From NCBI RefSeq assembly GCF_029263155.1, contig NZ_JAJCYB010000070.1, positions 1 to 64,000 on the forward strand: a stretch of 64,000 nt of DNA, in the 5' to 3' direction. The notes under the pieces are model-generated. The model worked only from the letters and a program-made list of their open reading frames with translations, was not told the origin of the DNA and searched no databases. The translations under genes and the position numbers were made by a program. Shown piece by piece: positions 1-64,000 of this stretch. Source of the stretch: Pseudonocardia sp. (GTDB lineage Bacteria; Actinomycetota; Actinomycetes; Mycobacteriales; Pseudonocardiaceae). Numbering within the stretch: position 1 is the first letter of the stretch; each line of letters begins with the position of its first letter.

Positions 1-243
1 GACGTCACCTGCCGCACCCCGGGGTGTCGCCGCGCCGCGGCGACCTGCGAACTCGACCACGTCACCCCATGGAACTGCGGCGGGGTCACCGACGAGGCCA
101 ACCTGTGCACCCTGTGCACAGCGCACCATCACATGAAGGAACATCCCGGCTGGCAGGTCGTCCTCCACCCCGACCGCCGCGTCGAGTGGATCACCCCCAC
201 CGGGCACCGGTACTGGACCCAGCCCCACGACTACCGGGAGTAG
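1..243 (+). CDS. HNH endonuclease domain protein (DUF222-type), C-terminal part
   Basis: The frame is open from base 1 to the TAG at 241, so the gene begins outside the window; 80 residues remain. The visible part is a complete HNH nuclease fold: a CxxxxC pair (CRTPGC), the catalytic CELDHVTPW motif, an asparagine in EANLCTLC, and the closing HHHMKEH. The tail, with W-x-x-P-T-G-H-R-Y, is typical of the actinobacterial DUF222/HNH family, whose members are usually 350-500 residues and multicopy in one genome. Their biological role is unsettled; DNA nicking or cleavage is expected from the HNH fold. It ends 10 bp from the convergent response regulator gene. Confidence 0.85.
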   Translation, partial: DVTCRTPGCRRAAATCELDHVTPWNCGGVTDEANLCTLCTAHHHMKEHPGWQVVLHPDRRVEWITPTGHRYWTQPHDYRE

Positions 244-253
244 ACCCGACCGG

Positions 254-783
254 TCAGGGCTTCCGGCCCCGCACGTCGTCGAGCCGTGCGCGGGCACGCG
301 CCAGAACCGCGGGATCATCCACGGCTCCGGCGAGCAGCTTCGCCGTGTCGTCGACGGCGCGGCGCAGCCGGGTCACCTCGGCGGCCCGGTCGGCCAGCTC
401 GGTGTGCATCGACCACAGGTCCACGAACACCGCCACCTTCGACCGCAGCACCCACGGATCGAAGGGCTTGGTGATGTAGTCCACGGCCCCGGCCTGGTAG
501 CCGCGGAAGGCCAGGTGGGGGTCGTAGTCCACGGCGGTGAGGAACAGGATCGGGATGTGCCGGGTGCGCTCGCGCTGCTTGACGTGGCCGGCCGTCTCGA
601 AGCCGTCCATGCCGGGCATGTGGGCGTCGAGCAGGATCACCGCGTAGTCCCCGGTGAGCAGGCGCTTGAGCGCGTCCTCGCCGCTGGTCACCGCCTCGAT
701 CTCGATCGGCAGCCCCTCCAGGATCGCCTGCAGGGCCAGCAGGTTCTCGCGGCGGTCGTCGACGGCGAGCACCCGGGCGGTGC

Positions 784-787
<4 letters not shown>
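254..787 (-). CDS. Receiver-domain response regulator
   Basis: This 177-residue protein is a single CheY-like receiver with a short C-terminal helical tail and no DNA-binding domain. It carries the acidic pair in VLAVDDRREN, the phospho-acceptor Asp in ILLDAHMPGMDG, the Thr/Ser position in FLTAVD and the conserved Lys in ITKPFDP. It starts with GTG that overlaps the stop of the upstream hybrid kinase (GTGA, 784-787), so the two are translationally coupled. Residues 130-177 look like a coiled coil. The obvious inference is that it takes phosphate from that kinase; a stand-alone receiver may pass it on or act by protein contact. Confidence 0.92.
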
Positions 788-4671
<3,884 letters not shown>

Positions 4672-4733
4672 CGGGCCGACCCTAGGGACTCCCCATCCGC
4701 CGCGCCAACACGGCCAGGGGCCAGACTGGACGG

Positions 4734-6806
4734 GTGCCCGTCCAGACCGAACGGCGGATCCGTCTTCCGCCCGATGCACGCTCGCCGGGACGTGCGCGCC
4801 GGATGCTGCTCGACGCGCTGGACGACCCGGCGCTCGGCGGCGGGGAATCCGACGAGCTCGTGGAGACCGCCGTCCTGCTGGCGAGCGAGCTGTGCGAGAA
4901 CGCCGTCCTGCACGCGGGCACCGAGTTCGAGGTGGAGCTGCGGGTCTCCGACGAGGAGATCGTGGTGACCGTCAGTGACCGCGGCGCCGGACCGCTGGAG
5001 ATCCACCTCGCGCAGCCGCGGCGCCGCTACGGCCGCGCGCCGTCGCACGGCCGCGGTCTCACGATGCTGGAACGGCTCGCGACGGCGTGGGGCACCCGGC
5101 ACGAGTCCGACGGCACCCACCGCACCTGGTTCTGCCTGCAGCGCACGCCCGCCGCGACGCGCCCCCCGGCCGGGCCGCCCGCCGAGTCCACCGGCCCGCC
5201 GGTCCGGGGCGGCACCGACCGCACCCGCTGGCTGCTGCACGTGCCCACCGGACTGGTCGACCGGCTCGAACCCGCGGAGCTGATCTCCGAGCTGCTGCGC
5301 AGGCTGCGCGAGGTGCTCGACGCCCGGTCGGTGCGGGTGGAGGTCGACGAGGGTGACGGCACGGGGTTGCGGGAGGTCGCGCGGGCCGGTGCGACCCCGG
5401 CGACCGACGATCCCGGATGGGAGGTGCCGCTGCCGACGACGGCACCGCTGCGCGGCTCGCTGTGGGTCGTGGCCGACCCGCCGACGCAGGACCAGCCCGA
5501 CGGCGGTGACGGGCGCGAGCTCGCCGAGCTGGTCGCCCACCGCGTCGGCATGGCCGTCGAGTCGTCCTGGCTGCGCGGTGTCGACCAGCGGCGGCGCGCG
5601 TGGATGACCTACCTCGCGGAGACCAGCGAGCTGCTCTCGCAGTCGCTCGACGTCGAGCTCGCCGTGGCGGTCGTCCCGCAGGTCGTGGTGCCCCGCCTGG
5701 GCCAGTGGTGCGCGGTGCACCTCGCCGACGCGCTGGGGCGGCTGCGGCTGGCGGCGCTGACCCACGCCGAGGAGGACGCGCTGCCCGAGCTGCGCGCCGT
5801 CCTCGACCCCGCGGCCACTCCCGGGCTGCAGGGCGAGCTGGGTGAGCGGCTGGCCGAGGTCGCCCGCGGCGGGGTCGGGGCCACCACCCGGTTCGCCGTG
5901 CCCACCGACGGCATCGCGGTCGCGCTGCGCGCCCGGGGGCGCACGCTGGGCACGCTCGTCGTCGGCCGACCACCGGGTCGCCCGCACACGCCCGAGGACA
6001 TCGTCCTGATCGGCGACATCGCCCGCCGCGCGGGGCTGGCCATCCACAACGCGCAGAGCACCGCCGCGCACGTCGACGTCTCGCAGGCGCTGCAGCAGGC
6101 GCTGCTGCCCCGGGCCCTGCCGATCGCGCCGGGTGTCGACTTCGCGGCGCGGTACCTGCCCGCCACCGTGGGCAGCGACGTCGGCGGCGACTTCTACGAC
6201 GTGCTCACGATCGACCCGGCCCACTGGCTGCTGGCGATCGGTGACGTCTGCGGCAAGGGCGCGCGGGCCGCCGCCCGCACCGGGCTGGTCCGCGACGTGC
6301 TGCGTGTGCTGGTCCGCGACGGGCGCACCCTGCCCCGCGCGGTGGAGCTGCTCAACGACGTGATGATGGACGCGGGTGACCCGCTGCAGTTCTGCACGCT
6401 CGCCGCTGCGCGACTCTCGCGCCCCGCGCCGGGCGAGGCGCCCGGCCTCGACATCGACCTGGTGCTCGCCGGGCACCTGCAGCCCGTGCTCGTGCACTCC
6501 GACGGCACGGCCGAGCTGATCGGGTCGTTCGGCACTGCGGTGGGCCTGGTGGCACGGGTGGAGCTGGCGAGCACGCGGCACCACATCGCCCCGGGCGACA
6601 CCCTGCTCGCCTACACCGACGGCGTCACCGAGCGCAGGCGCGGTCGGGAGCAGTTCGGCCCCGACCGGTTGCTCGCCGCGGCGGGCGCGGCGGCCGGGCA
6701 GACGGCGGCGCAGGTGGTCGAGGCCGTCCGCGTGGCGGTGGAGCGCTTCTCCGACGATCCCCGCGACGACGACATCGCGCTGCTGGCCGTCCGTGCGCTG
6801 CCCTGA
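4734..6806 (+). CDS. SpoIIE-family PP2C phosphatase with N-terminal anti-sigma-like ATPase and GAF domains
   Basis: A 690-residue soluble regulator. Residues 1-145 form a HATPase_c_2 (RsbW-like) domain with ASELCENAVLHA and the glycine segment GRGLTMLE. Residues about 150-270 and 280-440 look like GAF-type sensory domains. Residues about 450-690 form a SpoIIE phosphatase with metal-ligand motifs VGGDFYDV, IGDVCGKGA and DDDIALL. The GTG start at 4734 lies 62 bp from the divergent hybrid kinase start. Having a kinase-like and a phosphatase domain in one chain fits a partner-switching stress module that controls an anti-anti-sigma factor. No sigma or STAS gene lies next to it, so its partner is elsewhere. 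Confidence 0.9.
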   Translation: MPVQTERRIRLPPDARSPGRARRMLLDALDDPALGGGESDELVETAVLLASELCENAVLHAGTEFEVELRVSDEEIVVTVSDRGAGPLEIHLAQPRRRYGRAPSHGRGLTMLERLATAWGTRHESDGTHRTWFCLQRTPAATRPPAGPPAESTGPPVRGGTDRTRWLLHVPTGLVDRLEPAELISELLRRLREVLDARSVRVEVDEGDGTGLREVARAGATPATDDPGWEVPLPTTAPLRGSLWVVADPPTQDQPDGGDGRELAELVAHRVGMAVESSWLRGVDQRRRAWMTYLAETSELLSQSLDVELAVAVVPQVVVPRLGQWCAVHLADALGRLRLAALTHAEEDALPELRAVLDPAATPGLQGELGERLAEVARGGVGATTRFAVPTDGIAVALRARGRTLGTLVVGRPPGRPHTPEDIVLIGDIARRAGLAIHNAQSTAAHVDVSQALQQALLPRALPIAPGVDFAARYLPATVGSDVGGDFYDVLTIDPAHWLLAIGDVCGKGARAAARTGLVRDVLRVLVRDGRTLPRAVELLNDVMMDAGDPLQFCTLAAARLSRPAPGEAPGLDIDLVLAGHLQPVLVHSDGTAELIGSFGTAVGLVARVELASTRHHIAPGDTLLAYTDGVTERRRGREQFGPDRLLAAAGAAAGQTAAQVVEAVRVAVERFSDDPRDDDIALLAVRALP

Positions 6807-6873
6807 GAGCGGACCTGAGGGCGGACCCGGGGGCGGGATACGCCACAAGGCGGGTGCGCGAAGTCCTGGATCG

Positions 6874-8400
6874 ATGCACCCTGGAGTCGTCCGCACGTCC
6901 CGGGAGGAAGTCCTGAAGCCCGAACGCCGCGCCCTGCGGGCCCGCTGGTGGCCCACCGCGCTGCTGGTGCTGTTCTGCCTCGGCGTCGGGATCCCCGTCA
7001 CCGTGGCGCTGACCCCGAACCAGGACGTCGTCGCGTTCGGGCAGTACATCGCGGTCGGGGCCCGCCCGCCGGACCTGTCGGTGGCCGGGCCCGCGCAAAT
7101 CGTGCAGGTCGGCAACACCACCCTCGACGTCGAGCGGCTGCGGGTCTACGGGCCGCTGCGCCCGCAGGTCACGCTCGGCCCGGTGCAGCGCAACGCGGGC
7201 GCGGCGGCCGTGTTCGACCCCGTGGCCGGGCCGCGGCTGGGCGAGCGGGCCGTCGCCGACGTCACCGCGGCGTTCCTGACCTGGTACCTCTGGGCCGGCG
7301 TGGGGCTGCTGGTGTTCACCGTCGCGGCGGCGGCCGCCGGTACCGGGCTGCGGACGCTGCTGGTGCTGCGGCGGGAGAGCCGCGACCCCGGTGGCCACGC
7401 CCCGCTCGCCGAGATCTGGGCCTTCTGCCGGCGCGGCGCCGGACGGATGACCGTGGTCGCCCTGGCGGTGTCGATGCTGGCCTGGGTGGGGGCGGGCGCG
7501 CTGGCCTACGCGGGCGCCGTCGGCGGGCTGCGCAATGTGGCGTCGCTGTCGCAGCTCGTGGGCGCGCGGCAGCTCAGCCCGGATCCGGTGGGCCCGCCCG
7601 TCGACGGGTTCGACGGCGCGGTGATCGGCGACTCCCGGGTGTCGCGGATCGGCGGCCCGCCGCTGCCCGACGGCAGCGCCGACGATGCGGCCTGCGGCCG
7701 CAGCACCGACTCACTGGCCTCCCAGATCGGCTCGCTGACCGACACCAGCGTGCTCAACCTCGCCTGCCCGTCGGCGACGATCACCAGCGGGCTGCGCGGT
7801 CCGCAGCAGGAGCAGGGCCGGGTGCTGCCCGCCCAGGTCGGGCTGCTCAAGCAGGTGCGCGACCTGGACTTCGTCGTGGTCGCCATCGGCCCCAACGACG
7901 TCGGCTGGACCGACTTCCTGCTCTACTGCTACGGCGTGCCGGACTGCGCGGACAACCTCACGCGCGGCGAGTTCGACTACCGCCTCGCCGCGTTCGACAA
8001 CGTCTACTCCGACCTGCTCGCCGATCTCAACCAGCTGCCCGGCGCCCCGCGGGTCGTGGTCATGACCTCCTACCGCGCCTTCGAGCCCGACGCGGACTGC
8101 CCCGACACCCTCGGCCCGCCCGGCACCCCCGGGCTGGACGCCACCAAGATCGAGCTGCTCAACACGCGGATCGGCGAGCTCAACGACATCCTCGTCGCGG
8201 GCGCCGAGGCCTACGGCTTCGCGGTGGCCCGACCCGAGCTCGCGCTGCTCTGCGAGGAACCGCGCGGCGGCCTGGGCCCGGACCTGCAGGGCCTGACGGA
8301 CCCGTTCCCGTACCACCCGACCGCGATCGGCTCCCTGCGGATGGCCGCGGCGGTCACGCCACTGCTGACCACCGCGCGCGACCCGGTCCCGGTCCGCTGA
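6874..8400 (+). CDS. Membrane-anchored SGNH/GDSL hydrolase
   Basis: A protein of about 508 residues. It has an N-terminal transmembrane helix (WWPTALLVLFCLGVG), two more near residues 125-150 and 185-215, then an extracytoplasmic SGNH hydrolase domain. Block I is IGDSRVS with the nucleophilic Ser, block III is IGPNDVGW, and the terminal dyad is in DPFPYHPT. Paired cysteines in the catalytic domain suggest disulfides outside the cell. The family includes acyl-esterases acting on lipids, cell-wall glycans or acylated sugars; the substrate cannot be read from the sequence. The start is uncertain: ATG 6874 is used, although the GGGAGGAAG at 6902 would fit a CTG start near 6912 better. Confidence 0.85.
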   Translation: MHPGVVRTSREEVLKPERRALRARWWPTALLVLFCLGVGIPVTVALTPNQDVVAFGQYIAVGARPPDLSVAGPAQIVQVGNTTLDVERLRVYGPLRPQVTLGPVQRNAGAAAVFDPVAGPRLGERAVADVTAAFLTWYLWAGVGLLVFTVAAAAAGTGLRTLLVLRRESRDPGGHAPLAEIWAFCRRGAGRMTVVALAVSMLAWVGAGALAYAGAVGGLRNVASLSQLVGARQLSPDPVGPPVDGFDGAVIGDSRVSRIGGPPLPDGSADDAACGRSTDSLASQIGSLTDTSVLNLACPSATITSGLRGPQQEQGRVLPAQVGLLKQVRDLDFVVVAIGPNDVGWTDFLLYCYGVPDCADNLTRGEFDYRLAAFDNVYSDLLADLNQLPGAPRVVVMTSYRAFEPDADCPDTLGPPGTPGLDATKIELLNTRIGELNDILVAGAEAYGFAVARPELALLCEEPRGGLGPDLQGLTDPFPYHPTAIGSLRMAAAVTPLLTTARDPVPVR

Positions 8401-8401
8401 C

Positions 8402-10150
8402 CTACCTCCCGGGCGCCGTCACCGCGGCGAACGCGTCCACGACGCCCTCGCCGTAGTGCCCGTTGAACCCGGTGGTGCCCTCGCACGGGGCGTCGAACTC
8501 GGCCGGGCGGCCCTCGCGGGCGTAGCTCAGCACCGGCGCCGGGCAGGCCCGGTCCGCCGCGGTGCGCAGCAGGATCCGCTCGACGGCGTCGGGTGCCATC
8601 CCGAACCCGTCGCGCGACGGGCGCCCGAACTCGCTGACGATCAGCGCCGCCACGCCGGTCACGTGCGGCGAGGCCATCGACGTGCCCTGCAGGTAGGCGT
8701 AGTAGCCACAGGTGCCCGCGTCGTCGCAGGCCCGCTGCACGCCGTTGGCGACGCCCTGCTCGGTGACCGTGCCGTCCGGCGCCACGTCCCCGTCGGCCTC
8801 CAGGACCGACCGCGGGTAGGTCGAGAGGATCAGGTTCTCGAGGGTGGAGAACCCGGGGGTGCCGAACCCGTCGCGGAACCAGCCACCCGGCGCCGCGAGC
8901 GAGATCTGCTCGGTGCCGTAGTTGGAGTAGTCGGCCTTGATCCCCGACGGGCCCAGCGCCGAGACGCCGATCACGTGCGGGCCCTCGACCGGCAGGTCGA
9001 CGCAGGTCCGGTTGTCGATCACCCGCGGGTACTCCTGCCCGAACGGGTAGTCGGGGCTGGAGACGTCGGTGCGCGGGCGGCCGAGGTCCTCGTGGTTGTT
9101 GCCCAGCGAACCGACCAGCGTCACGCCCTTGCGGTGGGCGTAGCGCAGCGCACGGTTCACGGTCTCGATCACGGTGCGCTGCTCGATCTGCGCCTCCGGC
9201 GGGTCGGCCGGGTTGTCGATGCAGTTGTAGAGCCACGGGTCCACGTAGAACGACATGTTGATCACGTCGAGGCCGATGTCGGCGCCGTAGGTCAGGGCGT
9301 CGACGACCGGCTGCAGGAACAGCAGTCCCGCGTCCTGACCGCCGCGGATGTTCACCAGCGTGACGCCCGGGGCCACGCCGGACACGCCGAACCCGTCGGC
9401 GGCGGCCGCGACGGTGCCGGCCACGTGGGTGCCGTGGCCGCTGTCGTCGCGGTCGACCGGGTCGAGGCAGCCCTTCACCTCGCACGGGCCGTCCACGACC
9501 GCGCCGTTCGGGTCGTTCGGGATGTCGACCGCGAAGTTGCGCGAGAGCTCGGCGTCGAAGTTGCCGGCGAGGTCGGGGTGGCTGCCGTCGATGCCGCTGT
9601 CCAGGATCCCGACGAGCACGCGGTCGTCCCCGGCCTGGACCCCGCGCGCCGCACCGGCGCGGACGAGCGCCAGGCCCCAGAGTCGCTCGTCGAGCGGGTC
9701 GAGCCCGGCCGCGGCCCCGCCGCCGCCCGCTCCCCCGCCCGGTGCCGCCCCACCCTGCGCTCCCCGGCGGTGCTCCTGCTCCACGTGGTCGCGTTCGGCT
9801 CCCCGGCCACCGGTGTCGGGCCCGGCGCCGGGCGTCCGCCCGACCGGGCGGGCGTGACTGGCGCCCAGCACCGCGCCGTCGGCCGTCACGGTCTCGACGA
9901 ACCCGCCCGCCGGGGCGTCGACGACCAGGGTGCCGATGGCGGGGTTCTCCCGCAGCACGGTGCCGCCCGCCGACTCGACCGCGGCGCGGGCCGCCGCCGG
10001 GTCGGCGCCGTCCTCGACGAGCACCGTGTACTCGGCGAGCTCCGGGGCCGTGAGCTCCGGGGCGGCGAGCGCCGTCGGGGTCGCGACGGCGGTCACCGAG
10101 AGAGCCGCCGCGGCGGCGACCGTGAGCGCGAGTCCTCGTGGGCCCTTCAC
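8402..10150 (-). CDS. Secreted S8 (subtilisin-type) serine protease
   Basis: A 582-residue preproprotein. A Sec signal peptide (about 1-29, ending LA-A) is followed by an I9-type propeptide (about 40-105) and a glycine-rich linker (133-150). The catalytic triad is Asp184 (VGILDSGIDG), His242 (DSGHGTHVAGT) and Ser491 (GTSMASPHVTG). Several cysteines in the catalytic domain suggest disulfides. The GTG start overlaps the stop of the upstream lipid kinase gene (GTGA, 10147-10150), and GGAGG sits 6 bp before it, so translation is coupled. It ends 2 bp from the convergent SGNH hydrolase. It probably has an extracellular degradative or processing role. Confidence 0.95.
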   Translation of the reverse strand: MKGPRGLALTVAAAAALSVTAVATPTALAAPELTAPELAEYTVLVEDGADPAAARAAVESAGGTVLRENPAIGTLVVDAPAGGFVETVTADGAVLGASHARPVGRTPGAGPDTGGRGAERDHVEQEHRRGAQGGAAPGGGAGGGGAAAGLDPLDERLWGLALVRAGAARGVQAGDDRVLVGILDSGIDGSHPDLAGNFDAELSRNFAVDIPNDPNGAVVDGPCEVKGCLDPVDRDDSGHGTHVAGTVAAAADGFGVSGVAPGVTLVNIRGGQDAGLLFLQPVVDALTYGADIGLDVINMSFYVDPWLYNCIDNPADPPEAQIEQRTVIETVNRALRYAHRKGVTLVGSLGNNHEDLGRPRTDVSSPDYPFGQEYPRVIDNRTCVDLPVEGPHVIGVSALGPSGIKADYSNYGTEQISLAAPGGWFRDGFGTPGFSTLENLILSTYPRSVLEADGDVAPDGTVTEQGVANGVQRACDDAGTCGYYAYLQGTSMASPHVTGVAALIVSEFGRPSRDGFGMAPDAVERILLRTAADRACPAPVLSYAREGRPAEFDAPCEGTTGFNGHYGEGVVDAFAAVTAPGR

Positions 10151-11292
10151 GCAACCTCCATGATCATGTGGTCTCCCCGTGGAGTGAACGCGGTCACCCT
10201 ATGGTGGGCCCGGGCCGGTCCGACGCCGGGAGCCCCGGGCGGGGTCTCCTCGGCGGCCGGGCTGCGCTCCGGGACGCGCACGACCAGCGCGCCGGGGTCG
10301 ACCCGGATCCGCATCTCGGTGGCGTCACCGATCGGGTCGCCGTCGATCTGCGAGGCCTGCGGGTCGCCCGCGACGATGACGACCTCCCTGGCCGTCCAGT
10401 GCTCGACCCGCGAGTGCCCGCGGCGCCTGCGGCTGATCACCCGGGCGGCCACCGCGATCCAGCCGGGGATGCCCTTGGGCGCGAGGTTGACCACGTCGAG
10501 CACCCCGTCGTCGACGAGCGCCTCGGGCATCAGCACCAGCCCGCCGAGCAGCGTGCCGCTGTTGCCGACGAGCACGGTGCGGCTGCGGCGACGCAGCGGC
10601 GGACCGCCGTCGAGGGTGATCGTCACGCGGGTGCGGCGACCGCGCATGGCCCGCAGTCCGGCGAAGACGTAGGCCAGCGGCCCGACCCGGGCCTTGAGCG
10701 CCTCGGGGGTGTTGCCCATGACGTCGGCGTCGAACCCGGTGCCGGCCATGACGAGGAACGCGTGCTCCTCGTCGCCGCCGTCGACGCGGACGCGGCCGAT
10801 GTCGATGACGCGGTCGTCGCCGGACAGCGCCACCCGGGTCGCGGTCGGCAGGTCGAGCGGGCACTCCAGCGTCCGGGCGAGCAGGTTGCCGGTACCCGCG
10901 GGCAGCAGGCCCAGCGCCACACCGGTGCCGGCCAGTGCCTCGGCGACCGCGCGCACCGTGCCGTCGCCGCCGCAGGCCATGACCACGTCGACCTCCCGGC
11001 CGACCGCGTCGGCCGTCTGCCCCGGGCCGGGGTCCTCGACGGTGGTCTCCAGCCACAGGGGCTCCGCCCAACCCGCCTCCACGCACAGGGCCGTGACCAC
11101 CTCGCGGGTGTCGGCGTCCACCTTGGTGGGGTTGACCACCACCGCGGCGACGGGCCGGTCCTCGGGCTCGGCGGCGAAGGGTTCGGTGGCGGGACGGGTC
11201 CGGGTGTTGCGCACGACGAAAGCTAGCAACACCCCGACCAGCACCACGGTCAGGATGGCGACGACGAGCCACGTCACGCCGGCAGGGGACAC
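10147..11292 (-). CDS. Diacylglycerol kinase-family lipid kinase
   Basis: A 381-residue protein with one N-terminal transmembrane helix (about 5-27) and a DAGK catalytic domain (about 45-370). It shows the nucleotide-binding GGDGT motif (MACGGDGTVRAV), the PAGTGNLLAR motif and a C-terminal domain ending in DGDPIGD-like substrate-lobe residues. Members phosphorylate diacylglycerol or sphingoid-type lipids with ATP. No ribosome-binding site precedes the GTG at 11292; instead TACAGT lies 6 bp upstream, which fits a -10 box of a leaderless transcript. It is coupled to the downstream protease. Confidence 0.92.
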   Translation of the reverse strand: MSPAGVTWLVVAILTVVLVGVLLAFVVRNTRTRPATEPFAAEPEDRPVAAVVVNPTKVDADTREVVTALCVEAGWAEPLWLETTVEDPGPGQTADAVGREVDVVMACGGDGTVRAVAEALAGTGVALGLLPAGTGNLLARTLECPLDLPTATRVALSGDDRVIDIGRVRVDGGDEEHAFLVMAGTGFDADVMGNTPEALKARVGPLAYVFAGLRAMRGRRTRVTITLDGGPPLRRRSRTVLVGNSGTLLGGLVLMPEALVDDGVLDVVNLAPKGIPGWIAVAARVISRRRRGHSRVEHWTAREVVIVAGDPQASQIDGDPIGDATEMRIRVDPGALVVRVPERSPAAEETPPGAPGVGPARAHHRVTAFTPRGDHMIMEVA

Positions 11293-11361
11293 GCGCGAAC
11301 TGTATGGGGCGGACCGCGGACCCGATCACGGGGACGCGGCGCGCCGGCCGAGGATGACCGG

Positions 11362-11841
11362 ATGCACATCGAGGTCGACGACCTGTCCCGGGAGCCGGTC
11401 CGCGCGCTGCTCGCCGAGCACCTCGCCGACATGCGCGCGACCTCGCCGCCGGAGAGCGTGCACGCGCTGGACCTCACGGGGCTCACCGAACCCGCCGTCA
11501 CCGTGTGGACGCTCTGGGAGGGGCCCGCGGTGCTGGGGTGCGCGGCCCTGAAGGAACTCGACGACGGCGGCGCGGGCGAGGTGAAGTCGATGCGGACCGC
11601 GGCCGCCGCACGCGGCCGGGGCGTGGGCACGCGGCTGCTGGAGCACCTGGTGGCGCAGGCCCGTCGCCGCGGATACGGGACGCTCTGGCTGGAGACCGGC
11701 ACGCAGGAGTTCTTCGCCCCCGCGCGCCGGCTCTACACCCGGTACGGCTTCGTCCCCTGCCCGCCGTTCGCCGGATACCGCCTCGACCCGAACAGCGCCT
11801 ACTACACCTGCGCGCTGACCAGCGACGACGGGTCGGTGTAG
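11362..11841 (+). CDS. GNAT family N-acetyltransferase
   Basis: 159 residues with the GNAT fold: beta strands around WTLWEGPAVLGCAALKEL, the acetyl-CoA pyrophosphate loop in RGRGVGTRLLEHL, and the terminal TRYGFVPCPPF block. It resembles the YsnE/EpsJ group of small acetyltransferases. GAGG lies about 8 bp before the ATG. The 3' end overlaps the convergent alanine dehydrogenase gene by 40 bp. The substrate is unknown. Confidence 0.9.
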   Translation: MHIEVDDLSREPVRALLAEHLADMRATSPPESVHALDLTGLTEPAVTVWTLWEGPAVLGCAALKELDDGGAGEVKSMRTAAAARGRGVGTRLLEHLVAQARRRGYGTLWLETGTQEFFAPARRLYTRYGFVPCPPFAGYRLDPNSAYYTCALTSDDGSV

Positions 11842-12926
11842 GGCAGCTCCAGGTCGTGGGCCACCTGCAGGCCGGTCAAGGCGCCCGCGTGGGTGGACAG
11901 TCCCCCGGCCAGCGCGGGGTCGGCGCGCATCGCGTCGGCCCAGCCCAGGTTCGCCAGGCGCAGCACGTAGGGCAGCGTCGCGTTGGTCAGCGCGTAGGTG
12001 GAGGTGTGCGGCACGGCGCCGGGCATGTTGGCGACGCAGTAGAAGACCGAGCCGTGCACGCGGTAGGTCGGGTCGGCGTGCGTGGTGGGGCGCGAGTCGG
12101 CGAAGCAGCCGCCCTGGTCGATGGCGATGTCGACGAGCACCGAGCCGGGCTTCATGCGGCGCACGAGGTCGTTGCCCACCAGCCGGGGCGCACGGGCTCC
12201 CGGCACCAGCACGGCGCCGATCACCAGGTCGGCGGCCAGACAGGCGTGCTCGATCTCGTGGGCGTTGGAGACGATCGTGCGCACGCGCCCGGCGTAGCGC
12301 TCGTCCAGCGTGCGCAGCTTCGCGACGTCCAGGTCGAGGACGGTGACCTCGGCGCCCATGCCGACGGCCATCGCCACGGCGTTCTGGCCGGACACCCCCG
12401 CCCCGATGACGACGACGTTCGCCGGGCGCACCCCGGGCACCCCGCCCATCAGGACACCCCGGCCGCCTGCGGCGCGCAGCAGCGCCCCGGCCCCGGCCTG
12501 CGGGGCCAGCCGGCCCGCGACCTCGCTCATCGGGGCCAGCAGCGGCAGCGCGCCGTCGGCCGTGCGGACGGTCTCGTAGGCGATGGCGGTGGTGCCCGAG
12601 CGCAGCAGCGCCTCGGTGCACTCCTTCGACGCGGCGAGGTGCAGGTAGGTGAACAGCACCTGCCCCTCCCGCAGCCGGTGGTACTCGGACTCGATCGGCT
12701 CCTTGACCTTGAGCAGCAGGTCGGCCGCGGACCACACCTCGTCGGCGGTGCCGAGGACGCGGGCGCCTGCGGCCTCGAAGTCGGCGTCGGCGATCGAGCT
12801 GCCGAGCCCGGCCCCGCGCTCGACGAGCACGTGGTGCCCGCTGCGGGTGAGCTCGTGCGCCCCGGCGGGGGTGAGGGCGACGCGGTACTCGTGGTTCTTG
12901 ACCTCGCGGGGCACACCGATTCTCAT
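11802..12926 (-). CDS. ald: Alanine dehydrogenase
   Basis: A 374-residue protein matching the family's usual length of about 371. It catalyses reversible NAD-dependent deamination of L-alanine to pyruvate and ammonia. It begins [16 protein letters not shown] and carries the substrate-binding KVKEP and TYLHLA segments, a Rossmann motif GAGVSGQNA followed by the acidic LDLD, and the DQGGCF block. The ATG at 12926 has AGGGTGA 5 bp upstream. The divergent Lrp/AsnC gene 67 bp away is the expected activator, as with AldR in mycobacteria. Confidence 0.97.
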
Positions 12927-12993
12927 GCACTCACCCTGAAGATCCTGCTCGTACACTGCAACAGAAGCGCAGAAGATTCGTCTGGAGGCACCC
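12927..12993. promoter_or_regulatory. Divergent ald / lrp control region
   Basis: This 67-bp spacer carries both promoters and, by analogy with AldR-controlled ald genes, binding sites for the Lrp-type regulator. Visible elements are a repeated CAGAAG (12964 and 12970 region) and A/T-richer tracts (AAGATTCG, ACTGCAACAGAAG) that stand out from the G+C-rich background. No exact operator can be defined by eye. Confidence 0.5.
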
Positions 12994-13500
12994 GTGCCAC
13001 TACCCCCTGCGGGAAGTCGTCCCGCCCGGCCCCTGCGCCCGCAGGAAGTTCGGCTCGACGGCACCGACCGCGCGATCGTGGCGGCCCTCGCCGAGGACGC
13101 CCGCGTCTCCAACAAGGCACTCGCCGAGCGGGTCGGGATCGCACAGTCCACCTGCCTGGCCCGCGTGCGGGCCCTTCGCGAGAGCGGCGTCATCCGCGGC
13201 TACCACGCCGACATCGATCCGCGGGCGCTCGGCCACGACCTGCAGGCGATGATCGCCATCCGGCTCCAGCCCGGTGCCCGGCGGGCGATGGCGGAGTTCA
13301 CCGCCGCCCTCGTCCGCTGCCCCGAGGTGCTGGAGGTGTACTTCGTGGCCGGCGCCAACGACTTCCTCGTGCACGTCGCCACGTCCAGCACCGACGAGCT
13401 GCGCCGGTTCGTGGGCGAGCACCTCAACCGCGATCCGGCCGTGGCCGGCACCGAGACCAACCTGATCTTCGAGCACACCCGGGCGGGCCGGCCGGCGTGA
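12994..13500 (+). CDS. Lrp/AsnC family transcriptional regulator, probably controlling ald
   Basis: 168 residues: an N-terminal AsnC-type winged helix-turn-helix (about 22-80, with LDGTDRAIVAALAEDARVS and STCLARVRAL) and a C-terminal RAM/AsnC ligand-binding domain (about 85-160, with VAGANDFLVHV). The GTG start follows TGGAGG at 6 bp. Lrp-type proteins form octamers and sense amino acids. The divergent position next to alanine dehydrogenase supports an AldR-like role, binding alanine and activating ald. The insertion sequence lies 38 bp downstream of its stop. Confidence 0.93.
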   Translation: MPLPPAGSRPARPLRPQEVRLDGTDRAIVAALAEDARVSNKALAERVGIAQSTCLARVRALRESGVIRGYHADIDPRALGHDLQAMIAIRLQPGARRAMAEFTAALVRCPEVLEVYFVAGANDFLVHVATSSTDELRRFVGEHLNRDPAVAGTETNLIFEHTRAGRPA

Positions 13501-13534
13501 GCGCCGCCCCGGCGCACGGCTCCCGCGGCCACGA

Positions 13535-13538
13535 TTAG
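13535..13538. repeat. Target-site duplication TTAG, left copy
   Basis: TTAG directly precedes the left inverted repeat at 13539, and an identical TTAG directly follows the right one at 14951-14954. A 4-bp duplication of the form YTAR is the signature of IS701-type insertion. Confidence 0.85.
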
Positions 13539-13557
13539 TACTGCAACGGCAGTTCGG
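13539..13557 (+). repeat. Left terminal inverted repeat of the IS
   Basis: TACTGCAACGGCAGTTCGG; it matches the complement of 14932-14950 without mismatch. Confidence 0.93.
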
Positions 13558-13602
13558 CGTGTCGTGAGAGGCTGAGGGTCGTCCGGCGGTGATGATCACC
13601 GC

Positions 13603-14769
13603 GTGGTGGATCTTGCTGGGTGGGTCGCGTCGTTGGATGCGGTGGTGGAGTTGATCGCGGGCCGGTTCGGTCGGGTCGAGCCGCGCCGCCGCGTCGGGGC
13701 GTACCTGCGTGGGCTGCTCGCCGGTCTGGAGCGCAAGAACGGCTGGACGTTGGCCGAGCACGCTGGCGCGGTGTCCCCGGACGGGATGCAGCGGCTGCTG
13801 CGTACCGCGGACTGGGATGTCGACGGGGTACGGGATGACCTGCGGGGATACGTGCTGGACGAGCTCGGGGACCCGTCGGGGGTGTGGATTGCCGATGACA
13901 CCGGGTTCATCAAGAAGGGTGTGCGCTCGGCCGGGGTGCAGCGCCAGTACACCGGCACCAGCGGGAAGATCGACAACTGTCAGCTCGGGGTGTTCCTCGC
14001 CTACGGTTCCGCGCGCGGTCGGGCGCTGGTCGACCGCGAGCTGTACCTGCCGACGTCGTGGACCGAGGACGCCGACCGGTGCGCGAAGGCCGGGGTGCCG
14101 GCCGAAGTCGGGTTCGCGACCAAGCCGCAGCTGGCCCTGGACATGTTGGCCCGCGCGCACGATGCCGGGGTTCTGCACGGCTGGGTCACCGCGGACGAGG
14201 CGTTCGGGCAGAACCGGGCCTTCCGCGCCTGGCTGGCCGCCCGCGCGGTGCCGTTCGTGCTGGCCACCCGCAGCGACGACACGCTGACCTGCCCCGACGG
14301 TCGCCGCCACACCGCCGCCGACCTCGCCGCGCTGGCCGGGGCCGGGGCGTGGGAGCGACGCTCGGCCGGTCCGGGCGCGCACGGCGAACGGCTCTACGAC
14401 TGGACCGTCCTCACGCTGGCCGCCACCACGAAGACCGACGGGCTGCCGCCCGGGTGGGGCCACTGGCTGCTGGTCCGCCGCCAGATCGACCCGGAACCGG
14501 GCAAGGACCCTGAGCTGGCGTTCTACCGCTGCGCCGGCCCCGCCGCGACACCGATACCGGAGCTGATCCGGGTCGCCGCCGCCCGATGGGCGATCGAGGA
14601 GTGCTTCCAGACCGCGAAGAACGAAGCCGGGCTCGATCACTACCAGGTCCGCGGCTACCGAGCCTGGTACGCCCACATCACCCTCGCGATGCTCGCCGCC
14701 GCCTACCTCGCCGCCACCCGCGCCCAGGAGGCCGAAAAGGGGGACCTGCGGCCGGTCGCGACGGGCTGA
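13603..14769 (+). CDS. IS701-family transposase (DDE), main frame; C-terminus continues in the -1 frame to 14930
   Basis: A 388-residue DDE-type transposase frame. Visible landmarks are WIADDTGFIKKG (first Asp), VTADEAFGQN (second Asp) and WAIEECFQTAKNEAGLDHYQ (the Glu block). The family's conserved tail, LIPLSSNEIRRLL followed by a W-x-x-WRRRR and CHYRRRGH end, is present but in the -1 frame up to the TGA at 14928-14930. The change falls at AAAAGGGGG (14735-14743), which contains A-AAG-GGG, a canonical slippery heptamer in the correct phase. Either the full protein (about 440 residues) is made by programmed -1 frameshifting or a single base has been lost and the element is inactive. The GTG start at 13603 lies 46 bp inside the left end. 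Confidence 0.85.
   Translation: MVDLAGWVASLDAVVELIAGRFGRVEPRRRVGAYLRGLLAGLERKNGWTLAEHAGAVSPDGMQRLLRTADWDVDGVRDDLRGYVLDELGDPSGVWIADDTGFIKKGVRSAGVQRQYTGTSGKIDNCQLGVFLAYGSARGRALVDRELYLPTSWTEDADRCAKAGVPAEVGFATKPQLALDMLARAHDAGVLHGWVTADEAFGQNRAFRAWLAARAVPFVLATRSDDTLTCPDGRRHTAADLAALAGAGAWERRSAGPGAHGERLYDWTVLTLAATTKTDGLPPGWGHWLLVRRQIDPEPGKDPELAFYRCAGPAATPIPELIRVAAARWAIEECFQTAKNEAGLDHYQVRGYRAWYAHITLAMLAAAYLAATRAQEAEKGDLRPVATG
14736..14742 (+). other. Slippery heptamer A-AAG-GGG, candidate -1 frameshift site
   Basis: Read in the transposase frame, the codons are GAA-AAG-GGG-GAC. A -1 slip gives AAA-GGG-GGA and enters exactly the frame that encodes the missing conserved C-terminus. The same run is also prone to replication or sequencing indels. 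Confidence 0.55.
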
Positions 14770-14931
14770 TCCCGTTGAGCAGCAACGAGATCCGCCGCCT
14801 GCTCGCCAAGCTCGTCCTCGTCCCCGTCGTCTGCATGAACAGCGCGATCAACTGGTCGAACTGGCGCCGACGCCGCCAACACGAAGCTCGCGTCTGCCAT
14901 TACCGACGCCGCGGCCACCGCCCTCCGTGAC

Positions 14932-14950
14932 CCGAACTGCCGTTGCAGTA
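14932..14950 (-). repeat. Right terminal inverted repeat of the IS
   Basis: Exact complement of the 19-bp left end; followed by TTAG, the second copy of the target duplication. Confidence 0.93.
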
Positions 14951-14967
14951 TTAGGGGGCTGAGCCTG

Positions 14968-15118
14968 TCCTCGAGGCAGGCACGGCAGGCACGGCAGGCG
15001 CGGCAGGGCAGGCACGGCGGGGCGGGCAGGGCGCGGCACGGCAGGCGGGTGCGGCAGGGCAGGGCAGGGCAGGGCAGGGCGGGCACGGCACGGCACGGCA
15101 CGGCGGAGGCGGCGGAGG
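14968..15118. repeat. Pentameric simple-sequence tract (GGCAC / GGGCA)
   Basis: Runs of GGCAC and GGGCA units, including five consecutive GGGCA-type units near 15056-15078 and four GGCAC units near 15084-15102. Strand-slippage DNA of this kind is likely to vary in length. Confidence 0.85.
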
Positions 15119-15153
15119 CGGCCGCCGACACAGAGGTAGCTACGGCCCGGCAA

Positions 15154-15622
15154 GATCACCGCGCCGGAACCGACAGCCGCATCGGCCACGCCTGCCGGTT
15201 CCCAGACAGCGATCACCACGACCGAGGCCACACAAGATCATCGGAACGGAACCCGCAGCCGCCCTACGCACCCCCGCCGGTACCGAAACGCCGATCATCG
15301 AAGCCGCTCGCAGGCACCGGCAACACCGCACGGCTGTCGCCGGAGCCGCGCCGGGACGGGACGGGTCGGGACCGGACCGGCGGGGACCGGGACCGGGACC
15401 GGGACGAGGACCGGGACCGGGACCGGGACCGGGACGAGGACCGGGACGAGGACCGGGACGAGGACAGGGACGAGGACAGGGACGAGGCATGTCGGGGCGG
15501 ACAACACTTGGTCCCGGATCGCCGGTTGCGGGCGGTTCTCCGCGCACGATCACCGATCGGGAACACACAGCCGTACCGGGCACGCCCGGCGGTTCCGACA
15601 TGGCGATCATCGAGCCCGCCCA
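15154..15622. repeat. Three degenerate 75-bp direct repeats
   Basis: Units at 15154-15230, 15236-15310 and 15548-15622 align along their length: each opens GATCAYCG, has GGAAC, CAGCCG and CCGGT in fixed positions and closes CGATCAYC. The hexamer tract separates the second and third units. They look like copies of a dispersed intergenic element; on the minus strand each reads as a short peptide with a similar pattern, but none forms a full gene. Confidence 0.7.
15355..15487. repeat. Hexameric simple-sequence tract (GGGACC / GACGAG)
   Basis: Near-perfect alternation of GGGACC, GACGAG and GACAGG units over about 130 bp, purine-rich on the + strand. Translation of either strand gives only dipeptide-like Arg-Asp or Pro-Val/Gly runs, so it is treated as non-coding. 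Confidence 0.9.
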
Positions 15623-15753
15623 CCGCGCAGCAGCAACCAGCCCCGGCACCGCGCCGGCGGCTCACCACCCGACCCGTGTCCCGGTTCCCTGCACCGATGG
15701 TGCGGGTTCGCGTCCGGGTCGCGGTCGCCGGCGGATCAGGGAAGGGTGGCGGC

Positions 15754-16659
15754 ATGCGAGTACTGCTGACCGGTGCGTCCGGTTTCGTCGGCGGGCGGCT
15801 GGGACCCGCACTGGAGGAGGCGGGGCACGAGGTGCGGGCGATGACCCGCCACCCCGAGCGCTACACCGGGGCGGGCACACCCGTGCGGGGTGACGTGCGT
15901 GACGGCGGCTCGCTGGTGCGGGCCATGGAGGGCCACGAGGCGGCCTACTACCTCGTCCACTCCCTCGACGACCCGCGGTTCGCCGAGCGCGACGCCGAGG
16001 CCGCGCGCACGTTCGCGAAGGCGGCCGCCGAGGCCGGGGTCGGGCGCATCGTCTATCTCGGTGGGCTGGGCGACGACGCCGACGACCTCTCCGAGCACCT
16101 GCGCAGCCGCCGCGAGGTGGAGCGGCTGCTCGGCGAGACGGGCGTGCCGGTCACGGTGCTGCGGGCCGGGATCATCGTCGGGCACGGCGGGATCTCCTGG
16201 GAGATGACGCGCCAGCTCGTCGAGCACCTGCCGGCGATGGTCACCCCGCGGTGGGTGCACACCCGCACGCAGCCGATCGCGGTCGCCGACGTCGTGCGCT
16301 ACCTGGTCGGAGTGCTGGACGTGCCGTCGACGTCGGGGCGCGCGTTCGACATCGGCGGGTCCGAGGTGCTCGAGTACGTCGAGATGATGCGCCGGGTGGC
16401 GGTGATCGAGGGGCGCACCATGCTCGTCGTGCCGGTTCCGCTGCTCTCCCCCGGTCTGTCGGCGCGCTGGCTGTCGCTGGTCACCGACGTCGACGTGCAG
16501 ACGGGGCGGTCGCTGATCGACTCGATGGCCAACGAGGTGGTCGTGCGCGACGACGGCATCCGCGAGCTGGTGCCGTTCGAGCCGATGGACTACGACGCCG
16601 CGGTGCTGACCGCCCTGGGCGAACGCGCCAGGGCGAGGCGGGAGAAGATCCGCCGGTGA
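15754..16659 (+). CDS. NAD(P)H-binding epimerase/NmrA-like oxidoreductase
   Basis: 301 residues of an atypical short-chain dehydrogenase fold. The N-terminal Rossmann motif is VLLTGASGFVGG, followed by RGDVRD and YYLVHSL, the equivalent of the YbjT/NmrA group. The C-terminal half carries IAVADVVRYLVGVL and GRAFDIGGSEVL, as in complex I assembly factor-like and DUF2867-associated epimerases. GAAGGG lies upstream of the ATG at 15754. The TGA overlaps the GTG of the next gene (16656-16659), so the two form an operon. The substrate is not predictable. Confidence 0.9.
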   Translation: MRVLLTGASGFVGGRLGPALEEAGHEVRAMTRHPERYTGAGTPVRGDVRDGGSLVRAMEGHEAAYYLVHSLDDPRFAERDAEAARTFAKAAAEAGVGRIVYLGGLGDDADDLSEHLRSRREVERLLGETGVPVTVLRAGIIVGHGGISWEMTRQLVEHLPAMVTPRWVHTRTQPIAVADVVRYLVGVLDVPSTSGRAFDIGGSEVLEYVEMMRRVAVIEGRTMLVVPVPLLSPGLSARWLSLVTDVDVQTGRSLIDSMANEVVVRDDGIRELVPFEPMDYDAAVLTALGERARARREKIRR

Positions 16660-17411
16660 CCGCACGCGACCGGATCATGCGGATCCTGCCGAGCTGGCTG
16701 TCCGAGAAGGTCCCCCGCGACCACCGGGAGTCCGACGAGAGGTTCCGCCGGCGCCGCCGCGTCGTCGCGATCACCTCGCTGGCGGGGGCCGGGATGCTCG
16801 GGGCCGGGCTGTCCACGAAGCCGGACTCCCCCGCCTTCTACGGCATGACGCTGGGCACCGCGGCCACCTGGGTGGTCGGCGGGCTCGCGTCGGGAAAGCT
16901 GCACCTGGGCTGGATGCGCCACGGCGACGGTGTGCGGCGCCCGCTGGTCACGCCGGTGCTCACCGGGGTCGGCGCGTTCGGTGTGTTCTACGGCGCCGCG
17001 CTGGTCGCCAAGCGGATCCCCGTGCTCGACCGCGCCATCTCCTCGGTGCTGCAGTACGCCGACCAGGGATCCGACGGCCTGGTCGTGCTCACCACGCTCG
17101 CGAACGGCGCGGCCGAGGAGGTGTTCTTCCGCGGCGCGCTGTACGCCGCCGTCGGCGAACGGCGCCCGGTCGTCACCTCGACCGGGGTGTACATGCTGGC
17201 CACGGTCGCCACCCGCAACCCGGCGCTGGTGCTCGCCTCGGGGGTGATGGGCGCCCTCTTCGGCCTGCAGCGGCGCTCGTCGGGCGGCATCCAGGCCCCG
17301 CTGCTCACCCACCTCACGTGGTCGACGCTGATGCTGCGCTACCTGCCACCGCTGTTCAGGAAGTCCGCGAGCCCGGTCAGCAGCCGGTCGACGTCGCCGG
17401 AGTCGGTGTAG
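16656..17411 (+). CDS. CPBP-family intramembrane protease
   Basis: A 251-residue membrane protein. The glutamate motif GAAEEVFFRGAL (EExxxR) and a distal His in LLTHLTWS mark the CPBP/ABI (CAAX-like) intramembrane protease family. About five hydrophobic segments are visible (about 35-55, 60-80, 95-115, 170-190, 205-225). It starts with GTG overlapping the upstream stop. Its 3' end overlaps the convergent aminotransferase gene by 73 bp. Family members process lipoprotein-like or immunity substrates; the target here is unknown. Confidence 0.88.
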   Translation: MTARDRIMRILPSWLSEKVPRDHRESDERFRRRRRVVAITSLAGAGMLGAGLSTKPDSPAFYGMTLGTAATWVVGGLASGKLHLGWMRHGDGVRRPLVTPVLTGVGAFGVFYGAALVAKRIPVLDRAISSVLQYADQGSDGLVVLTTLANGAAEEVFFRGALYAAVGERRPVVTSTGVYMLATVATRNPALVLASGVMGALFGLQRRSSGGIQAPLLTHLTWSTLMLRYLPPLFRKSASPVSSRSTSPESV

Positions 17412-18550
17412 GGCGCCGACCCGATCCGCAGCGAGCCGCCGTCCCCCAGCCCGAGCAGGCGCGAGGCCTCCAGCGCGTAGAACGAGCCGGCCGGGGCGTT
17501 GATCGAGCGCTCGGCCAGGAACCGGTAGGCCTCGCCGGGGTCACGACCGGCGAACCCGACCAGCAGCGTCGGCGTGCGGTGGGCCGCCCGCGAGTAGACC
17601 GTGACGCCGGGCAACGCGGCCAGACCCTCCTCGATCCGCCTGCGCAGCCCGTCCTCGTGGGCCTCCAGCGCCGCCAGCGACGTGCGCAGCCGCTCGCGGC
17701 GGGTGCCGTCGCTGCGCACGAGATCGGCCAGGAAGTCCACGGCCGCCGTGGTGCCGGCCAGCAGCTCGTAGGGCAGCGTGCCCAGCTCGAAGCGCTCGGG
17801 CACGGCGTCCGAGGACGGCAGCAGCTTCTGCGGGCGCATCGTCTCCAGCAGCGCGGGGGCGGCGGCGAGCACCCCGCAGTGCGGCCCGAGGAACTTGTAG
17901 GGCGAGCACACGTAGAAGTCGGCTCCCAGCGCGGTGACGTCGACCTCCGCGTGCGCGGTGTGGTGGACGCCGTCGACGTGCACGAGCGCGCCGACGGCGT
18001 GCGCGCGGTCGGCGATCTCGCGCACCGGAGGGCGCGTGCCGATGAGGTTCGACGCCGCGGTGACGGCCACCAGCCGGGTGCGCTCGGTCAGCACCGCCGA
18101 CACCGCGTCGGCGGGGAGCTCACCCGTCGCCGGGTCGAAGTCGGCCCAGCGCACCGCGGCCCCGACCGCCTCGGCGGCCAGCACCCAGGGCCGGATGTTG
18201 GCGTCGTGGTCCAGGCGGGTGACGACGACCTCGTCGCCCGGGCCCCAGCCTGCGGCCAGTGTGCGGGCGGTGTCGAAGGTCAGCGCGGTCATGCTGCGCC
18301 CGAACACGATGCCGCCGCGGTCGGCCCCGAGCAGGTCGGCCATCGCCGCACGGGCACCGAGCACGATGTCGTCCGCGGCGCGCTCCGCCGCGGTGACCGC
18401 GCCGCGGTTGGCCAGCGGCGCGGTCATGGCAGCGGCCACCGCCTCGGCGACGGGGCCGGGCACCTGCGAGCCGCCCGGCCCGTCGAAGTGGGCGTACCCC
18501 GCCTTCAGCGAGGGGAAGTGTTCCCGGACGGCCGCGACGTCGTAGCTCAC
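17339..18550 (-). CDS. Class V aminotransferase (cysteine desulfurase-like)
   Basis: A 403-residue PLP enzyme of the VC1184-like cysteine desulfurase group. It has the N-terminal HFDGPGGSQVPGPV, the aspartate/His region VHVDGVHHTAHAEVDVTALG, the PLP-lysine motif CSPYKFLGPHCG and a C-terminal SINAPAGSFYALE. GTG at 18550 has AGGGTGTGGG upstream. The active-site loop lacks the Cys-bearing segment typical of true IscS/SufS, and no iron-sulfur genes lie nearby, so the physiological reaction (lyase, transaminase or desulfurase) is open. Confidence 0.88.
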   Translation of the reverse strand: MSYDVAAVREHFPSLKAGYAHFDGPGGSQVPGPVAEAVAAAMTAPLANRGAVTAAERAADDIVLGARAAMADLLGADRGGIVFGRSMTALTFDTARTLAAGWGPGDEVVVTRLDHDANIRPWVLAAEAVGAAVRWADFDPATGELPADAVSAVLTERTRLVAVTAASNLIGTRPPVREIADRAHAVGALVHVDGVHHTAHAEVDVTALGADFYVCSPYKFLGPHCGVLAAAPALLETMRPQKLLPSSDAVPERFELGTLPYELLAGTTAAVDFLADLVRSDGTRRERLRTSLAALEAHEDGLRRRIEEGLAALPGVTVYSRAAHRTPTLLVGFAGRDPGEAYRFLAERSINAPAGSFYALEASRLLGLGDGGSLRIGSAPYTDSGDVDRLLTGLADFLNSGGR

Positions 18551-18838
18551 GGCCCACACCCTGCCACGAGGTCCGCTCGAGGCGGTGGCGCGCAGGGGTC
18601 GGGCCGCCCGCGTCCCCGGCGGGCTCGTGCACAGCGGGTCCGCCCACCGCGGCGGGGCGTGCGCCTGCGGGTCGGCCGGTGGGAGGGCGAACGCAGATCG
18701 TCGCGGGGCCGGTCCCGACACGACCGACCGTCGCTGCTGCCCGGCCGACCAGCGCAGGCCGGGCGTGCGACCTGGAGATCGGGAACCGGGCCGGTAGCCT
18801 CCGTCGCGTTGGCCGAACACCGTCGGAGGGCACGAGCA

Positions 18839-20524
18839 GTGCGCGAGAGCAGGGAGACCGACGAGGTACTGGTCTGCATGGCGCAGCGCCTGCAGGGCCA
18901 GCTCGAGCGGCAGCTCACGCTCGTCGAACGCCTGCAGGACCACGGTCGTGACGAGACGGTGGCCGACCTGGCCGAGCTGCGCACCTCCCTGCAACGCACC
19001 CTGCGGGGCAGCGAGAACCTGCTCGTGCTCGGCGGCGCCCAGCAGGGGCCCCGCGTCCGCGGGCCCCGCTCGGTCGCCGACGTGCTGGCCGACGCGCGCG
19101 CAGGCGTCGAGGACCCCGGCCGCGTCGGCCTGGGGCCCGCCCCGGGAGCCGCGTTCGCGCCGCGGGCCGTCGCCGGGCTGCTGGCGCTGGTCACCGAGCT
19201 GCTCACGTACGGGCTCACCGCATCCTCCGCGCTGGGCCGCGTGGAGGTCACCAGCCGGCGGGCCGAGGACGGCGGGGTCGTCGTCGAGGTGGCCTGCGAC
19301 GGCTCCAGCCCCCTCGCCGGCGAGATCGACGAGCTCAACCAGCGGCTCGGTGACCGGCCGATCATCGACGACATCGTCGGAAACCGCGTCGGCCTGTTCG
19401 TCGCGGCCCGGCTCGCCCGCCGCTGCGGTGCCGCGTTGCGCGTGCAGCACCCGCGCGGCGGCGCGATCGCGACCACCGGGCTCACCGTCTCCGTGCACTG
19501 CCCGCCCGACCTGCTCGACGCGGCCGGGGTCTCCGCATCGGACACCGCGCGTCCCTGGACCCGGGACCCCGCGCCCACCGGCAACGCGCACGGCGGCGTC
19601 GGCCGAGGGCCCGAGCACGGCGGTGGCCCCGCCTACAGCGGCACCGGGCACGTCGACACCGGACACACCACCACGGGATACGGCAACTCCGGATACCCCA
19701 ACTCCGGATACGGCAGCGGTGCCCGGTACGGCGGCAGCGGGCCGGTGGGCAACGGCCTGTCCGAGTACGCGGCCGGCGGCAACGGTCCCGGCGGCAACGG
19801 TCCCGGCGGCAAGGATCGCGGTGCCAACGGTCACGGCAGCAACGCTCTCGGTGGAAACGCTCCCGGCGGAAACGGCCAGGGGAACAACGGCCCTTCCCAC
19901 GGCAACGGCAACGGCAACGGCCGGGTCGACCACCTCCCGCCCGACCGTCCCGAGCCGACACGCCGACCCGATCCGCTGCTCGATCCACTCCCCTCGCGCC
20001 CGGTCCCGCCCCGGGACACCGGGCCGGTCGCCACCCCGCCCGCCGCCCGGCCGTCCCTGTGGGACGACGAGCCGGTGCGACCCCCGCACGACGACCCACC
20101 CGCCGGCGCCGACGAGCTGTTCGGGCCGCTGACCAGCAGCCTGCGCGACCGCATGCGCGATGCCGGTCCCACCCCGATCTACGAGTCCGTCGCGTCGGCG
20201 TGGTTCGTCGACCCCGACACGGAACAGGCCGACGGCCGTCGCGACACTCCCGACGGGGCCCCGGCCGACTGGAGCACGCCGAGCGACGCCGAGTGGCGCG
20301 CGGCGTCCGAACGCGCGTCGCGGCCGGAACCGGTCCAGGCCTCCACCGCCGCGGGCCTGCCCCGGCGACGCCCCGGTACCCAGATGGTGGCGCCGCCGCG
20401 CCACGGCTCCGCCGCACCCCTGGGCGGATCCACGGACCGCGAGCCCGAGCGGGTCCGCGAGCGCCTGGCCGTCTACCAGCAGGGCCTCGAGCGCGGCCGC
20501 CACCGGGCCGACCCGGACCGGTAG
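18839..20524 (+). CDS. CvnA-like ATPase regulator with glycine/asparagine-rich tail
   Basis: 561 residues. Residues 5-60 match the dimerisation region of conservon CvnA kinases (RQLTLVERL... and the final SENLLVLGG) but without the receptor part. Residues 85-220 form a degenerate HATPase domain: LVTELLTYG in place of a canonical N box, and GLFVAARLARRCG followed by GGAIATTGL. From about 235 to 365 the chain is low-complexity (repeats such as NGPGGNGPGG), then proline-rich and probably disordered. GTG 18839 follows CGGAGGG at 8 bp. No CvnB-D genes adjoin, so it is an orphan. ATP binding is doubtful. Confidence 0.8.
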   Translation: MRESRETDEVLVCMAQRLQGQLERQLTLVERLQDHGRDETVADLAELRTSLQRTLRGSENLLVLGGAQQGPRVRGPRSVADVLADARAGVEDPGRVGLGPAPGAAFAPRAVAGLLALVTELLTYGLTASSALGRVEVTSRRAEDGGVVVEVACDGSSPLAGEIDELNQRLGDRPIIDDIVGNRVGLFVAARLARRCGAALRVQHPRGGAIATTGLTVSVHCPPDLLDAAGVSASDTARPWTRDPAPTGNAHGGVGRGPEHGGGPAYSGTGHVDTGHTTTGYGNSGYPNSGYGSGARYGGSGPVGNGLSEYAAGGNGPGGNGPGGKDRGANGHGSNALGGNAPGGNGQGNNGPSHGNGNGNGRVDHLPPDRPEPTRRPDPLLDPLPSRPVPPRDTGPVATPPAARPSLWDDEPVRPPHDDPPAGADELFGPLTSSLRDRMRDAGPTPIYESVASAWFVDPDTEQADGRRDTPDGAPADWSTPSDAEWRAASERASRPEPVQASTAAGLPRRRPGTQMVAPPRHGSAAPLGGSTDREPERVRERLAVYQQGLERGRHRADPDR

Positions 20525-20549
20525 CGCGACCGCCGGATAGCCTCCGCGG

Positions 20550-21320
20550 GTGACTGTCACCGAGAAGGCCGCCGAGCTCCTCCGCCTGCACTCCGACCCC
20601 GCGCTGCTCGTCGTCGTCAACGTCTGGGACGCGATCACCGCCCGCGTCGTGGCCGACGCCGGCAGCACGGCACTGGCCACCGCCAGCCACTCCATCGCGG
20701 CCACGCTCGGCTACCCCGACGGCGAGCAGATCCCCCGCGACCTGATGATCGACATGGTCGGCCGGATCGTCGCCGCGGTGGACATCCCGGTCAGCGCCGA
20801 CCTGGAGAGCGGGTACGGCGACCCGGGCGACACGGTCCGCCGCGCGATCGGGATCGGCGCCGCGGGCGCCAACCTGGAGGACCGGATGCAGCCGCTCGCC
20901 GACTCGGCCGCGGCCGTCGCCGCGGCCGTCGCGGCGGCCGGCTCGGAGGGCGTGCCGTTCGTCCTCAACGCCCGCACCGACGCCTTCCTCAAGGCGGGCG
21001 ACCGCGACCCCGCCGACGTGCTCGCGGACGCGATCGAGCGCGGCCGGGCCTTCCTCGACGAGGGCGCCGACTGCGTGTTCGTGCCCGGCCGGCTCGACGA
21101 GCCGACCGTCGTCTCGCTGGTCGAGAGCTTCGGCGAGCGCCGCCTCAGCGTCATCCACGTGCCCGGTTCCCTGCCCCAGGCCCGGCTGGCCGAACTGGGG
21201 GTCGCGCGGGTGTCGTTCGGCCCGTTCACGCAGCGCGCGGCGCTCACCTACCTGTCCGACCTGGCCGCCGACCTGCTCGCCGGCGGCGCGCTCCCGGACG
21301 GGGTCCGGGCGCTCAACTGA
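20550..21320 (+). CDS. Isocitrate lyase/PEP mutase-family enzyme
   Basis: A 256-residue TIM barrel of the ICL/PEPM superfamily. It shows NVWDAITARVVADAG at the N-terminus, SADLESGYGD (metal-binding Asp/Glu), GANLEDR and NARTDAF. The absence of the KKCGH loop rules out true isocitrate lyase. Small actinobacterial members of this type are annotated as oxaloacetate decarboxylase-like or carboxyvinyl-carboxyphosphonate phosphorylmutase-like; the substrate is unproven. The gene starts 25 bp after the CvnA-like gene. Confidence 0.88.
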   Translation: MTVTEKAAELLRLHSDPALLVVVNVWDAITARVVADAGSTALATASHSIAATLGYPDGEQIPRDLMIDMVGRIVAAVDIPVSADLESGYGDPGDTVRRAIGIGAAGANLEDRMQPLADSAAAVAAAVAAAGSEGVPFVLNARTDAFLKAGDRDPADVLADAIERGRAFLDEGADCVFVPGRLDEPTVVSLVESFGERRLSVIHVPGSLPQARLAELGVARVSFGPFTQRAALTYLSDLAADLLAGGALPDGVRALN

Positions 21321-21347
21321 GGCGCCCGGCTCGCACCGGCCGTCCCG

Positions 21348-22154
21348 CTACGTCCTGGCGTTGCGGACGGCCCAGGCGAGCACGTAGTCGGCGATCTCCT
21401 CCCACCCGGGCGCGGCCGGGAGCAGGTGCGGCTTGCCACCGAACTCGACCACCTCGGTCAGCGTCTCCTTGCCCGCGTAGTGCTTGGCGTTGGACCACTG
21501 CACCTTCGGCGGCATGATGTTGTCCTCGGTGCCCGCCACGAACAGCAGCGGTGCCCGGCCCTCGTTGTGGTAGTCCACCCACGTCCCGCCGTGGCCGGGG
21601 GTCAGGTTGGCCAGCGCGCTCTCGAACAGGATCCGCCCCGACACCGGCACCGCGTACCGGTCGTAGAGCGCGTGCGCCTGCGCCTCGGGCATCGTGTTGG
21701 TGAAGGCGTAGTTCCACTGCTCGAACGAGTACCCGATCGCCTTGTGCCGGTTGGCCGGGTTCTTCAGCACCGGGAACGTCGAGCGGATCTGGCTCAGCGG
21801 CACCACCGGGACGCCCTCGGTCGGCGCGGAGTTCAGCGCCACCCCCGCCGCGCCGAACCCGTGGTCGAGCAGGATCTGCGTGAACGCCCCACCCGCCGAG
21901 TGCCCGATGATGATCGGCGGCCGCTCCAGGCCACCCACCACCGACTCCAGGTGCGCCACGATCGACCCGATGGTGGCCGCCTCCACGGCGGACGGGTCGG
22001 CGTTGAGCGCCTCCACCTCCACCTCGAACCCCGGGTAGGCGGGCGCGAGCACCCGGTACCCCTTGGCCTCGTAGCGCGCGACCCAGTCCTCCCAGCTGCG
22101 CGGGGTCACCCAGAAACCGTGGACGAGCACGATCGTGTCGGGCGCGGGACCCAT
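21348..22154 (-). CDS. Alpha/beta hydrolase
   Basis: 268 residues with the oxyanion segment LVHGFWVTPRSW, the nucleophile elbow IIGHSAGGAF, the acid in VAGTEDNIMP and the distal His in GGKPHLLPA. It belongs to the soluble esterase/lactonase-like alpha/beta hydrolases. The ATG at 22154 follows CGGAGGTCTGAC, a strong ribosome-binding site. It is transcribed divergently from a PucR-type regulator with a 151-bp spacer that contains a perfect palindrome, so it is the likely regulatory target. Confidence 0.9.
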   Translation of the reverse strand: MGPAPDTIVLVHGFWVTPRSWEDWVARYEAKGYRVLAPAYPGFEVEVEALNADPSAVEAATIGSIVAHLESVVGGLERPPIIIGHSAGGAFTQILLDHGFGAAGVALNSAPTEGVPVVPLSQIRSTFPVLKNPANRHKAIGYSFEQWNYAFTNTMPEAQAHALYDRYAVPVSGRILFESALANLTPGHGGTWVDYHNEGRAPLLFVAGTEDNIMPPKVQWSNAKHYAGKETLTEVVEFGGKPHLLPAAPGWEEIADYVLAWAVRNART

Positions 22155-22263
22155 GTCAGACCTCCGAAACGACGGCGCCGGGCCCGGTGCCCGGCGCGAC
22201 CAGGATGGCTCGGCGCCACCCGCCGAGGCGAGGTCGCGGCGGACACCGTTGCGGTTCTCCGGT

Positions 22264-22277
22264 TGTCCGCGCGGACA
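22264..22277. promoter_or_regulatory. 14-bp palindrome, candidate operator
   Basis: TGTCCGCGCGGACA is a perfect inverted repeat 29 bp before the regulator start and 110 bp before the hydrolase start. The position suits autoregulation and divergent control by the adjacent PucR-type protein. Confidence 0.55.
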
Positions 22278-22305
22278 GCGGAGATCGAGGTCGTACGCTC
22301 GCGCC

Positions 22306-23493
22306 ATGCCCGACCCGCCCGCGGCCATGACGACGCTGGGGCCCGCCCTGCTCGCGCGGCTGCCCGACGTCGTCGAGCGGATCGTCGAGCGGGTGCAGCA
22401 GGGCATCCCGCTCTACCGCAACCAGACCTACGTCAGCACCGACGCGTTGCGCACGGCCGCGGTGGAGAACGTCGAGTACCTGCTGCGGACCGACCTGCCC
22501 CCGGACGGCGCCGACCTGGCGGCCGCCCATCGCACGGGGGAGCTGCGCGGCCGCGCGGGAGCCCCGCTGCCCGAGCTGCTGGCCGGGTTCCGGATCGGCT
22601 TCGCCGTGTTCTGGGAGATGCTCGCCGACGAGGCCATCCGCTCGCCCGCGGTGACCGAGCGGGAACTCGCGGCGCTCGCCACGCACGTGTTCTGGAAGGC
22701 CCACGAGTACTCCGCCGCCCTCACCGCCGCCCACCGGGAGGCCACCGCCGACATCCTGCGCCGCCACGAGCAGGAGCGGTCGGCGCTGGTCGAGGCGCTG
22801 ACCAGCGGCATGTACGGCGAACACGGCTCGGCGTGGGAGATCGCGAACCGACTGGGGCTGCCGGCGTCCGGAACGTTCGTCACGGTGGCGGCGGAGGTGC
22901 CGGCCGTCGGCACGGCGGCACTGCCGGGGATCGCGTCGGCGCTGCGGGCGGCGAACGTGTCCTCGGCGTGGCGGTTGCTGCCCGACATCGAGGTCGGTGT
23001 GCTCGCGCTTCCCGGACCCGACCAGTCGGCCCTGCTCCGGATCGTCGGCGACGCGGCGCCCGGGCGGGTCGGGATCAGCCCCGTGCACCCCGCGCTGGAG
23101 GACACCCCGCGCGCGCTCTACCTGGCCCGCATCGCGATGCAGAGCGCGCCCGGCGGGTCACCGGCCGTCCGCCGCTTCGACGACGCGCCGCTCGCCACGC
23201 TGGTCGTCGCGGCTCCCGAGGCGGCTACCCGCATCGCCCGCCGGGTGCTCGGCCGCGTGCTGGAGCTGCGCCGAGACGAGCAGGACGCGTTGCTCGACAC
23301 GCTCGAGACGTGGCTGGCGACCGGGGGCTCGGCCGCCGAGACCGGCAGGCGGATGTTCCTCCATCCCAACACGGTTCGCCACCGCCTGCGGCGCATCACC
23401 GAGCACACCGGCCGCGAGCTGCAGCACGCGGTGGCGCTGGCCGAGCTGGCCACCGCCCTGCACGCGCTGCGGCTGCTGCCCGGCATCCGCTGA
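22306..23493 (+). CDS. PucR-family helix-turn-helix transcriptional regulator
   Basis: A 395-residue regulator. Residues 1-150 form an alpha-helical sensory (RsbR/PucR N-terminal-like) domain with IPLYRNQTYVST and LPELLAGFRIGF. Residues about 165-290 form a GGDEF-like fold, and the C-terminal HTH_30 domain (about 325-390) carries GRRMFLHPNTVRHRLRRI. Such proteins are often activators responding to small metabolites. The divergent hydrolase is the probable target. ATG 22306 is used; Met8 is an alternative. Confidence 0.9.
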   Translation: MPDPPAAMTTLGPALLARLPDVVERIVERVQQGIPLYRNQTYVSTDALRTAAVENVEYLLRTDLPPDGADLAAAHRTGELRGRAGAPLPELLAGFRIGFAVFWEMLADEAIRSPAVTERELAALATHVFWKAHEYSAALTAAHREATADILRRHEQERSALVEALTSGMYGEHGSAWEIANRLGLPASGTFVTVAAEVPAVGTAALPGIASALRAANVSSAWRLLPDIEVGVLALPGPDQSALLRIVGDAAPGRVGISPVHPALEDTPRALYLARIAMQSAPGGSPAVRRFDDAPLATLVVAAPEAATRIARRVLGRVLELRRDEQDALLDTLETWLATGGSAAETGRRMFLHPNTVRHRLRRITEHTGRELQHAVALAELATALHALRLLPGIR

Positions 23494-23514
23494 CCGGCGC
23501 CGGGCGCTACCCCG

Positions 23515-24048
23515 CTAGGAGGTGGTGCGCGCCTCGCGGCGCGGGAGCACCCACCCGGGCCGCACGAAGTGGCAGGTGTAGCCGTAGGGGTACTTCTGCA
23601 GGTAGTCCTGGTGCTCCTCCTCGGCGGGCCAGAACGGGCCGGCCGGTGCCACCTCGGTGACGACCGGTCCGGGCCACAGGCCCGAGGCGTCCACGTCGGC
23701 GATCGTGTCGCGCGCGACGCGTTCCTGCTCCTCGCTCAGGTGGTAGATCGCGGAGCGGTAGCTGCGGCCGCGGTCGTTGCCCTGCCGGTCGCGCGTGGAC
23801 GGGTCGTGGATCTGGAAGAAGAACTCCAGCACCTCGCGGTAGCTGATCACGGCCGGGTCGAAGACGACCTCGACGGCCTCCGCGTGGTCGCCGTGGTTGC
23901 GGTAGGTGGCGTTCGGGGTGTCCCCGCCGGAGTAGCCGACCCGGGTGGAGATCACCCCGGGCCGGTTGCGCAGGAGCTCCTGGGCTCCCCAGAAACATCC
24001 ACCGGCCAGTATCGCGGTCTCGGCCCGGATCGCAGATTCCTCGGTCAC
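23515..24048 (-). CDS. msrA: Peptide-methionine (S)-S-oxide reductase
   Basis: 177 residues, the usual MsrA length. The catalytic Cys lies in [10 protein letters not shown], and [20 protein letters not shown] and [14 protein letters not shown] are the family's substrate-binding blocks. The C-terminus [10 protein letters not shown] carries a second Cys, a candidate resolving residue. It repairs methionine S-sulfoxide in oxidised proteins using thioredoxin. GTG 24048 follows GAGGAGG. It ends 22 bp from the convergent regulator. Confidence 0.96.
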
Positions 24049-24138
24049 GTACGCCTCCTCGGGTTCGGTCACCGTTCCTGCGAACGGCCCCCGGACCGTG
24101 GATGTTCCCGCCCCGTCCCGACCGGGCAGGATGGGCCG

Positions 24139-24915
24139 ATGCTGGAGTTCGACGACGACGGCGCGCGCCTCATCGACCGCGCCTACGCCACGCCCGACGT
24201 GGTCGCGCAGCGCGCCGAGGTGCTGGCCCGACTGGCGCCCCGACCAGGCGAACGCATCCTCGACGTCGGGTCCGGCCCGGGCTTCCTCGCCGCGTCGCTC
24301 GCCGATGCCGTCGGGCCCGGTGGCGTCGTGCACGGGCTGGACCCGAGCCCGTCGATGAACGGCCTCGCCCGGGCCCGGACGGCGGACCGCCCGTGGGTGC
24401 GGATCGACGAGGGCGACGCGCTGGCACTGCCCTACCCCGACGCCTGCTTCGACGCCGCGGTCAGCACCCAGGTCTACGAGTACGTGCCCGACGTCGCGGC
24501 GGCACTGGCCGAGCTGCGCCGGGTGCTGCGGGCCGGCGGGCGGGTCGTCGTGCTCGACACCGACTGGGAGTCCCTGGTCTGGCACACCGCCGACCGGGCC
24601 CTGCACCGCCGGATCATGGCCGTCTGGGACGAGCACCTCGTCGATCCGCACCTGCCGCGCACCCTGCCCGGGCACCTGCGCCGCGCGGGCTTCCAGGTGA
24701 CCGACCGGGCCCTGATCCCGCTGTTCAACCCGGTCCACGACCCCGACACCTACAGCGCCCACACGATGGCGACGATCGGGAGTTTCGTCACGGGGCGGTC
24801 CGGGGTGACCGCCGACGACGTCCGCGCGTGGACGGCGGACCTGCAGGCCCGCGGCGCCGAGGGCGACTACCTGTTCAGCCTCAACCGCTACTGCTTCACG
24901 GCCGTGGCCGGATGA
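24139..24915 (+). CDS. Class I SAM-dependent methyltransferase
   Basis: 258 residues. Motif I is [12 protein letters not shown], the acidic residue after strand 2 is in VVHGLDPSP, and [16 protein letters not shown] and [21 protein letters not shown] complete the Rossmann-like methyltransferase domain of the UbiE/Methyltransf_11 type. The C-terminal third is helical and probably forms the substrate lid. The 3' end overlaps the convergent BKACE gene by 20 bp. The substrate is unknown. Confidence 0.9.
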
Positions 24916-25801
24916 CCGGCGCGGCGCAGGCGGCCCGCACCCCGGCCGCGCTCGCCGGCCGGCCACCCGCCGCGGCGATCGCCCGCACGGCCCGCTCGAC
25001 CCGGGCACGGTTGCCGACGCCGGTGCCCAGCGGCGCGTCCTCCAGGCCGACGCGCACGTGTCCCCCCGCCCGTACCGCCGCGGCGACGAGCGGCTCGATC
25101 TCCACGCCGAGCCCGGCCACCATCCACGGCGATCCGGGCGCCTCCTCCTGCAGCAGCCGCAGGTAGGCGTCGAGCGCCCAGGCGGTGGGCGGGAACCCGA
25201 ACCGGAACGTGTCGCTGAACATGAACCGGTACACCGGCTGCGGCGCCCCGGGTGTCGCGCGGTGCAGCGCCGCCCCGAGCCGCAGGAACCCCGGCTCGTA
25301 GATCGCGTAGGACGGGATCATCGCGTGCGCCGCGGCCAGCCCGAGCCCGTACCGCACGTGCGACTCGGGGTTGGCGTAGACGAAGCCCTCCCGCCCGGCG
25401 GCCACGTCGGCGGCCAACGCGATGTTGACCGAACCCGGGTCGACCACCGACCACTCGATCAGCCCCGCCTCCAGCAGCCGCTCCACCGCGGCGAACCGCT
25501 CGGCCGGTCCGAGCGGCTCCCCCGCGTCGGGGCCGCCCGCGAACGGGATCGTCGGGCAGCAGACCACGTCCGCGCTCGCCCGGATGCGCTCGATGACCGG
25601 CGCGTACAGCTCGTAGGCGTCGCGCTGCCGGCCGGTGTGCTCGTCGTAGGCGTGGAAGTGCACGACCGCCGCGCCCGCGTCGGCCGCGTCCAGTGCGTCG
25701 GCGACGATCTCGTCGGCGGTGACCGGGATCAGGGGTTGCCGCTCGCGCGCCCAGGGCCCGTTCAGCGCCACCTCGAGCCAGACGTCCATGGCGCCGATCA
25801 T
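24896..25801 (-). CDS. Beta-keto acid cleavage enzyme family protein (BKACE, DUF849)
   Basis: A 301-residue TIM barrel. The Zn-binding HxH is in VVHFHAYDE, followed by CCPTIPFAG, the [11 protein letters not shown] region and [10 protein letters not shown] with the third-type acidic ligand. BKACE enzymes condense or cleave beta-keto acids with acetyl-CoA; the founding member acts in lysine fermentation. The family has many substrate classes and none can be assigned here. The start may be Met1 (25801) or Met5 (25789). Confidence 0.85.
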
Positions 25802-25885
25802 GCTCGACCGGCACCGCCTCCCGCACGCCCGTGCCGCCCGTTTGCGCCGGGTAACGGTCCGGTCGGCGGCTTCGAGGCACTACCC

Positions 25886-26692
25886 ATGACGAGTGCCGAC
25901 CCGACGTCGTACCGGCACAGGCCGGGCGACGGACCACGCCGCCGCACGACCGACCGTGGCGACCGGCCCCACCGGCGCCCGCCGAGGACGCGGCGGCCGG
26001 TGCTCCTCACGGTCCTGCTCACGGCCGTGCTCGCGGTACTGGCGGGCTGCGGCGCGGTGTCCGCGGCGGCCGACCTGTCCGCCGCGCTGGGCCGCGCGGG
26101 CTACCCCGACGTCGGGGTGTCGCTCAACAGCACCAACGGCGTCGACGGTGTCGTCGTCACCACCGGTCCGCATCCCACGCTGACCGGCGAGGCGGCCTTC
26201 GACGGGGTCGCGCAGGTCGTGTGGGCCGAGCTGCCGCGCCGGATCGACCGCATCGACATCGAGGTGGGGGCCGAGTCCGCGGGGATCGACCGCGCGAACC
26301 TGGAGGCGCGGTTCGGTCCGCGCGACCCCGCCCTCGACGAGGCGACCATCGGTGGCGACGTGGCCGGCACCCTCGGCGTCGTCGGTGTGGTGCTCCTGGC
26401 GGTCCCCGTGCTGGTCGTCGTGCTGGTCGTCCTGCTCGTCCGGCGTTCCCGGCGGCGCCGCCGGGAACGCCGGGCGGAGCCGCCCGCGGGCGGCTGGGAC
26501 CCGCGCCACGGCGCCTACCCGCCGCAGGGCGGCCCGGCGGGATACCCGCCGCCCGGGGCCTACCCGCCCGCCCAGGGCGCTGTGCCTCCGCAGGGCGGAT
26601 ACCCGCCGCAGCACGGTGGTGGGTACGGGCCCGGCCAGTACCCGCCGCCGCAGAACCCGCCGCAGTACCCGCCACCGGGGGGCCCGCGGTAG
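25886..26692 (+). CDS. Membrane-associated protein with proline-rich C-terminal tail, possible lipoprotein
   Basis: 268 residues of unknown function. An arginine-rich N-terminus leads to a hydrophobic segment ending in a lipobox-like LAVLAGCG (Cys about residue 56). A folded domain (about 60-155) follows, then a transmembrane helix (about 165-190), an Arg-rich stop-transfer and a cytoplasmic tail with repeated YPPPGAYPP-type motifs. Such tails occur in actinobacterial envelope and septal proteins. Whether the Cys is lipidated is uncertain given the unusually long n-region. Confidence 0.75.
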   Translation: MTSADPTSYRHRPGDGPRRRTTDRGDRPHRRPPRTRRPVLLTVLLTAVLAVLAGCGAVSAAADLSAALGRAGYPDVGVSLNSTNGVDGVVVTTGPHPTLTGEAAFDGVAQVVWAELPRRIDRIDIEVGAESAGIDRANLEARFGPRDPALDEATIGGDVAGTLGVVGVVLLAVPVLVVVLVVLLVRRSRRRRRERRAEPPAGGWDPRHGAYPPQGGPAGYPPPGAYPPAQGAVPPQGGYPPQHGGGYGPGQYPPPQNPPQYPPPGGPR

Positions 26693-26723
26693 CCCGACCC
26701 GCACGACGCGGCCGGAACGCGCA

Positions 26724-26756
26724 GTCGCCCCGCCCGGTCGATCCGGGCGGGGCGAC
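26724..26756. terminator. Bidirectional hairpin terminator
   Basis: A 14-bp perfect stem (GTCGCCCCGCCCGG and its complement) with a TCGAT loop lies between two convergent genes. It has no U tract, as is common in high-G+C actinobacteria. Confidence 0.8.
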
Positions 26757-26780
26757 GCGATGGCGCGGGAGGGATGCGGC

Positions 26781-27320
26781 TCAGTTCAGGAAGCTGTCGA
26801 TGTCGATGTCGGTGTCGGCCTCGTTCTCCTGGTCCGAGTCGTTGTCCTGGTCGGAGTCCTGCTCGTTGTCCTGGTCGGAGTCGAAGTCCTGTTCGGCCAC
26901 GGCGTCGACGTCGACGTCGGAGTCGGCGTCGCCACCGTCGCCGCCGGAGGCGTCGGCGTTGCCGCCGGTGCCGCCCGCGCCGCCCACCCCGACGCCGCTG
27001 GCGTCGCCGGTGTCGCCGAAGTTGAGGTTCACCCCGGTGCCGCCGCCCTGGGCGATGCTGCCCGAGGTACCGCCGATGCCCAGGCCCGCCCCGCCGCTGG
27101 CGTCGCCGCCCACGGCGACCCCGCCGTCGCCGCCGTCGCCGGCCTCGGTGTTGGTGGCCGTGGTGACGTCCTGGTCCTGCTGCCCGACCTGGGTGGTCTC
27201 CTGGGCGGCGACCTGCGCGCTCTCGTTCTCCTGCGCGTTCTCCTGCAGCAGGTTCTGGTCGAGGTCGATGTCCTCGCTGAGGTTGGCGATGAAGGACTCG
27301 ACGTTGAACGATCCGGTCAT
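26781..27320 (-). CDS. Acidic, glycine-rich low-complexity protein
   Basis: 179 residues with no recognised domain. It has a Gln/Asn/Glu-rich N-terminal part (to about residue 60), a central Gly/Ala/Ser-rich part (about 60-130) and an Asp/Gln/Asn-rich tail with repeats such as SDQDNEQDSDQDN, ending SFLN. It has one Phe-rich N-terminal segment (SFNVESFIANL) and no signal peptide. GGGAGC precedes the ATG at 7 bp. It lies 200 bp downstream of two dynamin-like GTPase genes on the same strand; this resembles mycobacterial iniBAC, where a glycine-rich IniB accompanies two dynamin-like proteins. That link is inference. Confidence 0.75.
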   Translation of the reverse strand: MTGSFNVESFIANLSEDIDLDQNLLQENAQENESAQVAAQETTQVGQQDQDVTTATNTEAGDGGDGGVAVGGDASGGAGLGIGGTSGSIAQGGGTGVNLNFGDTGDASGVGVGGAGGTGGNADASGGDGGDADSDVDVDAVAEQDFDSDQDNEQDSDQDNDSDQENEADTDIDIDSFLN

Positions 27321-27459
27321 GACTGCTCCCTGGTCTCCTGAGGTGGCTCCGGCGGTGTGGCCCTGGTGCCCGCCGGCGTTGTCCGGCTGAGAGGAACGCT
27401 ATGGGCGCCGCCGCGGCGGCGGATCCGGTGTGCGCCCGGTCACCGGAGCACCCGCGTAC

Positions 27460-27503
27460 CGGGCCCCCCGGGCACCGGGGCCCCGCGCTAGGGGATTTCC
27501 CCC
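27460..27503 (-). terminator. Possible terminator of the GTPase operon
   Basis: Downstream of the GTPase stop are G+C-only inverted repeats: GGGG-ATTT-CCCC at 27491-27502 and a 7-bp GGGCCCC-type stem around 27461-27485. Stems are short, so the call is weak. Confidence 0.35.
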
Positions 27504-27521
27504 GACGACGGGCCCCCGCGC

Positions 27522-29174
27522 TCACCCGTCCGGTCCACGGGTTTCGCCCGCGCCCAGCGCCGTCACGGCCTCGCGCAGCTCCGCGTAGGCCCGCAGCTCC
27601 GCGCTCACCGGCGCGAGGACGAGCTCTCCCGCCACCCGCGCGACGGCCTCGTCGAGCCTGCGCCGCACCCGCACGCGGCGCCGCCGAGCACCGACTCCGG
27701 CGAGCAGCCTCGCCAGGACGGCCAGCAGCAGCCCGCCCAGGAGCCCGCCGAGCAGCAGGGCGGTCGGGAGCGGCACCGGCACGACCAGCTCGACGGTCGG
27801 TGTCGGCGGCTCGGGCAGCCGCAGCAGCGTGAGCAGGTACAACCCGGCGAGCCACAGCCCGCCCGCGACGGCGAGCACGGCCAGCAGGCCCTGCAGCAGC
27901 CCGGCGGCGCGCCACCAGCGCGGCGGCCGCCCCAACCCGAGGTCCGTGGCGGCGACGGCCCGGTCGAGCGCGTCGGGCAGGTCGTCCTCGTGTGCGCGGG
28001 CCGCGGTGTGCACGGCGGCGGGCCACGGCTCGGGCAGGCCGGCGGCGGCCGCGTCGGACAGCGCCCGCAGGGCCATGTCGACCCGCGAGCGCTCGACCGC
28101 CGTGGCCTGCGGCAGGGAGGTCCGGGCGACGGGTGCGTCGTCGGCGACGGGTCCGCGGTCCAGGTGCAGGCGCCGCAGCGGGTCCGGGCGTAGGCGGCGC
28201 AGGTAGCGGGTCCACGGCCAGCCGGTGGCCGCCACCGCCCGGTGCACCGACGCCCGCTCGACCGCCGCCCCGACCGCGGGCACCCCGGCCGCCGCACCGA
28301 GCGCGGCGGCCAGGTCGGCGGCGGTGCGGGCGCCGGGCTCGGTGCGTACCGGGCCCGCCACGACGCCGGCGAGGTCGGCGCCGACCGTATCGAGATCGGC
28401 CGACACCCGCCGCAGTGCCGCGCGGTGCGCCGCGACCGCGCCGGTCAGCAGCGCGCGCAGCTCGTCGTGTCCCCCCGGGGCCACGGCCGACACCCCGAGC
28501 ACCGGGACCCCGGCGAGCCCGTCGTCGGCGAGCAGCCTGCGGACGTCGGCCAGCGCCGCGCCGGCCTGGTCGGGCGGGAGCCGGTCGACCTGGTTGAGCA
28601 CGACGACCATCACCTCGCCGTGGCGCGCGAGCGGGCGCAGGTAGCGGTCGTGCACCGCGGCGTCGGCGTACTTCTGCGGGTCGAGCACCCAGACGAGCAC
28701 GTCGACCAGCGCGACGAGCCGGTCGACCTCCAGTCGGTGCGCGGTCACCGTCGAGTCGTGGTCGGGCAGGTCGAGCAGCACGAGCCCGGCCCACTCGGCC
28801 GGGTCGTCCTCCGCTCGTCCCGGGACGTGGTGGCGGCGCGGGACCTCCAGCCAGTCCAGCAGCGGGCCCGCGCCGTCGGCCCCCCACACCGCGGCGTGCG
28901 CCACCCCGGTGGTCGGGCGTCGCACCCCGACCGCGGACACCTCGGCGCCGGTCAGGGCGTTGAACAGCGACGACTTGCCGCTGCCGGTGGCCCCGGCCAG
29001 CGCCACGACCGTGTGCGCCCCGGACAGCCGCAGCCGCTCCGCGGACCGGCGGGCCAGCCGCCGCGCCGGGTCGAGCCGGGCCTCGTCGAGCCGCCCGGTG
29101 CCCGCCTCCAGCACGCGGTCCAGCGCCCGCAACCGGACGGCCACCCCGGCCTGCTCCCGCTCGGCCGTCCTCAT
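27522..29174 (-). CDS. Dynamin-like GTPase, second of pair
   Basis: 550 residues. The GTPase domain (about 45-250) shows G1 AGATGSGKSSLFNAL, G2 RPTTGVAHA, G3 LLDLPDHDS and G4 VLNQVDRL. Two adjacent transmembrane helices (about 415-440 and 460-485) are followed by a helical C-terminal tail. This is the layout of bacterial dynamin-like/YfjP-type membrane-remodelling GTPases. The ATG overlaps the stop of the upstream GTPase (ATGA, 29171-29174), implying stoichiometric synthesis and probably a hetero-oligomer, as for DynA/DynB or IniA/IniC. Confidence 0.85.
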   Translation of the reverse strand: MRTAEREQAGVAVRLRALDRVLEAGTGRLDEARLDPARRLARRSAERLRLSGAHTVVALAGATGSGKSSLFNALTGAEVSAVGVRRPTTGVAHAAVWGADGAGPLLDWLEVPRRHHVPGRAEDDPAEWAGLVLLDLPDHDSTVTAHRLEVDRLVALVDVLVWVLDPQKYADAAVHDRYLRPLARHGEVMVVVLNQVDRLPPDQAGAALADVRRLLADDGLAGVPVLGVSAVAPGGHDELRALLTGAVAAHRAALRRVSADLDTVGADLAGVVAGPVRTEPGARTAADLAAALGAAAGVPAVGAAVERASVHRAVAATGWPWTRYLRRLRPDPLRRLHLDRGPVADDAPVARTSLPQATAVERSRVDMALRALSDAAAAGLPEPWPAAVHTAARAHEDDLPDALDRAVAATDLGLGRPPRWWRAAGLLQGLLAVLAVAGGLWLAGLYLLTLLRLPEPPTPTVELVVPVPLPTALLLGGLLGGLLLAVLARLLAGVGARRRRVRVRRRLDEAVARVAGELVLAPVSAELRAYAELREAVTALGAGETRGPDG

Positions 29175-30895
29175 CGGGCCCGCTCCACGGCCGCGGCCGC
29201 CCGTTCCAGCGCCGCGGCGTCCTCGGGATGGGTGCCGTGGCTGTGCAGCAGCGCCGCGAAACGGTCCTCCTCCCGCCCGAGCAGCGCCGCGACCCGGTCG
29301 AGCAGGTCGGCCCGCGCGCGGTCGGCCAGGGCGCGCACGGCCTGGTCCCCGAAGACGGCTTCCAGGACCTTCTGCGACAGCACGGTGGTGCCTCCGGCGA
29401 CCGCGACCTCGATCGGCGGGGCCAGCACCGAGGTGGAGGCGAACACCGCGATCATCACGACCAGCCCGGTCGCGTTCACGCCGTACGCGGCGACCCGGGC
29501 CGTGGTGCGCCGGCCCGCGCCCTCGCGCCGGACGAGGTCGAGCACGGCGCCCTGCCAGTCGCGCACCGTGCGCTCGGCGTCGTCGCGGAAGCCGGGCGAC
29601 ACCCGGTCGAGCCGCTCGCCGGACACCTCCAGCAGCCCGGTGCCCGCGGCCCCCGCCCGCCACGACGCCGCCGCGGCCTCCGCGGCCCGCCCGGCCGCGC
29701 TGTGCACGAGCAGCGCCACCCCCGACTCCAGCGCCACCGTGAGGTCGTCGCCGGGGGCGGGGCGGCCGGTGACCGCGGCGGTGAACCGGTCGCGCCAGCG
29801 CCCGACCCTGTTCTGCAGCGCGCGCAGCAGCTCGCCGGTGCCGACGAACTCCTGCCAGCGGGCGAGCACCTCCCCGCGCAGCAGCGCGCCGTCGCGCATC
29901 CCGTCGTCGACCTCGTCGAGCGCGGCCGCGAACGCCGCCCGGACCTCGGCGCGCAGCCGCGACGCCGCGTCGGACTGGGCCCGGGCGTGCCGCGCCAGCC
30001 CGGCGGCGCGCGGGCGCAGGCTGTCCAGCGCCCCGTCCAGGGTGCGGCGGATGACCGCGGCCCGGCCGGCGGCGTCACGGGCCAGGTCGTCGAACCAGCC
30101 GCGGACCGGTGCGACGACGGCGTCCGGCAGCAGTCCCTCGACCAGCTCGCACTCGGGCACGACGAACAGCGGTGCGCCGCCGAGGCCGTGCGCGCCGAGC
30201 ATCTCGCGCAGGTGGGCGGCGATCTCGCCCTGCGCGCCGGGCGGGACGCGGTCGAGCAGCACGGCCAGCGCGGTGCCCCGGGCGGCGGCGGTCTCCAGCA
30301 CGTCCCAGGGCACGGCGTCGGCGTAGCGGGCCGCCGTGGTGACGAACAGCCACAGGTCGGCGGCCGCGAGCAGCTGCCCGGCCAGGCGGCGGTTGGCCGC
30401 GACGACCGAGTCGATGTCGGGCGCGTCGAGGAACGCCAGGCCGGGGGCCAGCGCGGGCGAGGCCACGAGCTGCAGCGTGGCGTGGTCGCCGCCCTCGCCG
30501 GTGGTCCGGGTGAGTTCGGGCAGCACCCGGGTGTCGGCGAACCAGGCCACGTCGTCGGGGTGGCACACGAGCACCGGCGAGCGGGTAGTCGGCCGGAGCA
30601 CCCCGGACGGCGTCACGCTCGCCCGGACCAGGCTGTTGACCACCGTCGACTTCCCGGCGCCGGTGGACCCGCCCACGACGGTGAGCAGCGGTGCGTCGAG
30701 CCGCTCCAGGCGGGGCAGCACGTAGTCGTCGAGCTGGTGGACGAGCTCGGCGCGCTCGCGGCGCGCCCGCTCCGCGCCGGGCACCTCCAGCGCGAGACCC
30801 GTACCGTCGGCGATGTCGCGCAGGGCGCGCAGCGCGGCCGCCAACGGCGCCGGGCCCGGTGCGGCGAACCGCGTGTCGTCCGCTTCCGACCTCAT
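29171..30895 (-). CDS. Dynamin-like GTPase, first of pair
   Basis: 574 residues. G1 is GGSTGAGKSTVVNSL, G2 RPTTRSPVLV, G3 LDAPDIDSV; G4 is atypical (LLDRVPP instead of N/TKxD). Helical stalk-like sequence covers about 280-470, then a hydrophobic pair (VNATGLVVMIAVFAST and the following segment, about 475-515) could insert into membrane. It is translationally coupled to the second GTPase. In actinobacteria such pairs support septation or membrane repair; mycobacterial IniA/IniC respond to cell-wall inhibitors. The change in G4 suggests altered guanine specificity or a regulatory role. Confidence 0.85.
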   Translation of the reverse strand: MRSEADDTRFAAPGPAPLAAALRALRDIADGTGLALEVPGAERARRERAELVHQLDDYVLPRLERLDAPLLTVVGGSTGAGKSTVVNSLVRASVTPSGVLRPTTRSPVLVCHPDDVAWFADTRVLPELTRTTGEGGDHATLQLVASPALAPGLAFLDAPDIDSVVAANRRLAGQLLAAADLWLFVTTAARYADAVPWDVLETAAARGTALAVLLDRVPPGAQGEIAAHLREMLGAHGLGGAPLFVVPECELVEGLLPDAVVAPVRGWFDDLARDAAGRAAVIRRTLDGALDSLRPRAAGLARHARAQSDAASRLRAEVRAAFAAALDEVDDGMRDGALLRGEVLARWQEFVGTGELLRALQNRVGRWRDRFTAAVTGRPAPGDDLTVALESGVALLVHSAAGRAAEAAAASWRAGAAGTGLLEVSGERLDRVSPGFRDDAERTVRDWQGAVLDLVRREGAGRRTTARVAAYGVNATGLVVMIAVFASTSVLAPPIEVAVAGGTTVLSQKVLEAVFGDQAVRALADRARADLLDRVAALLGREEDRFAALLHSHGTHPEDAAALERAAAAVERAR

Positions 30896-30973
30896 GCCTG
30901 CGCCGCCCCTCGACCCTGCCGCACCGGGCCCTCGGTCGGGGCACCGCGTGCGGGAGCGTACGCGGCCGCGTGA

Positions 30974-31177
30974 TCAGCCCGCGGCGGCCAGCACCTCGTC
31001 GAGGACGCCCGTCCGGACGTCGGCCACCAGGTCGGCGAGCTGGCCGAGGCTCATCTGGATGCGCTGGCCGAAGTCGTCGGTGATGACGATCCGCTTCTCG
31101 GGCGCCGCGGCGTCGTCGACGAACAGCTCGGGGCAGCCGCAGTTGCACTGACCGCAGAACGTGGCGATGTGGCGCAT
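30974..31177 (-). CDS. Small cysteine-rich protein of the thiol-redox operon
   Basis: 67 residues, start fixed by CGGAGGAACCACC directly before ATG 31177. The N-terminus contains four cysteines in FCGQCNCGCPEL (CxxCxCxC), which could bind a metal or iron-sulfur centre or act as a redox pair. The rest (VITDDFGQRIQMSLGQLADLV) is a small alpha/beta segment. It follows a DsbA-like and a MauE-like gene on the same strand, 38 bp from the former. I do not recognise a characterised family. A metallo-thiol substrate or carrier for this redox system is a reasonable guess. Confidence 0.8.
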   Translation of the reverse strand: MRHIATFCGQCNCGCPELFVDDAAAPEKRIVITDDFGQRIQMSLGQLADLVADVRTGVLDEVLAAAG

Positions 31178-31215
31178 GGTGGTTCCTCCGTGTGTTCGGA
31201 CGGTGTCTGAGGGTG

Positions 31216-31899
31216 TCAGCCCGCGACGGCCGCGCGCAACGCGTCGTCGGTGCGGGCGATCTCCACCCCGTCGGCCAGCACGGTCGGGGTGGAGGTGATG
31301 CCGGCCCGGGAGGCCTCGTCGGTGAGGGCGGCCGTCCATGCCGTGTAGCGGTCCTCGGCCACGCAGGTGGCGAAGTCGGGCCCTGCCCCGGCCTGCTCCC
31401 CGAGCGCGATGAGCGTGTCCTGCGTCAGGCCGTCGCCGCCCTCGGGCGGCTGGTTCGCGAAGAGCAGGTCGAGGTACTGCGGGAACACGCCGGCCTCGGC
31501 GGCGCAGCCCGACGCGGCCGAGGAGCGGGTGGAGTACTCGGTGCCGGAGAACCGGTCGAGGTAGGCGACCGGGTGGTAGACGACGCGGGCGGCGCCGCTG
31601 TCGACCAGCTCCTCGATCGTGGACCCGGACTGCTGCTCGTACGCCTGGCACGCGGGGCATTGGAAGTCGAGGTAGACGTCGAGCGTCGTCGGGGCCGTCT
31701 CCGGGCCGACGACGACCCCGGAGGCGGTGGCACCCGGCGGGACCACGACGTCGCCCGCGCTGCGCTGCGTCAGGTACACCCCCACCCCGACCGCGCCGGC
31801 GAACAGCACGACCAGCACCACCCCGATCACCGTGCCGATCGACGGCCCGCTGCGTACCGTGACCGGCGGCCGTCGTCCCGGCTTCGTCCCGCGTGCCAT
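31216..31899 (-). CDS. DsbA-like thioredoxin-fold protein, membrane-anchored
   Basis: 227 residues. A basic N-terminus and one transmembrane helix (about 20-45) anchor an extracytoplasmic thioredoxin fold with the active site CPAC in LDFQCPACQAYE, an inserted helical domain with two further Cys, and the cis-Pro loop ITSTPTVLADG. It resembles actinobacterial DsbA/BdbD-type oxidoreductases. The ATG immediately follows the TAG of the MauE-like gene, with GGGAGG inside that gene as ribosome-binding site. No vkor gene is present; the MauE/DoxX-like neighbour may reoxidise it. Confidence 0.92.
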   Translation of the reverse strand: MARGTKPGRRPPVTVRSGPSIGTVIGVVLVVLFAGAVGVGVYLTQRSAGDVVVPPGATASGVVVGPETAPTTLDVYLDFQCPACQAYEQQSGSTIEELVDSGAARVVYHPVAYLDRFSGTEYSTRSSAASGCAAEAGVFPQYLDLLFANQPPEGGDGLTQDTLIALGEQAGAGPDFATCVAEDRYTAWTAALTDEASRAGITSTPTVLADGVEIARTDDALRAAVAG

Positions 31900-32424
31900 C
31901 TACCCGTCCTCCCGTGTGGTGCGCGCCCGGCGCGCCTCGAGTGCTCCGTCGATCCCGAACCTCCCGACCGGCCACCGGGCCAGCGCCAGGGCGAGCGCCA
32001 GCAGCCCGGCGTCGCGCAGCAGGTCCCACCCGTAGGCCGGGTCCTCCCCCACCGCCAGCTCGCCGCCCGTGCCGAAGCACCCGCAGTCGATGCGCAGGCC
32101 GCGGGCCCAGGCCGAGACGATGCCGACGACGAACGCCGCCATCAGCACCGCCGACACCACCGCCCCCGCCCGCACGCCGACGCCGACGACCAGCAGCACC
32201 CCCAGCAGGATCTCTGCGGGCGGCAGGCCCGCCCCGACGATCTGGGCGGCGGTCTCGGGCAGCAGCCGGTAGGCCCGGACGGCCCGGACCGAGGCGTCCA
32301 GATCGGTGATCTTCGTGGCGCCCGCGACGATCCAGGCGGTCCCGAGCACCAGGCGGGCGAGGGTGCTCAGCCAGGGCAGGGCACCCCTCAGGGTCGGCCC
32401 GGCATGGTCGGTGGCGAGGTTCAT
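31900..32424 (-). CDS. MauE/DoxX-family redox-associated membrane protein
   Basis: 174 residues with four transmembrane helices (about 18-36, 62-82, 88-110, 140-156). The family's Cys pair is in IDCGCFGTGGE on an extracytoplasmic loop. MauE-type proteins work with thioredoxin-fold partners to form or exchange disulfides across the membrane. The stop abuts the DsbA-like start (TAGATG), so the two are co-translated. Confidence 0.9.
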   Translation of the reverse strand: MNLATDHAGPTLRGALPWLSTLARLVLGTAWIVAGATKITDLDASVRAVRAYRLLPETAAQIVGAGLPPAEILLGVLLVVGVGVRAGAVVSAVLMAAFVVGIVSAWARGLRIDCGCFGTGGELAVGEDPAYGWDLLRDAGLLALALALARWPVGRFGIDGALEARRARTTREDG

Positions 32425-32490
32425 CGCCCTACGGGTCGCCGCGGGACCCGGATCGGTTCCCGCCGATCGGGTGAGACCGCGGGCGGGACC

Positions 32491-33288
32491 TCAGGCCGCG
32501 GGGCGGTCTCGCGCCGTGCCCCGCCGGGCGGTGGGGGCGAGGCCGCCGTCCGCGTCCGGGGGCCGCCCCGTCCACCGCGGGGCCCGCGGCCGCGCGGAGC
32601 CCGACCGGTCCACCGGCGGGGCCCCCGTCCCGGAGCCGCCTCCGCCGTCGCCGCTCACCCGCCGCAGGACGACCAGCAGCGCGAGGCCGGCGACGACCAG
32701 GACGTGGGTGACCAGCCGGGCCGGGTCGACGCGCCCGCCGGCCACGTCGAGCAGGGACAGCACGGCGAGCACCGCCACGAACGCGCCGACGACGGGCGCC
32801 AGCCCGGCCACCGGCGACCCACCCGCCCGCGACCCACCCACCCGCGACCCACCCACTCGCGACCCACCCACCGCGGCCCACAGGAAGCCGACGGCCAGCG
32901 CCAGGTTCCACGCCGAGCTCTCGTGCGACAGGTGCACCGCGCTGGCCCCCGCCAGCTCCACCGTTCCGTGGTGGCCGGCGCCGGCGACGACCCCGCTGAC
33001 GGCCACGGCGAACTGCCCGATCCCCACGGCTCCCAGCGCGACCCGCACCGCGTCCGCCCGCCGCGCGCGCACCGGCGCGGGCGCGGCGGCGAGCACGGCG
33101 GCGGTGAGGTCGGGCACCGGCTCGGCCGCCCGGGTGCGCGTCAGCCGGGTGACCCGCGCGGCACGCTCGGCGAAGGCCCGGCACCCCGCGCACCGCGCGA
33201 CGTGGGCGTCGACCTGCTCGGACTCCCCCGGCAGGTCCTCGCCGTCCAGCCGCGCCGAGATCGCGTCCCGGCAGTCCCCGCACGTCAT
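32491..33288 (-). CDS. Zinc-finger transmembrane anti-sigma factor
   Basis: 265 residues. The N-terminal zf-HC2 motif (CGDCRDAISARL and HVARCAGC, i.e. HxxxCxxC) is characteristic of ZAS anti-sigma factors. Four hydrophobic segments follow (about 88-108, 120-140, 158-180, 188-205), then a charged cytoplasmic tail. It is divergent from an ECF sigma gene 131 bp away, which it probably controls. A 15-bp repeat in the middle encodes GGSRV-type units. ATG 33288 is preferred because the zinc finger begins there; an upstream Met would add a Gly/Asp-rich leader from repetitive DNA. Confidence 0.85.
   Translation of the reverse strand: MTCGDCRDAISARLDGEDLPGESEQVDAHVARCAGCRAFAERAARVTRLTRTRAAEPVPDLTAAVLAAAPAPVRARRADAVRVALGAVGIGQFAVAVSGVVAGAGHHGTVELAGASAVHLSHESSAWNLALAVGFLWAAVGGSRVGGSRVGGSRAGGSPVAGLAPVVGAFVAVLAVLSLLDVAGGRVDPARLVTHVLVVAGLALLVVLRRVSGDGGGGSGTGAPPVDRSGSARPRAPRWTGRPPDADGGLAPTARRGTARDRPAA
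32817..32872. repeat. 15-bp tandem repeat inside the anti-sigma gene
   Basis: About four units of CGCGACCCACCCACY encode GGSRV-like pentapeptides in the loop between two membrane helices. Copy number is likely to vary. Confidence 0.8.
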
Positions 33289-33383
33289 CGTGTCCCCGCC
33301 CGCCGTCGGGTCCCCGCCCGTCGAGTCACCGCCCGTTGAGTCACCGCGCTGCATGCCCACAGGGTCGCCCACCGAGGGCTGCC

Positions 33384-33412
33384 GGTTCCCGGCGGTCCGG
33401 TGCGGATAAGGT
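33384..33412 (+). promoter_or_regulatory. Promoter of the sigma gene, probably leaderless
   Basis: GGTTCC (33384-33389) and TAAGGT (33407-33412) are separated by 17 bp, and the ATG follows the second box by only 7 bp with no ribosome-binding site. The spacing places the transcript start at or next to the start codon. Confidence 0.5.
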
Positions 33413-33419
33413 TCTACAC

Positions 33420-34010
33420 ATGGTCGAACGCCCCGACGACGCCCGGATCACCGCGTGGGCGCTGGCCGCGGGCCGGGGCGACCGGGCGGCGCTGGCCGCG
33501 TTCGTGCAGGCCACCCAGCGCGACGTGCACCGGTTCGTCGCGCACCTGGGCGGGCGCCGCGACGCCGACGACCTGGCCCAGGAGACCTACCTGAGGGCGC
33601 TGCGGTCACTGCCCGGTTTCGCCGGTCGCTCCGGTGCCCGCACCTGGCTGCTGTCGGTGGCGCGGCACACCTGCGCCGACGCCGTGCGCACCGCGGTGCG
33701 CAGGCCGCGCACCAGCGGGGTCGAGGACTGGGACGCGCTCGCCGCCGCCGTCGCGCCGCGCCCGGGGCTGGTGCGCTCGTCGATGGACGAGGCCGTGCTG
33801 CTGCGCGAACTCGTCGACGCACTCGACGACGACCGCCGCGAGGCGTTCGTGCTCACCCAGCTGCTGGACCTGAGCTACGCGGAGGCCGCGCAGGTCTGCG
33901 GGTGCCCGGTGGGCACGATCCGCTCGCGGGTCGCCCGGGCTCGGGAGGACCTGGTCGACGCGCTCGACGGCACGGCCCCGGAGGGGGTCCGGCGCGCGGG
34001 CGGGACCTGA
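33420..34010 (+). CDS. sigC: ECF RNA polymerase sigma factor, SigC-like
   Basis: 196 residues with region 2 (DADDLAQETYLRAL, RSGARTWLLSVARH) and region 4 (LTQLLDLSYAEAAQVCGCPVGTIRSRVARARE). The ATQRDVHRFVAHL segment and the CGCPVGTIRSR block closely resemble mycobacterial SigC. In M. tuberculosis SigC governs copper-acquisition genes, and here the neighbours are copper P-type ATPases and CopD/CtaG-like proteins, which supports a metal role. The gene for a zinc-finger anti-sigma is divergent from it. Start: ATG 33420, apparently leaderless. Confidence 0.85.
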   Translation: MVERPDDARITAWALAAGRGDRAALAAFVQATQRDVHRFVAHLGGRRDADDLAQETYLRALRSLPGFAGRSGARTWLLSVARHTCADAVRTAVRRPRTSGVEDWDALAAAVAPRPGLVRSSMDEAVLLRELVDALDDDRREAFVLTQLLDLSYAEAAQVCGCPVGTIRSRVARAREDLVDALDGTAPEGVRRAGGT

Positions 34011-34012
34011 GC

Positions 34013-34030
34013 CCCGGCCCGCGCGCCGGG
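34013..34030. terminator. Small hairpin between convergent sigma and PepSY genes
   Basis: CCCGGC (34013) pairs with GCCGGG (34025) around a 6-base loop in the 22-bp gap between convergent stops. Confidence 0.4.
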
Positions 34031-34032
34031 CA

Positions 34033-35439
34033 CTACGCGGCGGCGCCCGCGCGGCGGCGGCGCCGCGCCCCGACCGCGGTGTCGGCCGCGAGGAACAGCG
34101 CCAGGCTCACGCCGAGGATCGGCAGCAGCCATGCCGTCAGCACCACACCGAGCACGACGCCGAACAGGACGGGCTGCGGCGTCGACCGGAGCACGCCCCG
34201 GGCCTCCAGCGGGCGGGGCGGGCCGCCGCGGGTGGGGCGGCGCAGCCACCACATCCGGTAGCCCCAGAAGCCCATCGCGAGGACACCCAGCGCCATGGCC
34301 GTCATGGCCAGCTGGTTGGCCAGGCCGAACAGGGTGCCGGTGTGGGCCAGGATGCCGATCGTGGTGAGCTGGGCCAGCAACGGGTAGTCGGCGAAGGCCA
34401 GGGACTCGACGACGTCACCGGTGTGGGGGTCCAGCGCCAGCTTGTCGCGGTGCAGGGGCACCGTGGCGGAGGTCTCGGCCACCAGGTAGGGCTCCCCCGC
34501 CCCGGCGGGCGGGGTCAGCGTCAACGGTCCGGTGAGCCCGGCCGCCCGCCCGGCCGCCTCGGCGGTACCCACGCTGATCTGCGCGCCGTCGCCGTCCGGC
34601 AGCGGTTCGGCGGACATCTGCGGGGTGCGGGCGTCGAGCCCGGTCAGGACGGCCTGGAACCGCTGCCCCGCGAACGTCGACCAGGTCAGCCCGGTCAGCG
34701 AGATGAACACGAGCGCGACGGTGAGCCAGATCCCCACGCTGCCGTGCCAGTTCACGATCCGTCCGCGGCCGGGGCGCGTCGCGGCCGGGACCACCAGGTC
34801 CCGGCGACGCCTGCGCCGCTTGCCGACCCACAGCACCAGCCCGCCGACGAACAGCACCGGCAGCCAGCTCGCCGCGAACTCGGAGTAGACGGCACCGATC
34901 GGGCCGAGGTGCAGGTCGCCGTGGAAGGTCCGCAGCCAGTGCTGCACGGGCGGCTCGCCGTCCTGCAGCGGGAGCCCTCCGGTGACGCTCGCGGTGTACG
35001 GGTCGACGTACACCGCCAGCGTCTCGCCCTCGGCGGCACCGGGCGGGGTGAGCAGGACCGCGGTGGTGCGGTCCGCCGCGGCGGCGGGTTCCACCGCGGA
35101 CAGCGGGACGCCCGGGTGGGCCGCCCGCGCGGCCGCGACCTGGTCGTCGAGCGGCCGGACCGGGCCGGACTGCGGGGTGACGAGCAGCTCGTCGGCGTGC
35201 AGGACGTCGTTGAGCTGCGGGGTGAACACGTAGGCCATGCCGGTCAGGCACAGCACCGCGAGGAAGGGCGCCACCAGGACGCCGGCGTAGAAGTGCACGC
35301 GCCGGACGAGGCGGCGCAGCGGCTCGCCCGATCGGGGTTGCCGGCCGGGCGCGGTCGGCGGTGCGGTGGTCGTGGACGGGCCCGCTGGGGGGCCGGGTTC
35401 GCCGGCGGCGGACAGCGGCCGGTCGGAGGTGGTGGTCAC
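34033..35439 (-). CDS. PepSY-associated membrane protein (PepSY_TM)
   Basis: 468 residues. A disordered N-terminus precedes helix 1 (about 55-75, HFYAGVLVAPFLAVLCLTG), and there are further helices near 165-185, 212-235, 335-360 and 410-440. The extracytoplasmic PepSY-like segments lie in VYVDPYTASVTGGL and LALDPHTGDVVESL, and the motif FHGDLHLG is typical. PepSY_TM proteins often sit with iron or copper uptake and reductase genes. The GTG at 35439 has GGAG 9 bp upstream. Confidence 0.88.
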   Translation of the reverse strand: MTTTSDRPLSAAGEPGPPAGPSTTTAPPTAPGRQPRSGEPLRRLVRRVHFYAGVLVAPFLAVLCLTGMAYVFTPQLNDVLHADELLVTPQSGPVRPLDDQVAAARAAHPGVPLSAVEPAAAADRTTAVLLTPPGAAEGETLAVYVDPYTASVTGGLPLQDGEPPVQHWLRTFHGDLHLGPIGAVYSEFAASWLPVLFVGGLVLWVGKRRRRRRDLVVPAATRPGRGRIVNWHGSVGIWLTVALVFISLTGLTWSTFAGQRFQAVLTGLDARTPQMSAEPLPDGDGAQISVGTAEAAGRAAGLTGPLTLTPPAGAGEPYLVAETSATVPLHRDKLALDPHTGDVVESLAFADYPLLAQLTTIGILAHTGTLFGLANQLAMTAMALGVLAMGFWGYRMWWLRRPTRGGPPRPLEARGVLRSTPQPVLFGVVLGVVLTAWLLPILGVSLALFLAADTAVGARRRRRAGAAA

Positions 35440-35608
35440 GGGGGGCTCCAGGGGAGGCGGTGTGCCGGGTCGGTGGCCGGGGCGCGGGGCGTAGGAGGGC
35501 GCGCGGACGGGCCCGCCGGGAGGGTGCTCACCGCAGGTCGGACCCGCGGGAGAGGGGCAGGCCGGAGAGGGTCGGGTGGGGACTCCGGCGGGACGGACCC
35601 GGCCGGGA

Positions 35609-36157
35609 TCAGGCGGGCAGCGGCGGCGGGCCGCGCAGCGCGCGCGAGTGGCGCAGCAGCAGGCGCAGGGCGCCGGGCCGCGAGGTGCGGGCAAGCCGGG
35701 GCGACGCGGGCCCCGCGACCGGCGGGACGCCGGCGGCGAGCCGCCGCCACCAGGCCGCGACGCGCGCGGACAGCCGGCGCGCGACGGCCCAGGCCCGGCG
35801 TTCCCCGAGCCGGAGGACCGCCGCGGCGAGCAGCGCCGCGAGCACGTGGGCGTGCAGCATCAGATCGTGCGGGACCAGGTGCACGTGCGGGGCCGGGTCG
35901 GCCTGCGCGAGCACGCCGTGCACCACCAGCTGCAGGCCCAGCTGCGCGGCCGAGATCGCGAGCCAGCCGCGCTCGCGGGCGGTGAGCAGCCACGCGGGGA
36001 CGGCGGCGACCAGCAGGGCGAGCGCGACCGTCGCCGGTCGTGCCGTGCCCCCGGCCAGCACGTGAGCGGTCACGGCGAGTGCGGTGGCCACACCGGTCGG
36101 CACGGCGGTGCGCAGGCCGCGGCGGGGTGGGCGGGGAACTCGCCCGGGGACGGACAC
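35609..36157 (-). CDS. Small polytopic membrane protein of the metal island
   Basis: 182 residues with four to five hydrophobic segments (about 18-36, 42-60, 68-86, 102-122). A His-rich stretch, HVHLVPHDLMLHAH, sits between helices 3 and 4 and could bind metal. The C-terminus is Arg/Pro-rich. It starts at GTG 36157, 8 bp after the DUF5134 gene, so the two are co-transcribed. I do not recognise a named family; position and His cluster suggest copper or other metal handling. Confidence 0.75.
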   Translation of the reverse strand: MSVPGRVPRPPRRGLRTAVPTGVATALAVTAHVLAGGTARPATVALALLVAAVPAWLLTARERGWLAISAAQLGLQLVVHGVLAQADPAPHVHLVPHDLMLHAHVLAALLAAAVLRLGERRAWAVARRLSARVAAWWRRLAAGVPPVAGPASPRLARTSRPGALRLLLRHSRALRGPPPLPA

Positions 36158-36165
36158 GGTGGCGC

Positions 36166-36780
36166 CTACACCATGCCCAGCAGCATGACGAGCATGGCCG
36201 CGTTCATCACGACGTGACCCACGACCGGCAGCTCGACGCCGGTCGCCCGCGCGGTCACCGCGACCGCGACCGCGCCCTCGGCGACCGGCGCCGCCGGCTC
36301 GGGGACGGTGCGGTGGGTCGCGATCCGGACGAGATCGGCGACGAACCAGGCGGCGAGGACCAGCGCGGCGAGGGTGACCAGCAGCCCCCCGGAGCCGCCG
36401 CCCGCCGCGGCGTGGTGCGCGTGCCCGGGATCGACCGGCCCGCCCGCCGCCGCGGCGTGGTCGTGTCCGCCGAGCAGCATGAACAGCATCGCCGCCGCCC
36501 CGGCGACGTGGCCGCCGGCCGTGCCCAGCAGGGTGCCGGCGCGCAGCACCTCGGCGCCGAACCAGGACCCGGACACGACGAACACCGCCACCCACAGCGG
36601 CGCCGGCACGGGGTCGGCGGCCGGTACGAACATCGCCGCCATGCCCAGGCCCATCGCCGCGTGGGACGCGGCGGCCGGCAACGGGCCGCGCCGCCCCGCG
36701 AGCAGCCACAGCCAACCGGCCCCGACGGTCATGCAGGCCAGCGCGAGAGCCACGTCCAACCAGGTCACGCCCAGTCCCAT
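36166..36780 (-). CDS. DUF5134 domain membrane protein
   Basis: 204 residues with about six transmembrane helices. A loop contains a histidine cluster (GGHDHAAAAGG and GHAHHAAAGG), and Met residues punctuate the helices (HAAMGLGMAAM, GHVVMNAAMLVMLLGM). Met/His-rich membrane proteins of this family occur beside copper genes in actinobacteria. GGAGAGTCGAC precedes the ATG. It is the first gene of a short operon with the 182-residue membrane protein and possibly the PepSY gene. Confidence 0.85.
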   Translation of the reverse strand: MGLGVTWLDVALALACMTVGAGWLWLLAGRRGPLPAAASHAAMGLGMAAMFVPAADPVPAPLWVAVFVVSGSWFGAEVLRAGTLLGTAGGHVAGAAAMLFMLLGGHDHAAAAGGPVDPGHAHHAAAGGGSGGLLVTLAALVLAAWFVADLVRIATHRTVPEPAAPVAEGAVAVAVTARATGVELPVVGHVVMNAAMLVMLLGMV

Positions 36781-36858
36781 GTCGACTCTCCGTCAGCCGT
36801 CGGGGCTTCCCTCGATCCGGGGAAGGGTAGGCACACTTCGTCGGCCCGAGCTATACGG

Positions 36859-39135
36859 TCACGGGGTAGGGGCACCGGAGAACCTCCGCAGGCGCAGGCT
36901 GTTGCCGACCACGAACACCGAGCTCAGCGCCATCGCCGCGCCGGCCAGCATCGGGTTGAGCAGGCCCGCGGCGGCCACGGGCAGCGCCGCCACGTTGTAG
37001 GCGAAGGCCCAGCCGAGGTTGCCCCGGATCGTCGCGTGTGTCCGGCGACACAGGCGCAGGGCGTCCACCGCCGCGGTCGGGTCCGACCGGACCAGCGTGA
37101 TGTCGGAGGCGTGCAGCGCGACGTCGGCCCCGCTGCCCATCGCGATCCCGACGTCGGCCTGCGCGAGCGCGGGCGCGTCGTTCACCCCGTCGCCGACCAG
37201 TGCGACGACGTGGCCGTGCTCCTGGAGCCTGCGGACGGCGTCGGCCTTGTCGGTGGGCAGCGCGTCGGCGACGACGGCGTCGATCCCGACCTGCGCGGCG
37301 ACCGACCGGGCCACCGCCACGCCGTCTCCGGTGAGCAGCACCGGGTCCAGCCCGAGGCGGCGCAGGCCGGCGACGGCCGCGGCCGCGGTGGGCCGCACCG
37401 TGTCGGTCACGGTGAACACCGCGCGGGCCCGGCCGTCCCAGGCCAGCGCGGCGACGCTCGCCCCGTCCTCCTCCGCCGCCGCCACCGCCGACGCCAGCTC
37501 GGGCGGCAGGCCGATCCCCCGCTCGGCCAGCAGCGCGACGCGGCCGATCAGCACGTCCCGCCCGCCGACGGATCCACGGGCCCCCAGCCCGCCCACCGCC
37601 ACCGGGTCGCCGACCTGCGGCAGGTCCCCCACCTGCTCGGCCGCATGGCCGTGCACGGCCCGGGCCACCGGATGGGCCGACGCGGACTCCAGGGCCCCGG
37701 CGACGGCGAGCACGTCGTCCCGGTCCTCCCCCGCGGCCACCGACACCCGGTCCACCCGCATCTCACCGCTGGTGAGGGTGCCGGTCTTGTCGAGCAGGAC
37801 CGTGTCGACGCGTCGCGCGGTCTCCAGCACGTCCGGGCCGGTGACGAGGATTCCCAGCTGGGCGCCCCGCCCGGTGCCGACGAGCAGGGCCGTCGGGGTG
37901 GCCAGCCCGAGGGCGCACGGGCAGGCGACGGTGAGCACGGCGACCGCGGCGCCGAGCGCGCCGACCTGCCCGGCCCCGGCGCCGAGCCAGAAGCCTCCTG
38001 CCGCGGCGGCCAGCACCAGCACCGCGGGCACGAACCAGGCGCAGATCCGGTCGGCGAGGCGGGCCACCGCGGCGGTGCCGGTCTGGGCCCGTTCGACCAG
38101 CGCCGCCATCTGGGCCACCTGCGTGTCGGCGCCCACCCGGGTGGCACACACGACGATCCGGCCGCCCACGTTGATCGTGCCGCCGGTCACCTCGTCGCCC
38201 GCCCCGACCTCCCGGGGCAGCGACTCGCCGGTGATCGGGCTGGTGTCCAGGGCCGACGCGCCGTCCTCGACGACGCCGTCGACGGCGACCCGCTCGCCCG
38301 GGCGCACCACGATCCGGTCGCCGACGGCGACCCGGTCGGCGGGCACCCGCTCCTCGCGCCCGTCGCGCAGCAGGGCCGCGTCGGCCGCCGCGAGGGCCAG
38401 CAGGCCCCGCAGCGCCGCACCCGACCGGCGGCGGGCGCGCGCCTCGGCATGGCGCCCGACCAGCACCAGCGTCGTCACCGTCGCCGCCACCTCCAGGTAC
38501 ACCGCTCCGGTGCCGTCGGACCAGACCGGCGCCGCGCCGAGCGCGTGGGTGTGGCCGGGGTAGCCGGCCGTGCCGAGGAACAGCGAGTACAGCGACCAGC
38601 CGAACGCCGCGAGGACCCCGACCGAGACCAGGGTGTCCATCGTGGTGGCGCCGTGGCGCAGGGTGGCCAGGGCCGCGCGGTGCAGCGGCAGGGCACCCCA
38701 GACCGCCACCGGGGCGGCGAGCGCGAGGCTCGCCCACTGCCAGTGCGTGAACTGCCACGCCGGGACCATCGCCAGCGCCACCACCGGGACCGTGAGCCCG
38801 GCGCAGACCCGCGCCCGGTCCCGCAGGGCGAGCAGCGCGGGATCCGGCGCCTCCTCGACCGCGGCGGCGGCCGGCTCGGCCGGCGCGGGCCGCTCGGCCG
38901 TGTAGCCCGCCTTCTCGATGACGGCGGCCAGGTCGTCGACGGTGACGGTGCCGGGGTGGTCGACCGCCACCCGGCCGGTGGCGTAGTTGACCTGCGCCTC
39001 GACGCCGCCCATGCGGCGCAGCACGCGCTCCACCCGCCGGGCACAGGACCCGCAGGTCATGCCACCGACCACGAGATCGGTCCGGGCCCGGGGCGCGGTG
39101 GCCGCAGCCGGGTCGAGGTCGGGCGCGGCGGTCAA
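36859..39135 (-). CDS. Copper-type P1B ATPase, first copy
   Basis: 758 residues. An N-terminal heavy-metal-associated domain has the CxxC in GGMTCGSCARR. Eight membrane helices, the GES loop (ITGESLPREV), the membrane metal site CPC (TVACPCALGLATP), the phosphorylated Asp (LLDKTGTLT) and the hinge GDGVNDAPALAQ are all present. CPC plus a CxxC domain indicates Cu(I) transport. The start is TTG at 39135, chosen because CCGGAGGGGCA precedes it and it overlaps the stop of a 67-residue upstream gene (TTGA), so translation is coupled. Direction is normally efflux, though some mycobacterial Ctp homologues work in copper loading or uptake. Confidence 0.93.
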   Translation of the reverse strand: MTAAPDLDPAAATAPRARTDLVVGGMTCGSCARRVERVLRRMGGVEAQVNYATGRVAVDHPGTVTVDDLAAVIEKAGYTAERPAPAEPAAAAVEEAPDPALLALRDRARVCAGLTVPVVALAMVPAWQFTHWQWASLALAAPVAVWGALPLHRAALATLRHGATTMDTLVSVGVLAAFGWSLYSLFLGTAGYPGHTHALGAAPVWSDGTGAVYLEVAATVTTLVLVGRHAEARARRRSGAALRGLLALAAADAALLRDGREERVPADRVAVGDRIVVRPGERVAVDGVVEDGASALDTSPITGESLPREVGAGDEVTGGTINVGGRIVVCATRVGADTQVAQMAALVERAQTGTAAVARLADRICAWFVPAVLVLAAAAGGFWLGAGAGQVGALGAAVAVLTVACPCALGLATPTALLVGTGRGAQLGILVTGPDVLETARRVDTVLLDKTGTLTSGEMRVDRVSVAAGEDRDDVLAVAGALESASAHPVARAVHGHAAEQVGDLPQVGDPVAVGGLGARGSVGGRDVLIGRVALLAERGIGLPPELASAVAAAEEDGASVAALAWDGRARAVFTVTDTVRPTAAAAVAGLRRLGLDPVLLTGDGVAVARSVAAQVGIDAVVADALPTDKADAVRRLQEHGHVVALVGDGVNDAPALAQADVGIAMGSGADVALHASDITLVRSDPTAAVDALRLCRRTHATIRGNLGWAFAYNVAALPVAAAGLLNPMLAGAAMALSSVFVVGNSLRLRRFSGAPTP

Positions 39136-39335
39136 TGCCCCTCCGGATGTGCGGGCCCGGCCGGCCCGAACACCGACGGTGCGGGCAGGTCGGGCACGGG
39201 CAGGGGCGGGTTGACCAGCCGGCCCGCGCCCCAGCCGCACACGGCGACGACGGCGAGCAGCGCCAGGAACGCACCCAGCCGCGCCGGCACGGCCAGGGGT
39301 CGCGGGCCGGTCGGTTCCGGCGAGGTGGCGGGCAC
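39132..39335 (-). CDS. 67-residue single-span membrane protein coupled to the P-type ATPase
   Basis: A small gene from GTG 39335 to a TGA that overlaps the TTG start of the ATPase. One transmembrane helix (LGAFLALLAVVAVCGWGAG, about 18-36) is followed by a Pro-rich extracytoplasmic tail that ends in HPEGH. The overlap argues strongly that it is a real gene and an ATPase partner, perhaps a metal-passing or regulatory subunit. The ribosome-binding site of the GTG is weak. Confidence 0.65.
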   Translation of the reverse strand: MPATSPEPTGPRPLAVPARLGAFLALLAVVAVCGWGAGRLVNPPLPVPDLPAPSVFGPAGPAHPEGH

Positions 39336-39557
39336 CCCTGGACCGTAGGGACACCGGCCCGGACGGGGTTGCCGGGCTGAGAGGCGCTCGCGACCTGCGG
39401 GCCGCCGGGTGCGCCGGGTGGGGCCCGGTTGGTCCACCCGGTGCAGCCGGATCGCCCGGACGGTCAGCGACGCTCTCAGGTACGACCGGGACGTGGGTGT
39501 GGCGGTCCTCTCGCGGGAGCGGGGAACCGCGCGGCCCCGGCCGGCGACCACTCGCGG
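39336..39557. promoter_or_regulatory. Divergent control region of the two copper ATPase operons
   Basis: A 222-bp spacer between the GTG of the small membrane protein and the GTG of the second ATPase. It must hold both promoters. No classical CsoR-type operator or clean -35/-10 pair is evident; GGTTGGTCCACC near 39428 and the inverted GCGCGGCCCCGGCCGGCG near 39529 are the most structured parts. Confidence 0.4.
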
Positions 39558-41822
39558 GTGAGCACCGGGACCCGGCAGGACGCGGCGGACCAGGACGGCA
39601 CGCCCCCGCAGGCGGCGGAGCTGCGCACCGTGGAGCTGGCCGTCGGCGGCATGACCTGCGCCGCGTGCGTCGGTCGGGTGGAGCGCAAGCTGGGCAGGCT
39701 CGACGGCGTGCTCGCGACGGTCAACCTGGCCACCGGCCGCGCGACCGTCAGCCACCCGTCCGGCACCCCGGTGTCCGCGCTGGTGGCGGCCGTCGAGAAG
39801 GCCGGGTACACCGCCCGTCCGGCGGGCGACGACACCCCCGGCGAGCGGTTCGACCACGGCGCGGTGGACGACCTGCGACGGCGCCTGGCCGTCGCGGTGC
39901 TGCTGTTCGTGCCCGTCGCCGACCTCTCGATCGCGCTGTCCCTGGTGCCCTCGCTGCGCTTCCCCTTCTGGCAGGCCGTGCTGGTGGCGCTGGCACTGCC
40001 GGTGGTGGTGTGGTCGGCGTGGCCGTTCCACCGGGCCGCGCTCGCCGGGCTGCGCCACCGCACCACGACCATGGACACGCTGGTGTCGCTGGGCATCCTC
40101 GCCGCGGCCGGGTGGTCGCTGTGGTCGATGGTCACCGCGGGCGGGGTGCCCGACACCGCGTCGGGATGGGACGCGGTGCTGCACCCCAGCGGCCCCCTGT
40201 ACCTGGAGGTCGCCGCCGGCATCACGACGTTCCAGCTGGCCGGGCGCTACTTCGAGGCCCGGGCCCGGCGGGCGGCCGGCAGGGCGATGCGGGCGCTGGG
40301 GAGGCTGCGCGTCGCCGAGGTGACGATCCTGCGCGAGCGGCCCGGTGCGGCGCCCGCCGCGCAGCGGGTGCCGCTGGTGCACCTGCGGGTGGGCGAGCGG
40401 TTCCTGGTGCGCCCCGGCGAGCGGATCGCCGCCGACGGCACGGTCGTCGACGGTGCGGCGGCGGTGGACACCAGCGCGATGACCGGGGAACCGGTGCCGG
40501 TGGAGGCCGCGGTCGGCGACGCGGTGACCGGCGGCACGATCGCCGTCGGCGGCGCGCTCACCGTCCGCGCGGACGCCGTCGGCGACGCGACGCGGCTCTC
40601 GCGGATGCTGCGCGCCGTCGAGCAGGCCCAGGTGGAGAAGTCGGCGGTGCAGCGGCTGGCCGACCGGATCTCCGCGGTGTTCGTGCCGGCCGTGCTGGTG
40701 CTCGCCGCCGCCACCCTCATCGGGTGGATGGTGGCCGGGGCCGGCACCGAGGACGCCGTGGTGCGCGCGGTCGCGGTGCTGGTCATCGCCTGCCCGTGCG
40801 CCCTCGGGCTGGCCACCCCCACTGCCCTGATGGTGGCCACCGGCCGCGGCGCCGAGCTCGGCGTCTTCGTCACCGGGTTCCGGGCGATGGAGGCCGTCCG
40901 CGCCGTCGACACCGTGGTGCTGGACAAGACCGGCACCCTGACCACCGCCCGGATGCGCGTGACCCGGGTGGCGACCGTGCCCGGCGGCCCCGACGCGGAC
41001 GCGCTGCTCGCCCTCGCCGCCGCGGTGGAGCACTCCTCCGAGCACCCGATCGCCGCCGCGATCGTCGAGGCCGCGGGCTCCCCCGACACGCGGGCCACCG
41101 GGTTCCGGGCGCTGGCCGGGCTGGGCGCGCGCGGGACCGTGGACGGGCGCGAGGTGCTGGTCGGGCGACCCTCCCTGTTCGACGACCTCGCCGTGCTCGA
41201 CGACGACCTCGTCGCCTGGGAGGCCGCGGGCGCCACCGTCGTCGCGGTCGGGATCGACGGGCGGGCGGCCGGGGCGCTGGCGCTGACCGATCCGGTGCGC
41301 GTCTCGGCGGCCGACGCGGTCGGACAGCTGCGCGGGATGGGCCTGTCGGTGGTGCTGCTCACCGGTGACGGCGCGGCCGCAGCCGGGGCGGTGGCGGCCG
41401 CGGTCGGGATCGACGAGGTGCACTCCGGGGCGCTGCCCGAGGACAAGGTCGCCCTCGTGCGCAGGCTGCGCGCGGCGGGCCGCACCGTCGCGATGGTCGG
41501 TGACGGGGTCAACGACGCCGCCGCGCTGAGCACCGCGGACCTGGGCATCGCGGTCGGCTCGGGCACCGACGTGGCCCTGGAGGCCGCCGACCTGGTCCTC
41601 GTCCGCGACGACCTCACCGTCCTTCCGGTGGCGGTCCGGCTCGCCCGCTCGACCGTCGCCACCGTGCGCGGCAACCTGGTCTGGGCGTTCGGCTACAACC
41701 TCGCCGCGGTGCCGCTGGCCGCGGCCGGGCTGCTCAACCCGCTGATCGCGGGCGCGGCGATGGCGATGTCGTCGCTGCTGGTGGTGTCGAACAGCCTGCG
41801 GCTGCGCCAGGCGGGACGCTAG
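39558..41822 (+). CDS. Copper-type P1B ATPase, second copy (CtpA/CtpB-like)
   Basis: 754 residues: N-terminal metal-binding domain with GGMTCAACVGRVER, the TGEP loop (MTGEPVPVEA), CPC in IACPCALGLATP, phosphorylation site LDKTGTLT, the SEHPIAAAI nucleotide-binding motif and GDGVNDAAALS. The CAAC domain and overall sequence are close to mycobacterial CtpA/CtpB/CtpV. Together with the SigC-like factor nearby this recalls the SigC-CtpB copper-acquisition link in M. tuberculosis. Its TAG shares the palindromic CTAG with the stop of the convergent CopD-CtaG gene. Confidence 0.93.
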   Translation: MSTGTRQDAADQDGTPPQAAELRTVELAVGGMTCAACVGRVERKLGRLDGVLATVNLATGRATVSHPSGTPVSALVAAVEKAGYTARPAGDDTPGERFDHGAVDDLRRRLAVAVLLFVPVADLSIALSLVPSLRFPFWQAVLVALALPVVVWSAWPFHRAALAGLRHRTTTMDTLVSLGILAAAGWSLWSMVTAGGVPDTASGWDAVLHPSGPLYLEVAAGITTFQLAGRYFEARARRAAGRAMRALGRLRVAEVTILRERPGAAPAAQRVPLVHLRVGERFLVRPGERIAADGTVVDGAAAVDTSAMTGEPVPVEAAVGDAVTGGTIAVGGALTVRADAVGDATRLSRMLRAVEQAQVEKSAVQRLADRISAVFVPAVLVLAAATLIGWMVAGAGTEDAVVRAVAVLVIACPCALGLATPTALMVATGRGAELGVFVTGFRAMEAVRAVDTVVLDKTGTLTTARMRVTRVATVPGGPDADALLALAAAVEHSSEHPIAAAIVEAAGSPDTRATGFRALAGLGARGTVDGREVLVGRPSLFDDLAVLDDDLVAWEAAGATVVAVGIDGRAAGALALTDPVRVSAADAVGQLRGMGLSVVLLTGDGAAAAGAVAAAVGIDEVHSGALPEDKVALVRRLRAAGRTVAMVGDGVNDAAALSTADLGIAVGSGTDVALEAADLVLVRDDLTVLPVAVRLARSTVATVRGNLVWAFGYNLAAVPLAAAGLLNPLIAGAAMAMSSLLVVSNSLRLRQAGR

Positions 41823-43903
41823 CCGCGTTCGGTCCCCGACAGCCGGGCCAGCATCGCGTTGTAGGCGGCGAGGTCGGCCTCGCCGTCGGCGTCTGCGCGG
41901 CGGTCGTGCCGGGCCGCCTCGCGGGCGTCGTCGCGTGACCAGCGGGTGAGCAGCACCAGCACCACGAGCAGCATCGGCAGCTCCCCCGTCGCCCACGCGA
42001 TGCCGCCGCCGACGCGCTGGTCGGCCAGCAGGTCCCCGGCCCATGGCAGGTCCAGCAACCGGTAGAACTCGCCGCCCAGCAGCGTCGCGGTACTCATCAG
42101 GGTGACGCCGAAGAAGGCGTGGAACGGCATCGCCGCGAGCAGCACGGCCAGCCGGCCCACGTGCGGCAGCCGCGACGGGGCGTGGTCCACCCCGATGATC
42201 GGCCAGAAGAACAGGTAGCCGACCAGCAGGAAGTGCAGGTTCATCAGCTGGTGGCCCCAGTGGTAGCGCAGCGCCACCTCGAACAGGTCGGTCAGGTAGA
42301 ACGCGAAGTTCGAGCCGGCGAACAGCGCCAGCACCGGCAGCGGATGGGTGAGCCGCGCCAGCACCGGCGAGGCCATCGCACCGACGATCCACTCGCGCAC
42401 CCCCGGCGGGCGCCCCGGCCCCGCCGGGCGCAGCGCGCGCAGCGCGAGCGTCACCGGGCCGCCCATCGCCAGCAGCACCGGTACCAGCATGTTCAGCGCC
42501 ATGTGGCTGATCATGTGGACGCTGAACACGGCGGGCGAGTAGCGCCCGACCCCCGACGAGGTCATCAGCAGCAGGAGCAGGCAGCCCGCGAGCCACGCCG
42601 CGGTCCGGCCCGGCGCCCACGCGTCACCGCGGCGGGCCAGGCGCCGCACGCCGAGCACGTAGGCCGCGGCCAGGGCGACCGCCGCCGTGCCGAACAGGGT
42701 GTTGAACCGCCAGTCCAGCACCAGCGCGCCGACCGACACCGGATCGGGCACCTGGTAGCCGATGAGCAGCTCGACCGGCGTGTCGGCGCGCTCGAGGAAC
42801 CGCGGCGGCACCCACCGCCCCGCCACCACCCCGAGCACGGTCGCCGCAAGGACCCCGGCCAGCGCCACCCCCGTCGCGGCCCGCGGCCTGCGGGGCCACA
42901 GCAGCGCCGCGGCGACGCCGACGACCAGGAGCGCCGCGAGCCGGGCGAGCACCGCGGCGTTCCACGGCGACCCCAGCAGCGGGCCCGACCCGCGCAGCAG
43001 CGCGAGCAGCACCAGCGTCGTGCCGGCGAGCACGGCCGCACCGACCACCAGCACCGGCGCGGCGCGGCGGCGCTCGGTGGGGCCGGGACCGCCCGGCTCG
43101 GCTCGCAGCGACACCACCACCCCGGTCACGACGGCGAGCGCGAGCGCGCCCAGCAGCTGGGCGTCGGCGCTCCAGTCGTGGGGCCCCGCGGTGGCGACCT
43201 GCCCGACCACCGCGGGCGGCAGCACCGCCGCCGCCGCGGCCGCCAGCAGGGCCGGCGTCGTACGCCACCGCAGCGCGATCAGGCCGCCGGCTCCCGCGAC
43301 CAGGAACCCGCCGCCCGCCAGCATCCAGGCCAGCGGTTCCTCCAGCGCGGCGGCCAGCTCCCACCAGCCGCTGCCCACGAGCGTGGGCACGGCCGACCCG
43401 GTCAGGTCGGACGCGACCGCGACGGCCAGCAGCAGCGAGCCCACCCCGGCCACCAGGCCGTACCCGCCCGCCCGGCGCACCGCCCGGTAGCCCGCGACGT
43501 CGAGCACCCCCGACGGCTGCGGGGCGGTGAGGAACGCCGCGTACAGCAACGATCCGACGGCCACCCCGCCGCTGAGCTCCACGACCGTCCGCAGCGCGGG
43601 GACCACGCCGCGGGCGAGCAGTCCGGGCACGGGGATACCGATGCGCGCGTACACCGCGGAGTCGAGCAGCGACAGGGCACCGGCGAGCAGCGCGCCGGCG
43701 AGCAGCACGCACAGCGCCACCACCGCCGACCCCGCGGCGGCGCCGCCGGTCGGTGGCCGCCGGCCCGCCCGCGGACGTCCCTCGGTGTCGATCGCCACCC
43801 CGAGCAGTCGCCGCCGGGACCGTCCCGGTTCCCGCGGACCGTGGCCCGACCGGGTGAAGGGCCGCAGCAGGCCGAGCCGCGCATGCTCCGACCGCCCGCG
43901 CAC
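41819..43903 (-). CDS. CopD-CtaG fusion membrane protein
   Basis: About 694 residues. The N-terminal half (about 55-370) has eight or nine helices of the CopD copper-resistance type. The C-terminal half (about 400-660) is a CtaG/caa3 assembly-factor domain with the His/Met-rich VHMISHMALNMLVPVLLAMG and YHWGHQLMNLHFLLVGY segments that bind copper. Such fusions occur in actinobacteria and are linked to copper delivery to cytochrome oxidase or copper import. The start may be ATG 43903 or GTG 43798; the first 35 residues are Arg-rich and unlike the rest. Confidence 0.9.
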   Translation of the reverse strand: MRGRSEHARLGLLRPFTRSGHGPREPGRSRRRLLGVAIDTEGRPRAGRRPPTGGAAAGSAVVALCVLLAGALLAGALSLLDSAVYARIGIPVPGLLARGVVPALRTVVELSGGVAVGSLLYAAFLTAPQPSGVLDVAGYRAVRRAGGYGLVAGVGSLLLAVAVASDLTGSAVPTLVGSGWWELAAALEEPLAWMLAGGGFLVAGAGGLIALRWRTTPALLAAAAAAVLPPAVVGQVATAGPHDWSADAQLLGALALAVVTGVVVSLRAEPGGPGPTERRRAAPVLVVGAAVLAGTTLVLLALLRGSGPLLGSPWNAAVLARLAALLVVGVAAALLWPRRPRAATGVALAGVLAATVLGVVAGRWVPPRFLERADTPVELLIGYQVPDPVSVGALVLDWRFNTLFGTAAVALAAAYVLGVRRLARRGDAWAPGRTAAWLAGCLLLLLMTSSGVGRYSPAVFSVHMISHMALNMLVPVLLAMGGPVTLALRALRPAGPGRPPGVREWIVGAMASPVLARLTHPLPVLALFAGSNFAFYLTDLFEVALRYHWGHQLMNLHFLLVGYLFFWPIIGVDHAPSRLPHVGRLAVLLAAMPFHAFFGVTLMSTATLLGGEFYRLLDLPWAGDLLADQRVGGGIAWATGELPMLLVVLVLLTRWSRDDAREAARHDRRADADGEADLAAYNAMLARLSGTERG

Positions 43904-44036
43904 GTCCCGACATGCGCAGGTGGCGACGGCGTGCGCGGCTCACCCCGGAGCCGGGTTTGCCCGCCCACCAGCGTGCGGGTACACCACCGCAGCCGAAGGC
44001 TGGTGGGACACCCCCGACCCCGGGACCGCGGACCCG

Positions 44037-44375
44037 GTGCGCATCGATGAGGTCCTGGAGGACACCGCGATGCTCGACGGCCGGACCATCCGGGTGAACG
44101 GGACGGTCGCCGACACGGTCGCCGACTCGGCTCTGGTGCTGGCCTCCGGAGATGGTGCCTCGGGGGATGGTGCGGATTCGGTGCTCGTCGTGCACCAGCC
44201 GGATGTCGATCCGGCCGAGGGCAGCGACATCGGTGTCGTCGGTGTGGTGCGGCCCTCGTTCGACCTGCCGGCGGTGGAGACCGAGCTCGGCGTCGACTAC
44301 GACGAGGACCTCTTCGCCACCTTCGCCGACGAGCCCTACCTGCTCGCCACGACGGTCGAGGCCGACAACGGTTGA
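44037..44375 (+). CDS. OB-fold-like protein, possibly N-terminally truncated
   Basis: From GTG 44037, 112 residues: VLEDTAMLDGRTIRVNGTV, then ALVLASGDG, LVVHQPDV, and GVVRPSFDLPAVETELGVD with a final FADEPYLLATTVEA. This pattern matches small extracytoplasmic OB-fold proteins of actinobacteria, which normally carry a lipoprotein signal. Here the upstream frame is open but lacks a signal peptide and a ribosome-binding site, so the gene may be a truncated copy or start at an unrecognised upstream codon. A 12-bp duplication encodes SGDGASGDGA. Confidence 0.6.
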   Translation: MRIDEVLEDTAMLDGRTIRVNGTVADTVADSALVLASGDGASGDGADSVLVVHQPDVDPAEGSDIGVVGVVRPSFDLPAVETELGVDYDEDLFATFADEPYLLATTVEADNG

Positions 44376-44553
44376 CGCGGGGACCGGTGTCGGCGGCCCC
44401 GGCGCGGGTATCCGTAGGAGCAGGCGGGCCGCGGGATCCCGGGACGCGGCGGGCCCACCCGATCCATCCCGGCGAGGAGGAGGACGACCGAGACATGACC
44501 ACACCCGATCGGTACATCCCTGTTCGCGGCCGGACCGCCCGACGGGCCCGCAC

Positions 44554-44886
44554 ATGAACAGCCCCGACGAGCGGCGCGTGCTCGACGGCATCGAGAGCGG
44601 CCTGCGCGCCACCGACCCCGACCTGTGCGACCGGCTCGCGGGTGTGGCCCGCCCGGCCGGGCCCGCCGCGATCCGGCACCGTCTGACCAGCACCAGCAGC
44701 ATCATCGGTTACGTGGCGGTGCTCGCCGGCGCACTGCTGTTCGGGATCGTCGGGCTGGTGACCCTCATGCTCCTCGCGATCGTCGTCAGCACCTCCGTCC
44801 GGTCGATGCGCAACCGGCCCGAGGAGCAGCCGGACACATCCGCAGGCCCACCGCCCCGTCGCATGCCACCGTTCGACACGGGATGA
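44554..44886 (+). CDS. DUF3040 family membrane protein
   Basis: 110 residues. The N-terminus has the DUF3040 pattern (PDERRVLDGIESGLRATDPDL), followed by a hydrophobic block of one or two helices (IIGYVAVLAGALLFGIVGLV and the next segment) and a Pro-rich tail. The family is confined to actinobacteria and has no known function. ATG 44554 lacks a strong ribosome-binding site. Confidence 0.8.
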   Translation: MNSPDERRVLDGIESGLRATDPDLCDRLAGVARPAGPAAIRHRLTSTSSIIGYVAVLAGALLFGIVGLVTLMLLAIVVSTSVRSMRNRPEEQPDTSAGPPPRRMPPFDTG

Positions 44887-45087
44887 CCTCGGCGGGCACC
44901 CGGCCCGGGGCGGGACCGGTGACCCCTACCGTTGCGGTGGCCACGCGGTGAGCGGGCGCGTACCCGTGGTGCCCGAGACCTCGGCGATGCCGGGCGAGGA
45001 GCTCGGCGTCGACGACGCGTGGCGATCGGCCCGCCGGGGGCGACGCGCCCGGCACGAGGTTCGTACGTTCGTGCGCGCCGCGGTTCC

Positions 45088-45393
45088 TCAGCGGCTCGCC
45101 CCAGGGTCCTGCGGGGCCGGGCCGACCGGCGCTGGGCTGCCGCCCCCGCCGCCGGGGTCGTCCGTTCCGAACCCCACGTGCACAGCGACGGTGTCACCCG
45201 GTTCGACCTGCGTGCCGGCCGGGGGCCGCTGTGCCGTGACGACGCCCGTGACGGGCAGCTGGAGCCCGGGATCGGGATCGACCAGCACCACCCGGGCGTC
45301 CACGGCCAGCGTGTGGGCGTCGGAGATCTCGAGGCCGACGAGTGCGGGCACCAGCGTGTGCGGGGGGTCCTCCCGCACGGGGATCTCGCCCAC
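45088..45393 (-). CDS. Small PASTA-domain protein
   Basis: 101 residues from GTG 45393, consisting of one PASTA-like repeat: VPALVGLEISDAHTLA, VTGVVTAQRPPAGTQVEPGDTVAVHV, then a Gly/Pro tail. PASTA repeats bind peptidoglycan fragments or occur in cell-wall kinases and transpeptidases; no such domain and no signal peptide is attached here. The frame is open further upstream but offers no better start. It is last in a run of envelope/lipid genes on the minus strand. Confidence 0.6.
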   Translation of the reverse strand: MGEIPVREDPPHTLVPALVGLEISDAHTLAVDARVVLVDPDPGLQLPVTGVVTAQRPPAGTQVEPGDTVAVHVGFGTDDPGGGGGSPAPVGPAPQDPGASR

Positions 45394-45473
45394 GGTCAGC
45401 CGCCGCGTGTGTGGCCGGTCTGCATGTGCCGGTGGTACCCGCCGGGGGCGGGCCGGGAAACGCCGGGGTGTGG

Positions 45474-46478
45474 TCAGCTCGCGGCGCGGATGTCGTCGAC
45501 CCAGTCGTCGATCCGCTTCCACCAGGTGTAGAGCCACTCCACCTGCGCCTGCTCGCCGCGCGGCACCTCGGCCGCGGGCACCTGCCACCAGCGCATCTGC
45601 ACCGTCCCGTCCAGCGGCAGCTCCCGCCAGACGTCGGCCAGGGTGAACAGGTGGTCCAGCCCGGCGTGGGCCACCCACACGACGTCGGCCTCGGGGGCGG
45701 CGGCGAGCGCGGCGGCCACCCCTCCGGGGCGGGGCGGCAGGACGCGGCGCATCTCCTCGGATCGCCGGGCCATCTCCTCGAGCCCCTTCGCCCGCAGCCG
45801 CTCGATGCCGGCCAGGCGGCGGCGCTGGGTGAAGTTGCCACCCTCGGGGAAGATGACGAACGCGTCGTCGTGGTCCAGCGCGGTGGCCAGCTCGCCGATG
45901 CGCCGTTCGAGCCCGGCACCGCCACGACCGGGGACGAAGGTGGTGGGCAGCCGGTTGAACAGCACGTCGAGGGCGGGGTCCCACTGCATCGCCTCGGTCA
46001 GCACGATCCGCGGCTCCCGGGCGTACCAGTTGGTCAGTGCGTGGATGAGCAGGAACGAGTCGCCGGGCCCGGCGTGGCGGCAGAACACCAGCAGCGGCCG
46101 GTCGAGGTAGTCGTCGGGTGAGGGGCCCTCGACCTCCACGCGCAGCCGCAGCGCCCGGGCGGCCTCGCGGTAGAGCACCCGCAGGTACCAGGCGGCGAGC
46201 TGGTAGTGCAGGTACTGCATGCGCGGGGTGCGCAGGGCCGCGCCGAACCCGGCGGCGAGCCACAGCCCGAACAGGGCGACGAGCAGCACGCACTCCAGGA
46301 CCATCGCGACCACGCCCACCCACAGGACGCGCAGCGCGCGCCACCGGCCCGGCAGCAACGGCGACGACGCGGCGGCCAGAAGCAGCCACACCGGCAGGGT
46401 GGTCAGCACGAGCACCGTCAGCAGGATCATCGCGGGGGCGAGGACCGTCCGGCGGACCCACACCGGGGGCAGGCTCAC
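45474..46478 (-). CDS. 1-acyl-glycerol-3-phosphate acyltransferase-like protein
   Basis: 334 residues. Two or three N-terminal hydrophobic helices (about 12-35, 52-78) precede the PlsC-type domain with the HX4D motif CRHAGPGDSF, the glycerophosphate-binding FPEGGNFTQ and the late VWVAHAGLDHL. Members transfer acyl groups from acyl-ACP or acyl-CoA to lysophospholipids. The GTG start overlaps the patatin stop (GTGA, 46475-46478), so deacylation and reacylation enzymes are co-translated, which suggests phospholipid remodelling. Confidence 0.88.
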   Translation of the reverse strand: MSLPPVWVRRTVLAPAMILLTVLVLTTLPVWLLLAAASSPLLPGRWRALRVLWVGVVAMVLECVLLVALFGLWLAAGFGAALRTPRMQYLHYQLAAWYLRVLYREAARALRLRVEVEGPSPDDYLDRPLLVFCRHAGPGDSFLLIHALTNWYAREPRIVLTEAMQWDPALDVLFNRLPTTFVPGRGGAGLERRIGELATALDHDDAFVIFPEGGNFTQRRRLAGIERLRAKGLEEMARRSEEMRRVLPPRPGGVAAALAAAPEADVVWVAHAGLDHLFTLADVWRELPLDGTVQMRWWQVPAAEVPRGEQAQVEWLYTWWKRIDDWVDDIRAAS

Positions 46479-47338
46479 CGCGCCTCCCCGACACCGGCGT
46501 GGGCCCGCAGGTAGGCCGCCGACGCCCGGTACGCGGCGGCGATCCGGTCACCGGCGGAGCCGACGTCGCGGTAGCGCAGTGCGGCGCGGCTGTCCCAGCG
46601 CGGCGCGCCCGCTCCCCCGGTCGGCAGCACGTGCACCTCGACCCCCTCCGGCACGGCGGCCAGATCGCGGGCGTACCGGTGGCGCCGCGCGATCTCGAAC
46701 GCCACCATCGCCACCTCCCATGGCCGCCGCGGCGGCCGCAACGGCGACGCGATGCGCCCGACCTGCAACACGAACACCCGGGTCGCCCCCAGCTCGACGG
46801 CGCGCCCCAGCGGGATGCTGTCGACCAGACCCCCGTCGAGGTAGTGCCGGCCCTCGACGACCGCCGGCGGCAACAGCCCGGGCACCGCTGCCGAGGCCAG
46901 CACCGCGTCGACGACCGGGCCGCGCTCGAACCAGTGCTCGGACGCGTCCTCGATGCCCGCCGCGCAGCAGGCGAAGCGCACCGGGAGGTCCTCGATGCGC
47001 CGCTCCCCCAGCACCTCGGTCACCGCCCGGCGCAGGGGGCCCGACGAGTGCGCGGCGACCCCGCTGCGGGCCAGCTCGCGCAGCCGCCCGAACGTCCCGG
47101 CCGCGAACAGCGCACGCGCCTCGGGCGAGCGCCACAGCGAGTCGAGCCGGTCGGCGACGTCCCCGGGCGGCAGCGCCGCGAGCACCGCGCCGTTGAGCGC
47201 CCCGACCGAGGTGCCCAACACCAGGTCGGGCCGCACCCGCGCCTCGATCAGCGCGCGCAGCATCCCGACCTGCACCGCTCCCAGGACACCCCCGCCGCCC
47301 AGCACGAACGCGGTACCGCGGGTGCCGCCCTCGTTCAT
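46475..47338 (-). CDS. Patatin-like phospholipase
   Basis: 287 residues of the bacterial patatin/RssA type. The oxyanion hole is FVLGGGGVLGAVQVG, the nucleophilic Ser lies in LGTSVGALNG (GxSxG), and the catalytic Asp in YLDGGLVDSIP. GGAGGACAG precedes ATG 47338. It would release fatty acids from phospholipids by a Ser-Asp dyad. It is coupled to the acyltransferase downstream. Confidence 0.93.
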   Translation of the reverse strand: MNEGGTRGTAFVLGGGGVLGAVQVGMLRALIEARVRPDLVLGTSVGALNGAVLAALPPGDVADRLDSLWRSPEARALFAAGTFGRLRELARSGVAAHSSGPLRRAVTEVLGERRIEDLPVRFACCAAGIEDASEHWFERGPVVDAVLASAAVPGLLPPAVVEGRHYLDGGLVDSIPLGRAVELGATRVFVLQVGRIASPLRPPRRPWEVAMVAFEIARRHRYARDLAAVPEGVEVHVLPTGGAGAPRWDSRAALRYRDVGSAGDRIAAAYRASAAYLRAHAGVGEAR

Positions 47339-47367
47339 CTGTCCTCCGGATCGGCTGCGGGCGGACG

Positions 47368-48189
47368 CTACCCGGCCCTCGACGAACCCGCCCCGGGTGG
47401 TGGGTGCTGCTCGCCGAGGTCGCCGTGCGGGCCGTGGCGGCCGGCATCCCGCGCACGGACGAGGTCGGCCAGCGCCCGCGGTGCGGCGAAGGGCAGTGCG
47501 TGCGAGGAGTCCAGCTCCACGAACTCGCCGCGGGGGATGTGCGCGGCCACCCGCCGCGCGAACGGTGGGGGCACGAGGTGGTCCCGGGTGCCCCGCACGA
47601 CCAGCGCCGGGACCGCGAGGCCCGCCGCCCGCTCCAGGACCGGGACCGCGAGCAGGGAGCGCAGGTCCTCGCCTGCCCTCCGGACGGAGGCGCGCACGAC
47701 GTCGCGGACCACCAGGGCCAGGTATCGGGGCGGTTCGTGCCGCATCGCGCGGGCGAAGCGGGCGACGAGCGGCACGGGTCCACGGGCCCGCGGCGCGAGG
47801 ACCGGGCTGGTGAGGACGAGCCGTTCGACGAGGTCGGGGGCCTGCAGCGCCAGCTCGATCGCGAGGATGCAGCCGAACGAGTTGGCCACCACGGTCGCCC
47901 GCCCGGTCGTGCGCTCCATGAGCCGCTGCAGGGTCCCGACGAGCCCGTCGAGCGACAGCGGGTCCTCGGCACGCGGGGTCCGCCCGGTGCCGGGCAGGTC
48001 GGGCGCCACGACGAGGCGGTCCGCGGCCAGCTCGACCCCCAGCGGCTCCAGGTAGCGCGACGAGGACCCCAGCCCGGGCACCAGCAGAACCGGTCCCGAG
48101 CACGCCCCGTCGGGCCGGGCGGTCCGGACGTGCAGCCGCAGCGCACCGACCTCGACCGTGGTGCTCGTGAGCCGGGCGCGCCGGCTCAC
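47368..48189 (-). CDS. Alpha/beta hydrolase
   Basis: 273 residues: oxyanion region LLVPGLGSSSRYLEP, nucleophile elbow VVANSFGCILAIE (Ser in NSFGC), acid in RGTRDHLVPP and the His in LDSSHALPF. GTG 48189 overlaps the PAP2 stop (GTGA, 48186-48189). The C-terminus has a short His/Gly-rich tail. Context suggests an esterase or lipase acting in envelope-lipid turnover. Confidence 0.9.
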   Translation of the reverse strand: MSRRARLTSTTVEVGALRLHVRTARPDGACSGPVLLVPGLGSSSRYLEPLGVELAADRLVVAPDLPGTGRTPRAEDPLSLDGLVGTLQRLMERTTGRATVVANSFGCILAIELALQAPDLVERLVLTSPVLAPRARGPVPLVARFARAMRHEPPRYLALVVRDVVRASVRRAGEDLRSLLAVPVLERAAGLAVPALVVRGTRDHLVPPPFARRVAAHIPRGEFVELDSSHALPFAAPRALADLVRARDAGRHGPHGDLGEQHPPPGAGSSRAG

Positions 48190-49526
48190 CCGGGGCCCCC
48201 GCGGACGGGGGGCCCGAGACGCAGGCAGGCCAGCAGCCACGGCACCGCGAACAGCAGGCTCGCGAGGACGTCGCTGGGATGATGCATGCCGAAGTAGATC
48301 CGACCGCTCCCCACCGCCACCGCGAGCACCGCCGCCGCCGCCGCCGCGAGCGACCACCGCAGCCGCGGCGCGAGCACGCGCGCCGCCAGCAGGGCCGCGA
48401 GGCCGTAGAGGCAGACCGCGGCGGACACGTGACCGGACGGGAAGCTCGATGTGGGCGGCACGAGCAGGCCCAGGTTCCCGACATCGGGGCGCGACCGGTC
48501 GACGACCCCGGCGCTGACCAGGAACAATGCCAGCTCCCCACCGAGCACCAGCACCACCAGGGACACCGGCCGCGTGCTGCGGGTGGCCACCGCCACCAGT
48601 GCGGCGAGCGTGAGCGCCCCGGCCACGACCGTGGGGGTGTCGCCCAACGCGCCGAAGACCTCGGCGACCGGGGTCAGGGTCGGGGCCCGGATCGCCACGA
48701 ACCACCCGGTGACGGCGGCGTCGGCCCGTTGCACCGCGGCCGACCCGGTCACCAGCGCGCCCGCGCTGAGCAGAGCGCCCAGCAGGAGCAGCCAGATCGC
48801 GGCGAGGGCGCCCGCCCGCACCCACGGCCGCGGCGCCGCAGGTGCCCGGCCCGCCCCGACCGGCCGGTACGGGCCGTCGCGCGCCAGGCGGGCGCGGTGG
48901 CCGAAGGCGGTCGTGGTGACGCCCAGCCACGCCACGCCGAGCACCATCCCGAGCACGAGCGGGGCCGGCGCGACGCCCACGGCGAAGCGCGCGAGCCCGA
49001 CGAGCGCGACGAGCGCGACCACCGCCACCGCGGCACCGCGCCGCCAGCGCGGCGGCACCGCGGGGGTGAGGACGACCAGCAGCAGCCCGTAGGCCACCAC
49101 CGCGGACAGCGTGTGCCCACCGGGCCCGGCGGGCGCCTGGGACGTGAGTGCCGCGGCAGCGGCCCCGGTACCGGCGCCGAGCACGCCGGCCCCGGCCGCG
49201 GTCACGGCGACGTACCCGGCCAGGCGGCGTCGGCCGTCAAGCAGCAGCGCCGAACCCAGCAGCACGAGCACCACCGCCGCGGCCACCGGGCTGCCCAGCC
49301 CGGCCGCCTCCCGGACGACGTCGATCAGCCCGGGTATGCGCGACACCGCCTCCTGGACCCCGCTCGCCGCTCGCTGCCCCGCCGCGGCCGGGCCGGCGAG
49401 CAGCGTTCCCGCGCCCACCCCCGCGACCAGCAGCACGAGCAGCCCCGCCGCGCTGTAGGCGGAGCCCGCCGCGGCCCGGCGGGGCTCCGTCCCCGCGAGG
49501 CCACCGGGTCGGCCCGTTCCGATCAT
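48186..49526 (-). CDS. PAP2-family phosphatase with N-terminal membrane domain
   Basis: 446 residues with about twelve transmembrane helices. The N-terminal half is a degenerate repeat of the fold: it keeps GPGGHTLSAV and ARFAVGVAPAPLVLG but lacks key residues. The C-terminal half carries the three active motifs DRSRPDV, FPSGHVSA and GRIYFGMHHPSDV. The substrate is probably a lipid phosphate or undecaprenyl pyrophosphate. ATG 49526 is chosen since GGAGG lies 5 bp upstream. It is first in a coupled set with a hydrolase, patatin and acyltransferase. Confidence 0.9.
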   Translation of the reverse strand: MIGTGRPGGLAGTEPRRAAAGSAYSAAGLLVLLVAGVGAGTLLAGPAAAGQRAASGVQEAVSRIPGLIDVVREAAGLGSPVAAAVVLVLLGSALLLDGRRRLAGYVAVTAAGAGVLGAGTGAAAAALTSQAPAGPGGHTLSAVVAYGLLLVVLTPAVPPRWRRGAAVAVVALVALVGLARFAVGVAPAPLVLGMVLGVAWLGVTTTAFGHRARLARDGPYRPVGAGRAPAAPRPWVRAGALAAIWLLLLGALLSAGALVTGSAAVQRADAAVTGWFVAIRAPTLTPVAEVFGALGDTPTVVAGALTLAALVAVATRSTRPVSLVVLVLGGELALFLVSAGVVDRSRPDVGNLGLLVPPTSSFPSGHVSAAVCLYGLAALLAARVLAPRLRWSLAAAAAAVLAVAVGSGRIYFGMHHPSDVLASLLFAVPWLLACLRLGPPVRGGPG

Positions 49527-49610
49527 CTGCACCTCCGGCTCGTCGGTGTACGCGTGCGACGCGCCGGGCAGAGCCAGGACGTGACGGATCTGCCAACCGG
49601 TGCGGAGTCG

Positions 49611-49634
49611 CGTTTCCCGGGTACCCGGGAAACG
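49611..49634. promoter_or_regulatory. 24-bp perfect palindrome between divergent PAP2 and PLD genes
   Basis: The half-site CGTTTCCCGGGT is followed directly by its exact complement. It lies 34 bp before the PLD start and 85 bp before the PAP2 start, well placed for a dimeric regulator acting on both. Confidence 0.65.
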
Positions 49635-49667
49635 GACGCGCTACCGACGTCGAGGACAGGAGCACAC

Positions 49668-50912
49668 GTGGAGGAACCCGGGCCCGGAGCGACGCGCCGC
49701 GCGGTGGAGACGCTGCTCGGCGCGCCGTTCGAGGAGGGGAACGCGGTGCAGGTGCTGCACGACGGGGACGCCGTGTTCGGCGCCCTGCTCGGGGAGGTAC
49801 GGGCCGCCGCCCGGTCGGTCGACCTGCTGTGGTTCGTGTGGGAGCCCGGGCCGGTCACCGACGAGGTGGTCGGCGCCCTGGCCGACGCCGGGCGCCGTGG
49901 GGTGCGGGTGCGGGTGCTGCTCGACTCCTTCGGCGCCCTGCCCGTCGAGCGGTCGCGGGTCCGGGCGCTGCGGTCGGCGGGGTGCACGGTGGCCTTCTAC
50001 AAGCCGCTGCTCACCCGGCGGCTGACCACGATCAACCGGCGCCTCCACCGGCGCGTCCTCGTGTGCGACGAGCAGGTCGGGCTCACCGGTGGGACGGGTA
50101 TCGCCCAGGGGTGGACCGGCCACGCGCAGGACCCCGACCACTACCGCGACACCGCGGTCGTGGTGCGCGGTCCGGCGGTGACGGGGTTGCGCACGGCGTT
50201 CGCTCAAGCCTGGCAGCAGACGCCCTACCCGCTCGTCACCCCGGCCGACCTGTTCCCGCCGGTGCGGCGGCCGGGGGACACGGCGGCGGCGGTGCTGCGC
50301 GCCTCCTCGCAGGCGGGGTGGAACGAGGCGGCGCTGGCCGTCCGGGCCCTGCTGCTCGTCGCCCGCCACCGGGTGCGGGTCACCTCGCCCTACGTCCGGC
50401 TCGCCGGGCGGCTGCACCGGTTGCTCGCCGAGACCGTGGCCCGCGGGGTGCAGGTGCAGGTGCTGGTCACCGGGGACCACTCGGACCGGCCCGTGATCCA
50501 GTGGCAGAGCGAGCCCCACCTGGGCCGGCTGCTCGACGCCGGGGTGGAGGTGTGGACCTACCGGCCGACGATGATGCACGGCAAGGTCGTCACCGTCGAC
50601 GGCAGGCTGGCCATGGTCGGCACCACCAACCTCGACCAGCGCTCGATGACGCTCAACGAGCAGGTCGGCCTCGTCGTCGACGACGCCCGTGTCACCGGCG
50701 AGCTCGACGACCGGTTCGACGCCGACCTGGACCGCAGCGACCGGCTCGACCCCGGCGAATGGCGCGGCCGGGCCCGGTGGCGGCGCCTGCGTGCGACCCT
50801 GGCCGACCGGGCGGGTACCCCGTTCCGCGGCGCGGGCGGCGAGGGGCTCACCCGGCCCGGTTCCGCACGAGCGGCGCGCCGCGCGGCGGAGGCCGCGCGA
50901 CCCGATCGATGA
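49668..50912 (+). CDS. Phospholipase D-like / cardiolipin synthase-type protein
   Basis: 414 residues with two PLD repeats. The second has a full HKD motif (MMHGKVVTVDGRLAMVGTTN). The first reads HRRVLVCDEQVGLTGGTG, with Arg in place of the catalytic Lys. Cardiolipin synthases and phosphatidyltransferases need both. The gene starts with GTG after GACAGGAG. Divergent from a lipid phosphatase operon, it fits phospholipid metabolism. There are no N-terminal helices, unlike E. coli ClsA but like ClsB. Confidence 0.9.
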   Translation: MEEPGPGATRRAVETLLGAPFEEGNAVQVLHDGDAVFGALLGEVRAAARSVDLLWFVWEPGPVTDEVVGALADAGRRGVRVRVLLDSFGALPVERSRVRALRSAGCTVAFYKPLLTRRLTTINRRLHRRVLVCDEQVGLTGGTGIAQGWTGHAQDPDHYRDTAVVVRGPAVTGLRTAFAQAWQQTPYPLVTPADLFPPVRRPGDTAAAVLRASSQAGWNEAALAVRALLLVARHRVRVTSPYVRLAGRLHRLLAETVARGVQVQVLVTGDHSDRPVIQWQSEPHLGRLLDAGVEVWTYRPTMMHGKVVTVDGRLAMVGTTNLDQRSMTLNEQVGLVVDDARVTGELDDRFDADLDRSDRLDPGEWRGRARWRRLRATLADRAGTPFRGAGGEGLTRPGSARAARRAAEAARPDR

Positions 50913-50931
50913 CCGCGTTCCGGTGGCCGCG

Positions 50932-51468
50932 CTACCGGCGCGCGGCCCGCCGGGCGCGTCGCCCGAGCAGCATGCTCGACGCGGCGAACAGGATCAGCAG
51001 CACACCGACGATGACGTCGTTGCGCTCCGCGGGCGCGGGCCGGTCCACCACCAGCGGCAGGACGACCAGCCAGGCGCCCAGACCCACGTTGACGATCCCC
51101 ACGGCGACCGCCCGCGCGGGCGCGAGCATCCGCACCACGGCCACGATCGCCACCGCGACGCCGACCGCCGTGCCGATCCACGTGCCCGCCGGATCGACCT
51201 GGTCGATGGCGTAGGGGGCGACGACCAGCCAGACCCCGGCGAGGAAGGACAGCGCGCTGAGCGCCTCCGCACCCAGGCCCGGGTCGTCCGCGGCCGACCC
51301 CGCTGCGCGGTCATCGGGCACTGGCACCGGTGTCCCGGGGACGTGGGGCCCGGTCTTGCTCGGATCGACCGGACCGAGGTGCGAGCCCGCGCCGCCCGCC
51401 GGGTACGCGAAGGGCACCTGCGGGTGGGTCTGCTCGGGGAGACCGTCGTCGCGCTGGATGGGGTCCAT
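50932..51468 (-). CDS. SPW-repeat membrane protein
   Basis: 178 residues. A Pro-rich, disordered N-terminus (about 1-60) is followed by four helices arranged as two SPW-like repeats: FLAGVWLVVAPYAI and VGLGAWLVVLPLVV, each preceding a longer helix. The C-terminus is Arg-rich. The function of the family is unknown. It converges on the PLD gene with a 19-bp gap. Confidence 0.8.
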   Translation of the reverse strand: MDPIQRDDGLPEQTHPQVPFAYPAGGAGSHLGPVDPSKTGPHVPGTPVPVPDDRAAGSAADDPGLGAEALSALSFLAGVWLVVAPYAIDQVDPAGTWIGTAVGVAVAIVAVVRMLAPARAVAVGIVNVGLGAWLVVLPLVVDRPAPAERNDVIVGVLLILFAASSMLLGRRARRAARR

Positions 51469-51573
51469 TCCCGTGGGGTACCCGCTACGGGGGTCACGCA
51501 CCGCGATCCGACGCGATGGCGTCGCCGGGTGGGGACGACGCATGCGGCTGCGGCAGCCGGGTAGTCCGCGTGC

Positions 51574-52257
51574 ATGGTTGCCGCCGACACCGCTCATCGA
51601 CCCGACCTCGCCCACGGCCTCCGCTGCCGGGTCCGCCCGCCGCGACGTCGCGGCCGGGCGGCCCGCGGCCTCTGGGCCCTGCTGGGCGGGGCGGCACTCG
51701 CGCTGGCGGGCTGCGGCATCGCCGACGAGCCACGGCTCCCCGACGTCGGCGTCGGTCCCGGCACCTACGGTGCGGCCTGCCCGCGCCTGCCGGTGGACGG
51801 GACCGGGTTCCCCGGGACCGCCGCGGACCTGATCGCCCTGGCCGCCGTCGGCGGCGACCCGCTGCTCTCGACGACCGCCCGCGCGCTCGACGCGACCGGG
51901 CTGGCCGCGGCGCTGGACGACCCGTCGGCGCGCTACACCGTGTTCGCACCGGCCGACGACGCCTTCGAGGCGCTGCCGGCCGGCACGGTGTCGCGGTGGC
52001 TCGCCGAACCGCGGGAGGAGCTGCTCGCGGTGATGGCCCATCACGTCGTCGTCCCGCGCCTCGACGCCGACGCCCTCGCCGCCGGGCCCGCGGGCCTGGA
52101 GACCCTCGACGACCAGCCGCTCGTGGTCACCGGCACTCCCGATCGCCTGGTCGTCGACGAGGAGCAGAACGCCGGGGTGCTCTGCGGCAACATCACGACC
52201 ACGAACGCGACGGTGTTCGTGGTCGACCGCGTCCTGCTACCCGATGAGGTGCGGTAG
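51574..52257 (+). CDS. Fasciclin (FAS1) domain lipoprotein
   Basis: 227 residues. An Arg-rich n-region and hydrophobic stretch end in the lipobox LALAGCG (Cys about 48), so it is probably lipidated at the outer face of the membrane. Residues about 85-225 form a FAS1 domain with YTVFAPADDAFEALP and the closing TNATVFVVDRVLLP. FAS1 proteins mediate adhesion or ligand binding; the mycobacterial homologue is MPT70/MPT83. Confidence 0.9.
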   Translation: MVAADTAHRPDLAHGLRCRVRPPRRRGRAARGLWALLGGAALALAGCGIADEPRLPDVGVGPGTYGAACPRLPVDGTGFPGTAADLIALAAVGGDPLLSTTARALDATGLAAALDDPSARYTVFAPADDAFEALPAGTVSRWLAEPREELLAVMAHHVVVPRLDADALAAGPAGLETLDDQPLVVTGTPDRLVVDEEQNAGVLCGNITTTNATVFVVDRVLLPDEVR

Positions 52258-52434
52258 CGGGTGCTCGTGTCGAGCACGTCACTTCGGGACGGCCGCGGGG
52301 ACGGGGCCGACCTGCGCGGCGGGCGGTAGCGCCGTCCCGGCGGTGCGCCCGCCGCGTGATCGTCTCCGGGCACCGCCACGGGAGCACTGTGGCACAGCCG
52401 ATTGGCTGCCGCGAGCGGCGGGAACCACCGTGGC

Positions 52435-53610
52435 ATGGAACCCGTACCGAGCGTCGACGGCGGACCCGAACGCGTGGTCGCCGCAGGGAGTCGTCACCTC
52501 CGGCAAGGCTCCGCCCCCGCGCTCCGCACGCTGGGCGTCGAGGAGGAGTTCCTGCTGGTCGCGCCGGCAGACGGGCGCGCCGTGGCGGTCGGCGGCGCCG
52601 TGCTGCGGGCCGCGGAGAGCCGCGCGGAGCCCGGCGTGGACCAGATCACCGGCGAGCTGCAGCGCGAGCAGGTGGAGACCGGCACCCGCCCGTGCCGCGA
52701 CCTCGACGAGCTCGGTCGCGAGGTGCGGCGGTCCCGGCTCGCCGTGCGGCGCGCTGCCGGGGCCGTCGGGGCCGAGCCGGCGCCGCTGGGCACCTCGCCG
52801 CTGCCCGTCGACCCGAACGTGTCCGCCGGGGCGCGGTACCGGGCGATGATCGACACGTTCGGCCTCGTCGGGCACGAGCAGCTCACGTGCGGCTGCCACG
52901 TCCACGTGGGCGTGGCGTCGGCGCAGGAGGGTGTCGCGGTGCTCGACCGGATCCGCCCGTGGCTGGCCCCGTTGCTCGCGCTCTCCGCGAACTCGCCGTT
53001 CTGGCAGGGCGCAGACTCGGGCTACGCGAGCTACCGCAGCCAGGTGATGGGTCGCTGGCCGTCGGCGGGTCCTGCGGAGCGGTTCGGGTCCGCCGCCGGG
53101 TACCGGGACATGGTGCGGACCGTGCTCGGGACCGACACGGTGCTCGACGAGGGCATGCTCTACTTCGACGCCCGGCTCTCGCGCACCCACCCGACGGTCG
53201 AGGTGCGGGTCGCCGACATCTGCCGTGACGGCGACGACGCGGTCCTCGTCGCGGCGCTGGTCCGCGGGCTCGTCGAGACCGCGGCGCGCGAGTGGCGCGA
53301 GGGGCGGGAGCCGGACCCGGTCCGCACCGAGGTCCTGCGGCTCGCGGCGTGGCGAGCCGGCCGATCGGGCCTCGGTGACCTGCTCGTCGACCCGTCCACC
53401 TGGCGCCCCGCGCCGCCGCATGTCGTGGTGGGCCGGCTGCTCGACCACGTGACGCCTGCGCTGGAGGACAGCGGCGACCTGGCCACCGTCCGCGAGCTGG
53501 CCGGGGTCGCCCTGCGGCGGGGTACCGGCGCCGACCGCCAGCGCGCGGTGCGGGACCGCGGCGGCGACCTGGGCGCCGTGGTGCGCGACGCGACCCGGGC
53601 CCTGCCCTGA
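52435..53610 (+). CDS. Carboxylate-amine ligase, glutamate-cysteine ligase type 2 (YbdK-like)
   Basis: About 391 residues of the GCS2 family. Visible are the N-terminal LGVEEEFLLV with metal-binding glutamates, TGELQREQVET, the histidine-rich CGCHVHVGV and EVRVADICRD. The family couples glutamate to an amine with ATP, weakly glutamate-cysteine for YbdK. Actinomycetes use mycothiol, so a dedicated glutathione role is unlikely. ATG 52435 is used; TTG 52402 is an alternative. Confidence 0.9.
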   Translation: MEPVPSVDGGPERVVAAGSRHLRQGSAPALRTLGVEEEFLLVAPADGRAVAVGGAVLRAAESRAEPGVDQITGELQREQVETGTRPCRDLDELGREVRRSRLAVRRAAGAVGAEPAPLGTSPLPVDPNVSAGARYRAMIDTFGLVGHEQLTCGCHVHVGVASAQEGVAVLDRIRPWLAPLLALSANSPFWQGADSGYASYRSQVMGRWPSAGPAERFGSAAGYRDMVRTVLGTDTVLDEGMLYFDARLSRTHPTVEVRVADICRDGDDAVLVAALVRGLVETAAREWREGREPDPVRTEVLRLAAWRAGRSGLGDLLVDPSTWRPAPPHVVVGRLLDHVTPALEDSGDLATVRELAGVALRRGTGADRQRAVRDRGGDLGAVVRDATRALP

Positions 53611-53633
53611 GGCCCGCCCGGGCCGCGCCCGGC

Positions 53634-54131
53634 TCAGGATCTCCCGAACTCGTCGGGATCCACCTCGTCGATGAAGCGGCGGAAGCGCCGGAACTCCTCG
53701 TCGAGTCCGGCCTGCTGCTCGGCTCCGGCGACGACCCCGGCTCCGGGGACCGCGGCCTCGTCGAGCACCTCGTCGGCCACCAGGATCGGCACTCCGACGT
53801 GCAGCGCGAGCCCGACGGCGTCGCTCGGACGGGCGGAGACGGTCGTGTCGGCGTCGAACACGAGCTCCGCCCGGAACACGCTGTCGCGCAGCTCGGTGAT
53901 CCGCACCGACACGAGTCGCCGCTCGAACGCGCCGATCAGCGTCGCCAGCAGGTGCAGCGTGCCCGGCCGGGGCCCCCGGATCCCCTGCTGCTCGGCCGCG
54001 ATGCACGTCGCCTCGGCGACCCCGATCCAGATCGGGAGCACCCGCTCGTCGCCCTCGACCCCGAGCACCATCATCGGTCCGGCACTGCCCGCCTCCTGGC
54101 CGACCGCCAGCACCTGAGCTTCCCGCATCAT
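53634..54131 (-). CDS. Bifunctional nuclease-family protein (BFN, DUF151)
   Basis: 165 residues with the DUF151 core: LPIWIGVAEATCIAAEQQG, TLHLLATLIGAFE and RPSDAVGLALHVGVPILVAD. The plant homologue has DNase and RNase activity; bacterial members are uncharacterised. The C-terminus is acidic. The start is at the ATGATG of 54131 with GGAGG 9 bp upstream. Confidence 0.92.
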   Translation of the reverse strand: MMREAQVLAVGQEAGSAGPMMVLGVEGDERVLPIWIGVAEATCIAAEQQGIRGPRPGTLHLLATLIGAFERRLVSVRITELRDSVFRAELVFDADTTVSARPSDAVGLALHVGVPILVADEVLDEAAVPGAGVVAGAEQQAGLDEEFRRFRRFIDEVDPDEFGRS

Positions 54132-54219
54132 CGACTCGCACCTCCGGCACCCGGATACCCGGGTCGACGGCGGTTCACCCGCCGGCATCCGGGCCGGGAA
54201 CGGCACCCTGCGAACGGCT

Positions 54220-54244
54220 GTTACCACCCGGCGTCGCCGGGTAG
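54220..54244 (+). promoter_or_regulatory. SigB/SigF-type promoter of the stress-protein gene
   Basis: GTTA (54220-54223), a 15-bp spacer and GGGTAG (54239-54244) match the actinobacterial general-stress consensus GTTT-N14-16-GGGTAT. It lies 40 bp before the ATG of a general stress protein homologue. Confidence 0.6.
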
Positions 54245-54284
54245 TCCCGGGACGGACAGCGATCCCGATGGTGCAGGAGACGAC

Positions 54285-54860
54285 ATGAACCAGCCCGACC
54301 CGACCGTCTACCCCGGCGAGACCCGCCCCGGCCCGGCGACCCGTCCCGGCACCGGGTCGGGCAACGGTGCGGCACGGCCGGCCGACGCGTTCGCGCCCTC
54401 CACGACGCCCGAGCGTCGTGTGCTGGCCGATCTGCCCTCCTACGCCGAGGCCCAGCGCCTCGTCGACCACCTGTCCGACTCGGGCTTCCCCGTGGAGCAC
54501 GTGCGCATCGTCGGCGACGGGGTGCGCACCGTGGAGCAGGTGACGGGACGGCTGACGAAGGGTCGCGCCGCGCTGGCCGGCGCCGCGAGCGGAGTGTGGT
54601 TCGGGCTGCTGTTCGGCCTGCTGTTCACCCTGTTCGTCGTGGCCGGCCTCGCGGGTGTGCTGGTCGTACTGGGGCTCAGCGCGCTGCTGGGCGCGGCCTG
54701 GGGCGCCCTGTTCGGCTTCCTCGCCCACGCCGCGACGCGTGGACGGCGGGACTTCTCCAGCATCAGCGGCCTGGAGGCCGAGCGCTACCGCGTGGAGGTG
54801 GACTCCGGGTTCGCCGACGAGGCGGCCCGGGTCGCGCGCGACCTCGACGGGAACGGCTGA
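54285..54860 (+). CDS. General stress protein 17M-like membrane protein
   Basis: 191 residues. A Pro/Gly-rich N-terminus (1-40) precedes the gsp17M-like domain (RVLADLPSYAEAQRLVDHLSD, then VRIVGDG), a hydrophobic glycine-zipper double helix (GVWFGLLFGLLFTLF and LSALLGAAWGALFGFLAH) and a soluble end (ERYRVEVDSGFADEAA). B. subtilis YflT/GspM-type proteins are SigB-controlled, matching the promoter seen here. CAGGAG precedes the ATG. The function is unknown beyond stress association. Confidence 0.88.
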   Translation: MNQPDPTVYPGETRPGPATRPGTGSGNGAARPADAFAPSTTPERRVLADLPSYAEAQRLVDHLSDSGFPVEHVRIVGDGVRTVEQVTGRLTKGRAALAGAASGVWFGLLFGLLFTLFVVAGLAGVLVVLGLSALLGAAWGALFGFLAHAATRGRRDFSSISGLEAERYRVEVDSGFADEAARVARDLDGNG

Positions 54861-54894
54861 TCCCGCGCGCCGGGGCCCGGAGCCTGCGGGCGAC

Positions 54895-56346
54895 TCAGGG
54901 TGCCGCGACCGGCGGGCCGGCGAGCACGGTCAGCACCACCCCGCCGAGGACGCCGAGGGCCACCACCACGGTTGCGCACGCGTAGGCGGCGCCCGCCGGC
55001 CAGCTCGCCCCAGGACGTCCGGCCGCAGACGCCTCGCCCACCGGCTCCCCGGCGGCGGGGCGGCGCATCGTGGGGGCGATCCAGCGCAGGTAGTAGAAGA
55101 GGCTGGCGACGGTGTTCACCACCGCGAGCACGGCCAGCCAGGCGAACCCGCCGTCCACCGCCGCGGTGAACACGGTGAGCTTGCCGACGAACACCGCCGT
55201 CGGTGGGGTGCCGACCAGCCCGAGCAGGCAGACCACGAGCGCGGCCACCAGCCGCGGTGCCCGGTGGACCGCGCCGCGGAAGTCGTCGAGGGTGCGGGCC
55301 CACGGCAGCGCCGCGACCACGGCGAACGCCCCGAGGTTCGCGACGGCGTAGGCGGCGAGGTAGAACAGCAGGGCCGGTTGCGCCAGGTCCGCGCGGCCCG
55401 CCACCGCCACGGCCATCAGCAGGTAGCCGACCTGGCTGATCGTCGAGTACCCGAGCAGGCGCTGCACCGAGCTCTGGAGGAACGCGGCCAGGTTGCCCAG
55501 CGTCATCGACGCGGCGGCGAGCACCGCGACCAGCAGCGGCCAGGCCACGACCTCGGGCGGGACGGCGACCACGAGCAGCCGGTACAGCGCGACCAGCCCG
55601 CCGACCTTCGGGATGGTCGTGACGACCGCGGCGACCGCCGCCGGGGTGCCGTCGGCGACGTCGGGCACCCAGAAGTGGCCCGGCACCGCCCCGATCTTGA
55701 ACGCGAGCCCGGCGAGCAGCGCCACCAGCCCGACCCCGACGGCCGCGGGCGGCGCGGCGGCCAGTCCGTCGCGCAGCGGGCCGTAGCCGGTGGCGGCGCC
55801 GACGCCGGAGAGGATCGTGACGCCCGCGAGCATCGCGACGCCGAGGAACGCGCCGGTGAGGTAGTACTTGAGCGCCGCCTCGGCGCCGAGGGGCCGGGCG
55901 TCCCACCCGGCGAGGGCGTAGAGCGGGATGCTCGCGAGCAGGAAGGCCGCGAACAGCAGCAGCAGGTCGTTCGCGCCGCCGAGCAGCATCGCGCCGAGTG
56001 CGCCGAGCTGCAGCAGCACGACGAACTCGGTCTCCCTGCGGTGCCCCGTGGTGGCGGGGACGGACAGGGCGAGGGCGAGCAGCACCGATCCGAGCACGAC
56101 CACCCGCGTCGCGTGGGTGGGTGTGTCGACGGCGAACCCGGTCCCGAACACGAGCTGGTCGGGCTGCCGCGCCGCGACCGCCGCCGCGACCAGCCCGCCG
56201 AGTGCCACCGTCGCGGCCAGCAGCCGCACGAGGTACTGGCGCCGCCGCGGCAGCCACGCCCCGAGCAGCAGCCCCACGACGGCGCCGCCGAGCAGCAGCA
56301 GCTCGGGCAGCAGCGCGCCGGGGTCGTGGGCCATCGCGCCGCTCAT
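54895..56346 (-). CDS. nuoN: Complex I-like subunit N (antiporter-type)
   Basis: 483 residues with 13-14 transmembrane helices of the Mrp-antiporter fold. Conserved parts include the lysine-bearing AALKYYLTGAFL, AGLAFKIGAVPGHFWVPDVADG and VGTPPTAVFVGKLTVF. The ATG overlaps the nuoM stop (ATGA, 56343-56346). It is the last gene of the nuo-like operon. Confidence 0.93.
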   Translation of the reverse strand: MSGAMAHDPGALLPELLLLGGAVVGLLLGAWLPRRRQYLVRLLAATVALGGLVAAAVAARQPDQLVFGTGFAVDTPTHATRVVVLGSVLLALALSVPATTGHRRETEFVVLLQLGALGAMLLGGANDLLLLFAAFLLASIPLYALAGWDARPLGAEAALKYYLTGAFLGVAMLAGVTILSGVGAATGYGPLRDGLAAAPPAAVGVGLVALLAGLAFKIGAVPGHFWVPDVADGTPAAVAAVVTTIPKVGGLVALYRLLVVAVPPEVVAWPLLVAVLAAASMTLGNLAAFLQSSVQRLLGYSTISQVGYLLMAVAVAGRADLAQPALLFYLAAYAVANLGAFAVVAALPWARTLDDFRGAVHRAPRLVAALVVCLLGLVGTPPTAVFVGKLTVFTAAVDGGFAWLAVLAVVNTVASLFYYLRWIAPTMRRPAAGEPVGEASAAGRPGASWPAGAAYACATVVVALGVLGGVVLTVLAGPPVAAP

Positions 56347-57845
56347 CGGCCCACGAGCTCCACCAGCGTCGCCGACGCGGGCTCGACGACGTCGAGCAGC
56401 ACCCGGGGCAGCAGCCCGATCAGGGTGGCCAGGGCCAGCAGGGGGACGATCGAGAGGGTCTCGCGCGGCCGCAGGTCGAGGAAGCCGTCCCCGGCGGCCT
56501 GCGGGATGCGCGGCGGCCCGAGGAACAGCTGCTGCAGCGCGCGCAGGAACAGCGCGGCGGTGAGCACGATGCCGGTGACCGCGATGACGGTCGCGACCGG
56601 CGCGGCGGCCAGCGCGCCGGTGAAGATCTGGAACTCGGCGATGAAGCCGGAGAAGCCGGGCAGCCCGAGCGAGGCGAACGCGGCGACGGCGAAGACCCCG
56701 GCGAAGGCCGGGGCCGTCGCGGCGAGACCGGAGTAGGCGCCCATCCGGTAGGTGTGGCCGCGCTCGTGCAGCACCCCGGCGAGCAGGAACAGCGCACCGG
56801 TGATCAGCCCGTGGCTGACCATCTGGGTGAGCGCGCCGGTCGTGGCGAGCCGGCGGGCCTGCTCGTCGGTGCCGGCCAGCACCCCGGCGGCACCGACGCC
56901 GAGCAGCACGTAGCCCATGTGGTTGACCGAGGTGTAGGCGATCATCCGCTTGAGGTCGGTCTGGGCCAGCGCGACCAGCGCGCCGTAGACCACCGAGACG
57001 ACGCCGACCACGATCGCGACCACGGCGTACTGCCGCCACGTGTCGGGCAGGATCGGCATCGCGATCCGCACGAAACCGTAGGTGCCCATCTTCAGCAGCA
57101 CCCCGGCCAGGATCGCCGACCCCGCCGCGGGGGCCTCGGTGTGCGCCGGGGGCAGCCAGGTGTGGAACGGCACGGTCGGGGTCTTCACCGCGAGCCCGAC
57201 GCCGATCGCGAGCAGCGTCAGCGCGGCGTAGGTACCACCGCCGGCCAGCGGGTCGGCGGCGGTCAGCTCGACGATGTCGAAGGTGCGGGGCTCGGCGGCG
57301 AGGGAGAGCAGGATGAAGCCGAGCAGCAGCGCGAGTGACCCCAGGAACGTGTAGAGGAAGAACTTCAGCGCCGCGGCGCGCGCCCGCTCGCCGTGCCCCC
57401 ACCCGGCGATGAGGAAGTACATGAACACGATCGACAGGTCGAAGAACAGGAAGAACAGGATCAGGTCCAGCGCGGCGAACAGGCCGAGGCAGACCGTCTG
57501 CAGCGCCAGGAACAGCACCGCGTACGCCTTGGGCGCGCGTTGCTCGCGCAGCGAGTACACCGCCGCGGCCAGGAACAGCACCGCGGTGAGCGCCACCAGC
57601 GGCAGCGACAGGCCGTCGACGCCGACGTGGTAGGAGATCCCCGCGCCGGGGATCCACGGCACCCGCTGCTCGAACTGGAACCCCCCGCCGGGCACGAAGC
57701 CGATCCACGCGGCGAGCACCAGGGCCAGGTCCAGCGCGGCGACGGCGACGAAGGACCCGGCGAACACGCGCCGCGGCACGGACGCCGGGACCAGCGAGAG
57801 CACCGCGGCGGCCAGGGCGGGCAGGAAGACGATCAGTGAGAGCAC
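56343..57845 (-). CDS. nuoM: Complex I-like subunit M (antiporter-type)
   Basis: 500 residues, 14 helices. Proton-path residues are in AAALKFFLYTFLGS, AVKTPTVPFHTWLPPAHTEAP, QTDLKRMIAYTSVNHMGYV and MVSHGLITGALFLLAG. The sequence is a normal NuoM, less diverged than the NuoA, NuoH and NuoL of the same operon. It starts with GTG 57845, 7 bp after nuoL. Confidence 0.95.
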   Translation of the reverse strand: MLSLIVFLPALAAAVLSLVPASVPRRVFAGSFVAVAALDLALVLAAWIGFVPGGGFQFEQRVPWIPGAGISYHVGVDGLSLPLVALTAVLFLAAAVYSLREQRAPKAYAVLFLALQTVCLGLFAALDLILFFLFFDLSIVFMYFLIAGWGHGERARAAALKFFLYTFLGSLALLLGFILLSLAAEPRTFDIVELTAADPLAGGGTYAALTLLAIGVGLAVKTPTVPFHTWLPPAHTEAPAAGSAILAGVLLKMGTYGFVRIAMPILPDTWRQYAVVAIVVGVVSVVYGALVALAQTDLKRMIAYTSVNHMGYVLLGVGAAGVLAGTDEQARRLATTGALTQMVSHGLITGALFLLAGVLHERGHTYRMGAYSGLAATAPAFAGVFAVAAFASLGLPGFSGFIAEFQIFTGALAAAPVATVIAVTGIVLTAALFLRALQQLFLGPPRIPQAAGDGFLDLRPRETLSIVPLLALATLIGLLPRVLLDVVEPASATLVELVGR

Positions 57846-57852
57846 GGGGTCC

Positions 57853-59727
57853 CTACCTCAGGACGATCACGGTCAGGGCCAGCACGGCGAGCACCGCCGC
57901 GGCCTGGGCGTAGTACTGGTGGACCTGCCCGGTCTGCGGGCGGCGCGCCAGCCCACCGAGCGCCCGCGCTCCCCCCGCCACCGCCGCGACGACGCCGTCG
58001 ACGGCCCGCTCCCCGCGCCGGTCCAGCGCGGCCGCGGCGGCGTCGGCCGACCGGGCGGTGGAGCCGACCGCCCGGTCCAGCACCCCGTCGTCGGCGGCGG
58101 CCAGCGCCCGCGCCACCCGGCGGGTCGCGCGCGGCACCGCGGTCACCGCCCGGTCGAGCATGTCGTCGTCGAAGCGGGCCAGCGCGGCGGCGAGCGCGAG
58201 GACCGGGCGGACCAGCACGGCCCGGGCCACGCGCTCCAGACCGAGCCAGGACGCCAGGATGGCGGGCGGCGCGACCCGCGCAGCGATCCGCAGGGTGAGC
58301 GCGGCCGCCGCGACGGCGAGCACCCCGGACACCACCGCCTCCCACGCCGCCGGTGGCGGCGCCGACAGCGCTCCCGGGACGAGCCCGGGCAGCAGGCCCA
58401 GCCCGGCCGCGAGCCCGGCCAGTGCCACCAGCGGGACCCGCATGGCGGCCGTGACCCGCCCGGTGGGCCGGGCGGTCGTCGCCGCCGGCTGCCAGACGTA
58501 CCGGACGGCCTTCGCGCTGTAGACCGCCGACACGGCCGCCGCCGCCAGCCCCACCGCATACAGCGCGGGGCTGCGGGCCAGTGCGGCGGCCAGTACGAGG
58601 TCCTTCGTGAACCACAGCGACAGCGGCGGCAGCCCGGCCAGCGACGCCGCGCCGACGGTGAACGCGACGCCGACGACCGGGTGCCGCCGCGCCGCGCCGC
58701 GCAGCCCGTCGAGCTGCTCGGTGCCCAGCGCCACCAACCATGCCCCGGCGGCGAGGAACAGCAGGCTCTTGGTGGCCGCGTGCGCCACGAGCTGCCACGC
58801 CCCGCCGGCCACCGCGCCGACCCCGGCGGCCAGCACGACGAACCCGAGCTGGGCGGCGGTCGAGGCGGCGAGCAGCTGCTTGAGGTCGGTCTGGGCGGCC
58901 GCGACCAGCCCGAGCAGCAGCGCGGTCGCCGCGCCGGCCCAGGCCGTGGTGGCCGCCGCCCAGCCGGTCACCTCGAGCAGCGGCGCCGTGCGCAGCAGCA
59001 GGTAGGCCCCGGCCGCGACCATCGCCGCGGAGTGCAGCAGCGCCGACACCGGGCTGGGGCCGTCCATCGCCCGGGAGAGCCAGAAGCCCAACGGCAGCTG
59101 CGCGGACTTGCCCAGCGCCGCCACCAGCAGCCCGGCCGCGACGACGTCTCTCCACGGCGCCGCGGCGGCGGGCAGGTCGGCCAGCGCGAGGGTGCCGATC
59201 CCCCCGGCGAGCGCGGCGCCCGCGGCCAGGTACAGGCCGAGGTCGGCGGCCCGGGTGGTGAGGAACGCGGTGTGCGCGCTGCGGACCCGGCCGGGGTCGC
59301 GCCAGGCGTACCCGATCAGCGCCCAGCTCATGGCCCCCATCACCTCCCACGCCATGAGCAGCACGACCAGTGTCGTCGCGGTGACGGTCACCAGCATCGC
59401 GCCGGCGAACAGCAGCACGAACCCCGCGAAGCGTGCCGTCCGCAGCTCGGGCTCGGCCGCGGCGAACACGAGGACGGCGACGGTCGCGGCCGTCACCGCC
59501 ACGACCATCAGGGCCGAGAGCGCGTCCACCGCGAGCCCGGCGCGGATACCGGCGAGCAGCGGGGCGTCGACGGCGGGCCGTACCACCGCGGCGGCCACCG
59601 CCAGAGCGGCCACCGCGACGGCCACCGCGACACCGAGCGGGGCGGCGACCCGGTCGGCCCGCCGGCCCGCGACGGCGATCAGCGCGCCCGCGAACGTCGG
59701 CAGCGCCACCAGCGACCACAGCAGCAC
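57853..59727 (-). CDS. nuoL: Complex I-like subunit L (antiporter-type with C-terminal helix)
   Basis: 624 residues. The antiporter core keeps the key lysines in LGKSAQLPLGFWLSRAMDGP, AATKSLLFLAAGA and LWFTKDL, and the glutamate in LLMAWEVMGAMSWALIGY. After helix 14 comes an amphipathic region (about 495-590) with two DDxxLDRAV repeats, corresponding to the lateral helix HL, then the final RRPQTGQVHQYY helix. There is no DUF2309 partner gene, so it is not a DAB/Mps-type bicarbonate pump. The start is GTG 59727. Confidence 0.93.
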   Translation of the reverse strand: MLLWSLVALPTFAGALIAVAGRRADRVAAPLGVAVAVAVAALAVAAAVVRPAVDAPLLAGIRAGLAVDALSALMVVAVTAATVAVLVFAAAEPELRTARFAGFVLLFAGAMLVTVTATTLVVLLMAWEVMGAMSWALIGYAWRDPGRVRSAHTAFLTTRAADLGLYLAAGAALAGGIGTLALADLPAAAAPWRDVVAAGLLVAALGKSAQLPLGFWLSRAMDGPSPVSALLHSAAMVAAGAYLLLRTAPLLEVTGWAAATTAWAGAATALLLGLVAAAQTDLKQLLAASTAAQLGFVVLAAGVGAVAGGAWQLVAHAATKSLLFLAAGAWLVALGTEQLDGLRGAARRHPVVGVAFTVGAASLAGLPPLSLWFTKDLVLAAALARSPALYAVGLAAAAVSAVYSAKAVRYVWQPAATTARPTGRVTAAMRVPLVALAGLAAGLGLLPGLVPGALSAPPPAAWEAVVSGVLAVAAAALTLRIAARVAPPAILASWLGLERVARAVLVRPVLALAAALARFDDDMLDRAVTAVPRATRRVARALAAADDGVLDRAVGSTARSADAAAAALDRRGERAVDGVVAAVAGGARALGGLARRPQTGQVHQYYAQAAAVLAVLALTVIVLR

Positions 59728-59730
59728 CGC

Positions 59731-60036
59731 TCAGCCCCGCAGGTCGGCGGCGTCGTCGGTCATGTCCACCTGCCGGGCCCGGTACAGCGCGGTCACCACG
59801 GCGAACCCGACGGCCATCTCGACCGCCATCCCGGTGATCACCACGACGATCAGCACCTGGCCGCCGGTGCCGCCCGGCGCGACGAAGTACCAGAACGCGG
59901 CCGCCGCCACGATGATCCCGCCCAGCATCAACTCCAGGCCCATCATCAGCATCACCACCGACTGCTGGGACAGCGCCCCGTACAGCCCGATGCACAGCAG
60001 GGCCGCCGCGACCAGCAGGTACAGCTGCAGGGTCAT
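59731..60036 (-). CDS. nuoK: Complex I-like subunit K
   Basis: 101 residues, three helices, the normal NuoK size. The two membrane glutamates of the E-channel are kept (MMGLELMLGG and TGMAVEMAVGFAVV). The ATG overlaps the nuoJ stop (ATGA, 60033-60036). Confidence 0.95.
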   Translation of the reverse strand: MTLQLYLLVAAALLCIGLYGALSQQSVVMLMMGLELMLGGIIVAAAAFWYFVAPGGTGGQVLIVVVITGMAVEMAVGFAVVTALYRARQVDMTDDAADLRG

Positions 60037-60593
60037 CGGCCCACTCCCCCACCGGCGGGGTCGTCGGCCGGGCCCCGCAGGTCGTCGCCGAACCGGTCGT
60101 AGCGGCCGCGGCCGGTGGAGAGCACCACCGTCGCGACGATGGTCGCGAACAGGGTGACACCGAGCGTCATCATGGTGAGCATCTGCGGGCCCATCAGCGC
60201 CTCGCCGAGCGCGAAGGTGGGGTCCGCCGGGGCGGTCCCGCGCCGCTGCGGCCAGTCGACCAGCAGGATCCCCGTCGACAGCACGACGAACGTGCCCACC
60301 GCGATCGACATCGAGCCGGCCTTGTTGTGGAACATCGCCATCGGCATCAGCCCGGCCGGGTTCATCATGTACATGATCATGAACACCGCCATCACGACCA
60401 TCTCGATGATCATCATCAGCAGGATGACGACACCGAGGTAGCCGAGCCCCACCAGCAGCACCAGCCCGGCCACGGCGAGGAACGACCCGAGCAGCGCGAA
60501 GGTGACCCGGGCCATCGAGTCCAACCGGAACACCAGGAACCCCAGCCCCACGGCGGCGACCGCCAGCACCCAGAACAGCACGGTCTGCACCAT
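60033..60593 (-). CDS. nuoJ: Complex I-like subunit J
   Basis: 186 residues, five helices. LGYLGVVILLMMIIEMVVMAV corresponds to the pi-bulge helix TM3, and the chain is unusually Met-rich (MIMYMMNPAGLMPMAMFHNK). It starts directly at the nuoH stop (TAGATG on the minus strand). Confidence 0.93.
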   Translation of the reverse strand: MVQTVLFWVLAVAAVGLGFLVFRLDSMARVTFALLGSFLAVAGLVLLVGLGYLGVVILLMMIIEMVVMAVFMIMYMMNPAGLMPMAMFHNKAGSMSIAVGTFVVLSTGILLVDWPQRRGTAPADPTFALGEALMGPQMLTMMTLGVTLFATIVATVVLSTGRGRYDRFGDDLRGPADDPAGGGVGR

Positions 60594-61535
60594 CTACAGC
60601 CCTCCCTGCAGGACGACGATCGCCACGACCAGCGCCTGGGCGACCGTGAGCGGGACCAGCACCACCCAGGAGAACTCGGTGAACCGGTCCATGCGGACCG
60701 CCGGGATCCGGTGTCGCAGCCAGCCCAGCACGGCGAGCACCGCGGCGGTCTTGACGGCCACCCAGGCCCAGGCGGGCAGCAGCGGGCCGTGTCCGCCGCC
60801 CAGGAACAGCGGCACCGCCATCGCCGCCGCGACGACCAGCAGCAGCCACCGGCCGCCGAGCAGCAGCAGCCGGTCCACCCCCGACAGCTCGGCCGCGGCG
60901 CCCCCGGCCAGGTCGTGCCCGGTCGGCGCGTCGAAGGGGCCCCAGAACGCCATCGCGGCGGTCGAGAGCAGGAAGGCCACGAACGCGACGGGCATCAGCG
61001 CGACGAACCACAGGTCGCGCTGGGCCTCGACGATCGAGGTCACCCGGAGGCTCTGCGCGGCCAGCGCGGCGGTGGTGATCGCGAACATGTGCGGCAGCTC
61101 GTAGGCCAGTCCCTGCACGACGAACCGGTAGCCACCGACCAGCGACAGCGCGCTGTTCGCGCTCCAGCCGACCATCCACACCGCCGCCCAGGCCACCACC
61201 TCCATGGCGTTGAACCAGACGACCCCCACCGCCAGGTCGGCGACGGGCCGCTGCCCCAGCGGCAGTACCGCGGCGGCCAGCAGGGCCGCGACCGGAAGCG
61301 CGGCACCGCCGATCCGCCCGAGGACCCGGTCCGCGGCGACGGTGTGGCGGCGCTGCTCCACCAGCAGGCGTGCGCCCCCGAGCAGCGGCGCGCCGAGCGC
61401 GCGCCCGGCGCCGCGCGGGCCGCCCGCGGCGCGGGCGAGCAGGGCGGTGTCCCACGCGACGACGGCCCAGACGGCCACGGCGAGCAGCCCGGGCAGCACC
61501 AGCGCCGCCCACCACGGCAGGGAGGTGTCAGCCAT
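60594..61535 (-). CDS. nuoH: Complex I-like subunit H, diverged at the quinone-facing loop
   Basis: 313 residues, eight helices. NSALSLVGGYRFVVQGLAYELPHMF retains the YE of the canonical SYEIP motif. The strongly conserved loop that normally reads PFDLPEAESEL is here PFDAPTGHDLAGG, losing the glutamates that lead protons from the quinone chamber. The overall fold and length are kept. Its start overlaps the end of the NuoB/D-like gene by 8 bp. Confidence 0.9.
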   Translation of the reverse strand: MADTSLPWWAALVLPGLLAVAVWAVVAWDTALLARAAGGPRGAGRALGAPLLGGARLLVEQRRHTVAADRVLGRIGGAALPVAALLAAAVLPLGQRPVADLAVGVVWFNAMEVVAWAAVWMVGWSANSALSLVGGYRFVVQGLAYELPHMFAITTAALAAQSLRVTSIVEAQRDLWFVALMPVAFVAFLLSTAAMAFWGPFDAPTGHDLAGGAAAELSGVDRLLLLGGRWLLLVVAAAMAVPLFLGGGHGPLLPAWAWVAVKTAAVLAVLGWLRHRIPAVRMDRFTEFSWVVLVPLTVAQALVVAIVVLQGGL

Positions 61536-62523
61536 GGGGGGGCTCCCCGTCCCGGGCGTCCGCGACGTCGGCCCCGTCGGTGTCGGGGTCCAGCGCCGCG
61601 ACGACCAGCCGGGCCGCGGCGAGCTCGGCGCCGACCACGAGACCCGCCAGCTCCGCGGGCGCCGGGCGGTGCACCGGTGGCGCCGCGTCGCCCGTCGTCG
61701 CGACCGTGCCCAGCGCCGCCCCGATCGCGGCTACGCGCCGGTCCAGCACCGTGGCGACGTCGACCTGCCCGGCCGCCGTCCCGCGCACCGACCACCTCAA
61801 TGTCCGCGACCGCCGCACCCGGCGCAGCAGCACCGCCGCCGGCCCGGCGATCTCGCGGGCCGGCGTGCCGGCCAGCAGCTCGTCGCGCAGCCGCCGGGCC
61901 CGCGCGGCCGCGGCGGGCCATCCGGCGACCCCCAGGAACCGGGCCAGCGCGTCGAGCTCACGCGCGGCTGGCTGGTCGCGCTCCGGCCAGAACGCGGTCC
62001 CGCGTCCGGCGTCGAGCAGCTCGGCCGCGGCGTCGCCCACCACGTCGCCGTGCAACCTCACCCGCAGCACCAGGCCGGCGGGCCAGTCCGGCAGCACCGG
62101 GCCCAGCGGCACGTGCAGCCGGTCCAGGGCCAGCCCGTCGCGGTCCTCCCCCACATCGGCCATCCCCGGTTCCCCCGGCTCCGGCCGGTCGTGCCCGGCC
62201 CTGCGCTGGTGGTCGCGGTCGCCCAGCAGGCGGGCCGCGGCGTCGAGGACCTGCCCGGCGGCAGCGGGCGAGGGGACGTCGGCCCGGGCCCGTGGGACCG
62301 GCATCCGGGCGAGGACGTCGCGGACCACCGCGGCCATGGCCGGGCCGGTGGACCCCGCGACGGCGAGGACGTCGGCGTCCGCCGGGCCGGACGCGACCGG
62401 CCACCCCCGCCGCACCAGCTCGCGCTCGACCGCCAGCCGGGACGCCGTCCCGCCCACCGTCGGCACCACGAGCACCCGCGGCCTGCGCACGGCGGCGCGC
62501 AGCAGGCGCGCGGTCAGGTCCAC
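61528..62523 (-). CDS. Cysteine-free NuoB-NuoD-like fusion protein
   Basis: 331 residues, soluble, no transmembrane segment and not a single cysteine. Residues about 15-85 resemble NuoB: VLVVPTVGG, then GPADADVLAVAGSTGPAM and VLARMPVPRA, equivalent to the PRQADVLIVAGT and MPEPK blocks, but all four N2-cluster cysteines are absent. Residues about 135-175 (LHVPLGPVLPDWPAGLVLRV, then LHGDVV) resemble the start of NuoD (GPQHPxxHGVLRL, LDGE); the HRGxEK quinone-site segment is missing. The GTG overlaps the nuoA stop by 10 bp. I infer a structural adaptor where redox subunits used to dock; no catalytic role is evident. Confidence 0.7.
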   Translation of the reverse strand: MDLTARLLRAAVRRPRVLVVPTVGGTASRLAVERELVRRGWPVASGPADADVLAVAGSTGPAMAAVVRDVLARMPVPRARADVPSPAAAGQVLDAAARLLGDRDHQRRAGHDRPEPGEPGMADVGEDRDGLALDRLHVPLGPVLPDWPAGLVLRVRLHGDVVGDAAAELLDAGRGTAFWPERDQPAARELDALARFLGVAGWPAAAARARRLRDELLAGTPAREIAGPAAVLLRRVRRSRTLRWSVRGTAAGQVDVATVLDRRVAAIGAALGTVATTGDAAPPVHRPAPAELAGLVVGAELAAARLVVAALDPDTDGADVADARDGEPPHG

Positions 62524-62864
62524 CGGAAGGCCCCCTCCCGCCAGGCGTAGAGGACCCCGGCGAGCAGGATCGCCAGGAACAGGAACATCTCGATGACCGC
62601 CGGCGCGCCGACCTCGGACACGACGAGCGTCCACGGGTACATGAACAGCATCTCCATGTCGAAGGCCAGGAAGACCATCGCCACCGGGTACCACCGCACG
62701 TGGAACCGGGAGAACGCGTGCTCCACCGGCGGCAGGCCACCGGAGTGCGGCGCGACCGGCTCCCCCGGCCCGGCCACCGCCAGCAGCCGGGACGCGACGT
62801 GGCCGAGCAGCACCAGTGCCACACCGGCCCCGAACAGCACCGACATCGGGACGAGCACGGCCAT
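62514..62864 (-). CDS. nuoA: Complex I-like subunit A, lacking the conserved ECG loop
   Basis: 116 residues, three helices. RFHVRWYPVAMVFLAFDMEMLFMYPW is the canonical second helix with the conserved Asp-Glu pair (key residues FDME and YPW). The preceding loop, normally YECG with the Cys that marks the active/deactive switch, reads PHSGGLPP. GGAGGACCG precedes ATG 62864, the first gene of the operon. Confidence 0.9.
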   Translation of the reverse strand: MAVLVPMSVLFGAGVALVLLGHVASRLLAVAGPGEPVAPHSGGLPPVEHAFSRFHVRWYPVAMVFLAFDMEMLFMYPWTLVVSEVGAPAVIEMFLFLAILLAGVLYAWREGAFRWT

Positions 62865-63080
62865 CGGTCCTCCTGTCTGCCTCCGCGTGCCGGGCGGGTC
62901 GACGACGGCGTACCCGCTGAGCGCGGCGCCACCCGTCCGAGGCCGCGCCTCTTGCCTCACCACCCGGCGGCGCCCACCATGCCTCCCCCGACGGTCGCGT
63001 TTGACCATGTCGCCGAGCGGGCAGCCGCACGTCGTGCCTTCCGGAGACCACCGAGTGATGCCGCTGCCCCGCGTGCGACG

Positions 63081-63929
63081 GTGAGCGCACCGGTCGGGTT
63101 CAGCAGCCGGTGGCGGGCAGTGGGACCGCTCCGACTGCACGCCCTGCTGTCCGACGGCCCCGCCGGGGCTCCGCCGGTCGTCCTGCTGCCGGGTCTGGTC
63201 ACGGCGAGCCGGTCGATGGTGCCGCTGGCGCGGGCGCTCACCCGGCACGGGCTGCGTCCCTGGATCCTCGACCCGGCCGGATTCGGCTACAGCGACAAGC
63301 CGCCGCACGCGTTGGCGATCCGGGAGCAGGCCGACATCGTTGCCGAGTGGCTGCAGGTGGAGGGGCTGACACCGGCCCGTCTCCTCGGCAATTCGGCCGG
63401 ATCGCAGGTTGCCGCAGCGGTGGCCGGACGACACGATGTCGTGAGCAGGCTCGTGCTGCTCTCCCCGACACTCCGGCCTGCGGTCCGGTCGGCGTTGTCG
63501 TGGATGCGGGCCGTGCCGGCCCGGACCGGTCGCTGCCACCGGCCCGGCGGAGGCATCCGGGTCCGGCTGCTGGAAGCCGTACACGACCGGCTGGGCGACG
63601 AGCCGTCGTTGCGGGCGCTCAACGTGATCTCCTACGCGTTCGCCGGTCTCCCACGTGCGGTGAGCACGGCCCGGTATGCGGTGGAGGAGAAGCTGGAACG
63701 GGACCTGCCCGGGGTGCGGGCCCCGACATTGCTGGTCCGCGCCGACCGTGACCCACTCTCCTCGGCGTCCTGGGTACGGCACCTCACCGACCGGCTTGCC
63801 GACGGCCGGTCTGTCCGTCTGCCCGATGTCAATCACACCGCCTTCTACCTCGCGGCCGAGACCGTGGCGAATGTCGTCGGGCCGTTCCTGACCGACGGGT
63901 CGAGGACCACACCGTCGGCCGACGGGTGA
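63081..63929 (+). CDS. Alpha/beta hydrolase
   Basis: About 282 residues: oxyanion segment VVLLPGLVTASRSM, nucleophile elbow LLGNSAGSQVAAAVAG (Ser in GNSAGS), acid in VRADRDPLSS, and the His in PDVNHTAFYLA. It resembles haloperoxidase/esterase-type soluble hydrolases. GTG 63081 is used; ATG 62979 would add 34 residues of low similarity. It is divergent from the nuo-like operon. The 71 bp after its stop hold nothing I can identify. Confidence 0.82.
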   Translation: MSAPVGFSSRWRAVGPLRLHALLSDGPAGAPPVVLLPGLVTASRSMVPLARALTRHGLRPWILDPAGFGYSDKPPHALAIREQADIVAEWLQVEGLTPARLLGNSAGSQVAAAVAGRHDVVSRLVLLSPTLRPAVRSALSWMRAVPARTGRCHRPGGGIRVRLLEAVHDRLGDEPSLRALNVISYAFAGLPRAVSTARYAVEEKLERDLPGVRAPTLLVRADRDPLSSASWVRHLTDRLADGRSVRLPDVNHTAFYLAAETVANVVGPFLTDGSRTTPSADG

Positions 63930-64000
63930 GGTCCTTCGGCCCGACGAGGACGGCGACGCGGGTTCAGCCCCTTCCCCTCCAGCTCCACCGTCGCGTTCCT

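Follow-up and report, generated by a model that had tools for sequence, protein, structure and literature searches.

Organization of the operon

The window is a 64,000-nucleotide stretch at the start of a Pseudonocardia sp. contig. At positions 54895 to 62864, it carries on the minus strand eight intact open reading frames in the order nuoA-g2-H-J-K-L-M-N. The first gene, nuoA2 (62514..62864), encodes a NuoA/ND3-like protein of 116 amino acids (best NCBIfam match NuoA, E=3.7e-21). It is followed by g2 (61528..62523, GTG start), encoding a cysteine-free, cofactor-free NuoB-NuoD fusion of 331 amino acids, and by nuoH2 (60594..61535), whose NuoH/ND1-like product of 313 amino acids lacks the canonical PEAE and KED motifs. 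The products of nuoJ2 (60033..60593; 186 amino acids) and nuoK2 (59731..60036; 101 amino acids) are NuoJ/ND6-like and NuoK-like, respectively, the latter with both membrane glutamates retained. Three antiporter-like proteins complete the set. That of nuoL2 (57853..59727; 624 amino acids) retains the TM5 Glu, TM7 Lys, and TM8 His motifs, that of nuoM2 (56343..57845; 500 amino acids; TIGR01972 match) has Asp for the TM5 Glu, and that of nuoN2 (54895..56346; 483 amino acids) has lost the TM5 Glu and retains the TM7 and TM8 lysines. The operon contains no further membrane genes, and MrpE, MrpF, and MrpG have no gene there.

A reading made from the sequence alone had proposed that all seven membrane subunits of complex I are encoded, and the best NCBIfam matches of the seven membrane genes were indeed A, H, J, K, L, M, and N. 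Among the matches listed, only NuoM (492 bits versus 263.8) and NuoK (57.3 versus 57) passed the family cutoff, indicating that the membrane subunits are divergent. The same reading described the operon as closed by start-stop overlaps. This applies to four junctions (nuoA/g2, 10 bases; g2/nuoH, 8 bases; nuoJ/nuoK and nuoM/nuoN, 4 bases each), but nuoH and nuoJ abut, and gaps of 3 and 7 bases separate K from L and L from M. The reported absence of NuoC, I, E, F, and G within and beside the operon was borne out, as none of them was recognized among the genes at 28 to 78.5 kb of the contig, inspected by eye and in a few cases with Pfam.

The genome has a separate nuo locus as far as the subunits covered go: a single NuoD and a single NuoC lie on another contig together with canonical NuoB, A, H, and J to N. 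Its two further NuoB-family matches look hydrogenase-like. Each of the 18 carrier genomes tested has NuoD and NuoC at other places, with exactly one of each in 10 of them. In none of the 18 did either lie beside the operon, so that no NuoD or NuoC dedicated to this module, which would have spoken against an arm without redox subunits, came to light there.

Conservation and distribution

Of 20 loci retrieved with g2, 17 had the complete eight-gene order; the other three contained no operon. Since the same order recurs in 17 further loci, the arrangement is far beyond chance. A second set of 80 named loci, mainly from Streptomyces and Pseudonocardia, was chosen by two peptide patterns, one of which is the NuoJ motif. 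All eight genes with every gap below 150 bases were found in 72 of these, while six were incomplete (five at contig ends, and the locus of Actinopolyspora biskrensis) and two had one gap above 150 bases each. The A. biskrensis copy is reduced, with no nuoL or nuoM match.

A NuoJ search gave a match in 59 of 396 genomes, from which 30 listed loci were read; weaker matches may be canonical NuoJ. The operon also occurs on plasmids of three proteobacterial genera. The plasmid set comprised 18 hits, six of them from Mycobacterium, and 15 were read, three Mycobacterium avium copies being left out. No flanking gene cluster was common to more than 3 of 18 loci, and the eight-gene set therefore looks self-contained. 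Decay of a former complex I operon, named at the outset as a competing account, is ruled out by the eight intact frames and by a gene order conserved at 35 to 75% identity.

A cofactor-free NuoB-NuoD fusion

The g2 protein of the window had no Pfam match. Its initial description as B/D-like proved apt, as the N-terminal half is NuoB-like and the C-terminal half NuoD-like. The g2 profile matched PDB chain 2fug_6, a NuoB, with E=7.5e-6. The NuoD-like half was seen through a far relative that passes PF00346, and the fold search agrees; direct alignment with one canonical NuoD is weak (E=0.038), and the NuoD homology thus rests on the far relative and the fold search. All 50 PDB matches listed in that search were complex I-family structures, with a best E of 1.9e-3 and none below 1e-3. 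They include formate hydrogenlyase chains G and E and MBH chain J; unlike these group 4 [NiFe] hydrogenases, g2 has no conserved cysteine ligands. The AlphaFold2 model of g2 had a pLDDT of 91.1 and a pTM of 0.89.

With no cysteine, the window g2 does not have the four-cysteine N2 ligand set of NuoB and is therefore without cluster N2. In the g2 alignment, Cys occupies at most 25 of the 76 rows in any column. These rows are fewer than the g2 sequences collected; one g2 with a stretch of undetermined bases and an unconvincing start was omitted from this and one other alignment. The positions aligned with the NuoD quinone-site motif HPSTHG are not His in the window g2. A loose HPSTHG-type pattern occurred in 0/18 g2 sequences, in 0/16 far g2 sequences (two of them read in the wrong frame), and in 6/87 others, where it probably sits inside His-rich linkers. 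The window g2 contains just 6 His and lacks a His-rich linker. Many relatives do have His-rich or heavy-metal-binding linkers or tails. One far g2 contains the Pfam heavy-metal-binding domain HMBD (E=1.3e-13), and a CPMHPE-type motif was found in 8 of the 16 far sequences.

Every complete locus read has a cofactor-free NuoB-NuoD fusion. The original claim of a membrane arm without any redox module therefore does not extend to a lack of any peripheral subunit. Its corollary, that a full ion-translocating arm with no iron-sulfur path probably takes a non-redox input, is supported.

Membrane subunits and the NuoJ methionine stripe

Residues M60 to H89 of NuoJ (60327..60416, minus strand) read MMxxEMxxMx3Mx3M...MxMxH in place of the canonical VYxGAV gate, with M61 aligned with the Tyr and E64 with the Ala of canonical YxGA. 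Ten Met/Glu/His positions of this stripe, including eight Met and one His, were invariant in all 104 distinct segments, although for the 80 named loci this is partly built in by the NuoJ pattern used to choose them; the other NuoJ sequences in the count were best matches obtained via g2 (18), NuoJ tblastn (7), and a profile (26). The stripe helix corresponds to the gate of the complex I central axis (PMC10212512). In Mrp, E706, which adjoins the bound cation, occupies the position of complex I NuoJ Tyr59 (PMC7419157), and the Glu of the present NuoJ lies three residues past the Mrp-like position. Three proteobacterial NuoJ proteins end in His-rich tails. The stripe and the HMBD of the one far g2 suggest metal-binding residues, and copper binding by them is predicted.

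The PEAE motif was found in 0 of 97 NuoH2 sequences. In contrast to this loss of a quinone-site motif, the proton-channel Lys/His residues of L, M, and N are retained in most members: GKxAQ and LLHSA each in 94/94 NuoL, VKTP in 83/94 NuoM, and FKxGxVP in 87/95 NuoN. In NuoN, the channel lysine has lost its partner, the TM5 glutamate.

Copper genes near the operon

The window has a copper island 11 to 21 kb from the operon, with unrelated genes between. It contains two genes for CopA-type copper P1B-ATPases (36859..39135, minus strand, TIGR01511 480 bits with a cutoff of 397; 39558..41822, plus strand, 481.8 bits), a DUF5134 protein gene (36166..36780, minus strand; PF17197, E=4.6e-18), and a gene for a CtaG-domain membrane protein (41819..43723, minus strand; PF09678, E=2.2e-86). 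The Mycobacterium paragordonae operon likewise has an annotated DUF5134 gene nearby. No CsoR-type palindrome was found upstream of the window's own operon, and neither CsoR nor DUF305 was found on its contig.

The copper signal first appeared with the 80 named loci, each reaching at most 10 kb from nuoJ in both directions, and a test on whole genomes followed. CopA, CopZ, or CsoR was present in 39 of the 80, multicopper oxidase genes were present in 13, and all six copper markers were missing from 30. CsoR and DUF305 were picked for the genome test after being seen in the named loci. One or the other lay within 15 kb of the operon in 9 of 18 genomes, from 6 families, against an expected 0.67, a value that assumes even placement and rounded genome sizes and ignores kinship, five of the 18 genomes being from one genus. 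The other nine genomes had neither within that distance. The same test gave 0/18 for canonical nuo and 0/8 for a second NuoD cluster. For the family as a whole, copper regulators and transporters lie nearby more often than chance would give.

In one far family (f56), CopA, CsoR, and CopZ were present in all nine loci fetched (8 genomes); among far loci outside f56, four of seven had no copper markers and one had a weak match only. Twelve of the 15 plasmid copies read had metal marker genes within 12 to 16 kb, and three had none. Eight copies are copper related by name or by an annotated multicopper oxidase, CueR, or CsoR. CueR lies near the plasmid copies of Roseivivax and Acuticoccus, and CopB/CopC/CopD genes lie near that of Halomonas. 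Potassium channel genes are found near two plasmid copies.

Palindromes of a pattern that we take to be the CsoR operator were found 5' of nuoA in 26 of 93 loci versus 6 of 501 control genes (25 of 92 distinct loci, two entries being very likely one locus). None occurred in 762 kb of operon bodies or in the 11 far loci. CopA, CopZ, or CsoR genes lie within 3 kb upstream in 19 of the 26 palindrome loci, so that the palindrome may serve those genes. A search for CueR-type operators gave 1 of 104 loci, which is no signal. The energy source, at first described as unknown, is not wholly so: the copper context, the copper-type operators, and the metal-binding features all suggest a metal-ion input.

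Proposed function and alternatives

Judging from sequence and gene neighborhood, we give about even chances to the operon encoding a copper-handling, redox-free complex of the complex I superfamily that works as an Mrp-like Cu(I)/H+ antiporter. Cytoplasmic Cu(I) would be captured by g2 or by the NuoJ tail and would travel over the NuoJ TM3 methionine stripe to the Glu/Met site, close to the exported-cation position of Mrp antiporters. It would then be let out outside while protons come in via L, M, and N. The proton-motive force would drive this antiport as a backup for CopA under copper stress. Somewhat more tentatively, and a little short of even, a soft metal ion, Cu(I) passing the stripe of the NuoJ pi-gate helix, may be coupled to proton flow, with g2 as a metal-loading head. 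Gene context alone would fit import, sensing, or a helper role as well as export.

An Mrp-like Na+/H+ or K+/H+ antiporter belonging to a copper-stress kit could instead restore pH and ions with no passage of copper. The mostly retained channel residues of the L, M, N, and K homologues would suit it, as would the potassium channel genes near two plasmid copies and the Glu that NuoJ has gained near the Mrp cation-site Glu706 (PMC7419157). However, such an antiporter has no need for the eight invariant Met and the His of NuoJ or for His-rich or HMBD linkers in g2, and the operon has NuoH and lacks MrpE, F, and G; we hold this unlikely. A copper-gated proton channel or sensor, in which copper bound to g2 or NuoJ would switch proton flow on or off and thereby give a signal or reduce the proton-motive force, would account for a Met/Glu stripe on the gating helix of the complex I central axis (PMC10212512) and for a metal-binding linker that is cytoplasmic by homology. 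The cost of an uncoupled proton leak and the many subunits, eight, for a sensor make it quite improbable.

Bound Cu(I)/Cu(II) could also act as an electron carrier whose oxidation pumps ions, as proposed by the authors who described a Marinobacter cassette co-expressed with copper genes (PMC8233155). The multicopper oxidase genes of 13 named loci are consistent with this drive, but the NuoH and NuoD quinone-site motifs are missing and a second redox center was not seen. Met/His ligands, moreover, favor Cu(I) without turnover, and we consider copper redox drive very doubtful. Finally, the proteins might serve as an alternative membrane arm working with a redox arm borrowed from the cell's canonical complex I, whose NuoD and NuoC are encoded elsewhere in 18/18 carrier genomes. 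Here the NuoB/NuoD place is already filled by g2, PEAE is missing from 97/97 NuoH, and the copper linkage would be left unexplained, so that borrowing is highly improbable.

A central question still open about complex I is by what means its head powers the long membrane arm. In a natural relative with the arm but no cofactors, the coupling step is separated from redox chemistry and becomes testable. The operon seems to have swapped quinone for a metal ion. If the Cu(I)/H+ antiport reading is true, it would be a natural complex I with its input exchanged and its pump kept, a third drive besides electron transfer and Na+/K+, and a large proton-coupled copper system on bacterial chromosomes and plasmids. 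This suggests a nonrespiratory role for many genes whose current annotation is NADH-quinone oxidoreductase subunit.

Comparison with known systems

The operon shares with 14- and 11-subunit respiratory complex I the subunits A, H, J, K, L, M, and N, remnants of NuoB and NuoD, and, in most members, the antiporter lysine motifs. Unlike respiratory complex I, it lacks NuoC, I, E, F, and G, its NuoB and NuoD are fused, shortened, and without N2 ligands, its NuoH has neither PEAE nor KED, and MMxxEM replaces the YxGA gate of NuoJ. If Cu(I) export holds, the use of proton-motive force would be shared with CusCBA, which expels Cu(I) in this way with proteins unrelated to those of the operon. Mrp antiporters are likewise redox free; they have NuoL/M/N-, NuoK-, and NuoJ-like parts, and the NuoJ-like helix carries an essential carboxylate (PMC7419157). 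In contrast to Mrp, the operon has NuoA, NuoH, and the NuoB-NuoD fusion, no MrpE, F, or G, and a methionine-lined NuoJ helix.

Among the open-license PubMed Central papers listed and checked, we found such a cassette described only by Eddie et al. (2021, PMC8233155), who reported nuoADHJKL and a hypothetical gene, co-expressed in a copper-resistance cluster of Marinobacter atlanticus. That cassette is described as having NuoD and lacking nuoM and nuoN, and the portion of the account available to us presents it without a family, a NuoB-NuoD fusion, or a NuoJ stripe (PMC8233155). Likened by this description, the Marinobacter cassette probably belongs to the same family as the operon in the window.

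Gene content and distribution of the operon

The eight genes of the operon (NuoA-, g2-, NuoH-, J-, K-, L-, M-, and N-like, g2 being the second gene) are all intact and lie on the minus strand at 54895-62864, where the sequence-only reading had placed a complex I membrane arm. The subunit names are NCBIfam matches that fall mostly under the curated cut-offs, and the subunits of this module are therefore divergent. Within and around the operon we saw none of the genes for NuoC, E, F, G, and I, in agreement with that reading, which had described all five as missing.

A g2 search of 296 genomes of the class matched 21, and the identical order of all eight genes, for which the sequence-only reading had proposed a search, was recovered in 17 of the 20 loci read. 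Scanning 84,980 species genomes for relatives of NuoJ yielded 428; all eight genes are present in 74 of the best 80 (the named loci), and in 72 of these 74 every gap is below 150 bases. A 10-base overlap of nuoA and g2 was found in 17 of 18 loci and in 71 of the 74 named loci, counted with the start nearest the expected place, where such a start had to exist. NuoJ profile matches occurred in 59 of 396 genomes of the phylum, and all 30 loci given from that scan carry the diagnostic NuoJ motif. Among PLSDB plasmids there were 18 matching records, including the alpha- and gammaproteobacteria Roseivivax, Acuticoccus, and Halomonas. In Actinopolyspora biskrensis, a full copy (L106) is accompanied by a reduced one (L079) without nuoL or nuoM matches.

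Absence of a redox path

The g2 product of the window contains no cysteine, and in a 76-row g2 alignment every column has Cys in at most 25 rows. The PEAE and KED motif patterns of canonical NuoH were found in none of 97 module NuoH sequences. A separate nuo operon, which the earlier reading had suggested looking for, was located on another contig (C12) of the same genome; this canonical operon holds the single NuoD and the single NuoC of the genome. NuoD and NuoC are located elsewhere than the module in all 18 carrier genomes. Ten of these have a single NuoD and a single NuoC, so that in those ten no NuoD or NuoC dedicated to the module, a finding that the earlier reading had held would count against it, was found. 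The bin of the window's own genome has a contamination of 5.98%, and statements of absence for that genome alone are therefore soft; the one-contig genomes G166 and G030, among the 18, give the same picture.

Eight genomes (G277, G257, G243, G030, G028, G208, G261, and G089) have an additional gene of the NuoD family as well as a second NuoC, and so may contain further complex I-like sets in addition to the canonical operon and the module. In the window's own genome, contig C21 carries two further antiporter-family genes, probably an Mrp system. Contigs C47 and C2 (L065 and L067) have NuoB-family matches, one of them followed by a large-subunit-like open reading frame; these look like [NiFe] hydrogenase small subunits, and the organism may be able to oxidize hydrogen.

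Domain structure of g2

A Pfam search with the window g2 (331 aa) matched no family. Its N-terminal half is NuoB-like, as the g2 profile found NuoB-type chains among solved structures (top, 2fug_6; E=7.5e-6) and the genome's own NuoB (E=7.9e-7), and the C-terminal half looks NuoD-like. An AlphaFold2 model built with 76 relatives had a pLDDT of 91.1 and a pTM of 0.89. A fold search with this model gave 448 PDB matches at E up to 10. The 50 listed, none of which reached E 0.001, all belong to structures of the complex I family, namely complex I, NDH, MBH, MBS, and formate hydrogenlyase; the placeable chains among them were NuoB- or NuoD-type. The g2 of a distant relative, L234, matches Complex1_49kDa (NuoD; E=5.7e-20) and the heavy-metal-binding domain HMBD (E=1.3e-13), both above the Pfam cut-off, and NuoB weakly (E=0.044), and it settles the predicted domain plan. 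In L154 (9263-10425; Pseudarthrobacter defluvii), an IS3 element lies between the annotated g2 start and nuoH and apparently interrupts g2.

In most actinobacterial relatives, the two halves of g2 are joined by a His/Met/Asp/Gly-rich linker, and g2 contains 8 or more His in 16 of 18. Relatives of f56, a distant family within the phylum, have an HMBD-type motif, which was seen in 8 of 16 distant g2 sequences, two others having been misread. No His-rich run was seen in three proteobacterial g2 sequences; the NuoJ of these loci has a His-rich C-terminal tail. Of the points against a uniform linker role, the strongest is that the window has neither such a linker in g2 nor such a NuoJ tail.

Association with copper genes

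The commonest neighbor clusters in the 80 named loci were CopA-like (31), DUF305 (28), CopZ-like (26), and CsoR (21), labels that were assigned by reading and that Pfam confirms for DUF305 and CsoR examples. By tblastn, CopA, CopZ, or CsoR was found in 39 of the 80 and any of six copper markers in 50. When CsoR-family and DUF305 genes were placed in 18 carrier genomes, nine (six families) had one or the other no more than 15 kb from the operon, compared to an expected 0.67; none lay beside canonical nuo (0/18) or a second NuoD (0/8). In f56, CopA, CsoR, and CopZ adjoin the operon in all nine loci fetched (eight genomes). Seven distant loci outside f56 comprised one with all three genes, one with CopA, one with a weak CopA match, and four with none.

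Marker genes were present within 12 to 16 kb in 12 of 15 plasmid regions read. Eight of the 15 (Arthrobacter FB24, P. alni, Halomonas, two Roseivivax, Acuticoccus, Curtobacterium, and M. paragordonae) have genes that name copper or are annotated as multicopper oxidase, CueR, or CsoR. The P. autotrophica plasmid has a CsoR-type regulator, an HMA protein, a metal ATPase, and DUF305; those of M. avium and M. intracellulare (L160 and L161) have a heavy-metal P-type ATPase and an HMA protein, metal unstated, near the operon; and that of Ornithinimicrobium has DUF305 as its only marker. The Gordonia, Rhodococcus, and Pseudarthrobacter regions contained no marker genes within 12 to 16 kb. Two plasmids of one Roseivivax marinus strain (L151 and L159) carry a near-identical operon with cueR, copA, copZ-like, and multicopper oxidase genes, a pattern that suggests that the island was recently duplicated.

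Upstream of nuoA, some loci have a palindrome of the CsoR-operator type. It was found within 400 bases in 26 of 93 loci, compared to 6 of 501 control genes, and not once in 762 kb of operon bodies. Seven of the 26 have no CopA, CopZ, or CsoR in the 3 kb upstream; three, two of them very likely one locus, lack all of five copper markers anywhere in the locus. No such palindrome precedes nuoA in the window or in 11 distant loci. The window itself has a copper-type gene island at 32491-43723, with two divergent CopA-type ATPases, DUF5134, and PepSY-domain and CtaG-domain membrane proteins. The ATPases, DUF5134, and the CtaG-domain protein, at 36 to 44 kb, are 11 to 19 kb from nuoN, with unrelated genes intervening. 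A sigma factor gene and an apparent zinc-finger anti-sigma gene lie near this island.

NuoJ and the proposed mechanism

Canonical NuoJ has VYxGA on its third transmembrane helix (TM3), and YTGA or YVGA was read in 20 of 25 canonical-type loci, the other five being read out of frame. Module NuoJ has MMxxEM at this place (Tyr to Met and Ala to Glu), followed by Met every three to four residues and then MxMxH. Ten positions of this stripe are invariant in all 104 distinct segments (130 sequences), and its Met residues would share one helix face. NuoJ TM3 serves as the gate of the central axis in complex I, a pi-bulge with a key Tyr opening and closing the proton path (PMC10212512). In Mrp, the essential Glu706 lies near a bound cation at the position of complex I Tyr59, and Na+ is proposed to be driven out by incoming protons (PMC7419157). 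Module NuoJ places several Met there, with a Glu three residues later.

Channel residues are mostly kept: GKxAQ in NuoL (94/94), VKTP in NuoM (83/94), FKxGxVP in NuoN (87/95), and both NuoK glutamates (92/97 and 95/97). The TM5 Glu of NuoM is Asp in 83 of 94 sequences, and TM5 of NuoN reads LLA(S/G)xP in 87 of 95, with the canonical Glu pattern in one. From these channel residues and the Met and Glu at the gate place, we infer that the module may act as a Cu(I)/H+ antiporter of the Mrp kind, its NuoB-NuoD fusion serving as a putative metal-loading head. Copper passage itself is putative, as are its direction and stoichiometry. The module is a member of the complex I superfamily, but it fails the defining features of both complex I proper and Mrp; it would work most like Mrp.

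Our literature search found one forerunner, a complex I-like cassette in a copper cluster of Marinobacter atlanticus that is co-expressed with copper genes and that, it was suggested, might be driven by copper redox reactions (Eddie et al. 2021; PMC8233155). That search turned up no published account of the family or its spread, nor of the NuoB-NuoD fusion, the NuoJ stripe, the HMBD link, or the operator evidence. In plasmid annotations, the genes are named NADH-quinone oxidoreductase subunits, and g2 is mostly a hypothetical protein.
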